DNA of 64,000 nucleotides from Sphingomonas sp. Leaf412 (GTDB taxonomy: Bacteria; Pseudomonadota; Alphaproteobacteria; Sphingomonadales; Sphingomonadaceae): the NCBI RefSeq assembly GCF_001425405.1, contig NZ_LMQP01000003.1, forward strand, positions 1,202,642 through 1,266,641, read 5' to 3'. The notes under the pieces are model-generated. The model was not told where the DNA came from and made no database searches. It was given only the letters and a program-made list of their open reading frames with translations. Below, piece after piece: positions 1-64,000 of this stretch (its first letter is position 1; each line of letters begins with the position of its first letter). The position numbers were made by a program, and so were the translations under genes.

Positions 1-750
1 CTCCCCGTTCCGGGGAGGAATTATCGGCAACCGCGCCACGCGGTCGGCTTCTTCCAGCGTCTCGGGCGCGAAGCGGTCGGGGATGCCGAACTGGTGGATC
101 GCGATCAGCGAGAAGCTCTTCGGCGCGAACGGATCGCCCAGCCGCTGCACCACGCGCGCGGTGATCCGCGGCGGGCGGCCGGTTTTCTCGGCCATGACCA
201 GCTCGCCGGCCATCGCCTCGCCCGCGTCGGACACGGCATATTCGCGCCGCTCCTTCTTCTCCACGCTCTGGAGCCAGAGGCGATCCCCCTCCCCGCGCAG
301 GACGCCGATCATCTGCTCGCTCGTCGCGCGCAGCACCTTCATCGGGTGCGCGATCCAGCCGTTCCCGGCTTCCTCGGTCCGCGCGAGCACGCGTTCCCCG
401 ATGCCCAGCGCGCCGCGCTTGCGCTCCCGCACGCGCAGGCGCGGGACCGGCGCCTCGCTCTCCCAGCGTTCGGGCACGGCCCACACGTTGCCGCCCTCGT
501 CGACATCGACGATGCGCAGGACCGTCACCTTCGGCACGCCCCCCATCTGGTGGAAGGCGCGGCCGGGGGCGGAGTCGATCAGCCCCTCGTCCGCCATGTC
601 CTTCAACAGCGCCTTCAGCGCGATCTTCTCCTGCGCCGTCAGGCCGAAGGCGCGCGCGATCTCGCGCTTTCCCGCGGGAGCGTCGCTGGTCCGGATGAAG
701 TCCATGATCTGCTCGCGCGTGGGCAAGCCGCTTTTGGGTCTTTTGGGCAC
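1..750 (-). CDS. rnr: Ribonuclease R, N-terminal part (cut by window edge)
   Basis: This is the first 250 codons of RNase R, the processive 3'-5' exoribonuclease that degrades structured RNA; the catalytic RNB and S1 domains lie beyond the left edge. The start shows the winged-helix region typical of the family (PTREQIMDFI, residues 9-18) followed by the cold-shock-like segment ending in HQFGIPDRF. I chose the GTG at 750 because it gives the usual short basic N-terminus (VPKRPKSG). A second in-frame GTG at 789 directly follows the stop of the upstream PAP2 gene. The last visible codons (bases 1-24) run through a GC hairpin of the intergenic-repeat kind instead of familiar RNase R sequence, so the gene may carry an insertion or be interrupted just outside the window. 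Confidence 0.85.
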   Translation of the reverse strand, partial: MPKRPKSGLPTREQIMDFIRTSDAPAGKREIARAFGLTAQEKIALKALLKDMADEGLIDSAPGRAFHQMGGVPKVTVLRIVDVDEGGNVWAVPERWESEAPVPRLRVRERKRGALGIGERVLARTEEAGNGWIAHPMKVLRATSEQMIGVLRGEGDRLWLQSVEKKERREYAVSDAGEAMAGELVMAEKTGRPPRITARVVQRLGDPFAPKSFSLIAIHQFGIPDRFAPETLEEADRVARLPIIPPRNGE

Positions 751-789
751 AGGGGGCAGATAGGGTGTCGCGGGCGCCGCGTCATCCAC

Positions 790-1410
790 TCAACTGGGAT
801 GCGCCGCCGCCTCTTCCTCCGCGATGCGGACCGACCGGTCGGCGCGGGCGGTATCGATACGGGCCAGGACCAGTCCCGCGATCCGTTCCGCCAGCCATCC
901 GGTCGCCGCGCCGGCGGCGACATCGGTCAGGTAATGCGCCCCGCGCGGCACCTGCAACGCGCCTGCCACGCCCGCCAGGGTCCGCGCCGCGCCGCTTGTG
1001 CCGGGCAGTTCGTGCGCGACCGCCTGCGCCACCGCGACCGCACCGGCGGTGTGTCCGCTGGGAAAGGCGTTCTTGCTCCCGTCCTTCGTGCCACTGCCCT
1101 TGGACAGCTTCGCGCTGCCGCCCGCCGCGGCGGGCCGCGTGCGGTCGACCGCGCCCTTCATGACCGTCTTCAGCCCCGTCGCGACGATATGGCTCGCCAC
1201 CATCCGCGCGCCCGTCCGCACGATCGCGGGGCGGCGCAGCACCGCGCCGATCGCCAGCGTGGCGAGCGACAGCGCCAGCAGCGGCGGTTCATCCGCCGCC
1301 TTCGCGGTCGGCTCCACCAGCTTCACCGCCGGATGGTCGCGCAGCGCGACCACGGGGGCCAGCGCGCGATGCTCCTTGCGCGCGGCCTTCTTCGTCTTCG
1401 CGCCCGTCAT
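790..1410 (-). CDS. PAP2 superfamily phosphatase
   Basis: This is a 206-residue phosphatase of the type 2 phosphatidic acid phosphatase family, probably membrane-bound and acting on a lipid phosphate or similar substrate. All three signature blocks are present: K85 with R92-P93, PSGH at 117-120, and R156/H159/D163 (RGAHYLTD). A basic N-terminus (TKKAARKEHR) precedes hydrophobic stretches around residues 44-60 and 145-180. The ATG at 1408-1410 overlaps the stop of the upstream transporter gene by 4 bases (ATGA), so the two are probably translated from one message, with RNase R next in line. The substrate cannot be inferred. Confidence 0.85.
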   Translation of the reverse strand: MTGAKTKKAARKEHRALAPVVALRDHPAVKLVEPTAKAADEPPLLALSLATLAIGAVLRRPAIVRTGARMVASHIVATGLKTVMKGAVDRTRPAAAGGSAKLSKGSGTKDGSKNAFPSGHTAGAVAVAQAVAHELPGTSGAARTLAGVAGALQVPRGAHYLTDVAAGAATGWLAERIAGLVLARIDTARADRSVRIAEEEAAAHPS

Positions 1411-2213
1411 CCCTCGTCCCCCGGTTCGCCCTGCACCTGTCCATGGGCGAGCAAGGTGAAGAGCCCCGCACCGCCGATAAGGTTCCCCGCCACCGCGGGC
1501 ATAATCTCCGCGAACAGCGCGTCCGTCCACGGCAACATCCCCTCCCACGCCAGCACCCACGCCTTCGCCGATCCGACGACCGAATGCGCGAACCCCGCCG
1601 CACCGACCAGCCAGGTGATCGCCACGATGACCAGAAACGCCTGTTCGCGCCCGTTGGGCAGGACCCACGCGACGCTGGCGATCAGGAAACCCGCGGGGAT
1701 CGCGATCAGGAAGGTGTGCATCGCATCCTTCGCCAGCATCGATTCGGCCAGCGCGGGCAACGCCTCGCGCACCTCCGGCGCCACCAGCCCCAGGTGCAGG
1801 AGCGCACCGGTGGTCAGCAATGTACCGAGGAGGTTGGCGACCAGCACCAGCCCCCACAGGCGCATCGTCCGCCGCGCCCCCTGCCACGACGGCCGGTGCG
1901 CCAGCGGCAGCATCGCGGTGACGGTGCTTTCCGTGAAGAACTGCATCCGCCCCAGCACGACGATCAGGAAGCCGATCGGATAGCCGAGCGCGACGATCAG
2001 CGGTCGGACGGGCGTGTCGGGCAGCGCGGCATGCAGGATCGCCATCGCCACCAGCGACGCGTTGATCGCGATCCCCGCCGCGAAGCCCGACCACAGCAGC
2101 GACGCCGCGGATCGCGCCAGTTCCTTCTCGCCCTCCTCGCGCACCGCGCGATGCACGTCCTTCGCGTCCGCGGCCTTCAGATCGTCGATGTCGTCGGGGG
2201 AGGTTCGTTCCAT
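1407..2213 (-). CDS. Formate/nitrite transporter family protein
   Basis: This 268-residue integral membrane protein belongs to the FNT family, pentameric channels for small monovalent anions such as formate and nitrite. A charged cytoplasmic N-terminus of about 35 residues (rich in D, K and E) is followed by about six hydrophobic helices. The segment GRMQFFTESTVTAMLPL matches the E/T-rich signature of the YfdC-like branch of the family more than FocA or NirC. The gene heads a tight group with the PAP2 phosphatase (ATGA overlap) and RNase R. The FNT assignment is firm from hydrophobic pattern and motif. The transported ion is not known. Confidence 0.82.
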   Translation of the reverse strand: MERTSPDDIDDLKAADAKDVHRAVREEGEKELARSAASLLWSGFAAGIAINASLVAMAILHAALPDTPVRPLIVALGYPIGFLIVVLGRMQFFTESTVTAMLPLAHRPSWQGARRTMRLWGLVLVANLLGTLLTTGALLHLGLVAPEVREALPALAESMLAKDAMHTFLIAIPAGFLIASVAWVLPNGREQAFLVIVAITWLVGAAGFAHSVVGSAKAWVLAWEGMLPWTDALFAEIMPAVAGNLIGGAGLFTLLAHGQVQGEPGDEG

Positions 2214-2262
2214 CGACGTGCAACGGGCGGCGCGTCGTTTCGCTCCCGTGACGGCCGCGATC

Positions 2263-3033
2263 CTATGGCGCGATCGCCGCGGTATAGGCGCCGAACGGCT
2301 CGGTCTGGATCAGGCGGCCCGATTGCCACACCTGCACGCCGCCGCCGCCCTTCGCGACGTCGACCGACGCGAACACGCGATAGACGAACCCGCCGTTGCG
2401 GAATTCGTACACCCGTCGCCCGCCGCGCTGGTCGACCAGCCGCCCGTTGTCCATCGTCAGCGACGCGCGCGTGTCGCGACCGCCGAAATCCTGCGCGATC
2501 CGCGGCAGGTTGGTGTCGTAATCGTAGCTGCGATAGCGATAGCCGGTACGCGGCGTCGCCGTCACCTGCACCGATCGCTTCAGGGTGGCGCCCAGCACGC
2601 GCGTCTGCGGCGCGAAGCGGCAGTTCATCGTGTCGTCGCGATACGTGACCGACGTGACCGTCGGCGTCGTCGCGCCCGGATTCACCACGCCCGGGCTGAC
2701 CGTGTGGATATTCCCGACCGCGCGACCGTCCGCGGCCAGCAACGGGAAATACACCTGGCTCATCCCCGCATCGCCCTCCCCGATCCGCACCGGCGCCGAC
2801 GCGGTGGCGAGCCCCGGTTTCGCCAGCGCGGTCAGCATGGCGCGACGCCGGGCGTCGGGCGCGCTGACGACCAGCACCCGGTCGCGATCGATCCCGTCGC
2901 ACACGAACAGCGCGGGCTGCCACGTCCCGCCGCCGCGCAGCATGGATATCGAGCCCGGCTGGTCCAGCTGTGCCGCCGCCGGACCCGCCAGTCCCGCCAG
3001 CCCCGCCACCGTCACCCCTGCCAGCCACCGCAT
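2263..3033 (-). CDS. Secreted hypothetical protein
   Basis: This 256-residue protein begins with a clear signal peptide (MRWLAGVTVAGLAGLAGPAAA followed by Q), so it is exported to the periplasm. The mature part contains two cysteines (near FVCDG and MNCRF) that could form a disulfide, and many beta-forming stretches, but no motif that I recognise. Its start lies 50 bases from the oppositely oriented trmB, so the two genes share a divergent promoter region. It resembles the lineage-specific conserved hypothetical proteins of sphingomonads. No function is proposed. Confidence 0.75.
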   Translation of the reverse strand: MRWLAGVTVAGLAGLAGPAAAQLDQPGSISMLRGGGTWQPALFVCDGIDRDRVLVVSAPDARRRAMLTALAKPGLATASAPVRIGEGDAGMSQVYFPLLAADGRAVGNIHTVSPGVVNPGATTPTVTSVTYRDDTMNCRFAPQTRVLGATLKRSVQVTATPRTGYRYRSYDYDTNLPRIAQDFGGRDTRASLTMDNGRLVDQRGGRRVYEFRNGGFVYRVFASVDVAKGGGGVQVWQSGRLIQTEPFGAYTAAIAP

Positions 3034-3083
3034 GCGTCGATCCTCCGTTCCGTTTCGCGTGGCGAGCGGTTAATCGGCGCGAC

Positions 3084-3770
3084 ATGAACGATCCCACAAC
3101 GATCCGCCGCCTGTACGGCCGGCGGCAAGGTCACGCGTTGCGCGCCGGGCAGGCCGCTTTGGTGGAGGAGCTGCTGCCGCGCCTGTCGCTCCCCGTAGAC
3201 GGCCCGCTGGACGCCGCGACCCTGTTCGGCGACGACCGCCCGCTCCACCTGGAAATCGGCTTCGGCGCGGGCGAGCATCTCGCCGCGCAGGCCGCGGCGC
3301 ATCCCCACGCGGGGTTCATCGGATGCGAGCCGTTCCTGAACGGCGTCGTCGGCGCGCTGGGGCATGTCCGCGACGGCGGACTGTCGAACGTCCGCCTGCA
3401 CATGGGCGACGCGCTGGAGGTGGTGGAGCGATTGCCCGACGAATCGCTGGAACGGGTGTACCTCCTCCATCCTGATCCCTGGCCCAAGGCGCGCCATGCC
3501 AAGCGACGGATGATGAACCACGGCCCGCTGGACCTGATCGCGCGGAAGCTGAAGCCGGGCGGGGAATTCCGCCTCGGGACCGACGACCCCACCTATTGCC
3601 GCTGGTCGATGATGGTGATGAACCAGCGCCGCGACTTCGCCTGGCAGGCCGCGACCCCGGCGGATTTCCTGACCCGTCCCGCCGACTGGCCGGAAACGCG
3701 TTACGAACGCAAGGCGCGGCGGCAGGGACATGAAGTCTGGTATTTCAGGTACGTGCAACGACCGTCGTAA
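3084..3770 (+). CDS. trmB: tRNA (guanine-N7-)-methyltransferase
   Basis: TrmB places the m7G46 modification in the variable loop of tRNA using S-adenosylmethionine. The 228-residue product has the SAM-binding loop EIGFGAGEH (residues 57-65), the acidic partner segment GCEPF, and the family hallmark HPDPWPKARHAKRR (129-142), followed by GTDDPTYCRW near the substrate site. The start MNDPTTIRRLYGRR was preferred over an upstream in-frame ATG because the upstream stretch is a low-complexity proline run lying in the divergent promoter region. It is transcribed alone, away from the secreted hypothetical protein. Confidence 0.95.
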   Translation: MNDPTTIRRLYGRRQGHALRAGQAALVEELLPRLSLPVDGPLDAATLFGDDRPLHLEIGFGAGEHLAAQAAAHPHAGFIGCEPFLNGVVGALGHVRDGGLSNVRLHMGDALEVVERLPDESLERVYLLHPDPWPKARHAKRRMMNHGPLDLIARKLKPGGEFRLGTDDPTYCRWSMMVMNQRRDFAWQAATPADFLTRPADWPETRYERKARRQGHEVWYFRYVQRPS

Positions 3771-3832
3771 AGCGCGCGCGCGATCGCCCCGAAATTATCC
3801 ACAGCGGATATTTACACTTCGACGATCGTCGC

Positions 3833-4045
3833 ATGACGACGCCGCGGCACGACGGCATGAAGCGCGCCATGATGGAGCGGAACACCGGAGATTCGGCGGC
3901 GGCGGCGTTGGTCGCGGCACATGGGACGATGGCGCGGCAGAAGGTCGTCGACCACATCATGGCCGCGATCCGCGCGCACGACCTGACCGCGGCGAAGCGC
4001 TGGGACGAGATCGGCCGGATGGTGGACCAGCGGCTGGCGGCCTAG
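3833..4045 (+). CDS. Small hypothetical protein
   Basis: This 70-residue protein is predicted to be soluble and helical (DSAAAALVAAHGTMARQKVVDHIMAAIRAHDLTA is compatible with two amphipathic helices). It resembles the small sphingomonad proteins with an A-K-R-W-x-E motif near the C-terminus (AAKRWDEIGRMVDQRL). The reading frame has the expected G/C third-position bias and fits between trmB and the hydrolase without overlap. No catalytic or DNA-binding motif is seen. It may be a real lineage-specific gene; function unknown. Confidence 0.55.
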   Translation: MTTPRHDGMKRAMMERNTGDSAAAALVAAHGTMARQKVVDHIMAAIRAHDLTAAKRWDEIGRMVDQRLAA

Positions 4046-4118
4046 CCACGATCAGGAACAGTCGCGGGCGCCGGTCGTTCTCGAGGTCGGACCGAAATGA
4101 AAAACCGGAAGGCTTTCC

Positions 4119-4940
4119 ATGCCCTACGTCAAGACCCGCGACGGCACCGACATCTACGTCAAGGACTGGGGCTCCGGCCGCCCCGTCGTCCTGATCCACG
4201 GATGGCCGCTGTCGTCGGACAGCTGGGATCCGCAGGCGATGGCACTGGCCGACGCGGGCTTCCGCGCCATCGCCTACGACCGCCGCGGCTTCGGCCGGTC
4301 GGGGCAGCCGTGGTCGGGCTATGACTACGACACCCTCACCGACGATCTGGCCGACGTCATGGAAGCCACGGGCGCGAACGACGCGACGCTCGTCGGCTTC
4401 TCGATGGGCGGCGGAGAGGTCGCGCGCTACATGAGCCGTCATGGCGGCAGGGGTGTCGTGTCTGCCGCGCTAATCGGCTCGGTCGTGCCGTACATGCTGA
4501 AGACGGACGACAATCCCGACGGTGTGCCCGAGGAAACCTTGGGCGAGATCGCGGACGGTATCCGCAAGGACCGGCCGAAATTCTTCGCCGATTTCTTCAA
4601 GGACTTCTTCGGCGTCGGCTACGTCACCAGCCCGGTCAGCCAGGAGACGCTCGACTGGGCATGGCGCCTGGCGATGCAGGCGGGCCTGAGGCCCACGCTC
4701 GCCTGTGCCGACAGCTTCGGCCACACCGATTTCCGCCCCGACCTTCCCGCCTTCCGCGTGCCGACGCTGGTACTCCACGGGACGGGCGACAAGACCGTGC
4801 CGATCGACCCCACCGGGCGCGCCGCCGCGGCGGGCATCGCGCAGTCGCAGCTGGTGGAATATGACGGCGCGCCGCACGGCCTGTTCGCGACCGAAAGCGA
4901 CCGCCTGACCGACGACCTGCTGGCGTTCCTGGGAAAATAG
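4119..4940 (+). CDS. Alpha/beta hydrolase, non-haem chloroperoxidase-like
   Basis: This 273-residue enzyme has a complete alpha/beta-hydrolase triad: nucleophile S95 in GFSMGG, D224 in GTGDKTVP and H253 in APHGLF. The oxyanion-hole motif HGWP lies at 27-30, and the DRRGFGRSGQP segment (54-64) is typical of the cofactor-free haloperoxidase/esterase branch. Such proteins hydrolyse esters and can show perhydrolase activity; their natural substrates are usually unknown. An AAAACCGGAAGG stretch just upstream could serve for ribosome binding. A strong hairpin at 4959-4989 closes the gene. Confidence 0.85.
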   Translation: MPYVKTRDGTDIYVKDWGSGRPVVLIHGWPLSSDSWDPQAMALADAGFRAIAYDRRGFGRSGQPWSGYDYDTLTDDLADVMEATGANDATLVGFSMGGGEVARYMSRHGGRGVVSAALIGSVVPYMLKTDDNPDGVPEETLGEIADGIRKDRPKFFADFFKDFFGVGYVTSPVSQETLDWAWRLAMQAGLRPTLACADSFGHTDFRPDLPAFRVPTLVLHGTGDKTVPIDPTGRAAAAGIAQSQLVEYDGAPHGLFATESDRLTDDLLAFLGK

Positions 4941-4958
4941 GTCGGCGGCTACGGGCGC

Positions 4959-4989
4959 CCGTCACCCCGGACCTGTTCCGGGGTGACGG
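4959..4989. terminator. Hairpin between convergent genes (REP-like)
   Basis: A perfect 13-base-pair stem (CCGTCACCCCGGA paired with its complement) closes a 5-base loop. It lies between the converging ends of the hydrolase and the ftsB-like gene and would fold in RNA from either strand. There is no following U-run, so it may act as a message stabiliser or a factor-dependent end. It shares the GTCACCCCGG core with the repeats at 26132-26487 and 30870-30897. Confidence 0.55.
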
Positions 4990-5021
4990 TACCGCTCGCC
5001 CCTGACGGACGGCGACCGCCG

Positions 5022-5342
5022 TCACCTGAGCGGCACGATCACCTCATCGGGATGCGTGACGTTCAGTTCCTTGCGCACCAGTTCGTCCACCATGTCCGGG
5101 TTCGCATGACGCGGGTCGAGCAACGCGACGCGGTTCTTCAACGTCTCGCGCTTGGCCGACAGGACGTTCAGCTGCCGGTCGCGTTGCGCGATCTGCCGCT
5201 TATAGTCGCCCAGCGCGAAGATGCCGTTCGGCCCCATCACGGCATAGGCGCCGAAGAACAGCATCACCCCCACCGCCGCCGCGGGCACGAGCGCGCGGCG
5301 GAGCTGGGACTGGATGCGTTGCGGATGGCGGCGCTTGGTCAC
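5022..5342 (-). CDS. ftsB: FtsB/DivIC-type septum formation initiator
   Basis: This is a short bitopic membrane protein of the cell division complex. A basic cytoplasmic tail (TKRRHPQRIQSQLRR) leads to one transmembrane helix (ALVPAAAVGVMLFFGAYAVM), the GPNGIFAL turn typical of FtsB-like proteins, and a periplasmic coiled coil (residues about 46-85) ending in NVTHPDEVIVPLR. The frame is open back to 5387, but I prefer the GTG at 5342 (106 residues) because the longer form would begin inside the eno stop region. Its position directly downstream of enolase matches the common eno-ftsB order in proteobacteria. By analogy it would act with FtsL and FtsQ at midcell. Confidence 0.82.
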   Translation of the reverse strand: MTKRRHPQRIQSQLRRALVPAAAVGVMLFFGAYAVMGPNGIFALGDYKRQIAQRDRQLNVLSAKRETLKNRVALLDPRHANPDMVDELVRKELNVTHPDEVIVPLR

Positions 5343-5383
5343 GCGATCATGTTCGCGCGCGGGCCGAAGAAACGCAAGTGCGA

Positions 5384-6676
<1,293 letters not shown>

Positions 6677-6791
6677 TTATCTGGGCTGGATGTCGGATCG
6701 CCCGCGGCCTTAACGCGGGCCGGCCGATGCTGCAACGCGATGGAACCGGCGCGTGTCGCCCGCGGTTCTTCGCCCGATCAAGGAGCACGAC

Positions 6792-7256
6792 ATGGCCGAC
6801 CAGCATGACAGTTTCAAACCGATGACCGACGCGGACATCGTCCCCGCCAGCCCGTCCGCGCATACCGACGGCCCCACGGCCGCGTCCGCGAAGCAGACCG
6901 TGCTGGATCGCACCGGCGACGTACGCGCGCAGGCGACGGACAAGGCGCGCGTCTATGCCGAGGACGGCAAGGCGAAGGCGACCAGCGCGCTGGGACAGCT
7001 GTCGCAGATGCTGACCGACGCCGCGGCGCAGGTGGACGAGAAACTGGGCGAGCAATACGGCCAGTACGCCCGTGCCGCGGCGGACAAGGTGCAGGGCTAT
7101 TCCACCGCTTTGGACGGAAAGAGCGTCGACGAACTGGTGGAGGATGCCCGCGCACTGGTGAAGAAGAGCCCGGCGGTCGCGGTCGGCGCGGCGGCGGCGA
7201 TCGGCTTCGTCGTGGCGCGGTTGCTGACCGCCGGCGTCGACCAGCGCGACGCCTGA
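6792..7256 (+). CDS. Membrane-anchored helical protein, YqjD/DUF883-like
   Basis: This 154-residue protein opens with a polar, disordered N-terminus, continues as a long helical, probably coiled-coil region (QTVLDRTGDVRAQATDKARV onwards), and ends in one transmembrane helix (VAVGAAAAIGFVVARLL). This layout matches the ElaB/YqjD group (DUF883), inner-membrane proteins that in E. coli bind ribosomes in stationary phase. The ATG at 6792 follows a good Shine-Dalgarno sequence (AAGGAG). It starts a four-gene set of similar small membrane proteins, a grouping often seen in Sphingomonas. Confidence 0.7.
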   Translation: MADQHDSFKPMTDADIVPASPSAHTDGPTAASAKQTVLDRTGDVRAQATDKARVYAEDGKAKATSALGQLSQMLTDAAAQVDEKLGEQYGQYARAAADKVQGYSTALDGKSVDELVEDARALVKKSPAVAVGAAAAIGFVVARLLTAGVDQRDA

Positions 7257-7261
7257 TCCGC

Positions 7262-7603
7262 ATGGACCTGCGCGATCCCGTGCTGAAGGACGACAGCCTG
7301 CCCGCGCTCGTCGCGCGGCTGACGGGCGACGCGCGCGAGATGGCGGCGGCCGAACTCGCGTTGGCGAAGGCGCGGGTGGCCAACGTCACCACGCGGTACA
7401 AGGCCGCGGTCGCCTTCTTCGCCGTGGCGGGCGTGCTGGCGCTGGCGGCGCTGATCGCGCTGCTCGTCGGCCTGATCCTGTCGCTGGCGACGGTGATCGG
7501 GCCGGGGCTCGCCACGCTCGTCGTGGTGGGCGTGGTGCTGATCCTCGCGACCGTCCTGGGCCTGATCGGCAAGGCCCGGCTGACCCGAAAGGACGCCGCA
7601 TGA
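7262..7603 (+). CDS. Phage-holin-like membrane protein, DUF1469/YqjE type
   Basis: This 113-residue protein has an amphipathic N-terminal helix (ALVARLTGDAREMAAAELALAKA) and two strong transmembrane helices (AAVAFFAVAGVLALAALIAL and ATLVVVGVVLILATVLGL). The pattern is that of the putative Actinobacterial Holin-X/YqjE family. Despite the family name there is no phage context, and in E. coli yqjE sits beside yqjD just as here. It starts 5 bases after the preceding gene, and its stop overlaps the next start by 4 bases. Confidence 0.72.
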   Translation: MDLRDPVLKDDSLPALVARLTGDAREMAAAELALAKARVANVTTRYKAAVAFFAVAGVLALAALIALLVGLILSLATVIGPGLATLVVVGVVLILATVLGLIGKARLTRKDAA

Positions 7604-7899
7604 CCGACCTCGAATCCGCCGAGGCGCGCGCCGCGCTGGCGCGCGAACGGCTGGGCAGCACGGTCGAGACGCTTCAGGCGCAACTCGACCCGCAGGTGCT
7701 GATCCGCAAGGCGAAGAGCGGCGTGGTCGAGGGCGGCGAGCGTGCCGTCACCGCCTCCGTCGCCGCGGCGAAGCGCAATCCCGCCGCGCTGGCGGGCGGC
7801 GTCGCGCTCATCGCCGCCTTCTTCGGCCGCCATCGCATCGCCGCCACCGCACGGCGCCTGACGAACGACAAATCGACTCCCGGAAGGAAACCCCGATGA
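7600..7899 (+). CDS. DUF3618-type small membrane protein
   Basis: This 99-residue protein carries the N-terminal pattern ARAALARERLGSTVETLQAQLDP, which resembles the DUF3618 family (a helical segment with an R-x-x-L-x-x-T core), and a short hydrophobic stretch near ALAGGVALIAAFFG that may be a membrane helix. It overlaps both neighbours by 4 bases, so translation is probably coupled throughout the operon. The family function is unknown, but it recurs with YqjD- and YqjE-like proteins, suggesting a common membrane or stress role. Confidence 0.65.
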   Translation: MTDLESAEARAALARERLGSTVETLQAQLDPQVLIRKAKSGVVEGGERAVTASVAAAKRNPAALAGGVALIAAFFGRHRIAATARRLTNDKSTPGRKPR

Positions 7900-8270
7900 C
7901 CGCGACCAAGGAACAGACGAAGAGCAAGACCCGCACCGCCGCACGCCAGGCGAGCGACGCGATCGAGTCCAACCCGCTGGGCGTGCTCGTCGGCGGGCTG
8001 GCGGTCGGCGCGCTGGTCGGCGCCGCACTGCCGCGCAGCCGGCGCGAGAAGGAACTGCTGGCTCCCGTCGGCAAGCGCATCGGCGCGACCGCGGTGGCGG
8101 CGCTCGCCGCGGCGAAGGAAACCGGCCGGGTCGAACTCGGCAACATCGGCCTGACGAAGGGCGCGGCGAAGGATCAGGCCAAGGGCCTGCTCGCAAACGT
8201 CGCGAAGGCGGCGGGCGCGGCGGGCAAGGCCGCGATCGACGCGGGCCGCGAAAAGGCGAAGCGCAAGTGA
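7896..8270 (+). CDS. Hypothetical protein of the YqjD/YqjE operon
   Basis: This 124-residue basic protein has a glycine/alanine-rich hydrophobic segment (NPLGVLVGGLAVGALVGAALP) that could span or insert into the membrane, followed by a lysine-rich helical C-terminus (GKAAIDAGREKAKRK). It is the last gene of the four-gene set, overlapping the preceding gene by 4 bases and followed by a hairpin terminator at 8277-8300. The alternating A/K composition recalls histone-like or LEA-like stress proteins, but this is only a compositional impression. Confidence 0.62.
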   Translation: MTATKEQTKSKTRTAARQASDAIESNPLGVLVGGLAVGALVGAALPRSRREKELLAPVGKRIGATAVAALAAAKETGRVELGNIGLTKGAAKDQAKGLLANVAKAAGAAGKAAIDAGREKAKRK

Positions 8271-8276
8271 GGTGCA

Positions 8277-8300
8277 CGCGGGCGGTTCAAACCGCCCGCG
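8277..8300 (+). terminator. Hairpin after the small membrane-protein operon
   Basis: An 11-base-pair perfect stem (CGCGGGCGGTT with its complement) closes on a 2-base apex 6 bases after the last stop codon of the operon. There is no long U-run, so it is a probable rather than certain intrinsic terminator. Confidence 0.55.
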
Positions 8301-8321
8301 TCCTCGGCTAAGGGCGGGCGC

Positions 8322-8552
8322 ATGAGCAAGCTTCACCTCGTCTTCGGCGGCCGCGTCAGCGACCCGCGCACCCTCGACTTCGCCGACCTCAAGTCGATCG
8401 ACATCGTCGGCGTCTTCCCCGATTACGCCAGCGCCGAAAAGGCGTGGCGCGCCGCGGCGCAGCGGACGGTGGACGATGCCGAGATGAAATATGTGGTGGT
8501 GCACATGCACCGCCTGCTCGAACCCGACCTGCTGGCGCGCAAGCCGGACTGA
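8322..8552 (+). CDS. DUF4170 domain protein
   Basis: This small 76-residue alphaproteobacterial protein matches the DUF4170 pattern: LVFGGRV near the N-terminus, VDIVGVFPDYASAEKAWRAA-like central helix, and VVHMHRLLEP at the end. Members are soluble and are found mainly in Rhodobacterales, Rhizobiales and Sphingomonadales. No biochemical role is established. It is convergent with the APH-like kinase, with only 3 bases between the two stop codons. Confidence 0.75.
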   Translation: MSKLHLVFGGRVSDPRTLDFADLKSIDIVGVFPDYASAEKAWRAAAQRTVDDAEMKYVVVHMHRLLEPDLLARKPD

Positions 8553-8555
8553 CGA

Positions 8556-9323
8556 TCAGAACAATTCGTCGAGCGCGCGATGGAGATCGCGCCTCGGCTC
8601 GGCCAGCCGGTCGATCCCCAGCGCGGCAAGGAACGCGTCCTGCGCGTCGGACCCGAAGCCGCCGATGTCGCGCCAGCCGATGAAGATATCGCGATACGGA
8701 TCGCCGACCCCCAGCAGACCGACATCGATGCAACCGGCGATGTCGCCGTCATCGCCGACGATGACGTTGCCGAGGGAGAAGTCGCCGTGGACGACCACCC
8801 GACCTTCGGCATGGCACGCCAGCTCCTCGACCCTGGCCAGAACGCGCGCAGCGCTCCAGTCCGCATGCTCATCGTCGAAATCCCCGGTATCGACCAATCC
8901 GTCCGCCACCCGTCGCCGAACGACCGGAAGCCATGACGCGACGCTCGAATCGAACGGGCAGTCCCGGACCGGAAGGGCGTGAAGGCGCGTGAGGAACGCG
9001 GCGAGCGATCCCGGCACCGCGGTCGCGCGCGCGCGATCGGCCTTGATATGATCCCCGGCCGACATGCCCCGCAGCGCGCTCGTCAGCAGCCACGCCCGGT
9101 CGCCCTCCCCGACCGCGGCGATCACGCGCGGCACGGGGATGCGGCCGTCCGACCAGCGAAGCCGCGCAGCCTCGTCCGCGACGAGGCCGGCGACCCTTCC
9201 CCTGCCCGTCTTCAGGAAAAGATCCTCGCCCGCGCGGAAAACCGTCGCGCCGGACTGTCCGTCGGTCACTGCCACGAGCCGCCGATCGCCGATCGCATCG
9301 GCGATCGCGGCCGGTGGCCGCAT
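8556..9323 (-). CDS. Aminoglycoside 3'-phosphotransferase-like kinase
   Basis: This 255-residue kinase is of the APH(3') family, which transfers phosphate from ATP to the 3'-hydroxyl of aminoglycosides. Visible active-site elements are K38 and E51 for ATP, the catalytic loop HGDFSLGN (D181, N186) and the metal-binding D200 in GCIDVGLLGVGDPYRDI. The C-terminus LDELF resembles the conserved end of true APH(3') enzymes, in which the terminal carboxylate contacts the drug. No insertion sequence or other mobile marker flanks it, and its composition matches its neighbours, so it looks like a resident gene. Whether it confers resistance cannot be told from sequence. It lies 2 bases downstream of greA. 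Confidence 0.8.
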   Translation of the reverse strand: MRPPAAIADAIGDRRLVAVTDGQSGATVFRAGEDLFLKTGRGRVAGLVADEAARLRWSDGRIPVPRVIAAVGEGDRAWLLTSALRGMSAGDHIKADRARATAVPGSLAAFLTRLHALPVRDCPFDSSVASWLPVVRRRVADGLVDTGDFDDEHADWSAARVLARVEELACHAEGRVVVHGDFSLGNVIVGDDGDIAGCIDVGLLGVGDPYRDIFIGWRDIGGFGSDAQDAFLAALGIDRLAEPRRDLHRALDELF

Positions 9324-9325
9324 CG

Positions 9326-9802
9326 TCAGATGAACTCGATCTTCGACACCACGTAATAGCGGTCGCCCGCGGGCACCGACACCTCGACCTCGTCGTCGAC
9401 GCTGCGGCCGATCAACGCGCGACCGATGGGGGAATTGTACGAGATCCGTCCCGTCTTCGCATCCGCCTCGGTCTGGCCGACGATCTGGTAGCGGACCGGC
9501 TTATCGTCCTCGTCCAGCAACGTCACCGTCGCGCCGAACACCACCTTGTCGCCCGACATGTCCAGCGGGTCGATGATCTGCGCCCGGGACAATTTGTCCT
9601 CGATATCCGCGATCGACGCCTCGACCTGCCCCTGCCGCTCCTTGGCGGCGTGATATTCCGCGTTTTCCGACAGGTCGCCATGCGCGCGCGCTTCCTCGAT
9701 CGCGTCCACGATCGTCGGGCGTTCGATCTTCAGCCGTTTCAGGTCCGCGGTCAGCCGGTCATAGCCTTCCTGGAGCATCGGCATCTTCTCGACGGTCGCC
9801 AT
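9326..9802 (-). CDS. greA: Transcription elongation factor GreA
   Basis: GreA rescues backtracked RNA polymerase by stimulating transcript cleavage through its coiled-coil tip. The 158-residue product has the N-terminal coiled coil with the tip motif [14 protein letters not shown] and a C-terminal FKBP-like domain ([11 protein letters not shown] to [12 protein letters not shown]). The ATG at 9802 was chosen because it follows GGAAG at good spacing and gives [13 protein letters not shown], although the frame is open further upstream. The order carA, carB, greA on one strand is common in alphaproteobacteria. Confidence 0.95.
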
Positions 9803-9886
9803 GGCGCCACTTCCTTCAATAAATACCCCATCGTCGAGCGACCCTCCCTGCCGGGTCGCCCGCACACACCTCGTGACTGTCGGGGA

Positions 9887-12800
9887 TCAGTTGTGCGGCT
9901 GCGAATAATAGGACTGGAGCGGTCGCACTTCAAGGTTGTGCAGCGCGGACGCCCGGATCGCCTTCGCCGCCTCGATGCTGGCCGAGGCGGTCGTGAAATA
10001 CGGGATGCGCCCGTTCACCGCCGAGGCGCGGATCGGCTGCGAATCCTTCAGGCTCTGCCAGCCTTCGGTGGTGTTGAAGATCAGGTCGATGCCGCCGTCC
10101 TTGATCCGGTCGACGATATGCGGCCGCCCCTGCGCCACCTTGTTGACCTTCTCCACCGGCAGGCCCGCGCGCTCCAGGTGATCCGCCGTCCCGCCCGTGG
10201 CGACGATCGTGAAACCGGCCTCGACCAGGTCGCGCGCCGCGCCGACGATCAGCGCCTTGTCCCCGTCCTTGACGCTGACGAACACCGCACCCTCACTCGG
10301 CAGGACGGTGCCCGCGCCGAGCTGCGCCTTGGCGAAGGCGGTGGTGAAATCGGGATCGATTCCCATGACTTCGCCGGTGGACTTCATCTCGGGAGACAGG
10401 ACCGGATCGATGCCGGGGAAGCGATTGAAGGGGAATACCGCCTCCTTCACCGCGAAATAGTCGATCGCGCGGTCGATCGCGGGCAGGTCGCGCAGCTTCT
10501 CCCCCGCCATCACGCGCGCCGCGATCTTCGCGATCGGCGCGCCGATGGCCTTGGCGACGAAGGGCACGGTGCGGCTGGCGCGCGGATTGACCTCGATCAG
10601 GTAGACCAGCCCGTCCTTCACCGCGAACTGGATGTTCATCAGGCCCTTCACCGACAGGCCATGCGCCAAGACCGTCGTCTGCCGCTCGATCTCCGCGATG
10701 ATGTCGGCGGACAGCGAATAGGGCGGGATCGAACAGGCGCTGTCGCCCGAATGGACCCCCGCTTCCTCGATATGCTGGAGCACGCCCGCGACCACCACAT
10801 CGTCGCCGTCGCAGATCGCGTCGACGTCGACCTCGATCGCGTCGCGCAGATATTGGTCGATCAGGACGGGGGAATCGCCCGATACCTGCACCGCGGTCTG
10901 GATATAATCCTCCAGCTGCTGGTCGCTGTCGACGATCTCCATCGCGCGGCCGCCCAGCACGTAACTGGGGCGCATCAGCACGGGATAGCCGATGCGATTG
11001 GCGACGTTCAGCGCTTCCTCGCGGCTGCGCGCGATGCCGTTCGACGGCTGGAGCAGCTTCAGCTTGTTGACCAGCGCGGCGAAGCGCTCGCGATCCTCCG
11101 CCAGGTCGATCGCATCCGGGCTGGTGCCCAGGATCGGGATCCCCGCCGCCTCCAGCGCGCGCGCCAGGTTCAGCGGCGTCTGTCCGCCGAACTGCACGAT
11201 CACGCCGACCAGCTCGCCTTTCGACGCCTCGACATGCAGGATCTCCAGCACGTCCTCCGCGGTCAGCGGTTCGAAATACAGGCGGTCGCTGGTGTCGTAA
11301 TCGGTCGAGACGGTTTCGGGATTGCAATTGACCATGATCGTCTCGAACCCCGCGTCCGCCAGCGCGAAGCACGCGTGGCAGCAGCAATAATCGAACTCGA
11401 TCCCCTGCCCGATCCGGTTCGGCCCGCCGCCCAGGATCACGACCTTGCGCCGGTCCGACGGCTGGCTCTCGCACTCGGGCTCGCCGAAGCTGGGCGCCTC
11501 GTAGGTGGAATACATGTACGGCGTCTTCGCATCGAATTCCGCGGCGCAGGTGTCGATGCGCTTGAAGACCGGACGCACGCCCAGTTTCAGGCGGTGCTCG
11601 CGCACCTCCTCCTCGGTCACGCCGCCGGTCATCGCCTTCACCGCCTCGTGGATCAGCCCGCTCCCACGCGCGATGCCGCGGCTCATGCCGCGCAGGTTCG
11701 CGGACTGGAGCGCAAGCCACGCGAGGCGCTTGTCGCTGAACCCCATCGCCTTCAACCGGCGCATCCCCGCCGCCTCGATCGGCAGGCCGTCCTTCATCAC
11801 CTCGGCCTCCGCCGCGACGATCTCGGCGATCCGTTCGAGGAACCACGGATCGTATTTCGCGATCGCATTCACTTCCGCGACGGTAAAGCCCTCCCGCAAC
11901 GCCTGCGCCGCGACGAGCAGCCGGTCGGGCGTCGGCGCAGCGAGCGCCGCCTCGATCTCCGCGCGCGGCGCGCCGATCAGGCGGTCGACATGGTTGAAGC
12001 CGCTCAGCCCGGTTTCCAGCCCGCGCAGGGCCTTCTGCATCGATTCGTGGATGTTGCGGCCGATCGCCATGACCTCGCCGACGCTCTTCATCGCGGTGCC
12101 CAGCAGCGCCTCCGCACCCTTGAACTTCTCGAACGCGAAGCGCGGGATCTTCGTCACGACATAGTCGATCGTCGGCTCGAACGACGCCGGGGTCGCGCCG
12201 GTGATGTCGTTGACGATCTCGTCCAGCGTATACCCGACCGCCAGCTTCGCCGCGACCTTCGCGATCGGGAAGCCCGTCGCCTTCGACGCTAGCGCCGAGG
12301 ACCGCGACACGCGCGGGTTCATCTCGATCACGATCAGCCGGCCGTCCTTCGGATTCACCGCGAACTGTACGTTCGAACCGCCGGTTTCAACGCCGATTTC
12401 CCGCAACACCGCGATCGATGCGTTACGCATGATCTGATATTCCTTGTCGGTCAGCGTCAGCGCGGGCGCGACGGTGATCGAATCGCCGGTGTGGACGCCC
12501 ATCGGGTCGATATTCTCGATCGAGCAGATGATGATGGCATTGTCCGCACGGTCGCGGACCACCTCCATCTCATATTCCTTCCACCCGAGCAGCGATTCCT
12601 CGATCAGCACCTCCGTCGTCGGCGACAGGTCCAGCCCCTTGCGGACGATCTCCAGGAATTCCTCGCGGTTATAGGCGATACCTCCGCCCGATCCGCCCAT
12701 CGTGAAGCTGGGCCGGATGATCGCGGGCAGGCCGACCTTGGCCAGCCCCTCCAGCGCCTCCGCTTCCGTATGCGCGATCGCGGAGCGCGCGCTTTCCAGC

Positions 12801-13219
12801 CCGATCCGGTCCATCGCGTCGCGAAACTTCAGCCGGTCCTCCGCCATGTCGATCGCGTCGGCATCCGCACCGATCATCTGCACGCCGAACTTCTCCATCG
12901 TGCCGTCGCGGAACAGCGCGAGCGCGGTGTTCAGCGCGGTCTGCCCGCCCATCGTCGGCAGGACCGCGTCGGGGCGCTCCTTCTCGATGATCTTCGCCAC
13001 CACTTCCGGCGTGATCGGCTCGACATAGGTCGCGTCGGCGAGCTCGGGATCGGTCATGATCGTCGCGGGATTGCTGTTGACGAGGACGATGCGATAGCCC
13101 TCCTCGCGCAACGCCTTGATCGCCTGCGTGCCCGAATAATCGAATTCGCACGCCTGACCGATGACGATCGGGCCGGCGCCGATGACGAGGATGGAGGAGA
13201 TGTCGGTGCGTTTGGGCAT
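9887..13219 (-). CDS. carB: Carbamoyl-phosphate synthase large subunit
   Basis: CarB makes carbamoyl phosphate from bicarbonate, ammonia (delivered by CarA) and two ATP, feeding arginine and pyrimidine synthesis. The 1110-residue product contains the duplicated ATP-grasp halves. The first opens with [21 protein letters not shown], the second with [21 protein letters not shown], and both carry MNPR or VNPR metal-binding motifs. The C-terminal MGS-like allosteric domain includes GGTADHL. The start [14 protein letters not shown] is typical. Unusually, it is separated from carA by a toxin-antitoxin pair on the opposite strand, so carB probably needs its own promoter in the short region near 13220-13277. 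Confidence 0.98.
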
Positions 13220-13277
13220 TGTTTCCTACGCAATCAGTGCATACGATGATTGCATTGCAATCACCGGAGGATGGGCG

Positions 13278-13523
13278 ATGGCGAGCGTGACGATCCGTAA
13301 CCTGCCCGACGACGTGAAACAGGACCTGCGCGAGCGCGCGGCGCGCAACGGGCGGTCGCTGGAGGACGAGGCCCGCCGCGCGTTGATCGCGCTGGTGCGG
13401 CCGGACGCGGAAGTGCCGCGCAAGAGCATGTTCGAGATGCTGTACGAAATGAGCCGGCCCGGGATCGACCTGCCCATCCCCCCGCGCAGCCGGGCGCGCA
13501 TCCCGACGTTCGACGACGAATGA
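13278..13523 (+). CDS. FitA/VapB-type antitoxin (ribbon-helix-helix)
   Basis: This 81-residue antitoxin has an N-terminal ribbon-helix-helix DNA-binding segment (MASVTIRNLPDDVKQDLRER, with ARRALIAL as the second helix). Its C-terminal tail would wrap the toxin (RPGIDLPIPPRSRARIPTF). This organisation matches FitA-like antitoxins, which neutralise a PIN toxin and repress their own promoter as a complex. The ATG at 13278 follows GGAGG at ideal spacing. The frame is open further upstream, but that part overlaps the carB start. The stop overlaps the toxin start by 4 bases (ATGA). Confidence 0.88.
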   Translation: MASVTIRNLPDDVKQDLRERAARNGRSLEDEARRALIALVRPDAEVPRKSMFEMLYEMSRPGIDLPIPPRSRARIPTFDDE

Positions 13524-13933
13524 TCCTCGTCGATACGAACGTCTGGAGCGAGGCCTTCCGTCCGCGGCCGGACGAGGGCGTTCGCGCCTGGGCGGCGGCG
13601 AATGCCGACGGGATGTGGCTCTCCACGATCGTGATCGGCGAGCTGCTTTCCGGCGTTGCACTGATGCCTCACGGAAAGAGGCGCGAGGCGATCACGGCCG
13701 GTTACGACGAGTTGATCGCGAGTTACGGGACACGCATCGCGGCGTTCGATCTCGACGCCGCGCGGCGTTACGGGGAGGTGCTTGCTTTTCTTGAAGCGGC
13801 CGGACGCAATCCCGGCACCGCCGATGCGCAAATCGCGGCGACCGCGCTTGCCCGAGGGATGGCGTTGGCGACACGAAACATACGGGATTTCAAGGGACTG
13901 GGCCTGACGTTGATCGATCCCTGGCAGGGTTGA
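13520..13933 (+). CDS. FitB/VapC-type PIN-domain toxin
   Basis: This 137-residue PIN-domain ribonuclease is the toxin partner of the preceding antitoxin. The acidic metal-binding residues of the fold are all present: D5 in LVDTN, E41 in GELLSG, D102 in TADAQIAA and D123 in TRNIRDF. The C-terminus GLTLIDPW is characteristic of FitB-like proteins. Members cleave specific RNAs, often tRNA or rRNA; the target here is unknown. The pair lies opposite carA and carB, ending 8 bases from the carA stop. The catalytic set is intact, so the toxin is probably functional. Confidence 0.9.
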   Translation: MILVDTNVWSEAFRPRPDEGVRAWAAANADGMWLSTIVIGELLSGVALMPHGKRREAITAGYDELIASYGTRIAAFDLDAARRYGEVLAFLEAAGRNPGTADAQIAATALARGMALATRNIRDFKGLGLTLIDPWQG

Positions 13934-13941
13934 CCGCGCCT

Positions 13942-15186
13942 TCACCGCGTCATCCCGACAAACCGCTCGAACAGGTAGAAACTGTCCTGCGGTCCCGGCG
14001 ACGCCTCCGGATGGTACTGCACCGAGAACGCCCGCCCGCCGTCGACCTCAAGCCCCGCGTTCGAGCCGTCGAACAGCGACACGTGCGTCTCCGTCACCCC
14101 CGCGGGCAGCGTCTCGCGCTCGACCGCGAAGCCGTGGTTCATGCTCGTGATCTCGACCGCGCCATCGGACAATCTCTTGACCGGGTGGTTGGCGCCGCGG
14201 TGGCCCTGGAACATCTTCGTCGTCTTCGCGCCGACCGCCAGCGCGAGCAACTGGTGGCCGAGGCAGATGCCGAACAGCGGCAGCTTCGTGTCGAGCAACT
14301 GCCGGATCACCGGCACCGCATACTCGCCGGTCGCGGCGGGGTCGCCGGGGCCGTTGGACAGGAAGATGCCGTCGGGGAACAGCGCCATCACCTCGTCGAA
14401 GGTCGCGGTCGCGGGGACGACCGACACCTTTGCACCGGCCTGAACGAGGTTGCGGAAGATGTTGAACTTGCTGCCATAATCGATCGCTACGATATGGGGG
14501 CGTTGCGCTTGCCCCTCGACTTCGCTCAGGGCGAACGGCGGTTGGCCGTCCTCTGCCGTCTTACCGCTCGTGCTGAGCGAGGTCGAAGCACCCTCGCCGC
14601 GATATCCGAACCCGAGCCGCCACACGCCGCCGTCCCAGCTGCCGTGCGTCTCGCGCGTCACCGACTTGGCGAGGTCCATGCCCTCCAGCCCCGGCCAGCC
14701 CTTCGCCATCGCCAGCAGGACGTCGAGATCGAACTCCCCCGTCGGCGAATGCGCCACCACGCCGGTGGGCGCGCCACCCACCCGGATACGCCGCGTCAGC
14801 GCTCGCGTGTCGATGCCCGCCAGCCCGATGCGCGCATGCCGGCGCATCCAGCCGTCGAGGTTCTCCACCGCGCGGAAGCTGCTGGGCGCGGTGGGGTCCT
14901 CGCGCACGATCATGCCCAGCGCGTGGGGGGCGTCGGCCTCCACGTCGTCGGGGTTCGCGCCGACGTTGCCGATATGCGGGAAGGTGAAGGTCACGATCTG
15001 CCCCGCGAAGGACGGGTCGGTCATGATCTCCTGATAGCCGGTCATGGCGGTGTGGAAGCACACCTCGCCCACCGCCTGGCCCTCCGCGCCGAATCCGCGC
15101 CCCCACGCCACATCCCCGTTGGCCAGGACGAGGACGCCGGTGGCACCTTCCGGTTTGGACGCAGGCGTGGTGACAGGCTCGGCCAT
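13942..15186 (-). CDS. carA: Carbamoyl-phosphate synthase small subunit with repeat-derived insertion
   Basis: CarA is the glutamine amidotransferase subunit that supplies ammonia to CarB. The 414-residue product has the N-terminal CPSase domain and the class I GATase domain with nucleophile C308 (GICLGH) and the H392/E394 pair (YHPEA). Residues about 198-228 (from GEGASTSLS to ALSEVEGQ) are not part of the family fold. They are the in-frame translation of a pair of inverted palindromic repeats (bases 14509-14592) inserted at the junction between the two domains. The frame remains open and all catalytic residues are kept, so the enzyme is probably active. Confidence 0.96.
   Translation of the reverse strand: MAEPVTTPASKPEGATGVLVLANGDVAWGRGFGAEGQAVGEVCFHTAMTGYQEIMTDPSFAGQIVTFTFPHIGNVGANPDDVEADAPHALGMIVREDPTAPSSFRAVENLDGWMRRHARIGLAGIDTRALTRRIRVGGAPTGVVAHSPTGEFDLDVLLAMAKGWPGLEGMDLAKSVTRETHGSWDGGVWRLGFGYRGEGASTSLSTSGKTAEDGQPPFALSEVEGQAQRPHIVAIDYGSKFNIFRNLVQAGAKVSVVPATATFDEVMALFPDGIFLSNGPGDPAATGEYAVPVIRQLLDTKLPLFGICLGHQLLALAVGAKTTKMFQGHRGANHPVKRLSDGAVEITSMNHGFAVERETLPAGVTETHVSLFDGSNAGLEVDGGRAFSVQYHPEASPGPQDSFYLFERFVGMTR
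14509..14592. repeat. Inverted pair of sphingomonad REP-like elements inside carA
   Basis: Two copies of a roughly 28-base element face each other at about 14509-14538 and 14564-14592. Each contains the core CTGAGCGAxGTCGA between CCGTTCG or CCGCTCG and a G/C-rich end, and the two agree at most positions after reverse complementation. This core (commonly seen as CTGAGCTTGTCGAAG) is a very frequent intergenic repeat in sphingomonads, where spurious peptides such as FALSEVEG mark its presence in reading frames. Here it sits within a functional gene and preserves the frame. Confidence 0.8.
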
Positions 15187-15282
15187 GACGGGCAGGCGCT
15201 CCTTGAGGTTATCGGCGATGTCGCTAAGCCCCGCCCGCTAGAGAGGCACGTGCCTCGCGTCAACCGAATGAGGGACGAAACG

Positions 15283-15747
15283 ATGATCCGGGACGATATC
15301 AAGGCCGCGCAGATCGCCGCCATGAAGGCGGGCGACAAGGAAACGCGCAACGCGGTTTCGCTGATCCAGGCCGCGATCAAGAACCGCGATATCGAGGCGC
15401 GCACCGGCGCGGCGCCCGCGCCCGGAACCCCTGGCGACGATTCGCTGGTGGTGGAGGTGTTGCAGAAGATGGTGAAGCAGCGCCGCGAGTCGATCGACAT
15501 GTACCGCAAGGGCGGGCGCGAGGAACTGGCCGCTGCGGAGGAGGCGGAGGTCGCGACGATCGAACGCTTCCTGCCCGCGCAACTGGACGAGGCCGCGACG
15601 ACGGCGGCGATCCAGGCGATCAAGGCCGAACTGGGTGCGACGGGCATGAAGGACATGGGCCGCGTGATGGCGGAACTGAAGGCGCGGCACGGCAGCCAGC
15701 TGGACATGAGCAAGGCGAGCGACTGGGTGAAGGCGGCGCTGGCCTGA
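15283..15747 (+). CDS. GatB/YqeY domain protein
   Basis: This 154-residue cytosolic protein is of the YqeY family, related to the tRNA-binding tail domain of GatB. Recognisable elements are the N-terminal IRDDIKAAQIAAMKAGDKE, the central KQRRESIDMY and the C-terminal GATGMKDMGRVMAELKARH, close to the family consensus. The ATG at 15283 follows AGGGACGAAACG, and another in-frame ATG lies 15 bases upstream. The exact role is unsettled, though a link to tRNA amidation or the primase locus is often suggested because yqeY commonly precedes dnaG and rpoD, as here. Confidence 0.92.
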   Translation: MIRDDIKAAQIAAMKAGDKETRNAVSLIQAAIKNRDIEARTGAAPAPGTPGDDSLVVEVLQKMVKQRRESIDMYRKGGREELAAAEEAEVATIERFLPAQLDEAATTAAIQAIKAELGATGMKDMGRVMAELKARHGSQLDMSKASDWVKAALA

Positions 15748-15750
15748 CAA

Positions 15751-15780
15751 AACTCCCCTCCCGCGAGCGGGGGGGGAGTT
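15751..15780 (+). terminator. Hairpin downstream of yqeY
   Basis: A G/C-rich stem (AACTCCCCTCCCGC with a complementary G-run ending in GGAGTT) closes on GAGC 3 bases after the yqeY stop. It may be a terminator or one of the CTCCCC-type intergenic repeats, and resembles the hairpin at the left edge of the window. Confidence 0.5.
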
Positions 15781-15824
15781 AGAACAACATTGCCCCCGCC
15801 GTACCCGTCGGGCAGAAGGCGTGT

Positions 15825-15830
15825 TATACT
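15825..15830 (+). promoter_or_regulatory. Possible -10 element just upstream of dnaG
   Basis: TATACT ends 6 bases before the GTG start of dnaG. If it is used by the housekeeping sigma factor, transcription would begin at or next to the start codon, giving a leaderless message. No convincing -35 hexamer is present at the expected distance, so this is tentative. Confidence 0.3.
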
Positions 15831-15836
15831 CCGGCC

Positions 15837-17681
15837 GTGAGTCTCACCCCCGCCTTCCTCGACGAGCTTCGCGCGCGCACCTCGCTGTCCGCGCTGGTGG
15901 GCAAGAGCGTGAAGCTGACCAAGGCGGGGCGCGAGCACAAGGGGTGCTGCCCGTTCCATGACGAGAAGACGCCAAGCTTCTACGTCAACGACGACAAGGG
16001 CTTCTATCACTGCTTCGGCTGCTCGGCACACGGCGACGCGATCCGCTGGATGACCGAGCAGCGCGGCCTGCCCTTCATCGATGCGGTGAAGGAGCTGGCC
16101 GCCGCCGCCGGGATGGACATGCCCGCGCTGGACCGCCGCGCCGCGGAGAAGGCGGAAAAGGCGAATGGCCTGCACGAGGCGATGGCGGAGGCGGCGACGT
16201 GGTTCGCCGCGCAGATGCAGGGCCTGTCGGGTGCGGAGGCGCGCGCGCTGGCGGAGCGGCGCGGGCTGACCGCGGCGACGATCCGCGATTTCGGCATCGG
16301 CTTCGCGCCCGACGCGCGCAACCGGCTGAAGACCGCGCTGCCCGACTACACGCCCGCGCAGCTGATCGAGGCGGGGCTGCTCATCCAGGTCGAGGGCAAG
16401 GAGCCGTACGACCGCTTCCGCGGCCGGTTGATGATCCCGATCCGCGACGTGCGCGGGCGGACCATCGCGTTCGGCGGGCGCGTGATCGGCGACGGCGAGC
16501 CGAAATACCTGAACTCCCCCGACACGCCGTTGTTCGACAAGGGCCGGACGCTCTACAATCTCGACCGCGCCGCCGCCCCGGCGCGAAAGGCCGATCGCGT
16601 GCTGGTGGTCGAGGGCTATATGGACGTCATCGCGCTGGCGCAGGCGGGCATCGCGGAGGTCGTCGCCCCGCTCGGCACCGCGCTGACCGAGCATCAGCTG
16701 GAACGACTGTGGCGGATGGTGGACGTGCCGACGCTGTGCTTCGACGGCGACGCCGCGGGGCAGAAGGCCGCGTTGCGCGCCGCCCACCGCGCGCTGCCGC
16801 TGCTGACGCCGGGCAAGAGCCTGTCGTTCGTGACGATGCCCGAGGGGCAGGACCCCGACGACGTCGTGCGCCGCGGCGGCGCGGGTGCGTTCGAGGCGCT
16901 GGCGCGTGCGCCGGAGGCATTGGTCGACCGGTTGTGGAAGGCCGAGCTGGCAGCCGAACCGCTGGTGACGCCGGAGCAGCGCGCCGGCCTGCGCGCGCGG
17001 CTGCGCGAGCTGGCCAATACCATCAAGGACAATGAAGTCCGGCTGGAATATGTCGCCGCCTTCAACACGCGCCTGTGGGACTTCTCCCACCCCGAACGCC
17101 CGAGCCAGTCGTTCCGTACCTTCAACAAGGGTGGCAAGGGATACGTCCCCTATCAGCCGCCGTCGGAACGCGTGCTGGCGATCTCGAAGGCCGGGATCGA
17201 CCAGGTCACGATCATCCCCGCGCTCATCCGCGGGCTGATCCGCTATCCCGACCTCCTGCGCCCGCTGGCCGAGACGCTGGTCCGCATCCCGATCGCCTCG
17301 ATCCGGCTGCGGCAGGTACGCGAGGTGCTGCTCGACGCCGCGCTCCACCACGACGCCCTTGAAACGGCGCACGTGCTGACCATCTTGCGACAGGACGCAC
17401 TCGAACCCGTCGTGGCCAAGCTGGAGGAGGTGACGCTTGCCTTTTCCTTCCTCGCCCATAAAGCCGAGCCGGAACAGGCCCGTCGCGATCTGGCATTGGT
17501 GGCGGAGAAGCTGGACGTCGGTCCTGCGATCGACGTCGAGATCGAAGAGGCGCGGGAACGATATTCGGCTGACTGGAACCAGCCCGATTTCGACGAATAT
17601 GTCCGCTTGCTGAAGGCGAAGCAGCGGATGGACGAGGTTTTCATGGACGCGCTGCTGCCGGAAGAAGAGCCGGCGGCGTGA
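15837..17681 (+). CDS. dnaG: DNA primase
   Basis: DnaG synthesises RNA primers at the replication fork. The 614-residue product has the N-terminal CHC2 zinc ribbon (C38-P-F-H41 and C59-F-G-C62), the primase core, the TOPRIM motif VLVVEGYMDVIAL with the later FDGDAAGQKA acidic cluster, and a C-terminal region that would contact the helicase. The GTG start gives MSLTPAFLDELRARTSL, the conserved beginning of alphaproteobacterial primases. There is no visible ribosome-binding site in front of it. rpoD follows 17 bases later, reproducing the classical primase-sigma macromolecular synthesis order. Confidence 0.97.
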   Translation: MSLTPAFLDELRARTSLSALVGKSVKLTKAGREHKGCCPFHDEKTPSFYVNDDKGFYHCFGCSAHGDAIRWMTEQRGLPFIDAVKELAAAAGMDMPALDRRAAEKAEKANGLHEAMAEAATWFAAQMQGLSGAEARALAERRGLTAATIRDFGIGFAPDARNRLKTALPDYTPAQLIEAGLLIQVEGKEPYDRFRGRLMIPIRDVRGRTIAFGGRVIGDGEPKYLNSPDTPLFDKGRTLYNLDRAAAPARKADRVLVVEGYMDVIALAQAGIAEVVAPLGTALTEHQLERLWRMVDVPTLCFDGDAAGQKAALRAAHRALPLLTPGKSLSFVTMPEGQDPDDVVRRGGAGAFEALARAPEALVDRLWKAELAAEPLVTPEQRAGLRARLRELANTIKDNEVRLEYVAAFNTRLWDFSHPERPSQSFRTFNKGGKGYVPYQPPSERVLAISKAGIDQVTIIPALIRGLIRYPDLLRPLAETLVRIPIASIRLRQVREVLLDAALHHDALETAHVLTILRQDALEPVVAKLEEVTLAFSFLAHKAEPEQARRDLALVAEKLDVGPAIDVEIEEARERYSADWNQPDFDEYVRLLKAKQRMDEVFMDALLPEEEPAA

Positions 17682-17698
17682 GCGATTGAAGGACGATT

Positions 17699-19729
<2,031 letters not shown>

Positions 19730-19734
19730 GGGCC

Positions 19735-19828
19735 CCGTGCTCCCGCGAAAGCGGTAGCCCGGAGCCACCAGCGACAACGTCCGTCGTCCAGCCTGGCCCC
19801 GGGTTCCCGTCTTCGCGGGACGACACGT
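19735..19828. repeat. Sphingomonad intergenic palindromic repeat
   Basis: About 90 bases between the converging ends of rpoD and the M28 peptidase open with GTGCTCCCGCGAAAGCGG and close with the near-inverse CCCGTCTTCGCGGGACGACAC, separated by a spacer containing AGCGACAACG. This is a degenerate copy of a repeat widely seen between sphingomonad genes. Its RNA would form a long imperfect hairpin, possibly serving as a bidirectional terminator. Confidence 0.6.
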
Positions 19829-21507
19829 TATTTGTGGTTGCTGTACGGCGGCACGCTCGGCGCCAACGGATCGGCCCGCACCCACAGCGCCACCCCCGCC
19901 CCCAGCACCAGCAACACCGCCGCGACCGCCAGCGCCCGCCGCCGCGCGATGCGCCCGGCCAATGGCGCCAGCACCAGCGCGACCGGCAGCAGCGGAAGCA
20001 CCGCGGCGATCGGCGTCTTCGGCCCCACCGCCTGCATCAGGAAGAAGCCGAAGCCGAGCAGATATCCGGTGACCAGCGCCGCCGCGACGATCGCCGCTGC
20101 CCGCCACCGCACCCCCGCGGCGACACCGCCCAGCAGCAACGGCACGACCAGAACATAGGATGCCGTCGGCGCGACCGCCTGCACCACGACCGCCAGCACC
20201 GCGACCGGCGCCGCCATCCCCGCCACGAACCCCGCCGACACGCCGCGGCGCAGGAACAGGCCCGCGGTCGCGCCCAGCGCCGCGCCGCACGCCAGCAGCG
20301 CCTGAGCCTGCAACCGCGGGATCGCGGCCAGCCGGTCGTAGTAATTGACCCGCCCGTCCGCCCCGGACAGCAGGTTCAGCGCGAACAGCAGGATCGCGGC
20401 GACCACGGCCAGCGCCACGATCGCCCCCGCCCCGCGCGCGACGGCGCCCGGATCGCGCCGCGCCGCTGCGGCGTACCCCGCCACGCCCAGCAGCAGCAGC
20501 ACCCATCCGACCGCGGGCGGATACTGCACCAGCCACAGGCCGTAGGCGTCGAAGAACGTCCGATCGCCTGCCGACCGGCGCGGCAACGACGGCGCCGCCA
20601 GCAGCGCGCGGGTCAGGTCCAGCGCCTGCCCGCCCATGTCCTGCACCGCCCCGGTATCGACGATATCGGGCGTCGACAGCGGCGAGTGATAATAGGCCGC
20701 CCGCCCGATGAAGGCGAAATTGTAGCCCGGCCACCCGCCCTGCCGTGCGGGGGTGAAATCGGTGCTGTTGGGCAGGCTCTGATACACCAGCGCAGACAGC
20801 GACGTCGCCACCGGCCCGCCGACCGCCCGCCCGAACGATCGCATCGCCGCGTCGTTGCCGCGCCCGGTCTCGAACATCGCGGCGCGCCCGCCCCCGCCCC
20901 GCGCTTCGAGGTTGATGACCACGCCCACCCGCGCCCGCGCCGGATGGCCGCCAAAGAACGCGCGCGCGCCCTCCAGTCCCGGTTCCTCTCCATCGGTCAG
21001 CAACAGCATCAGGTCGCGTCCCGGCACGCCCGCCGCGCGGACGGCGCGCGCGACCTCGATCGCCGCCGCGACCCCGCCGGCGTCGTCCGCCGCGCCGGGG
21101 GATCCCCACACGGTGTCGAAATGCGCCATCAGCAGCACCGCGGGCGCCGTCCGGTCGCGCCCGGGCAGCGTCGCCAGGATGCTCGTCACCGTCGGCGCGG
21201 GCGCGGGCGTGCCCCGCCAGCGGTCCAGCACCGCCTTCCCCTTGGCGCTCAACCGCGACGGCAGCGGTACCGTCTCCAGGCCGATCGCCCGCAATCGCGC
21301 GATCAGGTAGCCGCGCACCCGTTCGTTCTCCGCGCTGCCGGTCGGATGCGGGGCGCGGGCGATCGCGCGCACGTCGCGCATCGCGCGCATCGCCGAAAAC
21401 GCGCCGGCGGGGGCGTCGGCCGGGGCCGGTGCGGGCGGGGTCGTCGCGACGATCGCCAGGACGACCGCCACCGCCAGCGCGACCAGCATCGCCCACCACC
21501 CGCGCAT
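19828..21507 (-). CDS. M28 family metallopeptidase with C-terminal membrane helices
   Basis: This 559-residue zinc peptidase has one N-terminal membrane anchor (WWAMLVALAVAVVLAIVA), an M28 catalytic domain and a C-terminal half of about eight transmembrane helices. Metal and catalytic residues are visible: H129 and D131 in AHFD, D141 in GAADDAGG, E174/E175 in TDGEEPG, E201 in NLEARG, and a histidine in YYHSPLS. The layout resembles the Fxna-type or vacuolar membrane M28 peptidases, with the active site outside the cytoplasm. I chose the ATG at 21507 because it directly precedes the anchor helix. Substrate unknown. Confidence 0.85.
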   Translation of the reverse strand: MRGWWAMLVALAVAVVLAIVATTPPAPAPADAPAGAFSAMRAMRDVRAIARAPHPTGSAENERVRGYLIARLRAIGLETVPLPSRLSAKGKAVLDRWRGTPAPAPTVTSILATLPGRDRTAPAVLLMAHFDTVWGSPGAADDAGGVAAAIEVARAVRAAGVPGRDLMLLLTDGEEPGLEGARAFFGGHPARARVGVVINLEARGGGGRAAMFETGRGNDAAMRSFGRAVGGPVATSLSALVYQSLPNSTDFTPARQGGWPGYNFAFIGRAAYYHSPLSTPDIVDTGAVQDMGGQALDLTRALLAAPSLPRRSAGDRTFFDAYGLWLVQYPPAVGWVLLLLGVAGYAAAARRDPGAVARGAGAIVALAVVAAILLFALNLLSGADGRVNYYDRLAAIPRLQAQALLACGAALGATAGLFLRRGVSAGFVAGMAAPVAVLAVVVQAVAPTASYVLVVPLLLGGVAAGVRWRAAAIVAAALVTGYLLGFGFFLMQAVGPKTPIAAVLPLLPVALVLAPLAGRIARRRALAVAAVLLVLGAGVALWVRADPLAPSVPPYSNHK

Positions 21508-21641
21508 CGGCCGTCTCCTCGGCGAAAGGGTGGAAGCGCACCGCAACCCGGTCAAGCCCGCGGTAACCCCGCCTTTACGCGGCACCCGCTATTCGCCGCG
21601 CTCTCGCGGCGGAACGTGGCGTACAGGCGATGGAGAACGAC

Positions 21642-22298
21642 ATGGAAGCGGCAACGATCACGGTCGCGCGATCCGCGCCCGCGATGCACGCGCTGGTGGC
21701 GGCGGACGGCACCGCGGCGTCGCAGCATGCGCGCGCGCTTCTCGACCCCGCCGCCCCCTTGCGCGACGTGGCGGATGCGGTCCACGCCCTGTGCATCCTC
21801 CACGGCGCCTTTCCCGGACTGGTCGAACATGCGCGCGATGCGTGCGACGCGGCGGATCACCGCGCCTGGCTGGACCATGCGGTCGACGCGATGGCGATCG
21901 AACGCGCGCTGCTCGCCCGGCTCGCCGCCGCGATCGGGCCGCAGCCGTCAACGCCCGGACAGGCGGCGTCGGAGGCCGCGATCATCGGGCAGCGCCACGC
22001 GCTCGACATGCTGGCCCGCTCGGATCGTCGCGGCTGCGCGTTGGGCACCGCGCTCGCGTTCGTGCTCGACTGGTCGGCGGTCCGGCGCGTGATCGACAAC
22101 GGCGCGGCGCGGACCGGCCTGCCCGCCACCACGCGCTTCGCCGCCACGATCGCCGCGACGCACGCCTTCCTCGACGATCTCGCCCCCGCTTTGCCCGTGC
22201 AGCGCGCGATGACGTTCGGCGCGCAGCAGACGCTCGCACAGCATCGTGGCCTGTGGCACCTGCTGGAGGCGCGGGCGTCCGCCCGGTCGACGCGCTGA
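21642..22298 (+). CDS. Conserved hypothetical helical protein
   Basis: This alanine-rich protein of 218 residues is predicted to be almost entirely helical, with histidines and acidic residues scattered along its helices (HALCILHGAFPGLVEHARD and DHRAWLDHAVDAMAIERALL). It has no signal peptide or membrane helix. The ATG at 21642 follows GGAG with 6-base spacing. An alternative in-frame ATG lies at 21630. Similar proteins occur in other sphingomonads, but I recognise no family with a known role. It sits between the divergent M28 peptidase and the MoxR gene. Confidence 0.65.
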   Translation: MEAATITVARSAPAMHALVAADGTAASQHARALLDPAAPLRDVADAVHALCILHGAFPGLVEHARDACDAADHRAWLDHAVDAMAIERALLARLAAAIGPQPSTPGQAASEAAIIGQRHALDMLARSDRRGCALGTALAFVLDWSAVRRVIDNGAARTGLPATTRFAATIAATHAFLDDLAPALPVQRAMTFGAQQTLAQHRGLWHLLEARASARSTR

Positions 22299-22370
22299 CG
22301 GCCCGCTTGCGCGCCCGACGCGAATGACGCTATCGCCCTACCCGGTTTTCTTTTCGAACGGGATCGGCAC

Positions 22371-23225
22371 ATGCAGCGCTTCGAGGGTACGCAAAGCTAC
22401 GTCGCGACCGACGACCTGAAGGTCGCGGTCAACGCCGCGGTCACGCTGCGTCGTCCGCTGCTGGTGAAGGGTGAACCGGGCACCGGAAAGACCGTGCTGG
22501 CGTACGAGATCGCGAAGGCCACCGGCGCGCCGCTGATCGAATGGAACGTGAAGTCCACGACGAAGGCGCAGCAGGGCCTGTACGAATATGACGCCGTCGC
22601 CCGGCTGCGCGACGGACAATTGGGCGACGAACGCGTCCACGACATCTCCAACTACATCCGTCGCGGCAAATTGTGGGAAGCGTTCACCGCGCCGGAGGTG
22701 CCGGTCCTGCTGATCGACGAGATCGACAAGGCGGATATCGAATTCCCCAACGATCTGTTGCAGGAACTCGATGGCATGGAATTCCATGTGTACGAGACGA
22801 AGGAGACGGTTCGCGCGGCGGAGCGGCCGATCGTCGTCATCACGTCGAACAACGAGAAGGAACTGCCCGACGCGTTCCTTCGCCGGTGCTTCTTCCACTA
22901 CATCAAGTTCCCGGACCGCGACACGATGCAGGCGATCGTCGACGTCCACTTCCCCGGTATCCAGAAGATCCTGGTGAACAAGGCGATGGACATCTTCTAC
23001 GACGTCCGCGACGTGCCCGGCCTGAAGAAGAAGCCGTCGACCAGCGAATTGCTCGACTGGCTGAAGCTGCTGCTGCACGAGGACATGCCGCTCGAGGTGT
23101 TGCAGAACCGCGATCCGACGAAGGCGATCCCGCCGCTCCACGGCGCATTGTTGAAGAACGAGCAGGACGTGATGCTGTTCGAACGCCTGGCCTTCATGGC
23201 GAAGCGGCAGGCGCACAAGGGCTGA
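22371..23225 (+). CDS. MoxR family AAA+ ATPase
   Basis: This 284-residue AAA+ chaperone-like ATPase is of the MoxR/CoxD type, which works with a VWA-domain partner to assemble or activate other proteins, often by metal insertion. Walker A is GEPGTGKT (34-41), Walker B is LLIDEIDKAD, and a sensor segment ITSNNEKELPDAFLRRC follows. Its usual partner, a CoxE-like VWA protein, is encoded at 24851-26029 on the same strand but is separated here by an AraC regulator and a CHAP protein. Target unknown. Confidence 0.9.
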   Translation: MQRFEGTQSYVATDDLKVAVNAAVTLRRPLLVKGEPGTGKTVLAYEIAKATGAPLIEWNVKSTTKAQQGLYEYDAVARLRDGQLGDERVHDISNYIRRGKLWEAFTAPEVPVLLIDEIDKADIEFPNDLLQELDGMEFHVYETKETVRAAERPIVVITSNNEKELPDAFLRRCFFHYIKFPDRDTMQAIVDVHFPGIQKILVNKAMDIFYDVRDVPGLKKKPSTSELLDWLKLLLHEDMPLEVLQNRDPTKAIPPLHGALLKNEQDVMLFERLAFMAKRQAHKG

Positions 23226-23290
23226 TATTGGGCTTCAGTCGTACCCCGCTCGCTGCTACAGCCTGAAAATAAAGCTTTACGGGGCGGATA

Positions 23291-24244
23291 ATGATCGAAA
23301 GCGGGTCGCGCACGCCGGGCGTGTCGGCGGAGGATTTCAATCTTCCGCCCGGCACGGCGTTGCGCATCGAAGTGCCCGCGCCGGCGCTGCGCCCCTTCCT
23401 GACGCATTATTTCGTGCTCGATTCGGAACGCGCCCTCCACGACGGCGTGGTCAACTGGGCGCTGCCGACGTGGCCGACGATCCGCCTCATCATGACCGAC
23501 GCGCCGATGACGCTGCGGCTGGGCAGCCGGACCTACGATCCCATCCCCTCCGTCGCATTGTACGGCTTCACCAGCCGGGCGCGGCAGGTCACGACGCATG
23601 GCGGGGTCACGATCGGCGTCGGCATCTCCCCGCTGGGCTGGGCCCGGATGCTCGATGTCCCGGCGGAACGCCTGCGCGATCAGGTCGTGCCGCTGTCCGA
23701 CCTGATGCCGCAACTGCGGGTCGAGGCGCTTCGCCGCGCGCTGAAGGCCAGCGACCAGGCGGCGGACGTCGCGCCCATCCTCGACGCCTTCTTCCACCCC
23801 TTCCTCACGAATCCCTTGCCCGCGGAGCCCGCGATCGCGGCGCTGATGCGGCTCATCACGGACGAGGAGGTCCACGACATCCGCACCGCCAGCCAGAGGA
23901 CGGGGATGAGCCCGGCCAGCCTGCGACGGCTAGCGGTGCGGTATTTCGGGTTTCCGCCCAAGACGTTGCTGGTGCAGGAACGCTTCATCCGCTCGCTGCG
24001 CCGCATGTTGCTGGCGGACGAGAAGCCCGATTATTCCGTCATCGCGCAGACCTATTTCGACAAGTCGCATTTCCTCCGCGACGCCGATCGCTTCCTCGGC
24101 ATGACGCCACGCCGCTTCATGATGCGCGACAATCGCTACATGCTGGCGGTGATGCGCGCGCATGCCATCGTCGCCCGCGCGGCGCGGGAGGACGCCGCGA
24201 CGCGCGCGCCGCCCGACAACCATCCGTTCACGCTGGCGGTGTAG
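23291..24244 (+). CDS. AraC family transcriptional regulator
   Basis: This 317-residue regulator has an N-terminal sensor region (about residues 1-170, with RPFLTHYFVLDSE and GFTSRARQV typical of AraC proteins carrying a DUF6597-like domain) and a C-terminal pair of helix-turn-helices. The first is around DIRTASQRTGMSPASLRRLA, the second around YSVIAQTYFDKSHFLRDADR, ending in the family signature GMTPRRFM. It lies between the moxR and VWA genes, 9 bases upstream of the CHAP gene, and could regulate these neighbours. The effector is unknown. Confidence 0.85.
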   Translation: MIESGSRTPGVSAEDFNLPPGTALRIEVPAPALRPFLTHYFVLDSERALHDGVVNWALPTWPTIRLIMTDAPMTLRLGSRTYDPIPSVALYGFTSRARQVTTHGGVTIGVGISPLGWARMLDVPAERLRDQVVPLSDLMPQLRVEALRRALKASDQAADVAPILDAFFHPFLTNPLPAEPAIAALMRLITDEEVHDIRTASQRTGMSPASLRRLAVRYFGFPPKTLLVQERFIRSLRRMLLADEKPDYSVIAQTYFDKSHFLRDADRFLGMTPRRFMMRDNRYMLAVMRAHAIVARAAREDAATRAPPDNHPFTLAV

Positions 24245-24253
24245 GACGCGCCG

Positions 24254-24802
24254 ATGACCCGCATCGCCGCCTTCCTGTCGCTCGCGCTCGTCGGCGCCCC
24301 GGCTTTTGGCGCCTCGCTGCTCGATTACGTGGGGCAATGCGTCCCCTTCGCGCGCGCGGCATCGGGGATCGCGATCTACGGCGATGCCTGGACATGGTGG
24401 GGCCAGGCCGAGGGGCGATACCGCCGCGGCGACGTGCCCAGGGTCGGCGCGGTCATCGTCTTCGCGCGCTCCCCGCAGCTGCGCCTCGGCCATGTCGCGG
24501 TCGTCAGCCGCGTCGTCGAGTCGCGGACGGTCATGCTGACCCACGCCAACTGGTCGCGGCGCAACGGCGCGCGGGGCCATGCGGAACAGGACGTGACGCT
24601 GCACGATGTGTCCCCCGGCAACGACTGGAGCCGGGTGAAGGTATGGTATCGCGACAGCAACGGGCTGGGCGGCTCGATCTATCCCGTCGAAGGTTTCATC
24701 TATGCCGACGGCAAGCCGGCCGCCGGACTGTCCGGGCGCGATCCCGACGATGTCGGCGCGCTGATCGACGCCTACGTACCCGGGGCCGCCGCGGTCCGCT
24801 GA
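24254..24802 (+). CDS. Secreted CHAP-domain peptidoglycan amidase/peptidase
   Basis: This 182-residue protein has a signal peptide (MTRIAAFLSLALVGAPAFGA) and a CHAP fold with catalytic C29 (GQCVPFAR) and H80 (RLGHVAVV), followed by the HANWSRR strand that is characteristic of the fold. CHAP enzymes cleave peptidoglycan cross-bridges or act as cysteine peptidases, so a periplasmic cell-wall role is likely. It is close behind the AraC gene and probably co-transcribed with it. The C-terminal 25 residues are polar and may be a disordered tail. Confidence 0.82.
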   Translation: MTRIAAFLSLALVGAPAFGASLLDYVGQCVPFARAASGIAIYGDAWTWWGQAEGRYRRGDVPRVGAVIVFARSPQLRLGHVAVVSRVVESRTVMLTHANWSRRNGARGHAEQDVTLHDVSPGNDWSRVKVWYRDSNGLGGSIYPVEGFIYADGKPAAGLSGRDPDDVGALIDAYVPGAAAVR

Positions 24803-24850
24803 CCATACTCGATCCTCGACTCGGGGCCTTCGGCGCGGCAAGATGCGCGC

Positions 24851-26029
24851 ATGTTCCTTCATTTCCTCGACGAGCTTCGCGTCGCCGGCATCCCCGCCAG
24901 CCTCAAGGAGCATCTCATCCTGCTGGAGGCCCTTCAGGCCGACGTCATCGACCGCTCGCCGGAGGAATTCTATTTCCTCAGCCGCGCGGTGTTCGTGAAG
25001 GACGAGGGCCTGCTCGACCGCTTCGACCAGGTGTTCGCCAAGGTGTTCAAGGGGCTGGAGACCAGCTTCGCGCAGGAGGGCGCGGAGATCCCCGCCGACT
25101 GGCTGAAGGCGGTGGCGGAGAAGTTCCTGAGCCCCGAGGAGATGGAGGCGATCAAGTCCCTGGGGTCGTGGGACGAAATCATGGACACGCTGAAGAAGCG
25201 GCTGGAGGAGCAGCAGAAGCGGCACCAGGGCGGCAACAAATGGGTCGGCACCGGCGGCACCAGTCCGTTCGGCAATTCCGGCTACAATCCCGAAGGCGTG
25301 CGGATCGGCGGCGAATCGAAGGAGAAGCGCGCAATCAAGGTGTGGGACCAGCGCGAGTTCCGGAACCTCGACAACACGAAGGAGCTTGGCACCCGCAACA
25401 TCAAGATCGCGCTGCGCCGCCTGCGCAAGTTCGCGCGTGAGGGCGCGCAGGACGAGCTGGATATCGACGCCACGATCGACGGGACCGCGCGGCAGGGCTG
25501 GCTCGACGTCCACATGCGCGCGGAACGGCGCAATGCGGTGAAGCTGCTGCTGTTCCTCGACGTCGGCGGGTCGATGGATCCGTTCGTGAAGCTGTGCGAG
25601 GAATTGTTCTCCGCCGCGACGACCGAGTTCAAGAACCTGGAATTCTTCTACTTCCACAATTGCCCGTACGAAGGCGTGTGGAAGGACAACAAGCGCCGGT
25701 TCCAGGAACGGACCCCGATGTGGGACGTGCTCCACAAGTTCGGGCACGACTACAAGCTGGTGTTCGTCGGCGACGCGGCGATGAGCCCGTACGAGATCAC
25801 GCATCCCGGCGGGTCGGTGGAGCATTTCAACGAGGAATCGGGCGCGGTGTGGCTGCACCGGATGACGACCACCTATCCCGCCGCGGTGTGGTTGAACCCC
25901 GTGGCGGAGGCGCAATGGGGCTATTCGCAGTCGACGAAGATCATCCGCGAGCTGATGACCGACCGGATGTACCCGCTGACGCTGGCCGGGCTGGACGCGG
26001 GGATGCGGGAGCTGACGCGGAAGCGATAG
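24851..26029 (+). CDS. VWA domain protein, CoxE-like partner of MoxR
   Basis: This 392-residue cytosolic protein has a polar N-terminal half and a C-terminal von Willebrand A-like domain. Its metal site is the variant DVGGSMDP instead of the classical DxSxS, as is usual in this bacterial branch. A glycine-rich linker (GTGGTSPFGNSGYNPEG) separates the halves. Proteins of this kind act as adaptors for MoxR ATPases, and the MoxR gene lies 1.6 kb upstream on the same strand. About 460 bases of repeats without genes follow it. Confidence 0.85.
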   Translation: MFLHFLDELRVAGIPASLKEHLILLEALQADVIDRSPEEFYFLSRAVFVKDEGLLDRFDQVFAKVFKGLETSFAQEGAEIPADWLKAVAEKFLSPEEMEAIKSLGSWDEIMDTLKKRLEEQQKRHQGGNKWVGTGGTSPFGNSGYNPEGVRIGGESKEKRAIKVWDQREFRNLDNTKELGTRNIKIALRRLRKFAREGAQDELDIDATIDGTARQGWLDVHMRAERRNAVKLLLFLDVGGSMDPFVKLCEELFSAATTEFKNLEFFYFHNCPYEGVWKDNKRRFQERTPMWDVLHKFGHDYKLVFVGDAAMSPYEITHPGGSVEHFNEESGAVWLHRMTTTYPAAVWLNPVAEAQWGYSQSTKIIRELMTDRMYPLTLAGLDAGMRELTRKR

Positions 26030-26131
26030 GCGCGGCAGGCGGGCTCGGGGTGGGCGTCGGGACGATCACCGGGGGGTCGGTAGCCTGACCGTCTTCCAGA
26101 GCCATGGCGGCGCGACCCTTACATCTTTCGC

Positions 26132-26487
26132 TCCTGCGGCACGATGGATGCCGGGACGAGCCCGGCATGACGGTGGTTGGGGCGATGGCGTTGGCGTGTC
26201 GAGATGGCCGGCTCGGGTTGGTATGCGTCCGTCGCAATCCCTCACCCGTCACCCCGGGTTTGTTCCGTGGTCCATCATGCCGCGTGTCCGACGCCTCTCG
26301 CTCCTGCGGCAAGGTGGATGCCGGGACGTGCCCGGCATGACGGGGGTTTGACCCTGTCCTGATACGCGAAACGAGCCGCTCGTCACCCGTCACCCCGGGC
26401 TTGTCCCGGGGTCCACGGTTGGTCGCACATGACTATCCGTTGTCGGCGCGGCACGGTGGATGCCGGGACCGGCCCGGCATGACGGGG
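26132..26487. repeat. Tandem cluster of sphingomonad intergenic repeats
   Basis: The gene-free stretch 26030-26490 holds three copies of a hairpin with core GATGCCGGGAC and GCCCGGCATGACGG (about 26146-26173, 26316-26343, 26458-26485). Two of them are preceded by a companion arm CACCCGTCACCCCGGG (near 26244 and 26385). Together they form roughly two and a half units of a composite palindromic element about 105 bases long. They would fold into strong stems in RNA from the VWA gene and from the convergent rmuC gene. No open reading frame in this stretch is credible. Confidence 0.75.
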
Positions 26488-26490
26488 GGA

Positions 26491-27870
26491 CTATTCCCCG
26501 CCCTCCCCCGCGGTCATCAGCTTCGTCAGCGGGCGGACGTTCTGTTCCACGATGGGCAGCGCCTCGATCGTCTTCGCCCCGGTGTCGACGTTCAGCGTCT
26601 CGAACCGTCGCGCGCTCGTCAGGACCTGGCTTTCGAGGCTGCCGACGAAGCTGTTGTACGCCCCCGTCGCGGTCGCCAGGTTCTTGCCCAGTTTCTGCAC
26701 ATGGTCGCCCATCGTCGCCAGGCGGGCGTAGAGTTCCTTGCCCAATGTCGCGATCTCCTGCGCCTGTGCCGCCAGTTTCTCCTGCCGCCAGACCGCCGAC
26801 ACGGTCCGCGCGATCGCGATCAGGTTCGTGGGCGTCGCCAGCAGGACGCGCCGCTCGAACGCATCCTCCCAGAGCTTGTGGTCGAATTCCAGCGCGGCGG
26901 TCAGGAAATGTTCCCCCGGCACGAACATGATGACGTAATCGGGGGCGTCGTCGAACTGCGCCCAATAGGCCTTGGCCCCCAGCGCCGAGACGTGCGCGCG
27001 CATCGATTGCGCGTGCGCGGCGAGGCCCAGTTGCCGCTCGCCCTCATCCACCGCGCCGAACGCATCCTGATAGGCGTTGAGCGACACCTTGGCGTCGATG
27101 ATGAGCGACTTGCCCCCGGGCACGCGCACGATCGCATCGGGGCGCAGCCGTCCGCCGTCCTCGCCCGCGACCGATACCTCCATGCGGAAATCGGTATGTT
27201 CGGCCAGCCCGCACGTCTCCAGCACGTTGCGCAGCTGCTGCTCGCCCCAGCGCCCGCGTGCCTTGGGCGCGTTGCGCAGCGCGTTGACCAGCTTCGCCGC
27301 CTCGCCCGACACGCGTTCCTGCCCCAGCCGCATCGCGTCGATCTGTCCGTGCAACTGGCCGAAGGCATCGCGCCGCTCCGCCTCGATCTTCTGCACACCC
27401 TCTTCGTAGCGGTGGAGGCGGTCGTGGACCGGCTGGAGCAGCGCCTTCAGCCCCTGCCCCGCGCTCTCCTCGGACTGGCGGAACCGCGCCTCCGCCCGAT
27501 CCAGGAACGCCTTCTGCGCCTCGCCCAGCGTCGCCTGCGCCACGTCCTTGAAACGGCGCTCCATGTCGTCAGCGGTCGCCTTCAGGTCCGCGATCCGCTG
27601 CGCCGCGGCGCGCCCCTCCGCCTCCAGCGTGGCGATGTGCCGTTGCGCGGCGGCGCGCTCGTCCCGCGCCGCGGTCAGCTCGGTGCGCAGCCCGTCCACC
27701 GCCTTCGCACGTTCCTCCGCCGCGGCCAGGTCCGCGATCGCGCGGCGGAACTGCGTAGCCTCCGCATCCCGCTCCGCCCGCGCCGCCGCGACCGCGCGCT
27801 GCGCGATCAGCCAGCCGGCGACCGCCCCGACGACGAGGGCGAGGAGGGCATAGGGAAGAGCATCGGCCAT
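26491..27870 (-). CDS. rmuC: DNA recombination protein RmuC
   Basis: RmuC is a membrane-anchored protein with a nuclease-like fold that limits recombination at inverted repeats. The 459-residue product has an N-terminal transmembrane helix (LPYALLALVVGAVAGWLIAQ), a long coiled coil (residues about 30-150) and the RmuC domain with KARGRWGEQQLRNVLE, PDAIVRVPGGKSLIIDAKVSL and FVPGEHFL. The DAKVSL segment carries the D-x-K of the PD-(D/E)XK-like fold. The ATG at 27870 directly precedes the anchor helix. It is followed by the repeat cluster, an interesting neighbour for a protein acting on inverted repeats, though probably coincidental. Confidence 0.93.
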   Translation of the reverse strand: MADALPYALLALVVGAVAGWLIAQRAVAAARAERDAEATQFRRAIADLAAAEERAKAVDGLRTELTAARDERAAAQRHIATLEAEGRAAAQRIADLKATADDMERRFKDVAQATLGEAQKAFLDRAEARFRQSEESAGQGLKALLQPVHDRLHRYEEGVQKIEAERRDAFGQLHGQIDAMRLGQERVSGEAAKLVNALRNAPKARGRWGEQQLRNVLETCGLAEHTDFRMEVSVAGEDGGRLRPDAIVRVPGGKSLIIDAKVSLNAYQDAFGAVDEGERQLGLAAHAQSMRAHVSALGAKAYWAQFDDAPDYVIMFVPGEHFLTAALEFDHKLWEDAFERRVLLATPTNLIAIARTVSAVWRQEKLAAQAQEIATLGKELYARLATMGDHVQKLGKNLATATGAYNSFVGSLESQVLTSARRFETLNVDTGAKTIEALPIVEQNVRPLTKLMTAGEGGE

Positions 27871-27910
27871 GACGCGAACATAGGCGGAACGACGCCGCCG
27901 TGGCAAGCCG

Positions 27911-28444
27911 TCAGCCGCGGCGCAGCTTGTCCAGCTTCTTCATCAGCATCCCGCGTTTCAGGCGCGAGATATGGTCGATGAACAGCACGCCGTTCAGGTG
28001 ATCGATCTCATGCTGCATGCACGTCGCCATCAGGCCGTCCATGTCCTCCTCGTGCCGCTCGCCTGCGGTATCCAGCCACGCCACGCGGCAGCGTGCGGGC
28101 CGGGTCACCTCGGCATATTGCTCCGGGATCGACAGGCAGCCTTCGTTGTAGGTCGACGATTCCTCGCTGACCGACACGAGTTCGGGATTGATGAACGCGC
28201 GCGGATCGCGGACCGCCTCGGGCGCGGGTTCCTCCTCCTCCGTCTCGCGGTCCTGAAGGTCGATGACGACGATCCGCTGGAGGATGCCGACCTGGATCGC
28301 GGCCAGCCCGATGCCGTGCGCGTCGTACATCGTGTCGAACATGTCGGCGACGATGCCGCGCACCTCGTCGGTGATCGCGGGCACGGGCGCGCACGTCTGG
28401 CGCAGGACGGGGTCGGGAACCTCGACGATGGGAAGGATAGCCAT
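27911..28444 (-). CDS. def: Peptide deformylase
   Basis: Deformylase removes the N-formyl group from new proteins. The 177-residue product has all three motifs: GIGLAAIQ (44-51, with I where many have P), EGCLS with the metal ligand C103, and HEIDH (H145, E146, H149). A short acidic insert (DRETEEEEPAPEA) precedes the second strand, as in other sphingomonads. The start MAILPIVEVPDPVLR is typical. It follows recR after 11 bases on the same strand, while fmt, which adds the formyl group, is divergent on the other side of recR. Confidence 0.96.
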   Translation of the reverse strand: MAILPIVEVPDPVLRQTCAPVPAITDEVRGIVADMFDTMYDAHGIGLAAIQVGILQRIVVIDLQDRETEEEEPAPEAVRDPRAFINPELVSVSEESSTYNEGCLSIPEQYAEVTRPARCRVAWLDTAGERHEEDMDGLMATCMQHEIDHLNGVLFIDHISRLKRGMLMKKLDKLRRG

Positions 28445-28455
28445 AAAGCGCGTCC

Positions 28456-29052
28456 CTACGCCACGGGACGCCGCGCCCGCAAGGCTTGGGCCAGCGTCCC
28501 TTCGTCGAGATAGTCGAGCTCCCCCCCGACGGGCAGGCCGTGCGCCAGCTGCGTCAGCCGCACCGGGAATTTCTCCAGCCGCTCCGCGACGTAATGCGCG
28601 GTCGTCTGCCCCTCCAGCGTGGCGTTCATCGCCAGCACCACCTCGTCCACGCCCCCCGCCGCGATGCGCGCCACCAGCGGCTCGATCGCCAGATCCTCCG
28701 GCCGCACGCCCTCCAGCGCGGACAGCCGCCCGCCGAGCACGTGGAAGCGCCCCGGGAACAGGCGCGAGCGTTCCAGCGCCCACAGGTCGCTGACGTCCTC
28801 CACCACGCACAATGCGCGCGCGTCGCGGCGCGGATCGGCGCACACCGCGCACGGGTCGGTCGTGTCGACGTTCCCGCACACGCCGCAGGTCGTCAGCCGC
28901 TCCTCCACCGCCACCAGCGCGGCGCGCAACGGCGCCAGCGCGCCCTCCCGCTTCTTGACCAGGTGGAGCACCGCCCGCCGCGCCGACCGCGGCCCGAACC
29001 CCGGAAGCCGCGCCAGCGCGCTCGTCAGCGCCTCGATTTCCGGGGATGCCAT
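28456..29052 (-). CDS. recR: Recombination protein RecR
   Basis: RecR works with RecO, and in some lineages RecF, to load RecA at single-stranded gaps. The 198-residue product has the N-terminal helix-hairpin-helix ([14 protein letters not shown]), a four-cysteine zinc finger (C56, C59, C68, C71), and a Toprim domain beginning [14 protein letters not shown]. The C-terminal [16 protein letters not shown] motif is conserved. I chose the ATG at 29052 (MASPEIEAL) over upstream in-frame starts because those run into the repeat between recR and fmt. Confidence 0.96.
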
Positions 29053-29085
29053 ATAGGAACATATGGCGATCCCCCGACCGTCACG

Positions 29086-29147
29086 CCAGCGAAAGCTGGC
29101 GTCTCCCGCACGGCGCGATACCCCGGCTTTCGCTGGGGTGGCGTAGC
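29086..29147. repeat. Palindromic repeat between recR and fmt
   Basis: A sequence beginning CCGTCACGCCAGCGAAAGCTGGCG and ending CCCCGGCTTTCGCTGGGGTGG lies between the divergent recR and fmt genes. The halves are near inverses and each also contains a small hairpin (CCAGCGAAAGCTGG). It belongs to the same group as the repeat at 30817-30897. Its presence in the promoter region means that it may influence both genes. Confidence 0.6.
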
Positions 29148-29164
29148 GGCTAGGAGCCGTGCCC

Positions 29165-30079
29165 ATGCGGATCACCTTCATGGGAACCCCCGACTTCGCC
29201 GTGCCCACGCTCGACGCGCTGGTCGCCGCGGGGCACGACGTGGTGGCGGCCTATACCCAGCCGCCGCGACCCGGCGGGCGGCGCGGGCGCGAACTCGTGC
29301 CGTCGCCGGTGCAGCGACGCGCGGAAGAACATGGCATCCCGGTCCGGTCGCCCGCGTCGCTGAAGGAAGCGGAAGCGCAGGCCGCGTTCGCCGCGCTCGA
29401 CGCCGATATCGCGGTCGTCGCCGCCTATGGCCTGATCCTGCCGCGCGCGATCCTCGACGCACCGCTCCACGGCTGCCTCAACGTCCACGGCTCGCTGCTG
29501 CCGCGCTGGCGTGGTGCGGCGCCGATCCAGCGCGCGATCCTGGCGGGTGATGCGGAAACGGGGGTCGGGATCATGCAGATGGAGGCGGGGCTGGATACCG
29601 GCCCCGTGCGGCTGGAGGGCCGTACGCCGATCGGCGACAAGACGACCGGCGACTTGACCGCCGAACTGGCGGACATGGGCGCCGCGCTGATGGTGCGGGT
29701 CCTTTCCGACATGAACGCGCATCCCTTCAGGCCGCAGCCCGACGACGGCATCACCTATGCCGCGAAGGTCGACAAGGTGGAGGCACGGATCGACTGGACC
29801 CGAAGCGCGCTCGACATCGAGCGGCTGGTCCGCGCGATGAACCCCGCCCCCGGCGCGTGGTTCGAGGTCGGTGGCGAGCGCGTGAAGCTGCTCGCGGCGG
29901 AGGTCCTCCCCTTCACCTTCCCGGGCGGCGAGGGCACGACCGTCGACGACCGGATGACGATCGCGTGCGGCGACGGTGCGATCCGCCCGATCACGCTCCA
30001 GCGAGCGGGCCGCGGCGCGATGCCGCTGGACGACTTCCTGCGCGGACAGGCGGTGGCGTCGGGCACCGACCTGTCGTGA
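29165..30079 (+). CDS. fmt: Methionyl-tRNA formyltransferase
   Basis: Fmt formylates initiator methionyl-tRNA using 10-formyl-tetrahydrofolate. The 304-residue product has the N-terminal Rossmann-like domain with FMGTPDFAV, the catalytic region [17 protein letters not shown] containing the N-H-D/S core of the family, [15 protein letters not shown], and the C-terminal OB-like tRNA-binding domain ([21 protein letters not shown]). ATG 29165 gives the standard MRITFMGTP start; a GTG lies two codons earlier. The stop overlaps the truA start by 4 bases (GTGA). Confidence 0.96.
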
Positions 30080-30816
30080 CGCGCTTCGCGCTGACGGTCG
30101 AATATGACGGCCGCCCCTTCGTCGGGTGGCAACGGCAGGCGGTGGGCGACAGCGTGCAGCAGGTGATCGAGGACGCCGCCTTCGCGGTCACGGGCGAACG
30201 GACCGCGGTCCACGCCGCGGGCCGCACCGACGCGGGCGTCCACGCGATCGCGATGCGCGCGCATCTCGACATCGCGAAGCCGATCGCGCCGTTCCGGCTG
30301 GGCGAGGCGCTGAACGCCCGCCTGCGCCCCGCACCCGTCGCGATCCTCGAGTGCGCGGCGGTGGCGGACGACTGGCACGCGCGGTTTTCCTGTATCGGTC
30401 GCGCGTACGAATATCGCATCGTCAACCGCCGCGCGCCGTTGAGCTTCGAAAAGGGGCTGGCGTGGCAGATCCCCCAGCCGCTCGACGCCGCGGCGATGCA
30501 CGATGCGGCGCAGGCGCTGGTGGGGCTGCACGACTTCACGACCTTCCGCTCCGCGCATTGCCAGTCGGCCAGCCCGGTCAAGACGCTGGACCGGATCGCG
30601 GTGGAGCGCGACGGCGATCTGGTCGCGGTGACGGTCGCGGCGCGGTCGTTCCTGCATCATCAGGTCCGCTCGATGGTCGGCTGCCTCGCGCTGGTCGGCA
30701 TGGGCCGCTGGACCAGGGGCGACGTCGCCGACGCGCTGGCCGCGGCGGACCGCGCGCGGCTAGGCCTGAACGCGCCGCCCGACGGACTGTTCTTCGTCGA
30801 GGCGCGCTATCCGTGA
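30076..30816 (+). CDS. truA: tRNA pseudouridine(38-40) synthase
   Basis: TruA isomerises uridines 38-40 in the anticodon arm of many tRNAs. The 246-residue product begins at a GTG overlapping the fmt stop ([19 protein letters not shown]), carries catalytic D52 in [10 protein letters not shown], and has [12 protein letters not shown] and [11 protein letters not shown] near the end, all typical. The GTGA overlap indicates translational coupling with fmt, an order common in alphaproteobacteria. Confidence 0.95.
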
Positions 30817-30869
30817 TCCGTCACCCCGACGAAAGCCGGGGTCTCCCGTTACAGGATACGCCGGCGGCC

Positions 30870-30897
30870 CGTCATCCCGGCTGTCGCCGGGATGACG
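30870..30897. terminator. REP-like hairpin between convergent genes
   Basis: A perfect 12-base-pair stem (CGTCATCCCGGC and its complement) closes a 4-base loop, 1 base before the stop of the RNA methyltransferase gene and about 50 bases after truA. A related arm (CGTCACCCCGACGAAAGCCG) lies just upstream at 30819-30838. The element probably ends both transcripts or stabilises their 3' ends. Confidence 0.55.
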
Positions 30898-30898
30898 A

Positions 30899-32068
30899 TC
30901 ATCGCGAGAATCGCGCCGCCAGTTCCACATGGGTCGACCAGCGGAACTGCCCCACCGGCTGCACCCAGTCGAGCCGATAGCCCCCTTCGCACAACATCTT
31001 CGCATCGCGTGCGAAGCTGCTGGGATTGCACGAGACATAGGCGATGCGCGGCACGGCGCACGCGGCCAGCGCCTCCGCCTGCTCGCGCGCGCCCGCGCGC
31101 GGCGGGTCCAGCACGATCGCGTCGAACCGGTCCAGCTCCGCCACGGTCAGCGGCCGGCGATACAGGTCGCGGTGATCCGCGAACACCGCCCGCTGCGCCC
31201 GCCCCGCCCCGGCCTTCAGCGCGAGGATCGCGTCGCGATTGCCCTCCGCGGCATAGACCCGCCCGGGGAGCGCCAGTGCAAAGGTGCCGAGCCCCGAGAA
31301 CAGGTCGGCGGCGACGCGCGTGTCGCCCACCGCCTCCCGGACCGCCGCGACCAGCGCCGCCTCCCCCTCGCGCGTCGCCTGTAGGAACGCGCCGGGCGGC
31401 AAGGGCACCGGCACCTGCCCCAGCGTCATTGTCGCCGCATCCGGCTCCCACCGCGTTTCCGCGCCATATCCCTCATCGAACGCGATCCGCGCCACGCCGT
31501 GTCCTTGCGCGAAGGCGGTAATCGCCTCGTGCGCGGCCAGCCCCTCGGGCGCGACGCCGGTCACCAGCACGTCGACTCCCTGGTCCGCGATCGTCAGTTG
31601 CAGGTCCAGCCGCCGCTTGGCGCGAAAGGACAACAGCAATCGCTTCAGCGGCCGGAGCAGCGCGAACAGCTCGGGCGCCAGCACATGGCACTCGGTCAGA
31701 TCGACCAGCTGGTGGCTCTTCTCGATACTGAAGCCCAGCCGGCCCGCGGGATCGAAATGGAGCGACGCGCGCCGCCGGGTCCGCGGGGGCGACAGCGACG
31801 GCACGCGCACCTCGGTTTCCAGCCCCTGCGCGGCCAGCGCGTAGGAGATGCGATCGCCCAGGAAATCGGACCAGCTGGCATCGTCCAGATGCTGCAACTG
31901 GCACCCGCCGCATTCGGGGAAGTGGCGGCACGGCGGGGTCGCGTGATGCGGTCCCGGCGTGACGAAGCCGTCGTCGGTGACGGTGTCGCCCGGTGCGGCG
32001 AAGGCGATGTGCCGCCCGTCGTCGGTGACCCCCTCGCCCCGTCCGGCGACGCGCAGGACGATGTTCAT
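30899..32068 (-). CDS. Class I SAM-dependent RNA m5U methyltransferase (RumA/TrmA family)
   Basis: This 389-residue enzyme of the RNA uracil-C5 methyltransferase family probably modifies 23S rRNA. An N-terminal TRAM-like segment is followed by an iron-sulfur cluster motif with C47, C53 and C56 (CRHFPECGGCQLQH) and a fourth cysteine in LTECHVL. The SAM-binding site is in AADLFSGLGTFALAL, the DPPRAGA loop follows, and the catalytic cysteine is in YVSCNPSSFARD. ATG 32068 overlaps the stop of the upstream NAD(P)HX repair gene by 4 bases. The exact uridine target cannot be told from sequence. Confidence 0.9.
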   Translation of the reverse strand: MNIVLRVAGRGEGVTDDGRHIAFAAPGDTVTDDGFVTPGPHHATPPCRHFPECGGCQLQHLDDASWSDFLGDRISYALAAQGLETEVRVPSLSPPRTRRRASLHFDPAGRLGFSIEKSHQLVDLTECHVLAPELFALLRPLKRLLLSFRAKRRLDLQLTIADQGVDVLVTGVAPEGLAAHEAITAFAQGHGVARIAFDEGYGAETRWEPDAATMTLGQVPVPLPPGAFLQATREGEAALVAAVREAVGDTRVAADLFSGLGTFALALPGRVYAAEGNRDAILALKAGAGRAQRAVFADHRDLYRRPLTVAELDRFDAIVLDPPRAGAREQAEALAACAVPRIAYVSCNPSSFARDAKMLCEGGYRLDWVQPVGQFRWSTHVELAARFSR

Positions 32069-33432
32069 GCCGCGTCCCCGACACCGGACAGCGCCGCGGC
32101 AAGATCGTCGGCGATGAAGGCGGCGCCCAGCCGCCGCGCCGCGGCGCCGTGCATCCATACGCCGCGCGCGGCGGCGTCCACCGGCGCGATCCCCGTGGCC
32201 AGCGCCGCCGCGATCGCGCCTGCCAGCACGTCGCCCGTTCCCGCGGTGGACAGCCACCCGCTCGCTTCGGTCGCGACCAGCACGCGCCCGTCGGCTCCCG
32301 CGACGACGGTGTCGGCGCCCTTGAACACCACGGTCGCGCCGCTGCGCGCGGCGGCGACGCGCGCCGCCTCGATCTTCGATCCCGGAAAGGCGCCGAACAA
32401 CGCCGCGAACTCCCCGGCATGGGGCGTCAGGATCATCGTCCCGCCGCGCGCCTTCAATCGCTCCGGCGTCACCAGGTGCAGCGCATCACCGTCGATCACC
32501 AGCGGCCGGTCAGTCGCCAGCACGCGATCGAGCAGCACGCGCATGTCCTCGTCGCGCCCCAGCCCCGGCCCGACGACCAGCGCGCCGATCCGCGCATCGC
32601 CCAGCGCGGCGTCGTCCAGCGGTCGGCGGACCAGGGCGTGCGGCGCGCCCGGCATGCTGGCGCCCAGCAGCGTGACGTACCCCGCGCCCGCATGCATCGC
32701 CGCGGTCGCGGCCAGATGCGCCGCGCCCGCCATCCGTCCCTTCACGATCGCGACCATGCCGCGGGTGAACTTGTGCCGCTCCGGCCCGGGCGCCGCGACG
32801 CGTGACGGCCCCAGCACGGCGGTACGGGAGCGGGTCGCGATCCCGATGTCCAGCACGCGCACCGCCCCGCATCGCGCCGCGCCCGGTTGCAGCACATGCG
32901 CGGGCTTCGCCGCGCCCAGCGCCAGCGTGATGTCGAACGGCGGCGCGCCCAGGATCGCGCCGTCGTCGGTCGACAGCCCGCTCGGCAGGTCGAGCGCGAT
33001 CGACAGCTGCGCCGCATCGACCAGCCGCGCCAGCGCCGCGGCGTCCCGGTCGTCCAGCGGACGCGAGACGCCGGTCCCGAACAAGGCATCGAGCAGCACC
33101 GGCGCCGCCACCGCCTCCGCCAGTTCCTCGACCGGCCCGGACCATCCCGCGCGCGCGGCCGCCGCGGCGTCGGAGCGCGGCGCGCCGTGCGCCGCCACGC
33201 GCACCGTCCGCCCCAGCGCCGCCAGCCGCGCCGCCGCGACATAGCCGTCGCCGCCGTTGTTGCCCGGCCCGCACAGCACCAGCACCTCGTGATGCGCGGC
33301 CAGCCGGTGCACCGCCGTCGCCACCGCCGCACCGGCGCGCGCCATCAGCGCCGCGTCCGTTTCCCCGCTCGCGATTTCCGCCGCGCGCATGTCCGCCGCC
33401 GTCAGGATCGGCATGCCCTCGATCCGGGTCAC
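32065..33432 (-). CDS. Bifunctional NAD(P)HX epimerase / ADP-dependent NAD(P)HX dehydratase
   Basis: This enzyme repairs hydrated NADH and NADPH. The N-terminal epimerase domain (about residues 10-215) has LCGPGNNGGDGYVAARL-like sequence and LDALFGTGVSRPL. The C-terminal ribokinase-like dehydratase domain contains ILTPHAGEFAALFG, VFKGADTVVAG and the phosphate-binding TAGTGDVLAGAIAA. The product is full length for the fused form (455 residues). I chose the GTG at 33432, which overlaps the upstream stop (GTGA); an ATG at 33414 is possible. It lies in an operon-like run ilvD, lipoprotein, this gene, RNA methyltransferase. Confidence 0.93.
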   Translation of the reverse strand: MTRIEGMPILTAADMRAAEIASGETDAALMARAGAAVATAVHRLAAHHEVLVLCGPGNNGGDGYVAAARLAALGRTVRVAAHGAPRSDAAAAARAGWSGPVEELAEAVAAPVLLDALFGTGVSRPLDDRDAAALARLVDAAQLSIALDLPSGLSTDDGAILGAPPFDITLALGAAKPAHVLQPGAARCGAVRVLDIGIATRSRTAVLGPSRVAAPGPERHKFTRGMVAIVKGRMAGAAHLAATAAMHAGAGYVTLLGASMPGAPHALVRRPLDDAALGDARIGALVVGPGLGRDEDMRVLLDRVLATDRPLVIDGDALHLVTPERLKARGGTMILTPHAGEFAALFGAFPGSKIEAARVAAARSGATVVFKGADTVVAGADGRVLVATEASGWLSTAGTGDVLAGAIAAALATGIAPVDAAARGVWMHGAAARRLGAAFIADDLAAALSGVGDAA

Positions 33433-33854
33433 GTCTTGGGCCTCACCGTCGCCGGCAGGCGGTAGACGTCGTCGCCGATCGCGACCTCGATCTCGGTCGG
33501 ATCCACGATCGTCACCTTCGCCGCTTCCGCCCCGTCCGCCGCGACGACGCCGCGGCCGTCCTTCGTCACCAGCAGGCGGCGGAATCCGCCGTCGGGGTGC
33601 CGCACCGTCAGCAACAGGCCGCGCGCCTCCTGCGTCCGGTCGACCGCACACACGCGCTCCAGCGTGGCCGCGCCAGCGGGCGCGCATTTTACGCGCCCGT
33701 CATCCGCCGCCGCCGCGCTCTGCTGCGCCTCGACCTTCGCCAGAACCTGCGTATCCGCAGGCCGGTCGCCGCATGCCGACAGCAGGAGGATCGGAACGAC
33801 CCCTGCCAGCGTGGCCGGCATCAACCGGGGACGCCGGGCGTCAGATATCCGCAT
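33429..33854 (-). CDS. Putative lipoprotein
   Basis: This 141-residue exported protein has a basic N-terminus, a hydrophobic stretch and the lipobox LLSAC (C28), indicating lipid attachment and probably outer-membrane or periplasmic location. The mature part has two cysteines (KCAPAG and RVCAVD) that could pair, and a small beta-rich domain. I chose the ATG at 33854, which overlaps the ilvD end by 14 bases, because it supplies the arginines of the signal peptide. An internal ATG at 33822 would remove them. Function unknown. Confidence 0.7.
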
Positions 33855-35562
33855 ACACATGGCGCTCCGCCTTCGCGCCGGGGTGGGTGACCGCACCGGC
33901 CCAGGCAGGACCGACGTTCTGGGCGTAGCGCCACAGCGATCCCGAGCCGTAGCCGTTGTCGCGCGGGCGCCAGTCGGCGCGTCGCGCCGCCAGCACGTCG
34001 TCGGCGACCAGCAGGTCGATCGTCCCCGCCTCGGCATCGATGCGGATCGTGTCGCCGTCCGCGACCAGCGCGATCGGTCCCCCCTCGGCCGCCTCCGGTC
34101 CGACATGCCCGATGCAGAATCCCCGCGTCGCGCCCGAGAAGCGCCCGTCGGTGATGAGCGCGACCTTCTCGCCCATGCCCAGCCCGTACAGCGCCGCGGT
34201 GGTGGACAGCATCTCGCGCATCCCCGGCCCGCCCTTCGGCCCCTCGTAGCGGATCACGACGACCTCGCCCTCGCGGATGCTGCGCGCCTCGACCGCGGCG
34301 AAGGCGTCCTCCTCGCAATCGAAGCAGCGGGCCGGCCCCTCGAACTGCAACCGGTGCATTCCCGCGACCTTCACGATCGCCCCGTCGGGCGCCAGGGTGC
34401 CGCGCAGGCCGACGACGCCGCCGGTGGGCGTGATCGGCGCCTTGGCGTCGTAGATCACCTTCTGGTCCGGGTTCCACGTCACCTGGTCGATATTCTCGCC
34501 CAGCGTGCGCCCGGTGACGGTCAGGCAGTCGCCGTGGAGCAAACCCTCCGCCAGCAACGTCTTCATCAGCATGTAGACGCCCCCGGCCTCGTACATGTCC
34601 TTCGCGACGTACTTTCCGCCGGGCTTCAGGTCCGCGCAATAGGGCGTGGTCCTGAACACCTCCGCCACGTCGAACAGGTCGAAATCGATCCCGCACTCGC
34701 TCGCCATCGCGGGCAGGTGCAGCGCGCCGTTGGTCGATCCGCCGGTCGCGGCGACGATCCGCGCCGCATTCTCGAACGCCGCGCGCGTGCAGATGTCGCG
34801 CGGGCGGATATTCCTGGCGAGCAATTCCATCACCTGCGCCCCCGCCGCGACCGCGATCTGTTCGCGCGACGTGTAAGGTGCGGGCACCATGTTGCTGTTC
34901 GGCAACGACAAACCGATCGCTTCGCCGACGCACGCCATGGTGTTTGCGGTATATTGCCCGCCGCACGCGCCGTGGCCCGGGCACGCGACCTTCTCCAGCG
35001 CGTGGACCTCCGCGATCGGGCAGGCGCCCGCGGCATATTTGCCGACGACCTCGAACACGTCGACGACGGTCACGTCGCGGTCCTGGTAGCGGCCGGGCAG
35101 GATCGACCCGCCGTAGACGAAGATGCTGGGGATGTTCAGCCGCAGCATCGCCATCATCATGCCCGGCAGCGACTTGTCGCATCCCGCGAAGCCGATCAGC
35201 GCGTCGTAGCAATGGCCGCGGACCGACAGTTCGACCGAATCGGCGATCACCTCGCGGCTGACGAGGCTGGCCTTCATGCCCTGATGCCCCATCGCGATGC
35301 CGTCGGTGACGGTGATGGTGTTGAACCGCCGCGGCATCCCCCCGCCCTGCTCCACGCCGCGCCGGGCCGCGTCGGCCTGCGCGTCCAGCGTCGTGTTGCA
35401 CGGCGCGCTGTCGTTACCGGCGGAGGCGAGTCCGACGAACGGCCGCGCGATCTCCTCCTCGGTCAGCCCCATCGCATAATAATAGCTGCGATGCGGCGCA
35501 CGCTCGGGACCCACCGACACGTGGCGGCTGGGCAGGCGGGACTTGTCGAAAACATGGGTCAT
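33841..35562 (-). CDS. ilvD: Dihydroxy-acid dehydratase
   Basis: IlvD dehydrates 2,3-dihydroxy acids in isoleucine, valine and pantothenate synthesis, using an iron-sulfur cluster and Mg. The 573-residue product carries C55 (DSAPCNTTL), [14 protein letters not shown] and the [17 protein letters not shown] motif supplying cluster cysteines, followed by [22 protein letters not shown] 35562 gives [15 protein letters not shown]; a GTG three codons upstream is also possible. It heads a run of overlapping genes with the lipoprotein, the NAD(P)HX repair enzyme and the RNA methyltransferase. Confidence 0.96.
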
Positions 35563-35631
35563 GGCGCGCACGCCTATGTCGCGGGAAAGGGGCGCGGCGC
35601 AAGGATATTAGCGCGACCTGCGCACCGCCGG

Positions 35632-35991
35632 TTACGCCAGCTGGTCGAGCGCGGCCTTCACCCCGTCCATCGTGAACGGCTTCGACAGGCGCGGCCGGTC
35701 GCGATGTTCCGGCGTGATCTCGTCGCCCGATCCGCCGGTCGCGAAGACGAAGGGGATGTCCTTCGCCGCCAGCGCATCCGCCACCGCGAAGCTCTTCTCC
35801 CCGCCGCGCAGGTTCACGTCCAGGATCGCGGCGTCGACGTTGCCCGCCTCCACGATCGCCACCGCCGCCGCCACGCTGTCCGCCGTACCGGCCAGTCCCT
35901 GGTCCAGCGCGTCGAGGAAATCTTCCAGCATCATCGCGATCAGCGGTTCGTCTTCGACCAGGAGTACGCGCATCGTCATGGTCTTCGCCAT
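35632..35991 (-). CDS. Single-domain response regulator
   Basis: This 119-residue receiver domain has no output domain. The acidic pocket is E13-D14, the phosphoacceptor is D58 (ILDVNL), and the conserved lysine is in RLSKPF. The sequence, especially DVNLRGGEKSFAVADAL, is like stand-alone receivers that pair with HWE or hybrid histidine kinases in alphaproteobacteria. It lies 38 bases downstream of cckA on the same strand, so it may be phosphorylated by, or drain phosphate from, that pathway. Internal ATGs at 35979 and 35973 are alternative starts. Confidence 0.88.
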   Translation of the reverse strand: MAKTMTMRVLLVEDEPLIAMMLEDFLDALDQGLAGTADSVAAAVAIVEAGNVDAAILDVNLRGGEKSFAVADALAAKDIPFVFATGGSGDEITPEHRDRPRLSKPFTMDGVKAALDQLA

Positions 35992-36029
35992 AACGGGTGT
36001 TTACGGCCGCGCAACTATCTCGATCAGGA

Positions 36030-38477
36030 TCATCCGCCGATCCCGGTCAATTGCGCCGCCTCCGGGCCCTCCTCGCGCGACAGGACGTCGCGCACCGCTT
36101 CGGCCAGCTGCTGGACCGAAAACGGCTTGGGCAGGAACGACACGTTGTCGAGATCGATCGACCGGCGCAGCTGTTCCTCGGCATAGCCTGACATGAACAG
36201 GATCGGGATTCCCGGCAGCTGCCGGCGCAGGTGCGTCGCCAGCGTCGGGCCGTCCATCACCGGCATCATGACGTCGCTGACCACCATCCGTGGCCGTTCG
36301 ACGCCGTCGATCAGCTCCAGCGCCGCCTCGCCGTTCTCCGCCGACAGGACCGTATAGCCCTGCCGCGACAGCGCGCGCTCCGCGACGGCGCGGACCATGT
36401 CCTCGTCCTCGACCAGCAGGATCGTGCCCGACCCCCACAATTCGGTCGTGCGCAGGCGGTTCACGCTGGCCAGCGGCGTCGCCACCGCATCGTCCCCCGT
36501 GGCGTTGTGGACGGGAAGGTAGACGGTGAACGTCGCGCCCTGCCCCGGCCGGGAATCGGCGAAGATGTAGCCGCCCGATTGCTTGACGATGCCGTACACC
36601 GTCGACAGGCCGAGGCCCGTGCCCTTCCCCACTTCCTTGGTCGTGAAGAACGGTTCGAATATCTTGTGCTGCACTTCCAGCGGGATGCCCGTGCCGGTGT
36701 CGGTCACCTCCAGCGCGGTATAATCGCCCACGGGCATGATGTCGCCGCGGCGCCGCACTTCCGCGATCGGCACGGTGCGGGTCTGGATCGTCAGGCGGTG
36801 CGCCGCGCCGCTGCTCTTGCTCAGCATCGCGTCGCGCGCATTGACCGCCAGGTTCACGACCACCTGCTCCAGCTGGCCCGGATCGGCGCGGACCGATCCC
36901 TGGTCGCGCCCGTGCTTCACCTCCAGCCGTACCGTCTCGCCCATCAGGCGGCGCAGCAGGGTCGATACCTCGCTGACCACGTCGGGCAACTGCAAGACCT
37001 GCGGGCGCAGCGTCTGCTGGCGGGAGAAGGCCAGCAACTGCCGCGTCAGCGATGCGGCGCGGTTGGAATTGGCGCGGATCTGCTGGATGTCGTCATAATC
37101 GCTGTCGCCCGGGGAATGGCGCATCAGCATCAGGTCGCAATGGCCGATGATCGCGGTCAGGATATTGTTGAAATCGTGCGCGACGCCGCCCGCCAGCTGC
37201 CCCACCGCCTGCATCTTCGTCGCCTGCGCGACCTCGCGCTTCAGGCGGTTCTCCTCGTTGTTGTCCTTCAGGCTCAGCAGCACCGCCGCATCGCCCAGCC
37301 CGCGCGCCGCCGCGATCGACAGGACGACCGGCTCGTCGGGATGGTCCTTCAGCCGGACCGCGAAATCCATCGACCGCGCGCCCCCACCCGCGAACTTGCG
37401 GATCGCATCGGCCACCACGCCCTTGTCCTCGCGCACGACCAGGTCGCCGGGGTAGAGCGGCGGACTGGTCATGTCGACGGAGGCGGCGCGGGCGAACGCC
37501 GTGTTCATCTGGACGAACCGCCCCTCGCGATCCACCAGTGCGACGCCGAACGGCATCAGCATCACCAGTGTTTCGACATCGGCCGACGCGCCCGGTGCCA
37601 GGCCCGCCTCCGCATCCACCATCGCCACCAGGATCGGCCCGTCGGCACGGTCGGTCAACGGCAGCTGGAGCAATCGCATCGGCGTCGCGCTCGGCCCCTC
37701 CGCCACGAAACGGACCAGCCGGTCGGCGTCGCCCGCCAGATATTGCGCCAGGTCCTGACCCGTCATGTCGGTGTCGACCTGCCCGGTCGCGCGCGCGCGC
37801 AGGACGGGATTGGCGGCAAGGACGTGGCCCGCGGGATCGATCACCCCCGCCATGATCCCCGCCACCCCGGCGCGGATGCCCAGCGCGCCGCCGATCGCAT
37901 CGACCAGCCGGTCGGGGGCGGCGCTCGCCTCCCCCTCCACGACGCGCCATACCAGGCAATCGCCCTCCGTCCCCGCGCGCGTGATGGCGATCGACAGCGG
38001 CCGCCCGGCGGAGAACAGCCCGTCGCACGCCGCCGCCCCGTCGCGCCACGCCGCACGCCCCGCGCTCGCCAGCCGGTCGGCACCGTCGCCGTCCAGCGGC
38101 AGGGAGGGCGGCGTGGCGAACCCCGCGAACAGGCCGGAATAACGTTCGTTGGCGCAGACCAGCCGCCCGCCGCGATCCGTCACCGCCACCGCATCGCCGC
38201 TCGCTTCGGCCAGGGCGTGCGCGACGCTCCAGTCCACTTCCGACGGTGCGCCGCCCCGCGACGGCACCAGCCGCGCGATCGCGATGCCCGCCCCCGCCAC
38301 CGCGATCGACGCGCCCGCGAAGCCCGCCGCGATCGCGACGCTGCCCAGCAGCCACACGATCAGCGCGCCCGCCAGCAGGCCCGCCACCACCGCGATCGCC
38401 AGCGAGACGCGCGCGCTGGCCCCGAGCCGGGCGAGCCCGCGCGGCTCGTCGACCGCCGCCAGCGCTTCTACCGCCAT
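36030..38477 (-). CDS. cckA: Cell-cycle hybrid histidine kinase CckA
   Basis: CckA feeds phosphate through ChpT to the master regulator CtrA in alphaproteobacteria. The 815-residue product has two transmembrane helices (about 27-47 and 50-70), PAS-like regions (about 80-400), the histidine box LAGGVAHDFNNIL with H434, the ATPase domain (N-box NLAVNARDAM, DTGTGIP, KGTGLGLSTVYG), and a C-terminal receiver with D735 (VSDVMMPVMDG) and K784. The DHp segment RQLLAFSRQQTLRPQ is diagnostic of CckA. Regulatory partners are not in this window. A single-domain receiver follows immediately. Confidence 0.93.
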   Translation of the reverse strand: MAVEALAAVDEPRGLARLGASARVSLAIAVVAGLLAGALIVWLLGSVAIAAGFAGASIAVAGAGIAIARLVPSRGGAPSEVDWSVAHALAEASGDAVAVTDRGGRLVCANERYSGLFAGFATPPSLPLDGDGADRLASAGRAAWRDGAAACDGLFSAGRPLSIAITRAGTEGDCLVWRVVEGEASAAPDRLVDAIGGALGIRAGVAGIMAGVIDPAGHVLAANPVLRARATGQVDTDMTGQDLAQYLAGDADRLVRFVAEGPSATPMRLLQLPLTDRADGPILVAMVDAEAGLAPGASADVETLVMLMPFGVALVDREGRFVQMNTAFARAASVDMTSPPLYPGDLVVREDKGVVADAIRKFAGGGARSMDFAVRLKDHPDEPVVLSIAAARGLGDAAVLLSLKDNNEENRLKREVAQATKMQAVGQLAGGVAHDFNNILTAIIGHCDLMLMRHSPGDSDYDDIQQIRANSNRAASLTRQLLAFSRQQTLRPQVLQLPDVVSEVSTLLRRLMGETVRLEVKHGRDQGSVRADPGQLEQVVVNLAVNARDAMLSKSSGAAHRLTIQTRTVPIAEVRRRGDIMPVGDYTALEVTDTGTGIPLEVQHKIFEPFFTTKEVGKGTGLGLSTVYGIVKQSGGYIFADSRPGQGATFTVYLPVHNATGDDAVATPLASVNRLRTTELWGSGTILLVEDEDMVRAVAERALSRQGYTVLSAENGEAALELIDGVERPRMVVSDVMMPVMDGPTLATHLRRQLPGIPILFMSGYAEEQLRRSIDLDNVSFLPKPFSVQQLAEAVRDVLSREEGPEAAQLTGIGG

Positions 38478-38481
38478 CCGC

Positions 38482-40563
38482 TCACCAGATCCGGATGCGG
38501 GCGGTCGGCGCCAGATAGGTCGCGTCGCCCGGCTTCGCGCCGAACGCGGCATACCACGGGTCCAGGTTGCGGACTGTCAGCGCGCGATAATGACCCGGCG
38601 AATGCGGGTCGCTGACCAGTTGCTGGCGCAGCGCAGGCTCACGGAACTTGGTCCGCCATACCTGCGCCCAGCCGTAATAGAAGCGCTGGTCGCCCGTCGT
38701 GCCGTCGATCACCGCCGGCTTCTTCCCCTTCAACGACGCGTGATACGCGTCGATGGCCACGGTCAGCCCGGCCAGGTCGGCGATATTCTCGCCCAGCGTC
38801 AGCCCGCCCTGGATATGCTGTCCCGGCAACGGCTCGTACGCATCGTATTGCGCGACCAGCTGCTTGGTGAACGTGTCGAACCGCGCCACGTCCTGCGGCG
38901 TCCACCAGTCGGCCAGCTTGCCGGTGGGATCGTACTTGCGCCCCTGATCGTCGAAATGATGGCTGATCTCGTGCCCGATCACCGCGCCGATGCCGCCATA
39001 ATTCACCGCCGGGTCCGCCTTGGGATCGAAGAACGGCGGTTGCAGGATCGCGGCGGGGAACACGATCTCGTTCATCGTCGGGTTGGCGTAGGCGTTCACC
39101 GTCATCGGCGACATGAACCATTCGTCGCGATCGATCGGCTTGCCCAGCTTGGCGAGGTCGCGGGCATAGTCGAACTCGTTCGACCGCGCGACATTGCCGA
39201 CCAGGTCGTCGCGCTTCACCGCCAGCGCGGAATAATCGCGCCACTTCGTCGGATAGCCGATCTTCGGCGTGAACGCCGCCAGCTTCACCAGCGCCTTCTG
39301 CTTCGTTTCCGGCGCCATCCACGCCAGCTTCTTCAACCGCTCGCCCATCGCGGCGGTGACGTTCTTCACCAGCAGGTCCGCCTGCGCCTTCGCCTCGGGC
39401 GGGAAGTAGCGCGCGACATACGCCTGCCCCACGTCCTCGCCCAGCGCACCGCTGACCAGGTCGACGCCGCGCTTCCACCGTGCCTGCTGCTCGGGCGTGC
39501 CCGACAGGGTGGTGCCGTAGAAGCCGAACGTGGCGCCGTCGAACGCGTCGGTCAGGTACGGGGAATAGGCGCGCAGCGTGCGCAGCATCAGCTGGTCCTT
39601 CAGGACCGGCAGCGGCGTCGCGGCATAGACCTTCGCCTCGCCCGTCAGCGCGGTCGGCTGCGCCACCAGCACCGCGGGCTGCGCGTCGATGCCCAGCGCG
39701 GCGGCATAGGGCTTCCACGGGAAGCCTGGCGCCTGCGCCTCGATCTGCGCCCAAGTCAGCTTGTTGTAGGTCTTGTCCGCGTCGCGGCTCTCGATCCGCG
39801 TCCAGTGCGCGGTCGCCAGCTGCTTCTCGAAATTCATCACCGCCGCGGCGCGCGCCTCGGCATCGGTTTCGCCCGCCATGGTCAGCAGCTTGGCCAGATA
39901 CGCCTGGTACGCGGTGCGATAGCCGGCGAAGGCATCGCCGTCCTTCAGATAGTAATCGCGATCGGGCAGGCCGATGCCGCCCTGCGAGATACCCGCGATA
40001 TACTGATCGGGGTTCTTGTCGTCCTGCCCGATGCCGACGCGGAACGGCCCGCCGACGCCCAGCCGTTGCAGCTTCGCCGCCTCCACCGCCAGTGCGGTGC
40101 GGTCGGGCGCCGCGGCGATCGCGGCCAGCCACGGCTTCACCGGCGCCACGCCCTTCGCATTGGCGGCCGCGACGTCCATGAAGCTGGCGTACATGTCGCC
40201 CGACTTGTTGCCGGGTTTGCGCGTCGCCTCGTCCAGGATTTCGCGCGTCCGCGTCTGCGACAGGTCGCGCAGGACGTGGAACATGCCGTAGCTGGACCGG
40301 TCCGCCGGGATCTGCGTCGTGCGGTCCCACGTGCCGTTGGCGTAATCGTAGAAATCCTTGCCCGGCGGCACATTGGTGTCGCGCCCGGCCATGTCGAACC
40401 CGAACGTCCCGATCTGCGGCGCGTCGGGATTGGCGGGCTTGACCGGACCGGCGGCGGCCTTCGCCACCTCGCGGGTCTGCTCCGCCTTCTCGGGCGCGGT
40501 CTGGGCCGATGCGATGGCGGCGGTGGAGAGCAGCAACGGGAACAGGATGACGCGACGACGCAT
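38482..40563 (-). CDS. M13 family zinc metallopeptidase (neprilysin-like), secreted
   Basis: This 693-residue periplasmic peptidase has a signal peptide (MRRRVILFPLLLSTAAIASA). The zinc site is H531-E-I-S-H535 with E592 in GENIAD; the M13 hallmarks NAYANPTMNEIVFPAAIL and VRNLDPWYAAF with a terminal R-I-W are all present. Bacterial members degrade peptides in the periplasm. The gene ends 4 bases from the cckA start, but this proximity is probably only genome compactness. The start was chosen at the signal peptide, ignoring a longer open frame upstream. Confidence 0.93.
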   Translation of the reverse strand: MRRRVILFPLLLSTAAIASAQTAPEKAEQTREVAKAAAGPVKPANPDAPQIGTFGFDMAGRDTNVPPGKDFYDYANGTWDRTTQIPADRSSYGMFHVLRDLSQTRTREILDEATRKPGNKSGDMYASFMDVAAANAKGVAPVKPWLAAIAAAPDRTALAVEAAKLQRLGVGGPFRVGIGQDDKNPDQYIAGISQGGIGLPDRDYYLKDGDAFAGYRTAYQAYLAKLLTMAGETDAEARAAAVMNFEKQLATAHWTRIESRDADKTYNKLTWAQIEAQAPGFPWKPYAAALGIDAQPAVLVAQPTALTGEAKVYAATPLPVLKDQLMLRTLRAYSPYLTDAFDGATFGFYGTTLSGTPEQQARWKRGVDLVSGALGEDVGQAYVARYFPPEAKAQADLLVKNVTAAMGERLKKLAWMAPETKQKALVKLAAFTPKIGYPTKWRDYSALAVKRDDLVGNVARSNEFDYARDLAKLGKPIDRDEWFMSPMTVNAYANPTMNEIVFPAAILQPPFFDPKADPAVNYGGIGAVIGHEISHHFDDQGRKYDPTGKLADWWTPQDVARFDTFTKQLVAQYDAYEPLPGQHIQGGLTLGENIADLAGLTVAIDAYHASLKGKKPAVIDGTTGDQRFYYGWAQVWRTKFREPALRQQLVSDPHSPGHYRALTVRNLDPWYAAFGAKPGDATYLAPTARIRIW

Positions 40564-40640
40564 GGAGACGACCTCGGATAGGATGGGGGTGCCGCGACGC
40601 ATAGGCCGATGGGCAGCACGGTCAATAATGGTTACCGATG

Positions 40641-41180
40641 TTACGCTTCGTGATGCCGGTGCCGCCACTTGCGCGCGATCCACGCGCGCCAGCCGAACGC
40701 GGCGAGCGCATAGCCGAGCACCGCCCCGACCACCGCGCACACGACCATGCCCAGCGCGGTTGCGGGCCCGACGTCGCGGACCAACCAGTCCATCCACCCC
40801 GCGCCCGCCGCATCGCCCAGCGGCTGCCCCGGCACCACGCGGTCGACATGGAGCAGCCACGATCCGACGTTGTAGTACAGGATGAACAGCAACGGCGTCG
40901 TCAGCGGGTTGGTGAAGAACGTCGTCAGCGCGGCGGCGGGCACGTTCGCGCGCAGCGGCAGCGCGAGCAGCGCCGACGCGGGGATCTGCCCCATCGGGAT
41001 CAGGATGCCCGTGAACATGCCCAGCGCCACGCCGCGCGGTACCGACCGGCGCGTGAAGCGCCACAATTCGGGCGCCAGCACCCGGTGCGCCACGGGGCGC
41101 AGGATGCGGCTCTTCTCCATCGATTCGCGCGTCGGCAGGTTGCGCCGGCTCCACGCCGCGAACCTGTCCCATGCCGTCAT
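40641..41180 (-). CDS. DUF2062 membrane protein
   Basis: This 179-residue protein carries the DUF2062 pattern: a basic N-terminal segment (LWRFTRRSVPRGVALGMFTG), a conserved PLRANVPAAALTTFFTNPLTTP core and two to three hydrophobic helices. The family is widespread in proteobacteria and has no firm function, though a membrane-transport or envelope role is sometimes assumed. ATG 41180 gives MTAWDRFAAWSRRNL. It lies 14 bases downstream of smpB on the same strand, a pairing often seen in sphingomonads. Confidence 0.82.
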   Translation of the reverse strand: MTAWDRFAAWSRRNLPTRESMEKSRILRPVAHRVLAPELWRFTRRSVPRGVALGMFTGILIPMGQIPASALLALPLRANVPAAALTTFFTNPLTTPLLFILYYNVGSWLLHVDRVVPGQPLGDAAGAGWMDWLVRDVGPATALGMVVCAVVGAVLGYALAAFGWRAWIARKWRHRHHEA

Positions 41181-41194
41181 CGGTCGCGACGCCA

Positions 41195-41677
41195 CTATCC
41201 GTGATCCCGCAGCACGCGCCCGGCCTCGCGCTTCCACTCGCGCTCCTTGATGTGCTCGCGCTTGTCGTGCGCCTTGCGGCCCTTCGCCAACGCCAGCTCC
41301 ACCTTCGCCCTCCCCTGGCTGTTGAAATAGACCATCAGCGGGACCAGCGTCATCCCGTCCCGCGCCACCGCGCCGTGGAGCCTGTTTATCTCGCGCTCGT
41401 GAAGGAGCAATTTACGGGGCCGCTTGGGTTCGTGATTGTAGCGGTTGCCGTGGCTGAATTCGGGGATATTGGAATTGACCAGCCACACCTCCTCCCCCTT
41501 CACCTCGGCATAGCTTTCCGCGATCGATCCCTCGCCGAAGCGAAGGCTCTTCACCTCGGTGCCGGTCAGGACGATGCCCGCCTCGTAGGTGGTCTCGACC
41601 GCATAATCGAACCGCGCGCGGCGGTTCTCCGCGACGATCTTCTTCTTGTCGAAGGCAAGGGGCTTGGGACGCGACAT
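41195..41677 (-). CDS. smpB: SsrA-binding protein SmpB
   Basis: SmpB binds tmRNA and brings it to stalled ribosomes for trans-translation. The 160-residue product has the OB-fold ([33 protein letters not shown]) and the conserved C-terminal basic tail that inserts into the mRNA channel ([21 protein letters not shown]). ATG 41677 gives [13 protein letters not shown]. No tmRNA gene is visible in this window. In many alphaproteobacteria dapA precedes smpB, as here, with one small hypothetical gene between them. Confidence 0.96.
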
Positions 41678-41778
41678 ACCGCGTGGATGTAGGCGCGCGC
41701 ACCGGGGAGCGCAAAGACCGTTCGTTACATTTCGGCGCGTGCGGCGGACGCCCTGCCCCGCTCTCCGCGCCGGCGCGG

Positions 41779-42081
41779 CTAGAACGGCGTCTTCAGCCGC
41801 ACCATCGCGCGATTGCTGACGACGCCGCCGACCCCGGCCTGCTCGGCCTCCGCCGCCAGCTTCGCCTTCCCGCCGAGGATCCCCGTCTCCGCCTTGGGCA
41901 ACGCCGCGGGATCGGCCGCGTATCGCTCGGGCAGCGGGCGCAATCGGAAACCCTCCTGCCCTGCGCCGCACACGATCAGCGATCCGTCCGGCGCGGTCGT
42001 GCCGCAGGCGCGCGCGGGCGCACGCGGCTTGTCCAAAAGCGGCCCCGCCACCGCCGCCTGCAACAGCGCCAGGACCAGCAT
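41779..42081 (-). CDS. Small secreted hypothetical protein
   Basis: This 100-residue protein begins with a short hydrophobic leader ([14 protein letters not shown]) that may be a signal peptide, and has two cysteines (ARACGTT and IVCGAG) that could form a disulfide. The rest is rich in alanine and leucine without known motifs. Its ATG touches the dapA stop directly, so it is probably translated from the dapA message. Related proteins appear beside dapA and smpB in other sphingomonads. Function unknown. Confidence 0.62.
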
Positions 42082-42963
42082 CTAGAAGCCCGCCCGTGCA
42101 AGCGCCGCGTCGACCGCCGCGCGCGCCGCATCCGACGGCCACGTCATCGGCAGCCGCAGGCCCTGCGGGAACCCGTCGCGCACCTTCGACACCGCATATT
42201 TCACCGGTCCGGGCGACGCATCGGTGAACATCGCCAGGTGCAGCGCGAACAGGCGGTCGTGCAGCGCCAGCGCGCCCGCATGGTCGCCGTCCGCCCAGGC
42301 GCGCTGAAAATCGGCGCACAATCGCGGCGCGACGTTGGCGGTGACGGAGATGCACCCCGTCCCGCCGTGCGCGTTGAACGCCAGGGCGGTCTCGTCATTC
42401 CCGGACAGCTGGGTGAAGCCGGCGCCGCAGCCCAGCCGCTGCTCGGTCACGCGCGCCAGCTGCCCGGTCGCATCCTTGATCCCGATGAAGATGTCCGGGA
42501 ACGCGGTCACGATCCGCGCCACCGTCGCGGGCTGGATATCGGTCACCGTCCGGCCGGGCACGTTGTACAGCACGACGGGCAGCGCCGCCGCGCGCGCGAT
42601 CGCTTCGAAATGGCGGAAGATGCCGTCCTGCGACGGCCGGTTGTAATAGGGCGGGACCATCAGCGCCGCGTCCGCCCCCGCATCGCGCGCGGCGGCGACA
42701 TTGGCGATCGCGACCGCCGTGTCGTTCGATCCCGCGCCCGCCAGCACGGGCACGCGCCCCTTCGCCTGGTCGACGCACACGCGCACGATCGCGAAATGCT
42801 CCTCCTTCGACAGCGTCGCCGCCTCCCCCGTGGTCCCGCACGGGACGAGGCCCGCGGATCCTTCCGCGATCTGCCATTCGATCAGGTCGCGATACGCCTG
42901 CTCGACAAACCGGCCGTCGGCGTCGAAAGGAGTGACGAGGGCGGGGATGGAACCTGAGAACAT
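42082..42963 (-). CDS. dapA: 4-hydroxy-tetrahydrodipicolinate synthase
   Basis: DapA condenses pyruvate with aspartate semialdehyde, the first committed step to lysine and diaminopimelate. The 293-residue TIM-barrel product has the Schiff-base lysine K163 (GIKDATG), the catalytic tyrosine Y133 with R138 (LYNVPGRT), and the pyruvate-binding GTTGEA loop (43-48). The ATG at 42963 ([13 protein letters not shown]) is the family's normal start. It is divergent from the lytic transglycosylase, both linked to peptidoglycan metabolism. Confidence 0.96.
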
Positions 42964-43059
42964 TGCCGGACGCTCCGGCCGCGCGACGATCGACGCGGCA
43001 TGTTCAGGTCCGATACGGGTTGCATCGCTACCCTGTCCACCAATGGCGTATCGGCAACA

Positions 43060-45048
43060 GTGAAGGCGGGTATCTTGATCGGATGGATGACGACGGCGGC
43101 GATGGCGATGGCGCTCGCCGGGGACGACGTGCAGCAGCAGCCGGTGCCCGCGATGCCCGCCCCCGCCCCCGCGCCGGTCGTGGCGAACCCCGCCGGCGTC
43201 GCGCAGGCGGTGGCGCAGTGGAAGGCGATCACGACGACCGACGCGCTGCCGTTCGACACCTACGCCACGTTCCTGGCGCAGCATCCCGGCTGGCCCGGTG
43301 CCGCCGCGATCCGCCGCACCGCGGAGAAGAAGGCGGCGGACGGTACCGCCTCGCCGTCCGGCATCGCGGCCTTCTGCGGCCGATATCCGCCGCTGACCGC
43401 CGCGGGGACCGTCGCCTGCGCGAAGGCGTATCGGGCGACCGGCGCGATGGCGCAGGCCGATGCCGCCGCGCGCGCCGCCTGGCGCCTGGGCAATCTGGCG
43501 CCGCAGGATGAATCCGCGATCCTGACGCAATTCCCCGGCGCCCTGACCGCCGCCGACCACGACCGGCGCATGGACATGTTGCTGTGGCAGGGGGCGACCG
43601 GCGCGGCGGCGCGCCAGATCGCGTTCGTCAGCCCCGCTGCGCGGCCGCTGCTCGAATCGCGCCTCGCCTTCCGCACCGGTGCCGCCACCGCATCGGCGCT
43701 GGCCGCCGCGAACGACGCCGTCGGCGCGCGCGACGCGGGCTATGTGGCGGACAAGGCGACGTGGCTGCGCAACGCGGGTGCCTCGCCGAGCGCGCGGACA
43801 TGGCTGGCGCGTACCCGCACCGGGATGACGACGCCGGGCGATGTGGAGGAATTCTACGAAGTCCTGCTCGCCAGCGCGCGCGGCGCGGCGGCGGACGGGC
43901 AGCATCAGCAGGCGTACGACATCGCGCGCCAGATCGACGACGCCTATCCCCCCGGCACGAACGTCTCGACCAAGCCCTATGGCGAGCGCGACGATTACAC
44001 GAGCCTCGCGTGGCTCGCGGGGCAGACCGCGCTGACGAAGATCGCGCGGCCCGGCGACGCCATGGTGATGTTCCGCAAATATGCCGAGGGCAGCCAGTCG
44101 CCGCAGACCCGCGCCAAGGGCTTCTACTGGTCGGCGCGCGCGGCGGAGGCGGCGGGGCGCACGGCGGAGGCCGATGCGCTGTTCCGCCGCACCGCGGATT
44201 TCCGCGACCAGTTCTACGGGCAGCTTGCGAACGAGCATCTCGGCCGCGCGCTGATGCCCCCGCCCCCCGTCGCGGCCGGTGTCGTCGATCCCGCCGCGCG
44301 CCGCGCGTTCCAGTCGCGCGAGGTCGTGCAGGCCGCGGTGTTCCTGGGGCAGGCGGGGCAATATCAGGACCAGACCGCCTTCGTCCGGCAGATCGCCGCC
44401 GACGCCACCAGCGACAGCGACCATCTGCTCGCCGACGAACTCTCGCGCACCCTGCGCCGCCCCGACCTGGGCGTGCTGGTCGGGCGCAGCGCGATGCAGA
44501 ACGGCCTGACGGAATATAGCGCCACCGCCTTCCCGACCGTGGCGGTGCCGTCGGGGCACGAACCGCACTGGACCATGATCCACGCCATCTCGCGGCAGGA
44601 AAGCCAGTTCGACCGCGCCGCGCGCAGCCCGGTCGGCGCCACCGGCCTGATGCAGCTGATGCCCGGCACCGCGCGCGAGCAGGCGGGCAAGCTGGGCCTC
44701 CCCTACGATCAGGCGCGGCTGTCGACCGACACCGGCTACAATATCCAGCTGGGCTCGGGGTACTTCCAGCGGATATTCGCGAACTATGGCAGCTATCCCC
44801 TTGCGATTGCTGCCTATAATGCCGGTCCGGGCAATGTGAACAAATGGCTGCGCGCTAATGGCGACCCGCGCACCGGCGCGGTCGACATGGTCGATTGGAT
44901 CGAGGCGATTCCGTTCGGGGAGACGAAGAACTACGTCCAGCGCGTGCTGGAGAATGCCGTCGTCTACGACCTGATGAACCCGCCGCGTGCGAAGAGCCGC
45001 GGACCGGCGAACCTCAGCTGGTACATGGGCCGGTCGAAGCGGGGCTGA
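43060..45048 (+). CDS. Soluble lytic murein transglycosylase
   Basis: This periplasmic enzyme of the Slt70 type cleaves peptidoglycan to 1,6-anhydro products. From the GTG at 43060 it has 662 residues: a signal-like leader (VKAGILIGWMTTAAMAMALAG), a long alpha-helical superhelix, and a C-terminal SLT domain with catalytic E514 (ISRQES), ATGLMQLMPGTA and AIAAYNAGPGNV. The frame is open up to an ATG at 43000, which would place extra residues before the leader, so I prefer the GTG although its ribosome-binding site is weak. Divergent from dapA. Confidence 0.92.
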   Translation: MKAGILIGWMTTAAMAMALAGDDVQQQPVPAMPAPAPAPVVANPAGVAQAVAQWKAITTTDALPFDTYATFLAQHPGWPGAAAIRRTAEKKAADGTASPSGIAAFCGRYPPLTAAGTVACAKAYRATGAMAQADAAARAAWRLGNLAPQDESAILTQFPGALTAADHDRRMDMLLWQGATGAAARQIAFVSPAARPLLESRLAFRTGAATASALAAANDAVGARDAGYVADKATWLRNAGASPSARTWLARTRTGMTTPGDVEEFYEVLLASARGAAADGQHQQAYDIARQIDDAYPPGTNVSTKPYGERDDYTSLAWLAGQTALTKIARPGDAMVMFRKYAEGSQSPQTRAKGFYWSARAAEAAGRTAEADALFRRTADFRDQFYGQLANEHLGRALMPPPPVAAGVVDPAARRAFQSREVVQAAVFLGQAGQYQDQTAFVRQIAADATSDSDHLLADELSRTLRRPDLGVLVGRSAMQNGLTEYSATAFPTVAVPSGHEPHWTMIHAISRQESQFDRAARSPVGATGLMQLMPGTAREQAGKLGLPYDQARLSTDTGYNIQLGSGYFQRIFANYGSYPLAIAAYNAGPGNVNKWLRANGDPRTGAVDMVDWIEAIPFGETKNYVQRVLENAVVYDLMNPPRAKSRGPANLSWYMGRSKRG

Positions 45049-45227
45049 TTTACCGACACCGGCTTCGCATCCATACCTGCCCGCCCGCGCCCGGCACGAC
45101 GAATGCTGTCCTACATCGGGCGATCGCGCTACGACGATGTCGGGGCGCCGCGGCGTCCGTTGCATTACCGATCTTGCCCGCCGTCCGACCCGCCCGACCT
45201 CGTGACCTTATGTGACCTTCCGCCCGC

Positions 45228-45992
45228 ATGGACCGCCCCAATTACATCACCCCCGCCGGCTATGCCGCCCTGCGCGCGGAATATGAGCGGCTGTTCGCCA
45301 CCGAACGCCCCGCCCTGGTCGACACGATCGCCTGGGCGGCGGGCAACGGCGACCGCAGGGAGAACGGCGATTACATCTACGGCCGCAAGCGGCTGCGCGA
45401 GATCGACCGGCGGCTGGGCTGGCTGTCGAAACGGATGAAGGCGGCGAAGGTGGTCGATCCCGCCGCGCACGCGGATCGCACCCGCATCTGGTTCGGCGCC
45501 ACCGCCCGGATCGCGGACGTGGACGACGCGCACCGCGTCCTGACCCTCGTCGGCGACGACGAAACCGATGCGACGGCGGGAAGGATCGGCTGGAGCGCGC
45601 CGATCGCCCGCGCGCTGCGCGGCGCCGCGGTCGGGGACGTGCGCCGCGTGGTCCTGCCGGCGGGCGAGCGGGAATATGAGGTGATCGCGATCGACTATCC
45701 GCCGCCGCCGCCGGGCGGAACGGCCATGGCGACGCGCCGTTCTGCGTCCGAAGGAGAACAATCGATGGCGTCCGATCCCAACCTCACGCGGCAGGCCGAC
45801 GATCCCGATGCGGTCGATCCGGCCGAGCCCGTCGACGGCGCGACCGGTGTGGAGGACAGCGCGACGGTGCAGGACACCGACGCCCACGCCGACCTGCAAC
45901 AGGTCGAGGACGTCGTGGAGGAGGCACCCGCCCCCGGCCCCGACGCCATCGACGACGGCACCGGAACGCGCGATCCCGCCACGGACCGTTGA
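45228..45992 (+). CDS. GreB-like elongation factor with acidic C-terminal extension
   Basis: Residues 1 to about 163 form a GreA/GreB-type transcript cleavage factor: N-terminal coiled coil with tip residues D42 and E45 in GDRRENGDYIYGRKRLREID (the GreB version of the motif) and a C-terminal FKBP-like domain ending EYEVIAIDYPPPPP. The frame then continues without stop for about 90 residues into an acidic, low-complexity tail. Within it, a good Shine-Dalgarno sequence (AAGGAG, near 45751) precedes an in-frame ATG at 45765, which could start a separate 75-residue acidic protein. The region may thus be two genes that lost a stop codon, or one fused protein. Confidence 0.82.
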   Translation: MDRPNYITPAGYAALRAEYERLFATERPALVDTIAWAAGNGDRRENGDYIYGRKRLREIDRRLGWLSKRMKAAKVVDPAAHADRTRIWFGATARIADVDDAHRVLTLVGDDETDATAGRIGWSAPIARALRGAAVGDVRRVVLPAGEREYEVIAIDYPPPPPGGTAMATRRSASEGEQSMASDPNLTRQADDPDAVDPAEPVDGATGVEDSATVQDTDAHADLQQVEDVVEEAPAPGPDAIDDGTGTRDPATDR

Positions 45993-46023
45993 CGCGCGCG
46001 GGCGGGGGGTGAAGGAAGCGGCG

Positions 46024-46815
46024 ATGGCCGAACACACCCCCGCCCGCAACGTCGCTCTGCTGATCGACGCCGACAACGCTTCCTATCACGCGATCGACCC
46101 GGTGCTGACCGTACTGGCGGAACTGGGGACGGTGAACGTCCGCCGCGTGTACGGCAATTGGTCGAAACCCGCGCTGACCGGCTGGCGCGACATGTCGATC
46201 CGTCACGGGATCGAGCCGCAGCAGCAGTTCGACCTGACCAAGGGCAAGAACGCGACCGACATGAAGATGACGATCGACGCCATGGACCTGCTGTTCCGTG
46301 GCCGCGTCGAAGGGTTCGGCATCATGTCGTCGGACAGCGATTTCATGCCCGTCGCGATGCGCATCCGACAGGACGGCCTGCCCGTCTACGGCTTCGGCAA
46401 CGCGACCACGCCGGAGGGTTTCCGGCAGGCGTGCACCCGCTTCATCGACGTCGCGGCGCTGATGAACGAGGCGACGACCGCGCCCCCGCCGCCTCCGGTC
46501 CCCGCCCCGAACGGCAAGCCGGTGAGCGAGGACGTCCCCCTCGACGCCTCGCTTCCTCCCGCGATCGGTGCGAAGCGGAAGGTCGGGGACGACCCTGCGC
46601 TGCTGAAGCTGCTGATCGACGCCTATGACGCGGTGAAACATGACGAGCGCGGCTATTCCAGCCTGTCCGCCGTGGGCCAGCTCGCCGCCAACCGCTCCAG
46701 CTTCGACGCCCGCAACTACGGGTTCAAGCGTCTGTCCGACCTGATCGAATCGCTCCCCGTCTTCCAGACCGAACGGCGCGAGGACGGGCAGATCTTCGTC
46801 AAGCGCCTGCGCTGA
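46024..46815 (+). CDS. NYN domain protein with C-terminal OST-HTH/LOTUS-like domain
   Basis: This 263-residue protein has an N-terminal NYN (PIN-like) ribonuclease domain with acidic residues D15 and D17 (LLIDADNAS), D79 (NATDMKMT), and D104 and D106 (SSDSDF). A proline-rich linker (about residues 155-180) follows, then a C-terminal helical domain (LLKLLIDAYDAVKHDERGYSSLSAVGQ) compatible with the OST-HTH/LOTUS RNA-binding fold. This combination is widespread in bacteria and suggests RNA processing. The ATG at 46024 was preferred over upstream in-frame codons. Its stop overlaps the start of the ThuA gene by one base. Confidence 0.85.
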   Translation: MAEHTPARNVALLIDADNASYHAIDPVLTVLAELGTVNVRRVYGNWSKPALTGWRDMSIRHGIEPQQQFDLTKGKNATDMKMTIDAMDLLFRGRVEGFGIMSSDSDFMPVAMRIRQDGLPVYGFGNATTPEGFRQACTRFIDVAALMNEATTAPPPPPVPAPNGKPVSEDVPLDASLPPAIGAKRKVGDDPALLKLLIDAYDAVKHDERGYSSLSAVGQLAANRSSFDARNYGFKRLSDLIESLPVFQTERREDGQIFVKRLR

Positions 46816-47633
46816 TGCGCCTCCTCGCCGCCCTCCTGCTCGCCGCCTCGCCCCCGCAGACGGCGAACCCGCATCTGCCGCCGCCGACGTACGACCAGGT
46901 CGCGCCCGCGCTGCCCGCCGGGTTCGACGACGGGGTGCTGGTCTTTTCCAAGACCAACGGCTGGCGCCATATCGAACACATCCCGCATTCCAACGCGGTG
47001 ATCGCCGACGTCGCCCGGGCGCAGGGCCGCGCTGTCTTCACGACGGAGAATGCCGCGGTGTTCGACCCCGCGCTCCTCCGCCGCGTCCGCGTGGTGGTGC
47101 TGAACAGCGCCAGCGGCGACCTGTTCACCCCGCCCCAGCGCGCCGCGTTCGAACGCTGGCTGCGCGACGGCGGCGCGGTCGTCGCGCTTCACGGCTCGGG
47201 CGGGGACCCCCGCTACGCATGGCCGTTCTGGGCCGGGGAACTGATCGGCGCGCAATTCACCGGCCATCCCGGCGAGGCCGATCATTTCCAGCGCGCGACG
47301 GTGAACGTGGTCGCGCCGAACCATCCGGTCATGCGCGGCGTGCGCGTGCCATGGACGCCGGTCGACGAATGGTATTCGTTCGCCGCCCCGCCCTCGGCGC
47401 GCAGCACGATCCTGGCGACGCTGGACGAGCGGACGTATCGCCCGAGCGCGAAGCTGGCGATGGGCGCGCTCCACCCGATCGTCTGGGCGCATCCGGTGGG
47501 CAAAGGTCGGGTCGTCTTCTCCGCGATCGGGCATACGCCGGAAAGCTACGACGATCCGAACCACCGCCGCCTGATCGCCAACGCGATCCGCTGGACCGCT
47601 TCGGACCGTCAGTCGGGCCGCCCGCGCCAGTAA
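46815..47633 (+). CDS. ThuA domain protein, secreted
   Basis: This 272-residue protein has a short signal peptide (MRLLAALLLAASP) and a ThuA-like, class I glutamine-amidotransferase-type fold. Recognisable elements are VLVFSKTNGWRHIEHI, VVVLNSASGDLF, GGAVVALHGSGGD and GRVVFSAIGHTPESY. ThuA-like proteins are associated with sugar (trehalose or glycoside) metabolism; the biochemical activity is unclear. The start shares one base with the stop of the NYN gene, and the tail overlaps the convergent hypothetical gene by 25 bases. Confidence 0.85.
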   Translation: MRLLAALLLAASPPQTANPHLPPPTYDQVAPALPAGFDDGVLVFSKTNGWRHIEHIPHSNAVIADVARAQGRAVFTTENAAVFDPALLRRVRVVVLNSASGDLFTPPQRAAFERWLRDGGAVVALHGSGGDPRYAWPFWAGELIGAQFTGHPGEADHFQRATVNVVAPNHPVMRGVRVPWTPVDEWYSFAAPPSARSTILATLDERTYRPSAKLAMGALHPIVWAHPVGKGRVVFSAIGHTPESYDDPNHRRLIANAIRWTASDRQSGRPRQ

Positions 47634-48046
47634 TCGAACGCCGCGCCCTGTCGCTCCCGCACGAAGGCGGCCGCCGCCGGACCGGTCCATTCGCCGCGAT
47701 AACCGTAGCGCGCGTCGACGCCGATCCACCAGCCCTGCCCCGGCAACCGGTCCGATTCGCGCACCACCAGCACCGCCAACCCCGGCTCCCCCATCGCCGC
47801 GCCCGCCGCATCGATCGCGTCGAGCGTCCGGCACAACGCGCGCATCTTCGGCCGGGTGAAGCGGTGCCCCAGCGCCAGCAGCAGGTCGCTATAGCTCGCG
47901 TCGCGCCCATCGCGCGCCGCGTCCAGCAACAACGCGCGGACCCGGGCCACGTCCGCGATCGCCCCCGCGCCGCCGTCGTCCGGGACGAGCCCGGCCTCCG
48001 CCAGCCAGCGGGGAAGGTCGCCCTCCTCCCCCGCCGCGGCCGTCAA
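47609..48046 (-). CDS. Conserved hypothetical protein
   Basis: This soluble protein of 145 residues has an N-terminal helical half (VARVRALLLDAARDGRDASYSDLLLALGHRF) that resembles a small winged-helix or RNA-binding region, and a C-terminal half with LAVLVVRESDRLPGQGWW and a final DYWRGRPD. Similar proteins are common in sphingomonads upstream of ettA. The stop lies within the end of the ThuA frame and the start overlaps the ettA stop by 4 bases, so it is probably co-translated with ettA. No function assigned. Confidence 0.68.
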   Translation of the reverse strand: MTAAAGEEGDLPRWLAEAGLVPDDGGAGAIADVARVRALLLDAARDGRDASYSDLLLALGHRFTRPKMRALCRTLDAIDAAGAAMGEPGLAVLVVRESDRLPGQGWWIGVDARYGYRGEWTGPAAAAFVRERQGAAFDYWRGRPD

Positions 48047-49722
48047 CGCGTCAGTTTCTTGTACGCCAGCCGCGTCGGACGGTCCGCCGCATCGCCCATG
48101 CGACGGCGCTTATCCTCCTCATACGCCTGGTAATTGCCCTCGAACCATTCGACATGGCTGTCGCCCTCGAACGCGAGGATGTGGGTGCACAGGCGATCGA
48201 GGAAGAAGCGATCGTGGCTGATGACCACCGCGCAACCTGCGAAGGTCTCCAGCGCCTCCTCCAGCGCGCGCAGCGTCTCGACGTCGAGATCGTTGGTCGG
48301 CTCGTCCAGCAGCAGGACGTTGCCGCCCTCCTTCAGCATCTTGGCGATATGGACGCGATTGCGCTCGCCGCCCGAAAGCTGGCCGACCTTCTTCTGCTGG
48401 TCCTGCCCCTTGAAGTTGAACGCGCCGACATAGGCCCGCGTGCCCAGTTCCTGCTTGCCGAAGCGGAAGATGTCGAGGCCGTCGGAAACCTCCTCCCACA
48501 CGTTCTTGTTCGGATCGAGCGCGTCGCGGGACTGGTCGACATAGCCCAGCTTCACGGTCTGCCCGACCTCGATCGTGCCGCTATCGGGCTGCTCCTGCCC
48601 GGTGATGAGCTTGAACAGGGTGGACTTGCCCGCGCCGTTCGGCCCGATCACGCCGACGATGCCGCCGGGGGGGAGCATGAAGTCGAGGTTCTCGAACAGC
48701 AATTTGTCGCCGTACGACTTGGTCAACCCCTCTGCTTCGATCACCTTTCCGCCCAGGCGGTCGGGGATCTGGATCAGGATCTGCGCCTTGCCGACCGCGC
48801 GATTCTCCTGGTTCTTCACCAGCTCGTCGAACGCACGGATACGCGCCTTGGACTTGGTCTGCCGCGCCTTCGGCGTCTGGCGCATCCACGCCAGTTCGTC
48901 GGCAATCGCCTTCTGCTTGCCCGCCTCCTCGCGCTCCTCCTGCTCCAGCCGCTTGGCCTTCTTTTCCAGATAGCCGGAATAGTTGGATTCGTAGGTGTAG
49001 TAACGCCCGCGATCCAGCTCCAGCACCCAGTTCACGACATTGTCGAGGAAGTAGCGGTCGTGGGTGACGAGGATGACGTTGCCGGTGTATTCCTTCAGGT
49101 AATTCTCCAGCCATGCGACGCTCTCGGCGTCGAGGTGGTTGGTCGGTTCGTCCAGCAGCAAAATCTCCGGCTTCTCCAGCAACAGCCGCACCAGCGCCAC
49201 GCGGCGCTTCTCACCGCCCGAAAGGTTGGTCACCGGCGCGTCCGACGGCGGGCAGCGCAACGCCTCCATCGCCTGTTCCAGCTGCGAATCGAGGCTCCAT
49301 CCGTCGGCGGCGTCGATCTTCTCCTGAAGCTCGCCCATCTCCGCCATCAGCGCGTCGAAGTCGGTATCGTCCTTCGGATCGCCCATCTCCGCCGAAATGG
49401 CGTTGAACCGCTCGACCATGCCGACCACGGGCCCGGCGCCCAGCCGCACGTTCTCGATCACCGTCTTCGTCGGATCGAGCTGCGGCTCCTGCGGCAGATA
49501 GCCGACGCGGATACCCTCCGCGGCCCAGGCCTCGCCCGTGAATTCGGTATCGATCCCGCCCATGATCTTCATCAGCGTCGACTTGCCCGAGCCGTTCGGC
49601 CCGATGATGGCGATCTTCGCGCTGGGCAGGAACTGAAGGTGGATGTCCTTCAGGACCGGCTTGTTCGCGCCGGGGAAGGTCTTGGACAGACCCTTCATGA
49701 CATAGGTGTACTGGACGGCCAT
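48043..49722 (-). CDS. ettA: Energy-dependent translational throttle protein EttA (ABC-F)
   Basis: EttA binds the ribosomal E site and gates entry into elongation according to energy state. The 559-residue product has two ABC domains, each with Walker A (GPNGSGKS; GPNGAGKS), signature (LSGGEKRR; LSGGERNR) and Walker B (ILLLDEPTNHLD; VLLLDEPTNDLD) motifs. The interdomain P-site tRNA interaction motif is recognisable as the basic helical segment around KAKRLEQEEREEAGKQKAI. No membrane domain is present. The start MAVQYTYVMKGLSK is typical of the family. Confidence 0.96.
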   Translation of the reverse strand: MAVQYTYVMKGLSKTFPGANKPVLKDIHLQFLPSAKIAIIGPNGSGKSTLMKIMGGIDTEFTGEAWAAEGIRVGYLPQEPQLDPTKTVIENVRLGAGPVVGMVERFNAISAEMGDPKDDTDFDALMAEMGELQEKIDAADGWSLDSQLEQAMEALRCPPSDAPVTNLSGGEKRRVALVRLLLEKPEILLLDEPTNHLDAESVAWLENYLKEYTGNVILVTHDRYFLDNVVNWVLELDRGRYYTYESNYSGYLEKKAKRLEQEEREEAGKQKAIADELAWMRQTPKARQTKSKARIRAFDELVKNQENRAVGKAQILIQIPDRLGGKVIEAEGLTKSYGDKLLFENLDFMLPPGGIVGVIGPNGAGKSTLFKLITGQEQPDSGTIEVGQTVKLGYVDQSRDALDPNKNVWEEVSDGLDIFRFGKQELGTRAYVGAFNFKGQDQQKKVGQLSGGERNRVHIAKMLKEGGNVLLLDEPTNDLDVETLRALEEALETFAGCAVVISHDRFFLDRLCTHILAFEGDSHVEWFEGNYQAYEEDKRRRMGDAADRPTRLAYKKLTR

Positions 49723-49824
49723 GTGGCGCGCGCGCTCCGTATCGACTGGGCTGGAATGTGGACGCGCATGTAAGGGCGTGGCGTGGCGTTGGCAAACGTC
49801 GAACGGCGCGATAGGCCGTCGGCC

Positions 49825-51246
49825 ATGGCCCGCTTCCTCCTCGCCGCCTCGGCGCTCGCTTTGTCCGCCACCGCCGTGGCGCAACAACCCTCCCCGTCCG
49901 CGCAGCGCCGCGCCGCGCCGCCCGCGCCCGTGAAGGTCGACCCCCGCGTGGCCGCGCTGCGCGACGCCGCGCTGACCGACGACGTCGCCTATGACATCGT
50001 CGAGGGGCTGACGACCGAGGTCGGACCGCGGCTGGCGGGGACCGAGGCGGAGGCACGGGCGCGCGACTGGAGCCTGCGCAAGCTGAAGGCGCTGGGCTTC
50101 CGCAACGTGCGGATCGAGACGTACCGGATGCCGACCTGGGTCCGTGGCGAGGAACGCGCGGAGATCGTCGCCCCCTTTCCCCAGAAGCTGACCCTTGCCG
50201 CGCTCGGGAATTCCGCCGCGACGCCCGCGGAGGGATTGACCGCCGAACTGATCGTCTTCCCGACCTTCGGCGACCTCGCCGCCGCACCCGACGGCAGCCT
50301 GAAGGGTAAGATCGCCTATGTCGGCAACACGATGGCGCCGACGCAGGACGGGTCCAGCTACGGCCAGGCGGGCGCCGCGCGCTTCACCGGGCCGGGACTT
50401 GCGGCGCGCAAGGGCGCGGCGGCGATCGTGATCCGCTCGATCGGCACCGACACCCACCGCATGCCGCATACCGGGATCACCGAATTCCCCGCAGGCGTCA
50501 CCGCCATTCCCGCCGCCGCGCTCGCCGCCCCCGACGCCGCGCTGGTCGAGGGGATGGCGAAGCGCGGCAAGCCGATTCGGATGAAGCTGCTGCTGACCCC
50601 GCGACAGATCGGGGAGCAGGAAGGCGGCAACGTCATCGCGGAGGTGCCCGGCACCGATCCCGACGCGGGCATCGTCCTGATCGGCGGCCATCTCGACAGC
50701 TGGGACCTCGGCACCGGCGCGATCGACGATGCCAGCGGCGTCGCGATCACCGCCGCGGCGGCGAAGCGGATCATGGATTCGGGCCGCCGTCCGCGCCGCA
50801 CGATCCGCGTCGTGTGGTTCGGCGCGGAGGAGGTCGGCGGTTACGGCGGCGACGATTACGCGAAGCGCCATGGCGGCGAACGCCACGTCCTGGCCGCCGA
50901 AAGCGATTTCGGCGCAGACCGCGTATGGCGCCTCGAAACCACCCTCCCCGACAGCGCGAAGGCGGTGGGCGACCGGCTCGCGGTCGCGCTGGCCCCGTTG
51001 GGCATCGTGCGCGGAACGGGCAAGGCGGGCGACGGCGCGGATATCGCACCGATCGTGGCCAAGGGGGTCGCGGGCGTCGACCTGAACCAGTCCGGCCTGC
51101 GCTATTTCGATATCCACCATACCGCGGACGACACGCTGGAGCGCGTCGACCGCGAACAATTGCGCCAGAACGTCGCCGCCTGGACCGCCATGCTGGCCAT
51201 CGTCGCGGACGCGCCGGAAGCCATCGGACCCGTCACCCGTCCGTAG
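49825..51246 (+). CDS. Secreted M28 family peptidase (carboxypeptidase Q-like)
   Basis: This 473-residue exported zinc peptidase has a signal peptide (MARFLLAASALALSATAVA). After a protease-associated-like insertion (about residues 130-250) comes the M28 catalytic core: H and D in GGHLDSWD, bridging D in GAIDDASG, catalytic and metal E-E in FGAEEVGG, D in AESDFG, and the last histidine in DIHHTADD. Layout and length match bacterial relatives of carboxypeptidase Q. It starts divergently from ettA. Confidence 0.9.
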   Translation: MARFLLAASALALSATAVAQQPSPSAQRRAAPPAPVKVDPRVAALRDAALTDDVAYDIVEGLTTEVGPRLAGTEAEARARDWSLRKLKALGFRNVRIETYRMPTWVRGEERAEIVAPFPQKLTLAALGNSAATPAEGLTAELIVFPTFGDLAAAPDGSLKGKIAYVGNTMAPTQDGSSYGQAGAARFTGPGLAARKGAAAIVIRSIGTDTHRMPHTGITEFPAGVTAIPAAALAAPDAALVEGMAKRGKPIRMKLLLTPRQIGEQEGGNVIAEVPGTDPDAGIVLIGGHLDSWDLGTGAIDDASGVAITAAAAKRIMDSGRRPRRTIRVVWFGAEEVGGYGGDDYAKRHGGERHVLAAESDFGADRVWRLETTLPDSAKAVGDRLAVALAPLGIVRGTGKAGDGADIAPIVAKGVAGVDLNQSGLRYFDIHHTADDTLERVDREQLRQNVAAWTAMLAIVADAPEAIGPVTRP

Positions 51247-51277
51247 GGCGGATGCGGCGGGTCGTTACAATTGGTTA

Positions 51278-51305
51278 TTGACCTACGGATTCGGTAGGGT
51301 ATTCG
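51278..51305 (+). promoter_or_regulatory. Possible sigma-70 promoter of the lipoprotein pair
   Basis: TTGACC at 51278-51283 and TATTCG at 51300-51305 are separated by 16 bases and lie about 60 bases before the first lipoprotein ATG. The -10 match is partial. The site fits the intergenic position, but there is no experimental support. Confidence 0.4.
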
Positions 51306-51364
51306 GGGCGTTCGCGACGGCGATGGGGTCGGCCGCGAGTTTTCCAATGCTTGGGAGCATTCGA

Positions 51365-51625
51365 ATGAAGAAGATCCTGCTCGTTGCCGCCGCCGCCGGC
51401 CTGATGTCCGTCGCCGCCTGCTCGAAGACCGAGACTCCGGTCGAGAACAACGCCGAGATGGTTGCCGACAACCTCGAGGACATCGCCGACAACGTCGCCG
51501 ACAACTCGGGCACCACCGCCAATCCGTTCGCCGAGGACAACGCCGAGGCGGTTGCCGAAAACCTGAACGCGGTTGCCGACAACGTCCGTGACGCTGCCGA
51601 CGACGCGGCCGACAACGCCAACTGA
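51365..51625 (+). CDS. Small lipoprotein with repeated A-D-N motifs
   Basis: This 86-residue lipoprotein has a standard lipoprotein signal (MKKILLVAAAAGLMSVAAC, lipid-bearing C19). The mature part is a strongly acidic helical chain with a recurring pattern of about 11 residues based on A/V-x-D-N-L/V (MVADNLEDIADNVADN, AVAENLNAVADNVRDAADD). This heptad-like structure recalls Lpp-type trimeric coiled coils but is far more acidic and lacks a C-terminal lysine for peptidoglycan attachment. A paralogue follows 36 bases later. Function unknown. Confidence 0.78.
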   Translation: MKKILLVAAAAGLMSVAACSKTETPVENNAEMVADNLEDIADNVADNSGTTANPFAEDNAEAVAENLNAVADNVRDAADDAADNAN

Positions 51626-51661
51626 TCGTCCGGACCGACATCCGACCGGAATTGACGCGCC

Positions 51662-51907
51662 GTGAGAATACCTCTCGCCGCCATTGGCCTGCTGCTCGCC
51701 GCTTCGGCATGCAGCAGCGAACCGGAACAGACGTCGGTCCGCAACGACGCCGAACAGATCGCCGCCACGCTGGAAGCGAAGGCGGACAATCTCGAGGCGC
51801 TTGCCGACAGCACCGCCAACGCAGATGCGGCGGCGATGCTGGAAGGTGCGGCCGACAATGTCGAGACGCAGGCGGACAACGTCCGCGACGCGGCCGAGAC
51901 ACGGTAG
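51662..51907 (+). CDS. Small lipoprotein, paralogue of the preceding gene
   Basis: This 81-residue lipoprotein starts at GTG, with signal RIPLAAIGLLLAASAC (lipid-bearing C17) and a helical mature part carrying the same A-D-N pattern (AEQIAATLEAKADNLEALAD, GAADNVETQADNVRDAAE). The shared ADNVRDAA string indicates descent from a common ancestor with the gene at 51365. The two genes are close together and followed by a strong terminator, so they form a small operon. The role is unknown, possibly in the envelope. Confidence 0.75.
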   Translation: MRIPLAAIGLLLAASACSSEPEQTSVRNDAEQIAATLEAKADNLEALADSTANADAAAMLEGAADNVETQADNVRDAAETR

Positions 51908-51932
51908 CATCGGGATCACGGCGGTCGGAACG

Positions 51933-51968
51933 GGGGCGCACCTTCTTCGGAAAGGGGCGCCCCTTTTC
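51933..51968 (+). terminator. Intrinsic terminator of the lipoprotein operon
   Basis: A stem of GGGGCGC with GCGCCCC, extended by CCTT/AAGG around a small mismatch, closes on a short loop and is followed by TTTT at 51964-51967. It lies 25 bases after the second lipoprotein stop and upstream of the tRNA gene. This is the most convincing rho-independent terminator in the window. Confidence 0.8.
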
Positions 51969-52009
51969 GTTGCACCCGCCCCCGTGTCCCCCTATTCGAC
52001 CTCCCGCGT

Positions 52010-52086
<77 letters not shown>

Positions 52087-52168
52087 ATCTTTAATAATCG
52101 TTGTTTTACAATGACTTAACTCGAGCCGCTGTAGCAACGATGGTGACGTCTGCTGTAGCGAGTTTGAG

Positions 52169-52477
52169 ATGCTTGGTTCGTTGAACGATTCTGATCTTGC
52201 GTGTGACTCGGCGCTTTGGCGGGAAGTGCTACCGGCTGTGCGCATTGCCATCACGCGCGGTCCCCTTCCGCACGCGGACTTCGACGGTTGGGAGCGGCAT
52301 TGCCGCGAAGAAAATTGCCTTGCCGTAGAGTCGATGCGTTGGCTTGATGATGCCTCCTCGAACGCGCACGCTGAGTGGTCCACGAGTCCGTCAGAACTCT
52401 TGCGCTCCGAAGTGCACCTGATTGATCATGCACGCGCCGCGTTGCGGCGACGGGCAGCCGACAAATCGAGCGGCTAG
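52169..52477 (+). CDS. Hypothetical protein at the island edge
   Basis: This soluble protein of 102 residues starts MLGSLNDSDLACD and is helical at the C-terminus (ELLRSEVHLIDHARAALRRRAADKSSG). It precedes the cytosine methyltransferase by about 80 bases on the same strand, so it may belong to the restriction-modification cassette, for example as a regulator. However, no helix-turn-helix is evident. Coding potential is moderate, and an opposing frame here is only an antisense artefact of the tRNA. Existence and role are both uncertain. Confidence 0.4.
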   Translation: MLGSLNDSDLACDSALWREVLPAVRIAITRGPLPHADFDGWERHCREENCLAVESMRWLDDASSNAHAEWSTSPSELLRSEVHLIDHARAALRRRAADKSSG

Positions 52478-52559
52478 GGTTTCTCGTGCGCCACCATATT
52501 GAACGGAACGGATAGGGAACATACTTGCACTCATCGGGATGGTGCGGCATGTATATCCG

Positions 52560-53612
52560 ATGAAGGCACTCGATCTTTTCTCAGGACCTGGCGGCTTGTC
52601 GTTGGGCATGAAGCGGGCTGGGATCGACCCCCTCGCATGCGTCGAGAAGAGCAAGGATGCGGTGGCGACATATGACGCTCACACCCCTAACGCTGAACAT
52701 CACCACTCTGACATTCGCAGCATCTCGTTTGGGCGCTATCGCGGGACTGTGGACCTGATTTTCGGCGGACCACCTTGCCAGCCGTTCTCAACGGGCGGCT
52801 TGCGTCGAGGCACGGCTGACAGCCGCAACATGTTCCCGGAATTTATTCGCGCGTTGAAGGAAGTTGGTCCTGCGGCGTTCTTAGCGGAGAATGTCCCAGG
52901 TCTGACTACCCGTAGCCGGATTCATTACCTCGCGAGCCTTGTGAGCGAGTTCGAGGCGTTAGGGTACAACGTCTCTTGGAATGTGGTGTCCGCAGCTGAT
53001 TACGGCGTGCCACAAAAGCGTCGTCGTCTCATCATTGTAGGCATGAAGAACGGGACATTCTGGTTCCCGAAGCCAACACACGGGCCAGATGGCCACACAC
53101 CTCACGTCGCGTCTGGCAGCGTGATCGACAAGGCGGTGCCACTCGGCGAGCCACCCGATTGCCCCGTTGTCTACGCAAAATATCCAGATCCACGCCGCAG
53201 CCCTTATGCTGGTCACGTCTACAATGGCGGCGGTCGCCCTATCGATCTGTCGGCGCCGTGCCACACGCTATTGGCCTCTGCGGGCGGCTATAAGACACAT
53301 TGGATCGATACAATGGACATCGCCCCCGATTATTCCGCACATCTGATGGCGGGGGGCGCGCCTCGGGATGGGTTCGTTCCCGGTGCGCGTCGCATGTCGC
53401 TAGAAGAGTCGGTGCTAATCCAGACCTTCCCATCGGACATGTGGTTCGCAGGCTCACGGTCGTCGCAGTACACACAAGTCGGCGACGCTGTTCCGCCTAT
53501 GCTAGGTCACGCACTTGGTAGCGCGCTGCGAAGCCAGCTCGAAGGAGCTGCGATCTCACCGCTGACGCACTATCAACCCGAGGCGACATTGCCTTTGTTG
53601 GTGGCCGCTTAA
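52560..53612 (+). CDS. DNA (cytosine-5-)-methyltransferase
   Basis: This modification enzyme of a type II restriction system has about 350 residues. The C5 methyltransferase motifs occur in order: I (LDLFSGPGG, residues 4-12), IV with catalytic C73 (GGPPCQPFS), VI (ENV at 110-112), VIII (QKRRRLIIVG) and X (QVGDAVPPMLG). The target-recognition region lies between VIII and X. I used ATG 52560 because MKALDLFSG is the usual start; the frame extends to 52539. The last base of the stop is the first base of the next gene's ATG, so methyltransferase and presumed nuclease are translated together. Confidence 0.93.
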   Translation: MKALDLFSGPGGLSLGMKRAGIDPLACVEKSKDAVATYDAHTPNAEHHHSDIRSISFGRYRGTVDLIFGGPPCQPFSTGGLRRGTADSRNMFPEFIRALKEVGPAAFLAENVPGLTTRSRIHYLASLVSEFEALGYNVSWNVVSAADYGVPQKRRRLIIVGMKNGTFWFPKPTHGPDGHTPHVASGSVIDKAVPLGEPPDCPVVYAKYPDPRRSPYAGHVYNGGGRPIDLSAPCHTLLASAGGYKTHWIDTMDIAPDYSAHLMAGGAPRDGFVPGARRMSLEESVLIQTFPSDMWFAGSRSSQYTQVGDAVPPMLGHALGSALRSQLEGAAISPLTHYQPEATLPLLVAA

Positions 53613-54679
53613 TGCCCCGCAATCTGTTGGTCGAACGCGCCGTTGACGTTGCGCTTGATCGAATGGACGCCTTCATTGAAGGCGAAAAGCTCGCGGCCTT
53701 ACCAGACGCTGCGGCACGCGCGGCGATGGACGGGCAGCTTGGCCACGGTTCTAACAGCGTGCGGTTAGCGTCGCTGTTCTTCGTCTTTTATGCGACGGTC
53801 GATACGGGCTGGGACTGTAATTCGATCCCCACGGGCATTCGGGGCACCTACGGCGACAAGCGGTTGGCGACGCAACTAGGTCTTCGTAGCATCACACTTC
53901 ACAACGCCGTTACGGCTTTCGGCGAAAATCTTGGCTGGAAAGGCAACGTCACCAACTCGCGGCTTCAGAACGACGTGCGGTTCGACGGTTTCGCCCGCAG
54001 TCTTGCTGGCCTGAATGTTGCGCAGCGAACGCTATGTGCGGACTATATGGCGGCGCGGTTCGCCGAAAGCCGGAAGGTGATTGCACCATTGCCGCCGGTT
54101 TCCGACGACGTTTTAACCTACGCCCGTGCGCGGAAGCTGTTTTATTCTCTGATTGCCATTCCGTCCGAAGGTAACGTTCAGCAGTTCCTCATTGCGGCGC
54201 TACTGTTCGTCCATCGCCAGCGGTACGGTTATGACATTCGGACACACCACGTCCATGCGTCCGACCGGTTCGACGCGACTGCCGGCGACATTGAGGAATT
54301 GCTGAATGGCGATCTTGTGCGCGCCTTTGAAGTGACCGTTCGCCCGGATTGGAAGAACCGTGTAGGGGACTTCCGCAAAAAGATGGATGGTGCGAACCTC
54401 CGCAAGTATACCATCATCGCGTCTAACGTAAACAGCGACGACGATCTTGCAGAACCTGCTGACATGATACGCTTTCTTGCGCCGTATGGTCGTGATATTG
54501 CATTCGTAGACATAAGCGACTTCGTCAACGTATTTGCAATGGAACTGCATGCAGACGAACTCCGTCGAGCCGTGACGCAGACATACAGCTATCTTACCAC
54601 ACCCAGTTTGTGCGGCCGCGCCGATATTGTTGACAAGTTCAACGCGGTAGTCGAGGGCTGGCTGGACGAAGCTGTTTGA
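53612..54679 (+). CDS. Presumed type II restriction endonuclease
   Basis: This 355-residue protein is directly coupled to a cytosine methyltransferase (TAATG overlap), which is the main reason to call it the cognate endonuclease. It begins with a helical domain (RAVDVALDRMDAFIEGEKLAAL) and has a conserved-looking centre (GLRSITLHNAVTAFGENLGWKGN). A candidate nuclease core follows: FEVTVRPDWKNRVGDF after an acidic DIEELLNGDLV, weakly reminiscent of a PD-(D/E)XK site. Its size and partner type would fit the SacI-like endonuclease family, but I cannot confirm this by eye. The recognition sequence is unknown. Confidence 0.6.
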   Translation: MPRNLLVERAVDVALDRMDAFIEGEKLAALPDAAARAAMDGQLGHGSNSVRLASLFFVFYATVDTGWDCNSIPTGIRGTYGDKRLATQLGLRSITLHNAVTAFGENLGWKGNVTNSRLQNDVRFDGFARSLAGLNVAQRTLCADYMAARFAESRKVIAPLPPVSDDVLTYARARKLFYSLIAIPSEGNVQQFLIAALLFVHRQRYGYDIRTHHVHASDRFDATAGDIEELLNGDLVRAFEVTVRPDWKNRVGDFRKKMDGANLRKYTIIASNVNSDDDLAEPADMIRFLAPYGRDIAFVDISDFVNVFAMELHADELRRAVTQTYSYLTTPSLCGRADIVDKFNAVVEGWLDEAV

Positions 54680-54903
54680 TCTCTAGCGGACGCATCGATT
54701 GAATCGTGATGCTCTGTCATTTCTCAAACCCGAGCGCCTTATAAATCCGAAGCGAAGAGCGCGGGGACGCTGCGTCACACTGAAATGAGGTCGAAGCCCT
54801 TGACATGCGCGAGCTTCGTCACCGTATCGGGTCCGCGCTTCGCGGCACATGATTCGGACTATCATGGACATCGCTGCGAGTTCCAATGGAAACGGTGGCG
54901 GGA

Positions 54904-55479
54904 TCAACCCCGCTTCTCTACTCGCTGGATCGCGGCGCGGCTCACACCGTATTGCCTCGCCAGTGCACCGAGTGACACGCCGCTCGACCGGCTCGCAAGC
55001 ACGTCACGCTGCTGATCCCGTGTGAGAACTGTCGGGCGCCCGAGCACCTTCCCTTCCGCCCTGGCGCGCGCCAGGCCAGATTGCGTGCGTTCGATCAGTA
55101 GGTCGCGCTCAAACTCCGCAACGGCGTTGATGACGCCCATGGTCATTTTGCCCGCCGCGCTTGTGAGGTCCACCCCGCCAAGGGCTAGACAGTGGACCCG
55201 CACTCCCTGCCCTGCCAACGCCTCTACCGTAGCCCGCACGTCCATGGCGTTGCGCCCCAAGCGATCCAGCTTCGTGACGATCAGCACGTCGCCATCTTCA
55301 AGGCGATCCATAAGCTTCGCGAACCCCTTGCGATCCATGGCCGCTACCGACCCTGACACGGTTTCGGCGATCACACGCCGCGGCTCAATCGAGTAGCCGG
55401 CGCTCTCGATTTCCCGCACTTGGTTGTCGGTGTGCTGATCCCCGGTGCTGACGCGGCAATAGGCGAAGGTGCGGGCCAT
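54904..55479 (-). CDS. Serine recombinase (resolvase/invertase family)
   Basis: This 191-residue small serine recombinase has nucleophile S11 in YCRVSTGDQ, the KLDRLGRN motif of the catalytic domain, the long helix [22 protein letters not shown], and a C-terminal helix-turn-helix ([20 protein letters not shown]). It is full length for the Pin/Tn3-resolvase type. ATG 55479 was preferred over an upstream in-frame ATG. Repeats of GTATCGAAA lie directly upstream of its start (55493-55595) and may be its recombination or operator sites. It could resolve or invert DNA, or mobilise the island. Confidence 0.92.
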
Positions 55480-55492
55480 CGGTGCGACTCCT

Positions 55493-55595
55493 GTATCGAA
55501 AGCGTGCATCGTAACTACCAGCGTATCGAAATTATCGTCAACCTATATTTCGATACATCCGTCGCATCTGGCTCGTAATCGGTCGTTTCCGATAC
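55493..55595. promoter_or_regulatory. Candidate recombinase binding (res-like) site
   Basis: The 9-base motif GTATCGAAA occurs at 55493-55501 and 55523-55531, and inverted at 55548-55556. The second and third form a perfect 10-base inverted repeat (GTATCGAAAT, 55523-55532 and 55547-55556) spanning 34 bases, the size of a resolvase subsite. A variant half (TTTCCGATAC, near 55586-55595) lies further on. The block is immediately upstream of the recombinase gene, where res sites and operators usually lie. The surrounding gap 55510-55831 has no credible gene. Confidence 0.5.
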
Positions 55596-55831
55596 GGCGG
55601 ACGAGAAGACCAGTGCGCTTATGCCATCGCACAAGGGTAGCCATCTCGCGGCGACTGATTGTTGCTCATCATTTGAGGCTGGAGGAGCGGCAATTTTCTT
55701 GGTGCGAGGTTGAATAGGGCTGGAAAAGTTGATCCGTTGCATCGCTTCCGCAATTGGCCTAGCCAACGCCGAAGGGTTGGAGGCGAGCCATACTTAGTAT
55801 CTTCACATGGCCCTTTGACGCCGGTTCCGCC

Positions 55832-56323
55832 TTGGTGGTAGCGGGTTGGGGTTTTTGGTTTGGCGCGCTAGGACTTGTTCTCACTGTCGGTGGTTTCAGG
55901 ATCACGTGGGTTCAGCTAAAAAGGACAGAGAATGCTGCCGAAGCCGCCAGCAAAGAAATTGCTCGCATACAGCTAGCTATTGCTACCTACGACGCAGCGC
56001 AGGAAACGTCCCGAGCTATGACGGCCTTGGATGCGGCAAGACGCCACCTTCGGAATACTGCCTGGGCCGACGTTGCAGATAGTTACGAAACTTTTCGGCG
56101 CTCCATAATGACCGTCGCTGCCATTCAGCAGCTTACCGACGAGATGGGCGAAGAGGTAGTCGCCGCAAGCAAATATGTTACCCGCCTTTGTGAGCGTATC
56201 GAAGAAGGGCTTGTTAAAGGTACTGTCCAAGTCGATACTGCCAAGACAATATCGATGATTCGTCAACATGATGAGTTAGCTGGACAGATAAGCCTGCATT
56301 TGCAGAGAGGTGCGATACAGTGA
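55832..56323 (+). CDS. Hypothetical membrane-anchored coiled-coil protein
   Basis: This 163-residue protein (GTG start; a TTG lies one codon earlier) has one N-terminal transmembrane helix (WGFWFGALGLVLTVGGFRI) and then a long helical, probably coiled-coil cytoplasmic part (NAAEAASKEIARIQLAIATYDAAQ to the C-terminus). It has no enzymatic motif. Its stop overlaps the start of the next gene by 4 bases (GTGA), so the two are translated together. Composition is A+T-richer than the core genome. Function unknown; possible defence or phage-interference role by context only. Confidence 0.65.
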   Translation: MVVAGWGFWFGALGLVLTVGGFRITWVQLKRTENAAEAASKEIARIQLAIATYDAAQETSRAMTALDAARRHLRNTAWADVADSYETFRRSIMTVAAIQQLTDEMGEEVVAASKYVTRLCERIEEGLVKGTVQVDTAKTISMIRQHDELAGQISLHLQRGAIQ

Positions 56324-56709
56324 GTGATACGATCCGAAAGTACCGTACGTTAGTAGAGAAACTTTACATTCGTACCAAGTCCGATTTAATAAATTGGAAA
56401 TGGGACGAAGAACAGAAAATTGTATCTTCTAAGATTGCAGATCTGTTCGTAGATTTAAAAAAGGGTGTCAACGACAATTTTGAAGATTTGTATAGCGTTG
56501 TTGTCTACGGACCCGCCGGTCATGTTGTCGATGAGTTTAATGATGAATATATTTCATCGCCCTCGGCAAAGCCGGGAACATTGAATTTTGATTCTTATTT
56601 CTTTTTGATGGACGCTTTATACGAAATGGCTTACCGAAAGTCGATCGGCGCAGATAAGGCGCTTGATCAGATTTTAACGTATCTTGATGAAATCGAAGAT
56701 CCGTTCTGA
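56320..56709 (+). CDS. Hypothetical small acidic protein, A+T-rich gene
   Basis: This 129-residue soluble protein has a basic N-terminal segment (SDTIRKYRTLVEKLYIRTK) and an acidic remainder with many aromatic residues (FDSYFFLMDALYEMAYRKS). The DNA is clearly the most A+T-rich gene in the window, with codons such as TTA, AAA and ATT that are rare in the neighbouring genes, indicating recent acquisition. GTG start overlapping the preceding gene. The stop lies 4 bases from the end of the convergent phage block. No known family recognised. Confidence 0.65.
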   Translation: MSDTIRKYRTLVEKLYIRTKSDLINWKWDEEQKIVSSKIADLFVDLKKGVNDNFEDLYSVVVYGPAGHVVDEFNDEYISSPSAKPGTLNFDSYFFLMDALYEMAYRKSIGADKALDQILTYLDEIEDPF

Positions 56710-56712
56710 TAA

Positions 56713-57093
56713 TCAGTCGCCAATATTCTTTGTTGTGACATCTAGTAGCGCCGCCCCAAAGTCGTCCCTGCCCACGGAATCCCGCTTCGTCATATCCCGC
56801 GATTTTTGGGCCATACCCAGCTTGATTAGCAGCTGCCCCAGCATCGCGACGTTCCGGCGGTGGTTCTCCTGATCCACCGGCTTGCCATCCAAGAGGTCCG
56901 CGGTAGCCTGCTCGCAAAGCATCGCGATCGTCGCTGCATTCATCAGCAATAGGCGTTCCGATGCCGTGGGGTTGCGGCCTAGCTGCTCCGTGAGGTCCGT
57001 TCCGATCGATCGGAAGCGACGCGCCTCCATGGTGCGCCCGTCCACCTTGCGGCCTGCCACGACCAGATCGAACGCCGGGGGTTCAATGGACAC
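56713..57093 (-). CDS. Phage-block hypothetical protein
   Basis: This 126-residue soluble helical protein has a central segment RNPTASERLLLMNAATIAMLCEQATADLL and a later helix HRRNVAMLGQLLIKLGMAQ. It is the last gene of the minus-strand head block and overlaps the HTH-containing gene by 11 bases, so it belongs to the same transcript. It could be a small packaging or regulatory protein, but no motif proves this. A small-terminase role is possible in principle and unproven; small terminase genes normally lie next to the large one. Confidence 0.6.
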   Translation of the reverse strand: MSIEPPAFDLVVAGRKVDGRTMEARRFRSIGTDLTEQLGRNPTASERLLLMNAATIAMLCEQATADLLDGKPVDQENHRRNVAMLGQLLIKLGMAQKSRDMTKRDSVGRDDFGAALLDVTTKNIGD

Positions 57094-57520
57094 TGGCTGT
57101 TCCTCCCATGGAATACCCGATCGCCTGGGCAGCTTGGATCACGCGGGCCGTGGTAGCGGGTGCGATACGCCCAGTGCCCTTGAGCGCCCGCGCTACCGTT
57201 ATCCCCGACACACCGGCATGCTTCGCGACGTCCGCCATAGTGACGGTGCAGGGGTTATTTTGGACATGATCGACATACGCCAGCACACAGTCGCGGGTGG
57301 TCCGCGGTTCCAGGCCAGCGAGCGTGCATACCATGGCGAAGTCGTCACCACCGTTCGCGAACCATGCGCGGGCGGATTGCTGGATAGTGCGATGCGTATC
57401 CCCGATGCGGCGCCCGCCAGCCGCCTCTATCGCCGCGTTGGCGACGACGCCAAGGAATAGGCGTTGTTCGGGGCTGATCGCGCGGGAAACGGTTGCGGAC
57501 TGGTCCAGGGCGTAGCTCAT
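57083..57520 (-). CDS. Small phage protein with C-terminal LacI-type helix-turn-helix
   Basis: This 145-residue protein joins an unrecognised N-terminal helical part (SPEQRLFLGVVANAAIEAAG, NGGDDFAMVCTLAGLEP) to a C-terminal segment (about residues 94-136: TMADVAKHAGVSGITVARALKG then RVIQAAQAIGY) that matches the DNA-binding headpiece of LacI repressors. The sugar-binding domain of true LacI proteins is absent. It overlaps the minor head gene by 4 bases (ATGA) and so is made with structural proteins, which is an odd place for a regulator. It may link head gene expression or packaging to DNA binding. Confidence 0.75.
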   Translation of the reverse strand: MSYALDQSATVSRAISPEQRLFLGVVANAAIEAAGGRRIGDTHRTIQQSARAWFANGGDDFAMVCTLAGLEPRTTRDCVLAYVDHVQNNPCTVTMADVAKHAGVSGITVARALKGTGRIAPATTARVIQAAQAIGYSMGGTASVH

Positions 57521-58500
57521 GCCGCCCGCCTCAGTACCGCCTTGCACCGACAACCGGCTTCCAGGGGCGGCGTGAAGCACGGCCCCAGGGGGGTTGCGAA
57601 CGGCTGGTTTAGGGGCACACCGTCGCGGTTCATTGCGGGCACCTGGGCATGCGCGAGGCGCACGCGCTCGTCCCCGGCGGTCCGCCAGTACCGGCGCTGA
57701 TCGGCGGGTAGCGCGCCAAACCGCTGGGCGATCTGCCACCCCGTGAGCTTGGCAGCTTCCGCGATGCTGTGCGCGGCGTTCCCGGCGACTGCCTTGGTGC
57801 GGGCGTTGCGAAGGGCACGCGCGTGCTTGTCCAGGATCGCTTCCGCCTGGGCTGGCGTCGTTCCGATGCGGATGGCCTTCGTGAGCATCTGGCGCTGGGC
57901 AGCGGTGATGTTGCCGCGGGTCGGTGCCAGGATGGCGTTGGCGTCGGCGCGGGGGTCCGCGGCATGCGCGACCAGGGCTTCGCGCACGACGTGAAGGGAA
58001 CGGGCCTGATTGCTCGAAAGGCCGGTGATGCGACGTATCTGGGCCGCGCGGCTGTCGGGGCTTCCTGGGGCTACCAGCATGCGCTGAAACGTCTCCCGTA
58101 GAGCGTTGGCGCTTTCGTGGAGGTAGGCGGCGCGGAATGAGCGAACGGCGCTGTCGCGGGCTGTGGTGGCGTCTGCGGCGTTTGTGTTGGCGACATGACG
58201 GACGTGCGCCGCTGCCAATGCCGTGATTGCGGCGAAGAACGACGCAAGGCCGATTGCCATGGCTGTGGCGTCCAGGGCATCGGCGAGTCCGCTGTGGTCC
58301 AGTTCGTCGGTGCCGATGAAGGTAGCAAGCTGTTCGCGGTAATGGTCGCGGGCGTCCGCGCCATCGTCGTCGGCGTGGCCCAACATTGCGGCGAGTAGCA
58401 TGATGTCCAGACTGGCGATGGCATCATCGATCGCGGCGTTCAGGGCAGCTTCGATGTCCGCTTCCTGCTGATCGGTGAGTTGGTCGATAGGATCGATCAC
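57517..58500 (-). CDS. Phage Mu F-like minor head protein
   Basis: This 327-residue protein has the C-terminal signature of the Mu F/SPP1 gp7 family of minor head (head morphogenesis) proteins: YWRTAGDERVRLAHAQ, then MNRDGVPLNQPF, and finally PPLEAGCRCKAVLRR. The N-terminal two thirds are helical and alanine-rich. Such proteins associate with the portal and help in head assembly or DNA ejection. The GTG start overlaps the previous stop by 4 bases. Its place after the connectors, far from the portal gene, is unusual, since it commonly follows portal. Confidence 0.82.
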   Translation of the reverse strand: MIDPIDQLTDQQEADIEAALNAAIDDAIASLDIMLLAAMLGHADDDGADARDHYREQLATFIGTDELDHSGLADALDATAMAIGLASFFAAITALAAAHVRHVANTNAADATTARDSAVRSFRAAYLHESANALRETFQRMLVAPGSPDSRAAQIRRITGLSSNQARSLHVVREALVAHAADPRADANAILAPTRGNITAAQRQMLTKAIRIGTTPAQAEAILDKHARALRNARTKAVAGNAAHSIAEAAKLTGWQIAQRFGALPADQRRYWRTAGDERVRLAHAQVPAMNRDGVPLNQPFATPLGPCFTPPLEAGCRCKAVLRRAA

Positions 58501-59015
58501 AGCTGGACCTCCGCGACGTTGGCGGACGATGCGCGCAGATGCGGTTCGATCAGTCGACGGACGTGCTTGGGCAGCTCATCCGTGATCGTCGGGAAATACA
58601 TGGTCATCGAGTCGCCCAGCATCCGCTGCATCACGGGGGCGCCGGGGAGCTGCCCTTGCGCAAGTAGGTGGATAGCAAGCTCTACAGCCGCGGCTTCGAT
58701 CGCTGGTGGGGTCGCGACGGTAAGCGGATAACCATGGGGACAGCGATCGGGCACACGCGGCCATGCCAGTGCCTGCGTCGGGGCTACGGATCGCCCCTGC
58801 CAACGCATGCGGTCTAGCAGCGCCGTCGCGGTGATAAGTGCCTTGCTTTGATCGCCTTCGTTGGCGCGATGCCATGGGTCCGCGAACAAGCGGGTCGACG
58901 CGAACGCATCCGCCGCGGGGTGGCTGACATACGAGTTCAGGCCGGCGCTGATTGTCCAGGCGGGCGGCGGGCCTTCCTCGATTGGTTCTTCGTCGTTCAG
59001 GTCGTCGTAGGTCAC
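58497..59015 (-). CDS. Phage DnaT-like / head-tail connector-type protein
   Basis: This 172-residue phage protein shows the pattern annotated as putative DnaT-like in many prophages: NSYVSHPAADAFASTRLFADPWH near the start, KALITATALLDRMRWQG and an ALAWPRVPD motif, then helices. Despite the annotation name, the position right after the capsid region and the helical fold suggest a head-completion (connector) role. The GTG start overlaps the neighbouring stop by 4 bases. The functional call is an inference. Confidence 0.65.
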   Translation of the reverse strand: MTYDDLNDEEPIEEGPPPAWTISAGLNSYVSHPAADAFASTRLFADPWHRANEGDQSKALITATALLDRMRWQGRSVAPTQALAWPRVPDRCPHGYPLTVATPPAIEAAAVELAIHLLAQGQLPGAPVMQRMLGDSMTMYFPTITDELPKHVRRLIEPHLRASSANVAEVQL

Positions 59016-59386
59016 GTCAGGGATACCTTATGGAGCACGCCACCGGGGAGGTTTCGGCGCTCCAGGCGGACCACCTTGAGGGCGGTTGCGTCGGGCAGCT
59101 CGAATGTATCGCCGATGATGATTGGGTGGGGGTGGTCGATCAGCCACACGGTCGCGGTGGCGTTGGCGATGGCCTCGTTGGATGCGGCGCCAAGCGTCTT
59201 GCCTGGGCTGTAGGTCACGCGGGCGCGGTGAAGGGTGACTGTGCCGCGGCCCGGTGAGAAGGACAAGCCGTTACCGCTCCAATTCTCGCTAGGTGCCACA
59301 ATGGTTTCGCGCCCAAAGATGTCGCGGACCGGATCGCGCCAGTGGCGCACGGTATCGGTCATGAGCGGCAAGAGGTCAGCGAGCAT
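59012..59386 (-). CDS. Phage head-completion-like protein
   Basis: This 124-residue beta-rich protein (GRGTVTLHRARVTYSPGK, TATVWLIDHPHPIIIGDTFEL, LKVVRLERRNL) has the size and strand pattern of phage head-tail joining or stopper proteins. It lies between the capsid and the DnaT-like connector gene, with a 4-base overlap on the downstream side. No specific signature is recognisable, so the call rests on size and order. Confidence 0.55.
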   Translation of the reverse strand: MLADLLPLMTDTVRHWRDPVRDIFGRETIVAPSENWSGNGLSFSPGRGTVTLHRARVTYSPGKTLGAASNEAIANATATVWLIDHPHPIIIGDTFELPDATALKVVRLERRNLPGGVLHKVSLT

Positions 59387-59592
59387 GGGGCACCTTTAAA
59401 AGAGGTTGCCACCCGCGCGCCCCATTTCAGGAGAGTGGGCGCCGGTGGCTTTCGGGGTTTTGCTGCACGGGCACTGTCCGAATGATCCCGCGCCGGGTGT
59501 TGCCACCCGGCCCCATCCACTCCGATGCGCGCGGCGGGCATCCTTTCCAGCGCATCGAATATGTGGGTGGCTTCTATTGCCCGTCGGGGAGC

Positions 59593-60492
59593 TTACGCCG
59601 CCTTCACGCCCTTGAGGCGGGCCGCGGCCTTGGGATGCTTGATGACGTAGCCCGAGTACCATTCGGTGCGCGTCCGAAGCGCGGGCTTGTCGTCCACCTC
59701 GCCCAGGTCGCGCGCTTCGATCGGCTTCGTCTGGATTCCGTGCATCGTGTCCGCGCCGAAACGGACCGCATAGATGCTGGCCGTCGCGTTCGCCGTGCCC
59801 TGGGCTTCATCGAAGGCCAAGATTTCCGCGCCCGTCTCGTCTTCCTCCACGATGCCGAACGGAACGCCGGCATAGCCGTCCAGTTCGCGGCCGAGCTGGT
59901 CCGTGGAGATCGTGAGGGCATTGACCGATCGGGCGAGCTGGCGAGCGCGCCGGCGGATGGTCTTGTTCATGAGCAACAGCGTGGGCGTGCCGCGCACCGC
60001 GTCGACCAGCTCGTCCAGCATTTCCAGCGTCAGCACGTTTCCGTTGGCACCGGCGGACAGAACCTGTTCCCCGGTCAGCCGGCGGTTGAGTCCGTCGAAC
60101 TCCTTGGGGTTCGTGGAAGTGTTGCCGTCGAAGAAAGTGCGGCACCACGTCAGCGCCGCCGCCTTCGCCTTGAGTGCGTCGTGAATTGCGCGAGTATCGT
60201 TGTCGCCGGTCTGCATCGCAATCTGGGCAACGTCGAAATCGCTATCGCCTCCCAAGATGGTAAGCGTCTCGGTGAGCGGGTTCACAACGCCGGTGCTTTC
60301 CACGTAGCCCTCGTTGAAGCCGCGGAAGGCAACACCGGGAAGCGATGTCTCACGGTTGTAGGTGAATGCATTGCCGGCGATGTTGATGAACGGCATCGCA
60401 GCGAGCACAGGGTTCTCGGTAGCGAAAATCTCGACAATACCGGACGTGAGCTGATCGGGGTTCAGCTTCGCCCATTCGGTGATCGTTAGCAC
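59593..60492 (-). CDS. Phage major capsid protein
   Basis: This 299-residue protein is recognisable as a gp7-like/HK97-fold major capsid protein: N-terminal LTITEWAKLNPDQLTSGIVEIFATENPVLAA segment, FINIAGNAFTYNRETSLPGVAFRGFNEGY, a long helix (FDVAQIAMQTGDNDTRAIHDALKAKA), and a C-terminal beta-rich part (YAVRFGADTMHGIQTKPIEARDLG). It begins at GTG after GAGAGGA. Its neighbour upstream is the scaffold-like protein. About 200 bases without a credible gene separate it from the next gene downstream. Confidence 0.82.
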   Translation of the reverse strand: MLTITEWAKLNPDQLTSGIVEIFATENPVLAAMPFINIAGNAFTYNRETSLPGVAFRGFNEGYVESTGVVNPLTETLTILGGDSDFDVAQIAMQTGDNDTRAIHDALKAKAAALTWCRTFFDGNTSTNPKEFDGLNRRLTGEQVLSAGANGNVLTLEMLDELVDAVRGTPTLLLMNKTIRRRARQLARSVNALTISTDQLGRELDGYAGVPFGIVEEDETGAEILAFDEAQGTANATASIYAVRFGADTMHGIQTKPIEARDLGEVDDKPALRTRTEWYSGYVIKHPKAAARLKGVKAA

Positions 60493-60516
60493 TTGAAGGT
60501 ATCCTCTCTTGTATTG

Positions 60517-60822
60517 TTATTTGCGGTATCCGCCGGCCATGCGAGCAAAGACAGGCAGGGACGACGGATCGGGGGTGGTCGGTGTGATGGAAGGCTTGCC
60601 GCTGTCGGTCGCAGGTACGACGGGCTTGGCGTCGAAAACGCCGGTGGCCTTCGCGGTGTCGAACCACGCGAGCTGTTCCGCGGGCGACATGCTGGCGGGG
60701 ATCAGCCCGCGAAGAGCTTCCGGGACGCCGGCAAGCACGGTGGCCGCGGTGGCCGCGAGCTGGGCCTTGAGTGCGGCAAGCTCCGCGACGGCGGGGTCAG
60801 GCGTGGGGGTCTCGTTTTCCAT
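60517..60822 (-). CDS. Phage scaffold-like protein
   Basis: This 101-residue protein lies between portal and major capsid, the usual place for a scaffolding protein. It has an acidic N-terminus (MENETPTPDPAVAEL), a helical centre (LAALKAQLAATAATVLAG), a segment LIPASMSPAEQLAWFDTAKATGVF and a proline-rich C-terminus. Scaffolds are typically acidic or helical and low in complexity, as seen here, but there is no decisive motif. ATG 60822 was preferred to longer frames overlapping the portal gene. Confidence 0.65.
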   Translation of the reverse strand: MENETPTPDPAVAELAALKAQLAATAATVLAGVPEALRGLIPASMSPAEQLAWFDTAKATGVFDAKPVVPATDSGKPSITPTTPDPSSLPVFARMAGGYRK

Positions 60823-60830
60823 GTTAGCTC

Positions 60831-62120
60831 CTACAGGGGCAGCGCGAGTGCGGCGGACTCGTCGCGGCGGGATTGAAGTTCGCGCATCGCGGCGGTGCGA
60901 TCGGGGTAGCCATCGGGATTGATCGCCATCAGCGCGTCGGCGGGGGACCAAAGGCCCAAGTCGATTTTCTCGCGGCTGTTGGCGAGCTGTTCGGATTCGG
61001 TCAGGCTGTCCATCAATTCGGCGAAGTCGACCGCGATCGTGGCATCGTCGGGGATGGTGCCGGGGCGGTGCGTGTTCACAACCGCCTTGAGCACAGCGAA
61101 CAAGCGGGCTTCGCCGATGCGCCATTGCGCGATGTCGTCCAGGCGTTCTTCCCGAAGCTCGATGCGGCCCGCGTGCTTCGCGCTACCGGACTCGGCTACC
61201 TTGGACAGGTCGAAGACGTCGCTGCCCACGCCGTGAGTGGCCGCTGTCTGGCGCATTACGAACTCGATCGCCGACAGGATCGATGCGATCGGCGAATTGG
61301 GAGAAGCGAAGCCGAAGGTGCCGCCCTGGGGTAGCGCAATCGCGCGATCGGGGCCGAACTGTAGGATCTCGTTGGCGCTGATACCGGATGCCCAGGCTTG
61401 CCCGTGGGCTTGGCTTTCCACCGAGCGCCACAGGTTCGCGAGCGCGACGTTCACGGCGTCCTGGGCTTCGATGAGGTCATCGCCACCGGGGAGGAAGAAC
61501 TGGTCGTCGGGAAGCCGATCGAACAACGGGACGAAGGGGAGGACGCCGTAAGGGTTGGCGTTGCCAGGGTTGCCGTCGATCCGGCGGGGCGCGCCGCGGT
61601 AGTTAAGGCGGCGGTAGCCCGTTGCAGTCCAGTCGCTGAAAGTCACGTCTTCCGCGCGGGTGGCGCCGTGCGTGATGATAACACGCTCGGGGTGCTCGGG
61701 GTCGCTGTAGAGCACGTCCAGTACGTTCGGGGTGATGACGTTCAGCGTTGGCACGCCAGCGGCTTCGTTGAAGCCCACCTGCAAGACCGCGGTTTTGCAT
61801 AACTTCGTATATCGCGAAGCCTTCTTGAGCACCGCGTCGGCGTTGATCGACCGATAGAGCGCGTCCATCGTTGCTTGGTCGACGCCCGTGAATACCCGGC
61901 GGGGCTGGATGCGATAGGTATTGGCGCGGCGGTTCGTAATCGCGCGAACCATGTTGATGCTGAATACGCGGAACTGCTCGGGGCGCGACCACCGGCGGGC
62001 AATGAGCTTGAGCGTGTCCTGTGACTGCTCGTCCCAATAGTACCGAAGTCGACGCGCGCAAATATCCTTGCGATCCTTCGACGCGGTGGCTATACGGACA
62101 GTGTCAGATGAAAACAGCAC
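60831..62120 (-). CDS. Phage portal protein
   Basis: This 429-residue portal-type protein forms the ring at the capsid vertex through which DNA is packaged. Recognisable features are the N-terminal WDEQSQDTLKLIARRWSRPEQFRVFSINM region, the beta-rich NVITPNVLDVLYSDPEHPERVIIT, the central GGDDLIEAQDAVNVALANLWRSVE and the C-terminal helices with FAELMDSLTESEQLANSREKIDLGLWSP. It starts at GTG. It follows the terminase gene after an A+T-rich gap of about 75 bases. Relation to the SPP1-type portal family is suggested by pattern only. Confidence 0.82.
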   Translation of the reverse strand: MLFSSDTVRIATASKDRKDICARRLRYYWDEQSQDTLKLIARRWSRPEQFRVFSINMVRAITNRRANTYRIQPRRVFTGVDQATMDALYRSINADAVLKKASRYTKLCKTAVLQVGFNEAAGVPTLNVITPNVLDVLYSDPEHPERVIITHGATRAEDVTFSDWTATGYRRLNYRGAPRRIDGNPGNANPYGVLPFVPLFDRLPDDQFFLPGGDDLIEAQDAVNVALANLWRSVESQAHGQAWASGISANEILQFGPDRAIALPQGGTFGFASPNSPIASILSAIEFVMRQTAATHGVGSDVFDLSKVAESGSAKHAGRIELREERLDDIAQWRIGEARLFAVLKAVVNTHRPGTIPDDATIAVDFAELMDSLTESEQLANSREKIDLGLWSPADALMAINPDGYPDRTAAMRELQSRRDESAALALPL

Positions 62121-62183
62121 TTGGATCAGTAAGCCTTAAAGCCGAAAATACTGTAGCAGTATAAATCAAAAATCGATGTAAGT

Positions 62184-62202
62184 CACGATGTTTTTCATCG
62201 TG
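62184..62202 (-). other. Hairpin at the terminase-portal junction
   Basis: CACGATG and its complement flank a 5-base A/T loop, and the terminase stop codon lies in the loop region. The adjacent 62121-62194 stretch is A+T-rich, unlike the surrounding genes. It may attenuate transcription between packaging and portal genes or mark a processing site. Function not established. Confidence 0.4.
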
Positions 62203-63877
62203 GGACGGTGTGTGCGCCAATATTTTTCATTCTTGTTGTCGCGAACACTTCAAACGCCAACGGCTGGACCGGCTTGCGGTCGCGATAGGCATCGAAAAGC
62301 CGTGACGCCTCGCGCATCGATCGACATTCGCGGGCGCAAAGGGGGACGTGCCCCCCGCCATTCAGCACGCACGCCGCGACCGATGGTCCGCGTCCGTTGC
62401 AGTGGATGCCGTCGAGTTCGTAGGGGTTCAGGGATACGTGGCGCAGCGAGTGCGCGGCCCAGGCGACAGCATGCACGAAGTCGTCATGCGCGCCGCGGGG
62501 GTGCGTGAACTTCGGGATGGCGGCTTCGCCATCGGTTGCCTTCCCGTCCGAGTGGACCTCGAACACCGCCAGCTCCGAAAGCAAATCTTTGAAGGCCGGG
62601 TGGACGTGAAGGCGCTGTTCCGCCGCGGCCTGCCACAAGCCCATGAAGGCCTGATACTTCGTCCGCCGCGAGGGGTGGATTACCTCTACGCCGGAGCTGA
62701 ACGGCTGCGTCGCGGCCCAATCAGCGACGTCCTGGGCACCGTACGATTCCAGGGTGGCACGGGTCATGCCGTATCCGCGGTGGTATCCATCCAGGCGGCT
62801 CTTGATGCCGCCCAGGCGCCCCAGGAACACGCTGTCGGCGTCCAGGACGTACAGGTGCTCTTCGTCATCGATCACGATCTTTGCGACGCATGCGGTGACG
62901 GTGCGGTCGCCATGCTTCGATCCACCGAAAGCGCGGTCCAGGCCACCGCCGACGATGTATGCGGACCCGGCGGCTAGGGCCTTCACGTCCAGGGGATACT
63001 CGTGCGTGCATGCCGCCAGCACGTCGGCGGGGAACAAGGCGCTGGTCGCGTCACCCCAGCGGTTGAGGTGGTACAGCGCGAAGTCGTGCGGGAGCATCTG
63101 GCGCGCGAGCGAGCGCAGCTTCTTTTCGCTGATCCAGGGCGGCGCGTTGTGGCATGCGTCGTCCAGGTCGGCGTAGGATATGTGGCTGAACGCGATCGAC
63201 GTGTCGGGGTCGGTCGGATGGGTCGCGGCCTGATACAGCTCGTAGAGCTTGTTGGATTTCGGCGAGACGGTGCTGTCGATCAGCATCAGCGAGCCGGCGG
63301 TGTCCAGCAGCGAGCCGGCAAGCGCCGCGAACACCTCATCACCGCGGGGCGCGGCATGAAGCTCCGAGACTTGCGCTGTCGACAGCTTCTTGCCCCAGAG
63401 GGCAGCGGGATTGGCGCTGAACGCTTGGATCGTGGACCCGGCGGTCGGGAACTCGATACGATCGCCCAGCACATTGATTGTCCCCGCCGCGACCAGCCGC
63501 TTGAGCAACGGGGTTTGCTCGAAGGCCTCGCGGATCGACCGGAACGCCGTGTCGACCACTTGCTTTTCGCTGTTGGCGACAACCGCAACGTTTTCGGTCG
63601 CGCGGGTCAGAAACCGCCACACGATCACCATCGCCGACGTGACGGACTTCCCGTGCCGCCTGGGCCAGCAGAACACCGCGACGGACACGTCGCTGCCATC
63701 CAGGGCCTTCGCGATCTCCGCGGCTTCACGGGGGCCAGGAACGAAGGGGGTGAACCCGCCGGTGCTGGACCGGACACGCGGCTGCACTTCGTCCAGAAAC
63801 CGGAAGAACCCGGCGGACCCTTGGCGCCACGATGCGATCGACGCGGCAAGATTGGACGTGGTGTAGGCGGTGGACAC
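62195..63877 (-). CDS. Phage terminase large subunit
   Basis: This 560-residue DNA packaging motor (from GTG 63877; a TTG at 63889 is an alternative) has an N-terminal ATPase with a Walker A-like WPRRHGKS, adenine-binding and Walker B-like segments (SLMLIDSTVSP), and a C-terminal RNase H-like nuclease with acidic residues in GGGLDRAFGG, YVLDADSVFLG and HDDFVHAVAWA. It is the rightmost gene in the window and would be the first gene of the head transcript. No small terminase is visible next to it within the window. Confidence 0.85.
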   Translation of the reverse strand: MSTAYTTSNLAASIASWRQGSAGFFRFLDEVQPRVRSSTGGFTPFVPGPREAAEIAKALDGSDVSVAVFCWPRRHGKSVTSAMVIVWRFLTRATENVAVVANSEKQVVDTAFRSIREAFEQTPLLKRLVAAGTINVLGDRIEFPTAGSTIQAFSANPAALWGKKLSTAQVSELHAAPRGDEVFAALAGSLLDTAGSLMLIDSTVSPKSNKLYELYQAATHPTDPDTSIAFSHISYADLDDACHNAPPWISEKKLRSLARQMLPHDFALYHLNRWGDATSALFPADVLAACTHEYPLDVKALAAGSAYIVGGGLDRAFGGSKHGDRTVTACVAKIVIDDEEHLYVLDADSVFLGRLGGIKSRLDGYHRGYGMTRATLESYGAQDVADWAATQPFSSGVEVIHPSRRTKYQAFMGLWQAAAEQRLHVHPAFKDLLSELAVFEVHSDGKATDGEAAIPKFTHPRGAHDDFVHAVAWAAHSLRHVSLNPYELDGIHCNGRGPSVAACVLNGGGHVPLCARECRSMREASRLFDAYRDRKPVQPLAFEVFATTRMKNIGAHTVPR

Positions 63878-64000
63878 GGATGATCTCAAATCGGGGAGGT
63901 CGGGAGCTGATGGAACACCGCGTGGTCGCGGGATCAGTCTAACGACGCTCGACTTGAGCGGCCCGTCCTGGGCGTGGACCGCACGCGGTCCGGGTAGTTC

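Follow-up and report, generated by a model that had tools for sequence, protein, structure and literature searches.

We identified an integrated element of 15,305 bp in Sphingomonas sp. Leaf412 (contig NZ_LMQP01000003.1) which encodes a set of phage head and packaging genes and which we consider likely to be a capsid-forming phage satellite. As judged from its gene content, the element has its own heads and packaging motor and no recognisable tail genes, and it therefore probably borrows tails from another particle. The window, the whole stretch of 64,000 nucleotides that was analyzed, contains positions 52087-64000 of the element; the remainder, up to 67391, lies outside the window, and positions beyond 64000 are given in extended numbering read from the host contig (Table 1).

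Integration at a tRNA-Pro gene

The first-pass annotation placed a tail-less head module at 52087-64000. Its start, just after tRNA-Pro, was correct and its end was not, as the extension past 64000 that it had proposed located the true end at 67391. To the right of 64000 only an uncharacterised 314-aa ORF and a tyrosine integrase were found, followed by the second attachment site, so that a prophage running on to the right of 64000 was ruled out. The last 23 bases of the tRNA-Pro gene are repeated exactly at the far end, and a tRNA-Met gene starts 53 bp past attR. The integrase and the flanking direct repeat of a tRNA 3' end identify an integrated mobile element at a tRNA gene with both attachment sites present. 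The tRNA-Pro/tRNA-Met site is empty in a relative genome (G360).

Table 1. Features of the element and its borders (positions above 64000 in extended numbering, outside the window).
Feature	Position	Strand	Basis or remark
tRNA-Pro(TGG)	52010-52086		directly left of element start
attL	52064-52086	+	last 23 bases of tRNA-Pro gene
C5-cytosine DNA methyltransferase (cargo)	52539-53612	+	PF00145, E 3e-62; TIGR00675
Type II restriction endonuclease (cargo)	53612-54679	+	PADLOC PDLC03410, 764 bits over residues 1-354
Serine resolvase/invertase	54904-55509	-	PF00239; phrog_125
Two overlapping cargo ORFs (163 and 129 aa)	55832-56709	+	weak matches only
126-aa helical protein, candidate small terminase subunit	56713-57093	-	conservation and position in relatives
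LacI-type helix-turn-helix protein	57083-57739	-	PF00356, E 6e-13
MuF-like minor head protein	57517-58500	-	phrog_3517, E 1e-13; PF04233 (MuF) below Pfam cut-off
Head-tail adaptor Ad1	58497-59015	-	phrog_477, E 9e-22; PF20557
Head-closure (stopper)-like protein	59012-59386	-	fold only
Major capsid protein, GP7-like	59593-60492	-	phrog_212, E 3e-81; PF20911 (GP7), E 5e-20
Scaffold-like protein	60517-61125	-	position between portal and capsid; start overlaps portal
Portal protein	60831-62120	-	phrog_145/104, E about 1e-4
TerL, large terminase subunit	62195-63889	-	PF03354; phrog_9, phrog_2
314-aa ORF	64458-65402	-	precedes TerL
Tyrosine integrase (621 aa)	65527-67392	-
attR	67369-67391		exact 23-bp repeat of tRNA-Pro 3' end

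Head, packaging and cargo genes

The minus-strand block of terminase, portal, scaffold-like, capsid, two connector-like and minor head genes described by the first-pass annotation was confirmed, five of the products being recognised by profile, the head-closure-like protein by fold and the scaffold-like protein by position. TerL carries the Walker-A-like motif PRRHGK and ends in a conserved C-terminal tail that contains Cys. Comparison of the capsid protein and TerL with solved structures gave weak matches, the best of which were other major capsid proteins and T4 Gp17. The scaffold-like ORF showed no family match in profile searches and is conserved in relatives. The head-closure-like protein also had no family match in profile searches, and an AlphaFold model was built from 20 homologues (pLDDT 73, with residues 31-47 below 50). 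The seven best matches of this model in a Foldseek search of the PDB were all phage connector, neck or tail chains (best E 4e-3, none below 0.001, TM at most 0.51), and the modelled fold suggests that the product is likely a head-closure (stopper)-like protein. The 126-aa protein is a candidate small terminase subunit (TerS). It is present in 25 of the 30 loci compared, the remaining five being cut short of its position, and in nine outer-clade loci it is located upstream of TerL, directly next to it in L079 and L080 and at a distance of 1-1.4 kb in the other seven. It has no family match and no profile match to the TerS of E. coli EDL933, and a TerS fold was not recovered, as its model (pLDDT 84) returned nothing in a Foldseek search of the PDB.

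The remaining genes include a restriction cassette, already noticed from the sequence and now assigned to a C5 methyltransferase and a type II endonuclease, the latter without a Pfam or NCBIfam match. The resolvase gene sits between two cargo zones and most relatives have a resolvase-like gene. The true start of the LacI-type protein is probably near 57515, after the MuF-like gene. Family searches gave no function for the 314-aa ORF, which is present in only 6 of the 30 loci.

No tail or lysis family was found among the 18 ORFs of the element scanned against PHROGs, a set comprising all but a few small ORFs, and no such genes lay beyond 64000; of the tail and integrase genes for which a profile search had been suggested, only the integrase was recognised. 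A head protease, also noted as missing at first pass, was not detected among 16 ORFs scanned against Pfam and 18 against PHROGs, with a sub-threshold Peptidase_S8 match inside the resolvase as the sole exception, and the same scans revealed no HNH endonuclease. An independent virus with tail-less or unusually tailed particles and no need for a helper would also carry head, packaging and integration genes of its own, and a GDSL-lipase-like protein in L034, which also matches a virion-structural family, and a tape measure gene in L129 indicate that accessory entry parts can occur. We regard such a virus as highly unlikely, because neither lysis and tail families nor any receptor-binding family occur among the 18 ORFs scanned, and because the usual role of adaptor and head-closure proteins is to attach a tail.

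A family of elements of near-constant size

Relatives with a collinear core were found in other sphingomonads, in different species with the same limits, order and size, and most longer relatives keep the core gene order. Twelve distinct att-bounded elements measure 14,562-15,974 bp (mean 15,213, SD 424, 2.8%), and among them a longer core goes with a shorter cargo (r = -0.84). When cargo lengths were shuffled 100,000 times, in a test that ignores the shared ancestry of the elements, an equally small spread arose in 0.036% of the shuffles (0.55% without L129). Cargo varies among relatives, with matches including restriction-modification, reverse transcriptase, GmrSD, SLATT and Shedu genes. In a genus survey 7 of 250 genomes carried the element, Leaf412 included, indicating a patchy distribution; one of the seven copies is a broken remnant. 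Of the 62 viral contigs whose TerL was at least 40% identical, 61 did not exceed 19.3 kb, and the exception carries another prophage next to the element; such sizes are weak evidence alone, since provirus contigs are trimmed and a good many metagenome contigs may be incomplete. The 50,960-base contig behind L059 was rejected as a full phage of the family, as it holds the element and a second, podovirus-like prophage (named by eye) with its own integrase. No match to the portal was present among 50,697 phage records, and TerL had one weak match among phage records; a plasmid origin was rejected, no TerL match being present in 72,556 plasmid records at E 1e-10. The family was not met in the literature searched, which did not extend to the element lists of the cf-PICI paper itself.

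These data bear on the prophage remnant that the first-pass annotation had given as its alternative, in which tail, lysis and replication genes were lost and head genes kept by chance. Such decay could account for a head order resembling that of full phages with related capsids and for the lack of a recognised replication gene, and it has indeed occurred in G062, whose TerL spans 109 positions with two stops. In Leaf412, by contrast, TerL, portal and capsid are full length, equal to those of relatives, and show strong purifying selection (dN/dS 0.06-0.12 against six close relatives) without stops in these three genes. In two of seven relatives (L005 and L019) the integrase comparison showed a single stop, possibly because the ORF as listed begins inside attR. 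The conserved limits across species, the length held while cargo differs and the near-absence of portal and TerL matches in phage records further argue against decay, which we consider very unlikely. The reading as a capsid-forming satellite is supported by the intact head genes, by the absence of tail and lysis genes up to attR and by the conserved att-bounded family; helper dependence and mobilisation we infer.

Three distant relatives have a tape measure gene (L129, which is att-bounded, and L085 and L078, contigs for which no att site is shown), which means that tail genes are not wholly absent from the wider lineage. The phrog_52 tape-measure probe was silent in 7 of 7 records even though the record of L085 has a tape measure, and was not used as evidence of absence.

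Comparison with known systems and proposed life cycle

As in the element, TerL, portal, scaffold and capsid occur in this order in the tailed phages Tripp and Rowa, and in Rowa the capsid gene is followed by genes for adaptor and head-closure proteins. These tailed phages with a related capsid differ from the element, in which the head-closure gene comes before that of the adaptor, with MuF after it; Rowa differs further by a protease ahead of the scaffold and Tripp by a minor capsid gene. Capsids of the tailed phages (Tripp, Rowa, RXM) are at most 47.6% identical among the 25 matches listed and form a separate group in the capsid tree, with a support of only 84/21. Tail genes follow the head genes in all three phages, unlike in the element, and in two such phages neck, tail completion or terminator, and tube genes come directly after those of the head.

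Gene transfer agents (GTAs) of the RcGTA type likewise have head genes in an alphaproteobacterial chromosome. GTAs have tails and are not known to carry an integrase or att sites, whereas the element has both of the latter and no tail family among the 18 ORFs scanned; the GTA-like cluster of the host lies elsewhere in the genome and has an HK97-type capsid, portal and TP901-1-type tail tube. This cluster could itself be the tail donor instead of a phage, as a phrog_2/phrog_9 TerL search of the host genome found only the element and this one cluster. These two families do not cover all prophages, the phrog_24 tape-measure probe was silent in the host genome, even in the GTA-like cluster (which is no proof of absence), and no interface evidence ties the element to GTA tails. 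Furthermore, satellites may live in hosts lacking their helper, according to PMC11389934, and we consider a GTA donor most improbable. Very little weight is likewise given to a combined reading as a defence-satellite lineage apart from cf-PICIs, completed by host GTA tails, whose distant tape-measure members could set the length of the borrowed tail.

The cf-PICI features listed in PMC10690885 are major capsid, portal, head protease, connectors, TerL, TerS and HNH endonuclease, with helper tails and no tail genes. The element has its own capsid and portal, head-tail connectors (Ad1 by phrog_477, the head-closure-like protein by fold) and TerL; the head maturation protease and HNH endonuclease were not found, and on these two listed features the element falls outside the cf-PICIs. 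The E. coli EDL933 element (NZ_CP008957, 1680329-1694760), which we take to be EcCIEDL933, a cf-PICI, is likewise an integrase element of about 14-15 kb with its own capsid, portal, connectors and terminase and without annotated tail or lysis genes. Its order is integrase, regulatory/replication-type genes, capsid, prohead protease, portal, head closure, connector, HNH, TerS and TerL. In the Leaf412 element TerL stands first, portal and capsid are separated by a scaffold-like ORF, and the TerS candidate comes last with cargo behind it. Sequence kinship was not supported, as similarity in the genes compared (Ad1, integrase and other genes being outside the comparison) was confined to the TerL ATPase region (24% over 116 residues). 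The element may work like cf-PICIs, with another gene order. The Streptomyces satellites MulchRoom and MiniFlayer, as described in PMC10690885, also have their own capsid and packaging genes, and MulchRoom gets its tail from a helper; they differ from the element as parasites of virulent phages with terminal repeats and low GC.

In the proposed life cycle of the satellite, induction, probably by a helper, would lead the integrase to excise the element, which helper or host enzymes would replicate. Its own terminase would fill a small head made of its own capsid and scaffold proteins, the capacity of which would set the near-constant genome size. The adaptor and head-closure proteins would seal the head and offer a docking face to which helper tails would attach. 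After lysis of the cell by the helper, the particle would carry the 15-kb DNA into a new host, where the restriction pair may protect it.

Capsid-forming satellites have been described only recently, and the presence in sphingomonads of another head machine on a similar plan would suggest a further origin of the satellite lifestyle. Since some members have a tape measure gene, one may ask whether satellites are able to determine how long a borrowed tail becomes. The near-fixed genome size combined with differing cargo, defence genes included, offers a direct way to test both whether head capacity sets a limit and whether satellites trade defence genes.

Integration site and gene content of the element

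The window lies at positions 1202642-1266641 of contig 3 in a 3.46 Mb assembly which is 99.97% complete, and the neighbouring 40 kb of the same contig provided the sequence right of 64000. The minus-strand block of head genes and the restriction cassette near tRNA-Pro described in the first-pass annotation are both present in the element, and the rightward extension which that annotation had proposed reaches the second attachment (att) site, with a 314-aa ORF and an integrase preceding a repeat of the tRNA-Pro end. Its statement that tail and lysis genes are absent also holds past 64000, up to 67391, and a PHROGs scan of 18 of the element's ORFs gave no match to tail or lysis families. Judged by eye, the ORFs past tRNA-Met are host-like in appearance.

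Features of the element and its borders (positions above 64000 continue the window numbering)
Feature	Position	Strand	Remarks
tRNA-Pro(TGG)	52010-52086		
C5 methyltransferase and type II restriction enzyme			adjoining tRNA-Pro(TGG)
Serine resolvase-like gene	54904-55509		
Two overlapping cargo ORFs	55832-56709		first with hydrophobic N-terminal stretch
Head block	63889 down to 56713	minus	TerL (62195-63889), portal, scaffold-like protein, GP7-like major capsid protein, head-closure-like protein, adaptor Ad1, MuF-like minor head protein, LacI-type HTH protein, 126-aa helical protein
314-aa ORF	64458-65402		
Tyrosine integrase	65527-67392		621 aa; DUF6538 and Phage_integrase
Direct repeat TTCGAATCCTGTCTCCCCGACCA	67369-67391		23 bp; exact copy of tRNA-Pro 3' end (52064-52086)
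tRNA-Met	from 67445		after the repeat

The integrated element (15,305 bp) has a GC content of 61.3% compared to 70.4% in its flanks. The joined flanks, used as a query, align in one piece (query positions 1-207 of 288, 78%) in a relative, G360, at an empty site with the same tRNA order; the remaining matches, among those listed, span only one tRNA or its neighbourhood. The C-terminal 70 aa of TerL form a conserved extension with several cysteines invariant across the family, perhaps a metal-binding piece. The overlapping cargo ORFs are possibly an undescribed defence pair.

Conservation, distribution and length of the family

A search with the capsid protein identified 21 viral contigs and nine genome loci, one of which is in a MAG carrying a Gammaproteobacteria label. 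Two of the loci, L005 (= L131) and L010 (= L126), are from records of S. jeddahensis and S. kyeonggiensis, both in the host's genus. With a 10-row TerL alignment as query, 80 of 88 viral loci were kept, with TerL identities of at least 40% in 62 and at most 27% in 18. The core order integrase-TerL-portal-scaffold-capsid-(head closure)-Ad1-MuF-HTH-126aa is collinear in most loci of sufficient length; some core genes of more distant loci fall under the search threshold. A resolvase-like gene, in the window element and its relatives, usually marks the border between two cargo zones and may drive cargo exchange. TerL was found in 7/250 genomes of the genus, 2/385 of the class and 2/398 of the phylum, the host's own included and the same broken 109-position piece counted in genus and phylum, and the capsid in 4/396 genomes of the order, one of them weakly. 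This patchy occurrence suits a mobile element.

Repeats were looked for in seven of the nine genome loci, all but the short or end-cut L008 and L012: six of them carry an att repeat at tRNA-Pro, and L011 stops at a contig end. A tRNA repeat was present in two of seven viral loci tested out of 21. A later search added L125, L128 and L129, the last from a genome outside the host's order. The repeats of the 12 distinct elements measure 18-23 bp, and the insertion sites are tRNA-Pro(TGG) in ten, tRNA-Pro(CGG) in L034 and tRNA-Gln in L129.

In comparisons of the window element with six close relatives (L005, L006, L013, L015, L019, L020), TerL, portal and capsid had dN/dS values of 0.06-0.12, while those of head closure, Ad1, MuF and the 126-aa gene were 0.09-0.31, all without stops; against the more distant L009, values for these seven genes were 0.16-0.39. 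The integrase (0.10-0.37) has one stop compared to L005 and one compared to L019, and the 314-aa ORF gave 0.13-0.25 in the relatives that carry it. The high values of the HTH ORF (0.48-0.85) and its apparent stops in six of seven comparisons are probably due to the listed ORF starting inside MuF.

Element length is nearly constant: the 12 att-bounded elements span 14,562-15,974 bp (mean 15,213, SD 424). The total varies less than the core (SD 785, measured by hand from the att end to the 126-aa gene) or the rest (SD 715) since core length and rest length are negatively correlated (r = -0.84). Equally tight totals arose in 36 of 100,000 shuffled core/rest pairings (0.55% without L129), in a shuffle that ignores the kinship of the elements. 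We read the near-constant length as a packaging limit.

Cargo and tape measure genes

Cargo was scanned in 17 loci, a set that excludes the window element and four others, and comprised 94 non-core ORFs with a minimum length of 85 aa. The best 25 of 29 Pfam families include N6 methyltransferases, Eco57I, HsdR-N, reverse transcriptases and GmrSD, SLATT, PIN, FRG and Shedu domains, and the best 25 of 174 PADLOC matches are mostly RM and RT families. Among the best 25 of 52 PHROGs families there are two for tail completion or Neck1 and none for tail tube, tape measure or fibre. For 40 ORFs of eight att-bounded elements, the best 25 of 28 PHROGs families include one virion structural protein and no tail family. 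In the att-bounded L034, a 518-aa protein between Ad1 and MuF (8692-10248) has a GDSL-lipase domain together with a weak lectin-like match, and is possibly a surface or entry protein.

The att-bounded L129 (15,677 bp) carries head genes at its tRNA-Gln site and, as one of two non-core ORFs scanned, a 1,177-aa tape measure protein (4426-7959, minus strand; phrog_1292, E 3e-85; PF20155); no other tail genes were seen in it by eye. This protein might determine how long borrowed tails are. L085 encodes a 562-aa tape measure protein with a homologue in L078, and searches with the L129 and L085 proteins among ORFs of at least 150 aa in 132 loci found none beyond these three. These genes argue against a family wholly free of tail genes. 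L085 and L078 may themselves be genuine tailed phages whose contigs are short.

Relation to phages, islands and a possible helper

Capsid homologues occur in 291 of 50,697 phage records, with at most 47.6% identity among the 25 matches listed. TerL gave one weak match (20% identity) in these records and the portal none. The tailed phages RXM and Rowa have a similar head order followed by neck, tail completion or terminator, tube and tape measure, whereas in the element the order closes with MuF and the HTH and 126-aa proteins. A capsid tree of 49 rows separates five chosen tailed phages, as one weakly supported group (84/21), from the elements, and leaves L085 and L067 unplaced.

The capsids of capsid-forming phage-inducible islands (cf-PICIs) fall into three clades, according to PMC11389934. 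The EDL933 island of E. coli carries the parts reported for cf-PICIs, among them protease, HNH and TerS. The present element lacks two features, head protease and HNH, on the cf-PICI list in PMC10690885. A TerL stretch at 24% is the sole similarity among the genes compared between island and element.

In the host genome, phrog_2 and phrog_9 probes detected only the TerL of the element and one other (C1:101118-102227), which sits in a cluster with HK97 capsid and portal, head-tail connector and TP901-1 tail tube, with Phage_BR0599 nearby. From its layout, we call this cluster (G000:C1, about 91,000-102,300; L114, L115) gene-transfer-agent-like. That such an agent donates tails to the element is possible but unsupported. 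The tape-measure family phrog_24 gave no match anywhere in the host genome, this cluster included. These few probes (phrog_2, phrog_9, phrog_24) thus found no tailed prophage in the host; the helper is likely external. Elsewhere, a family member (L059, L109) shares a 51-kb contig with a prophage that, judged by eye, is podovirus-like and carries an integrase of its own and an RNA-polymerase-like ORF; this prophage is a possible helper.

The element is probably a capsid-forming satellite in its mode of life, belonging to another lineage than the EDL933 cf-PICI. The data show its integration and gene content, the conservation of the family and the constancy of its size. In such a life it would excise, replicate, be packaged and borrow tails.
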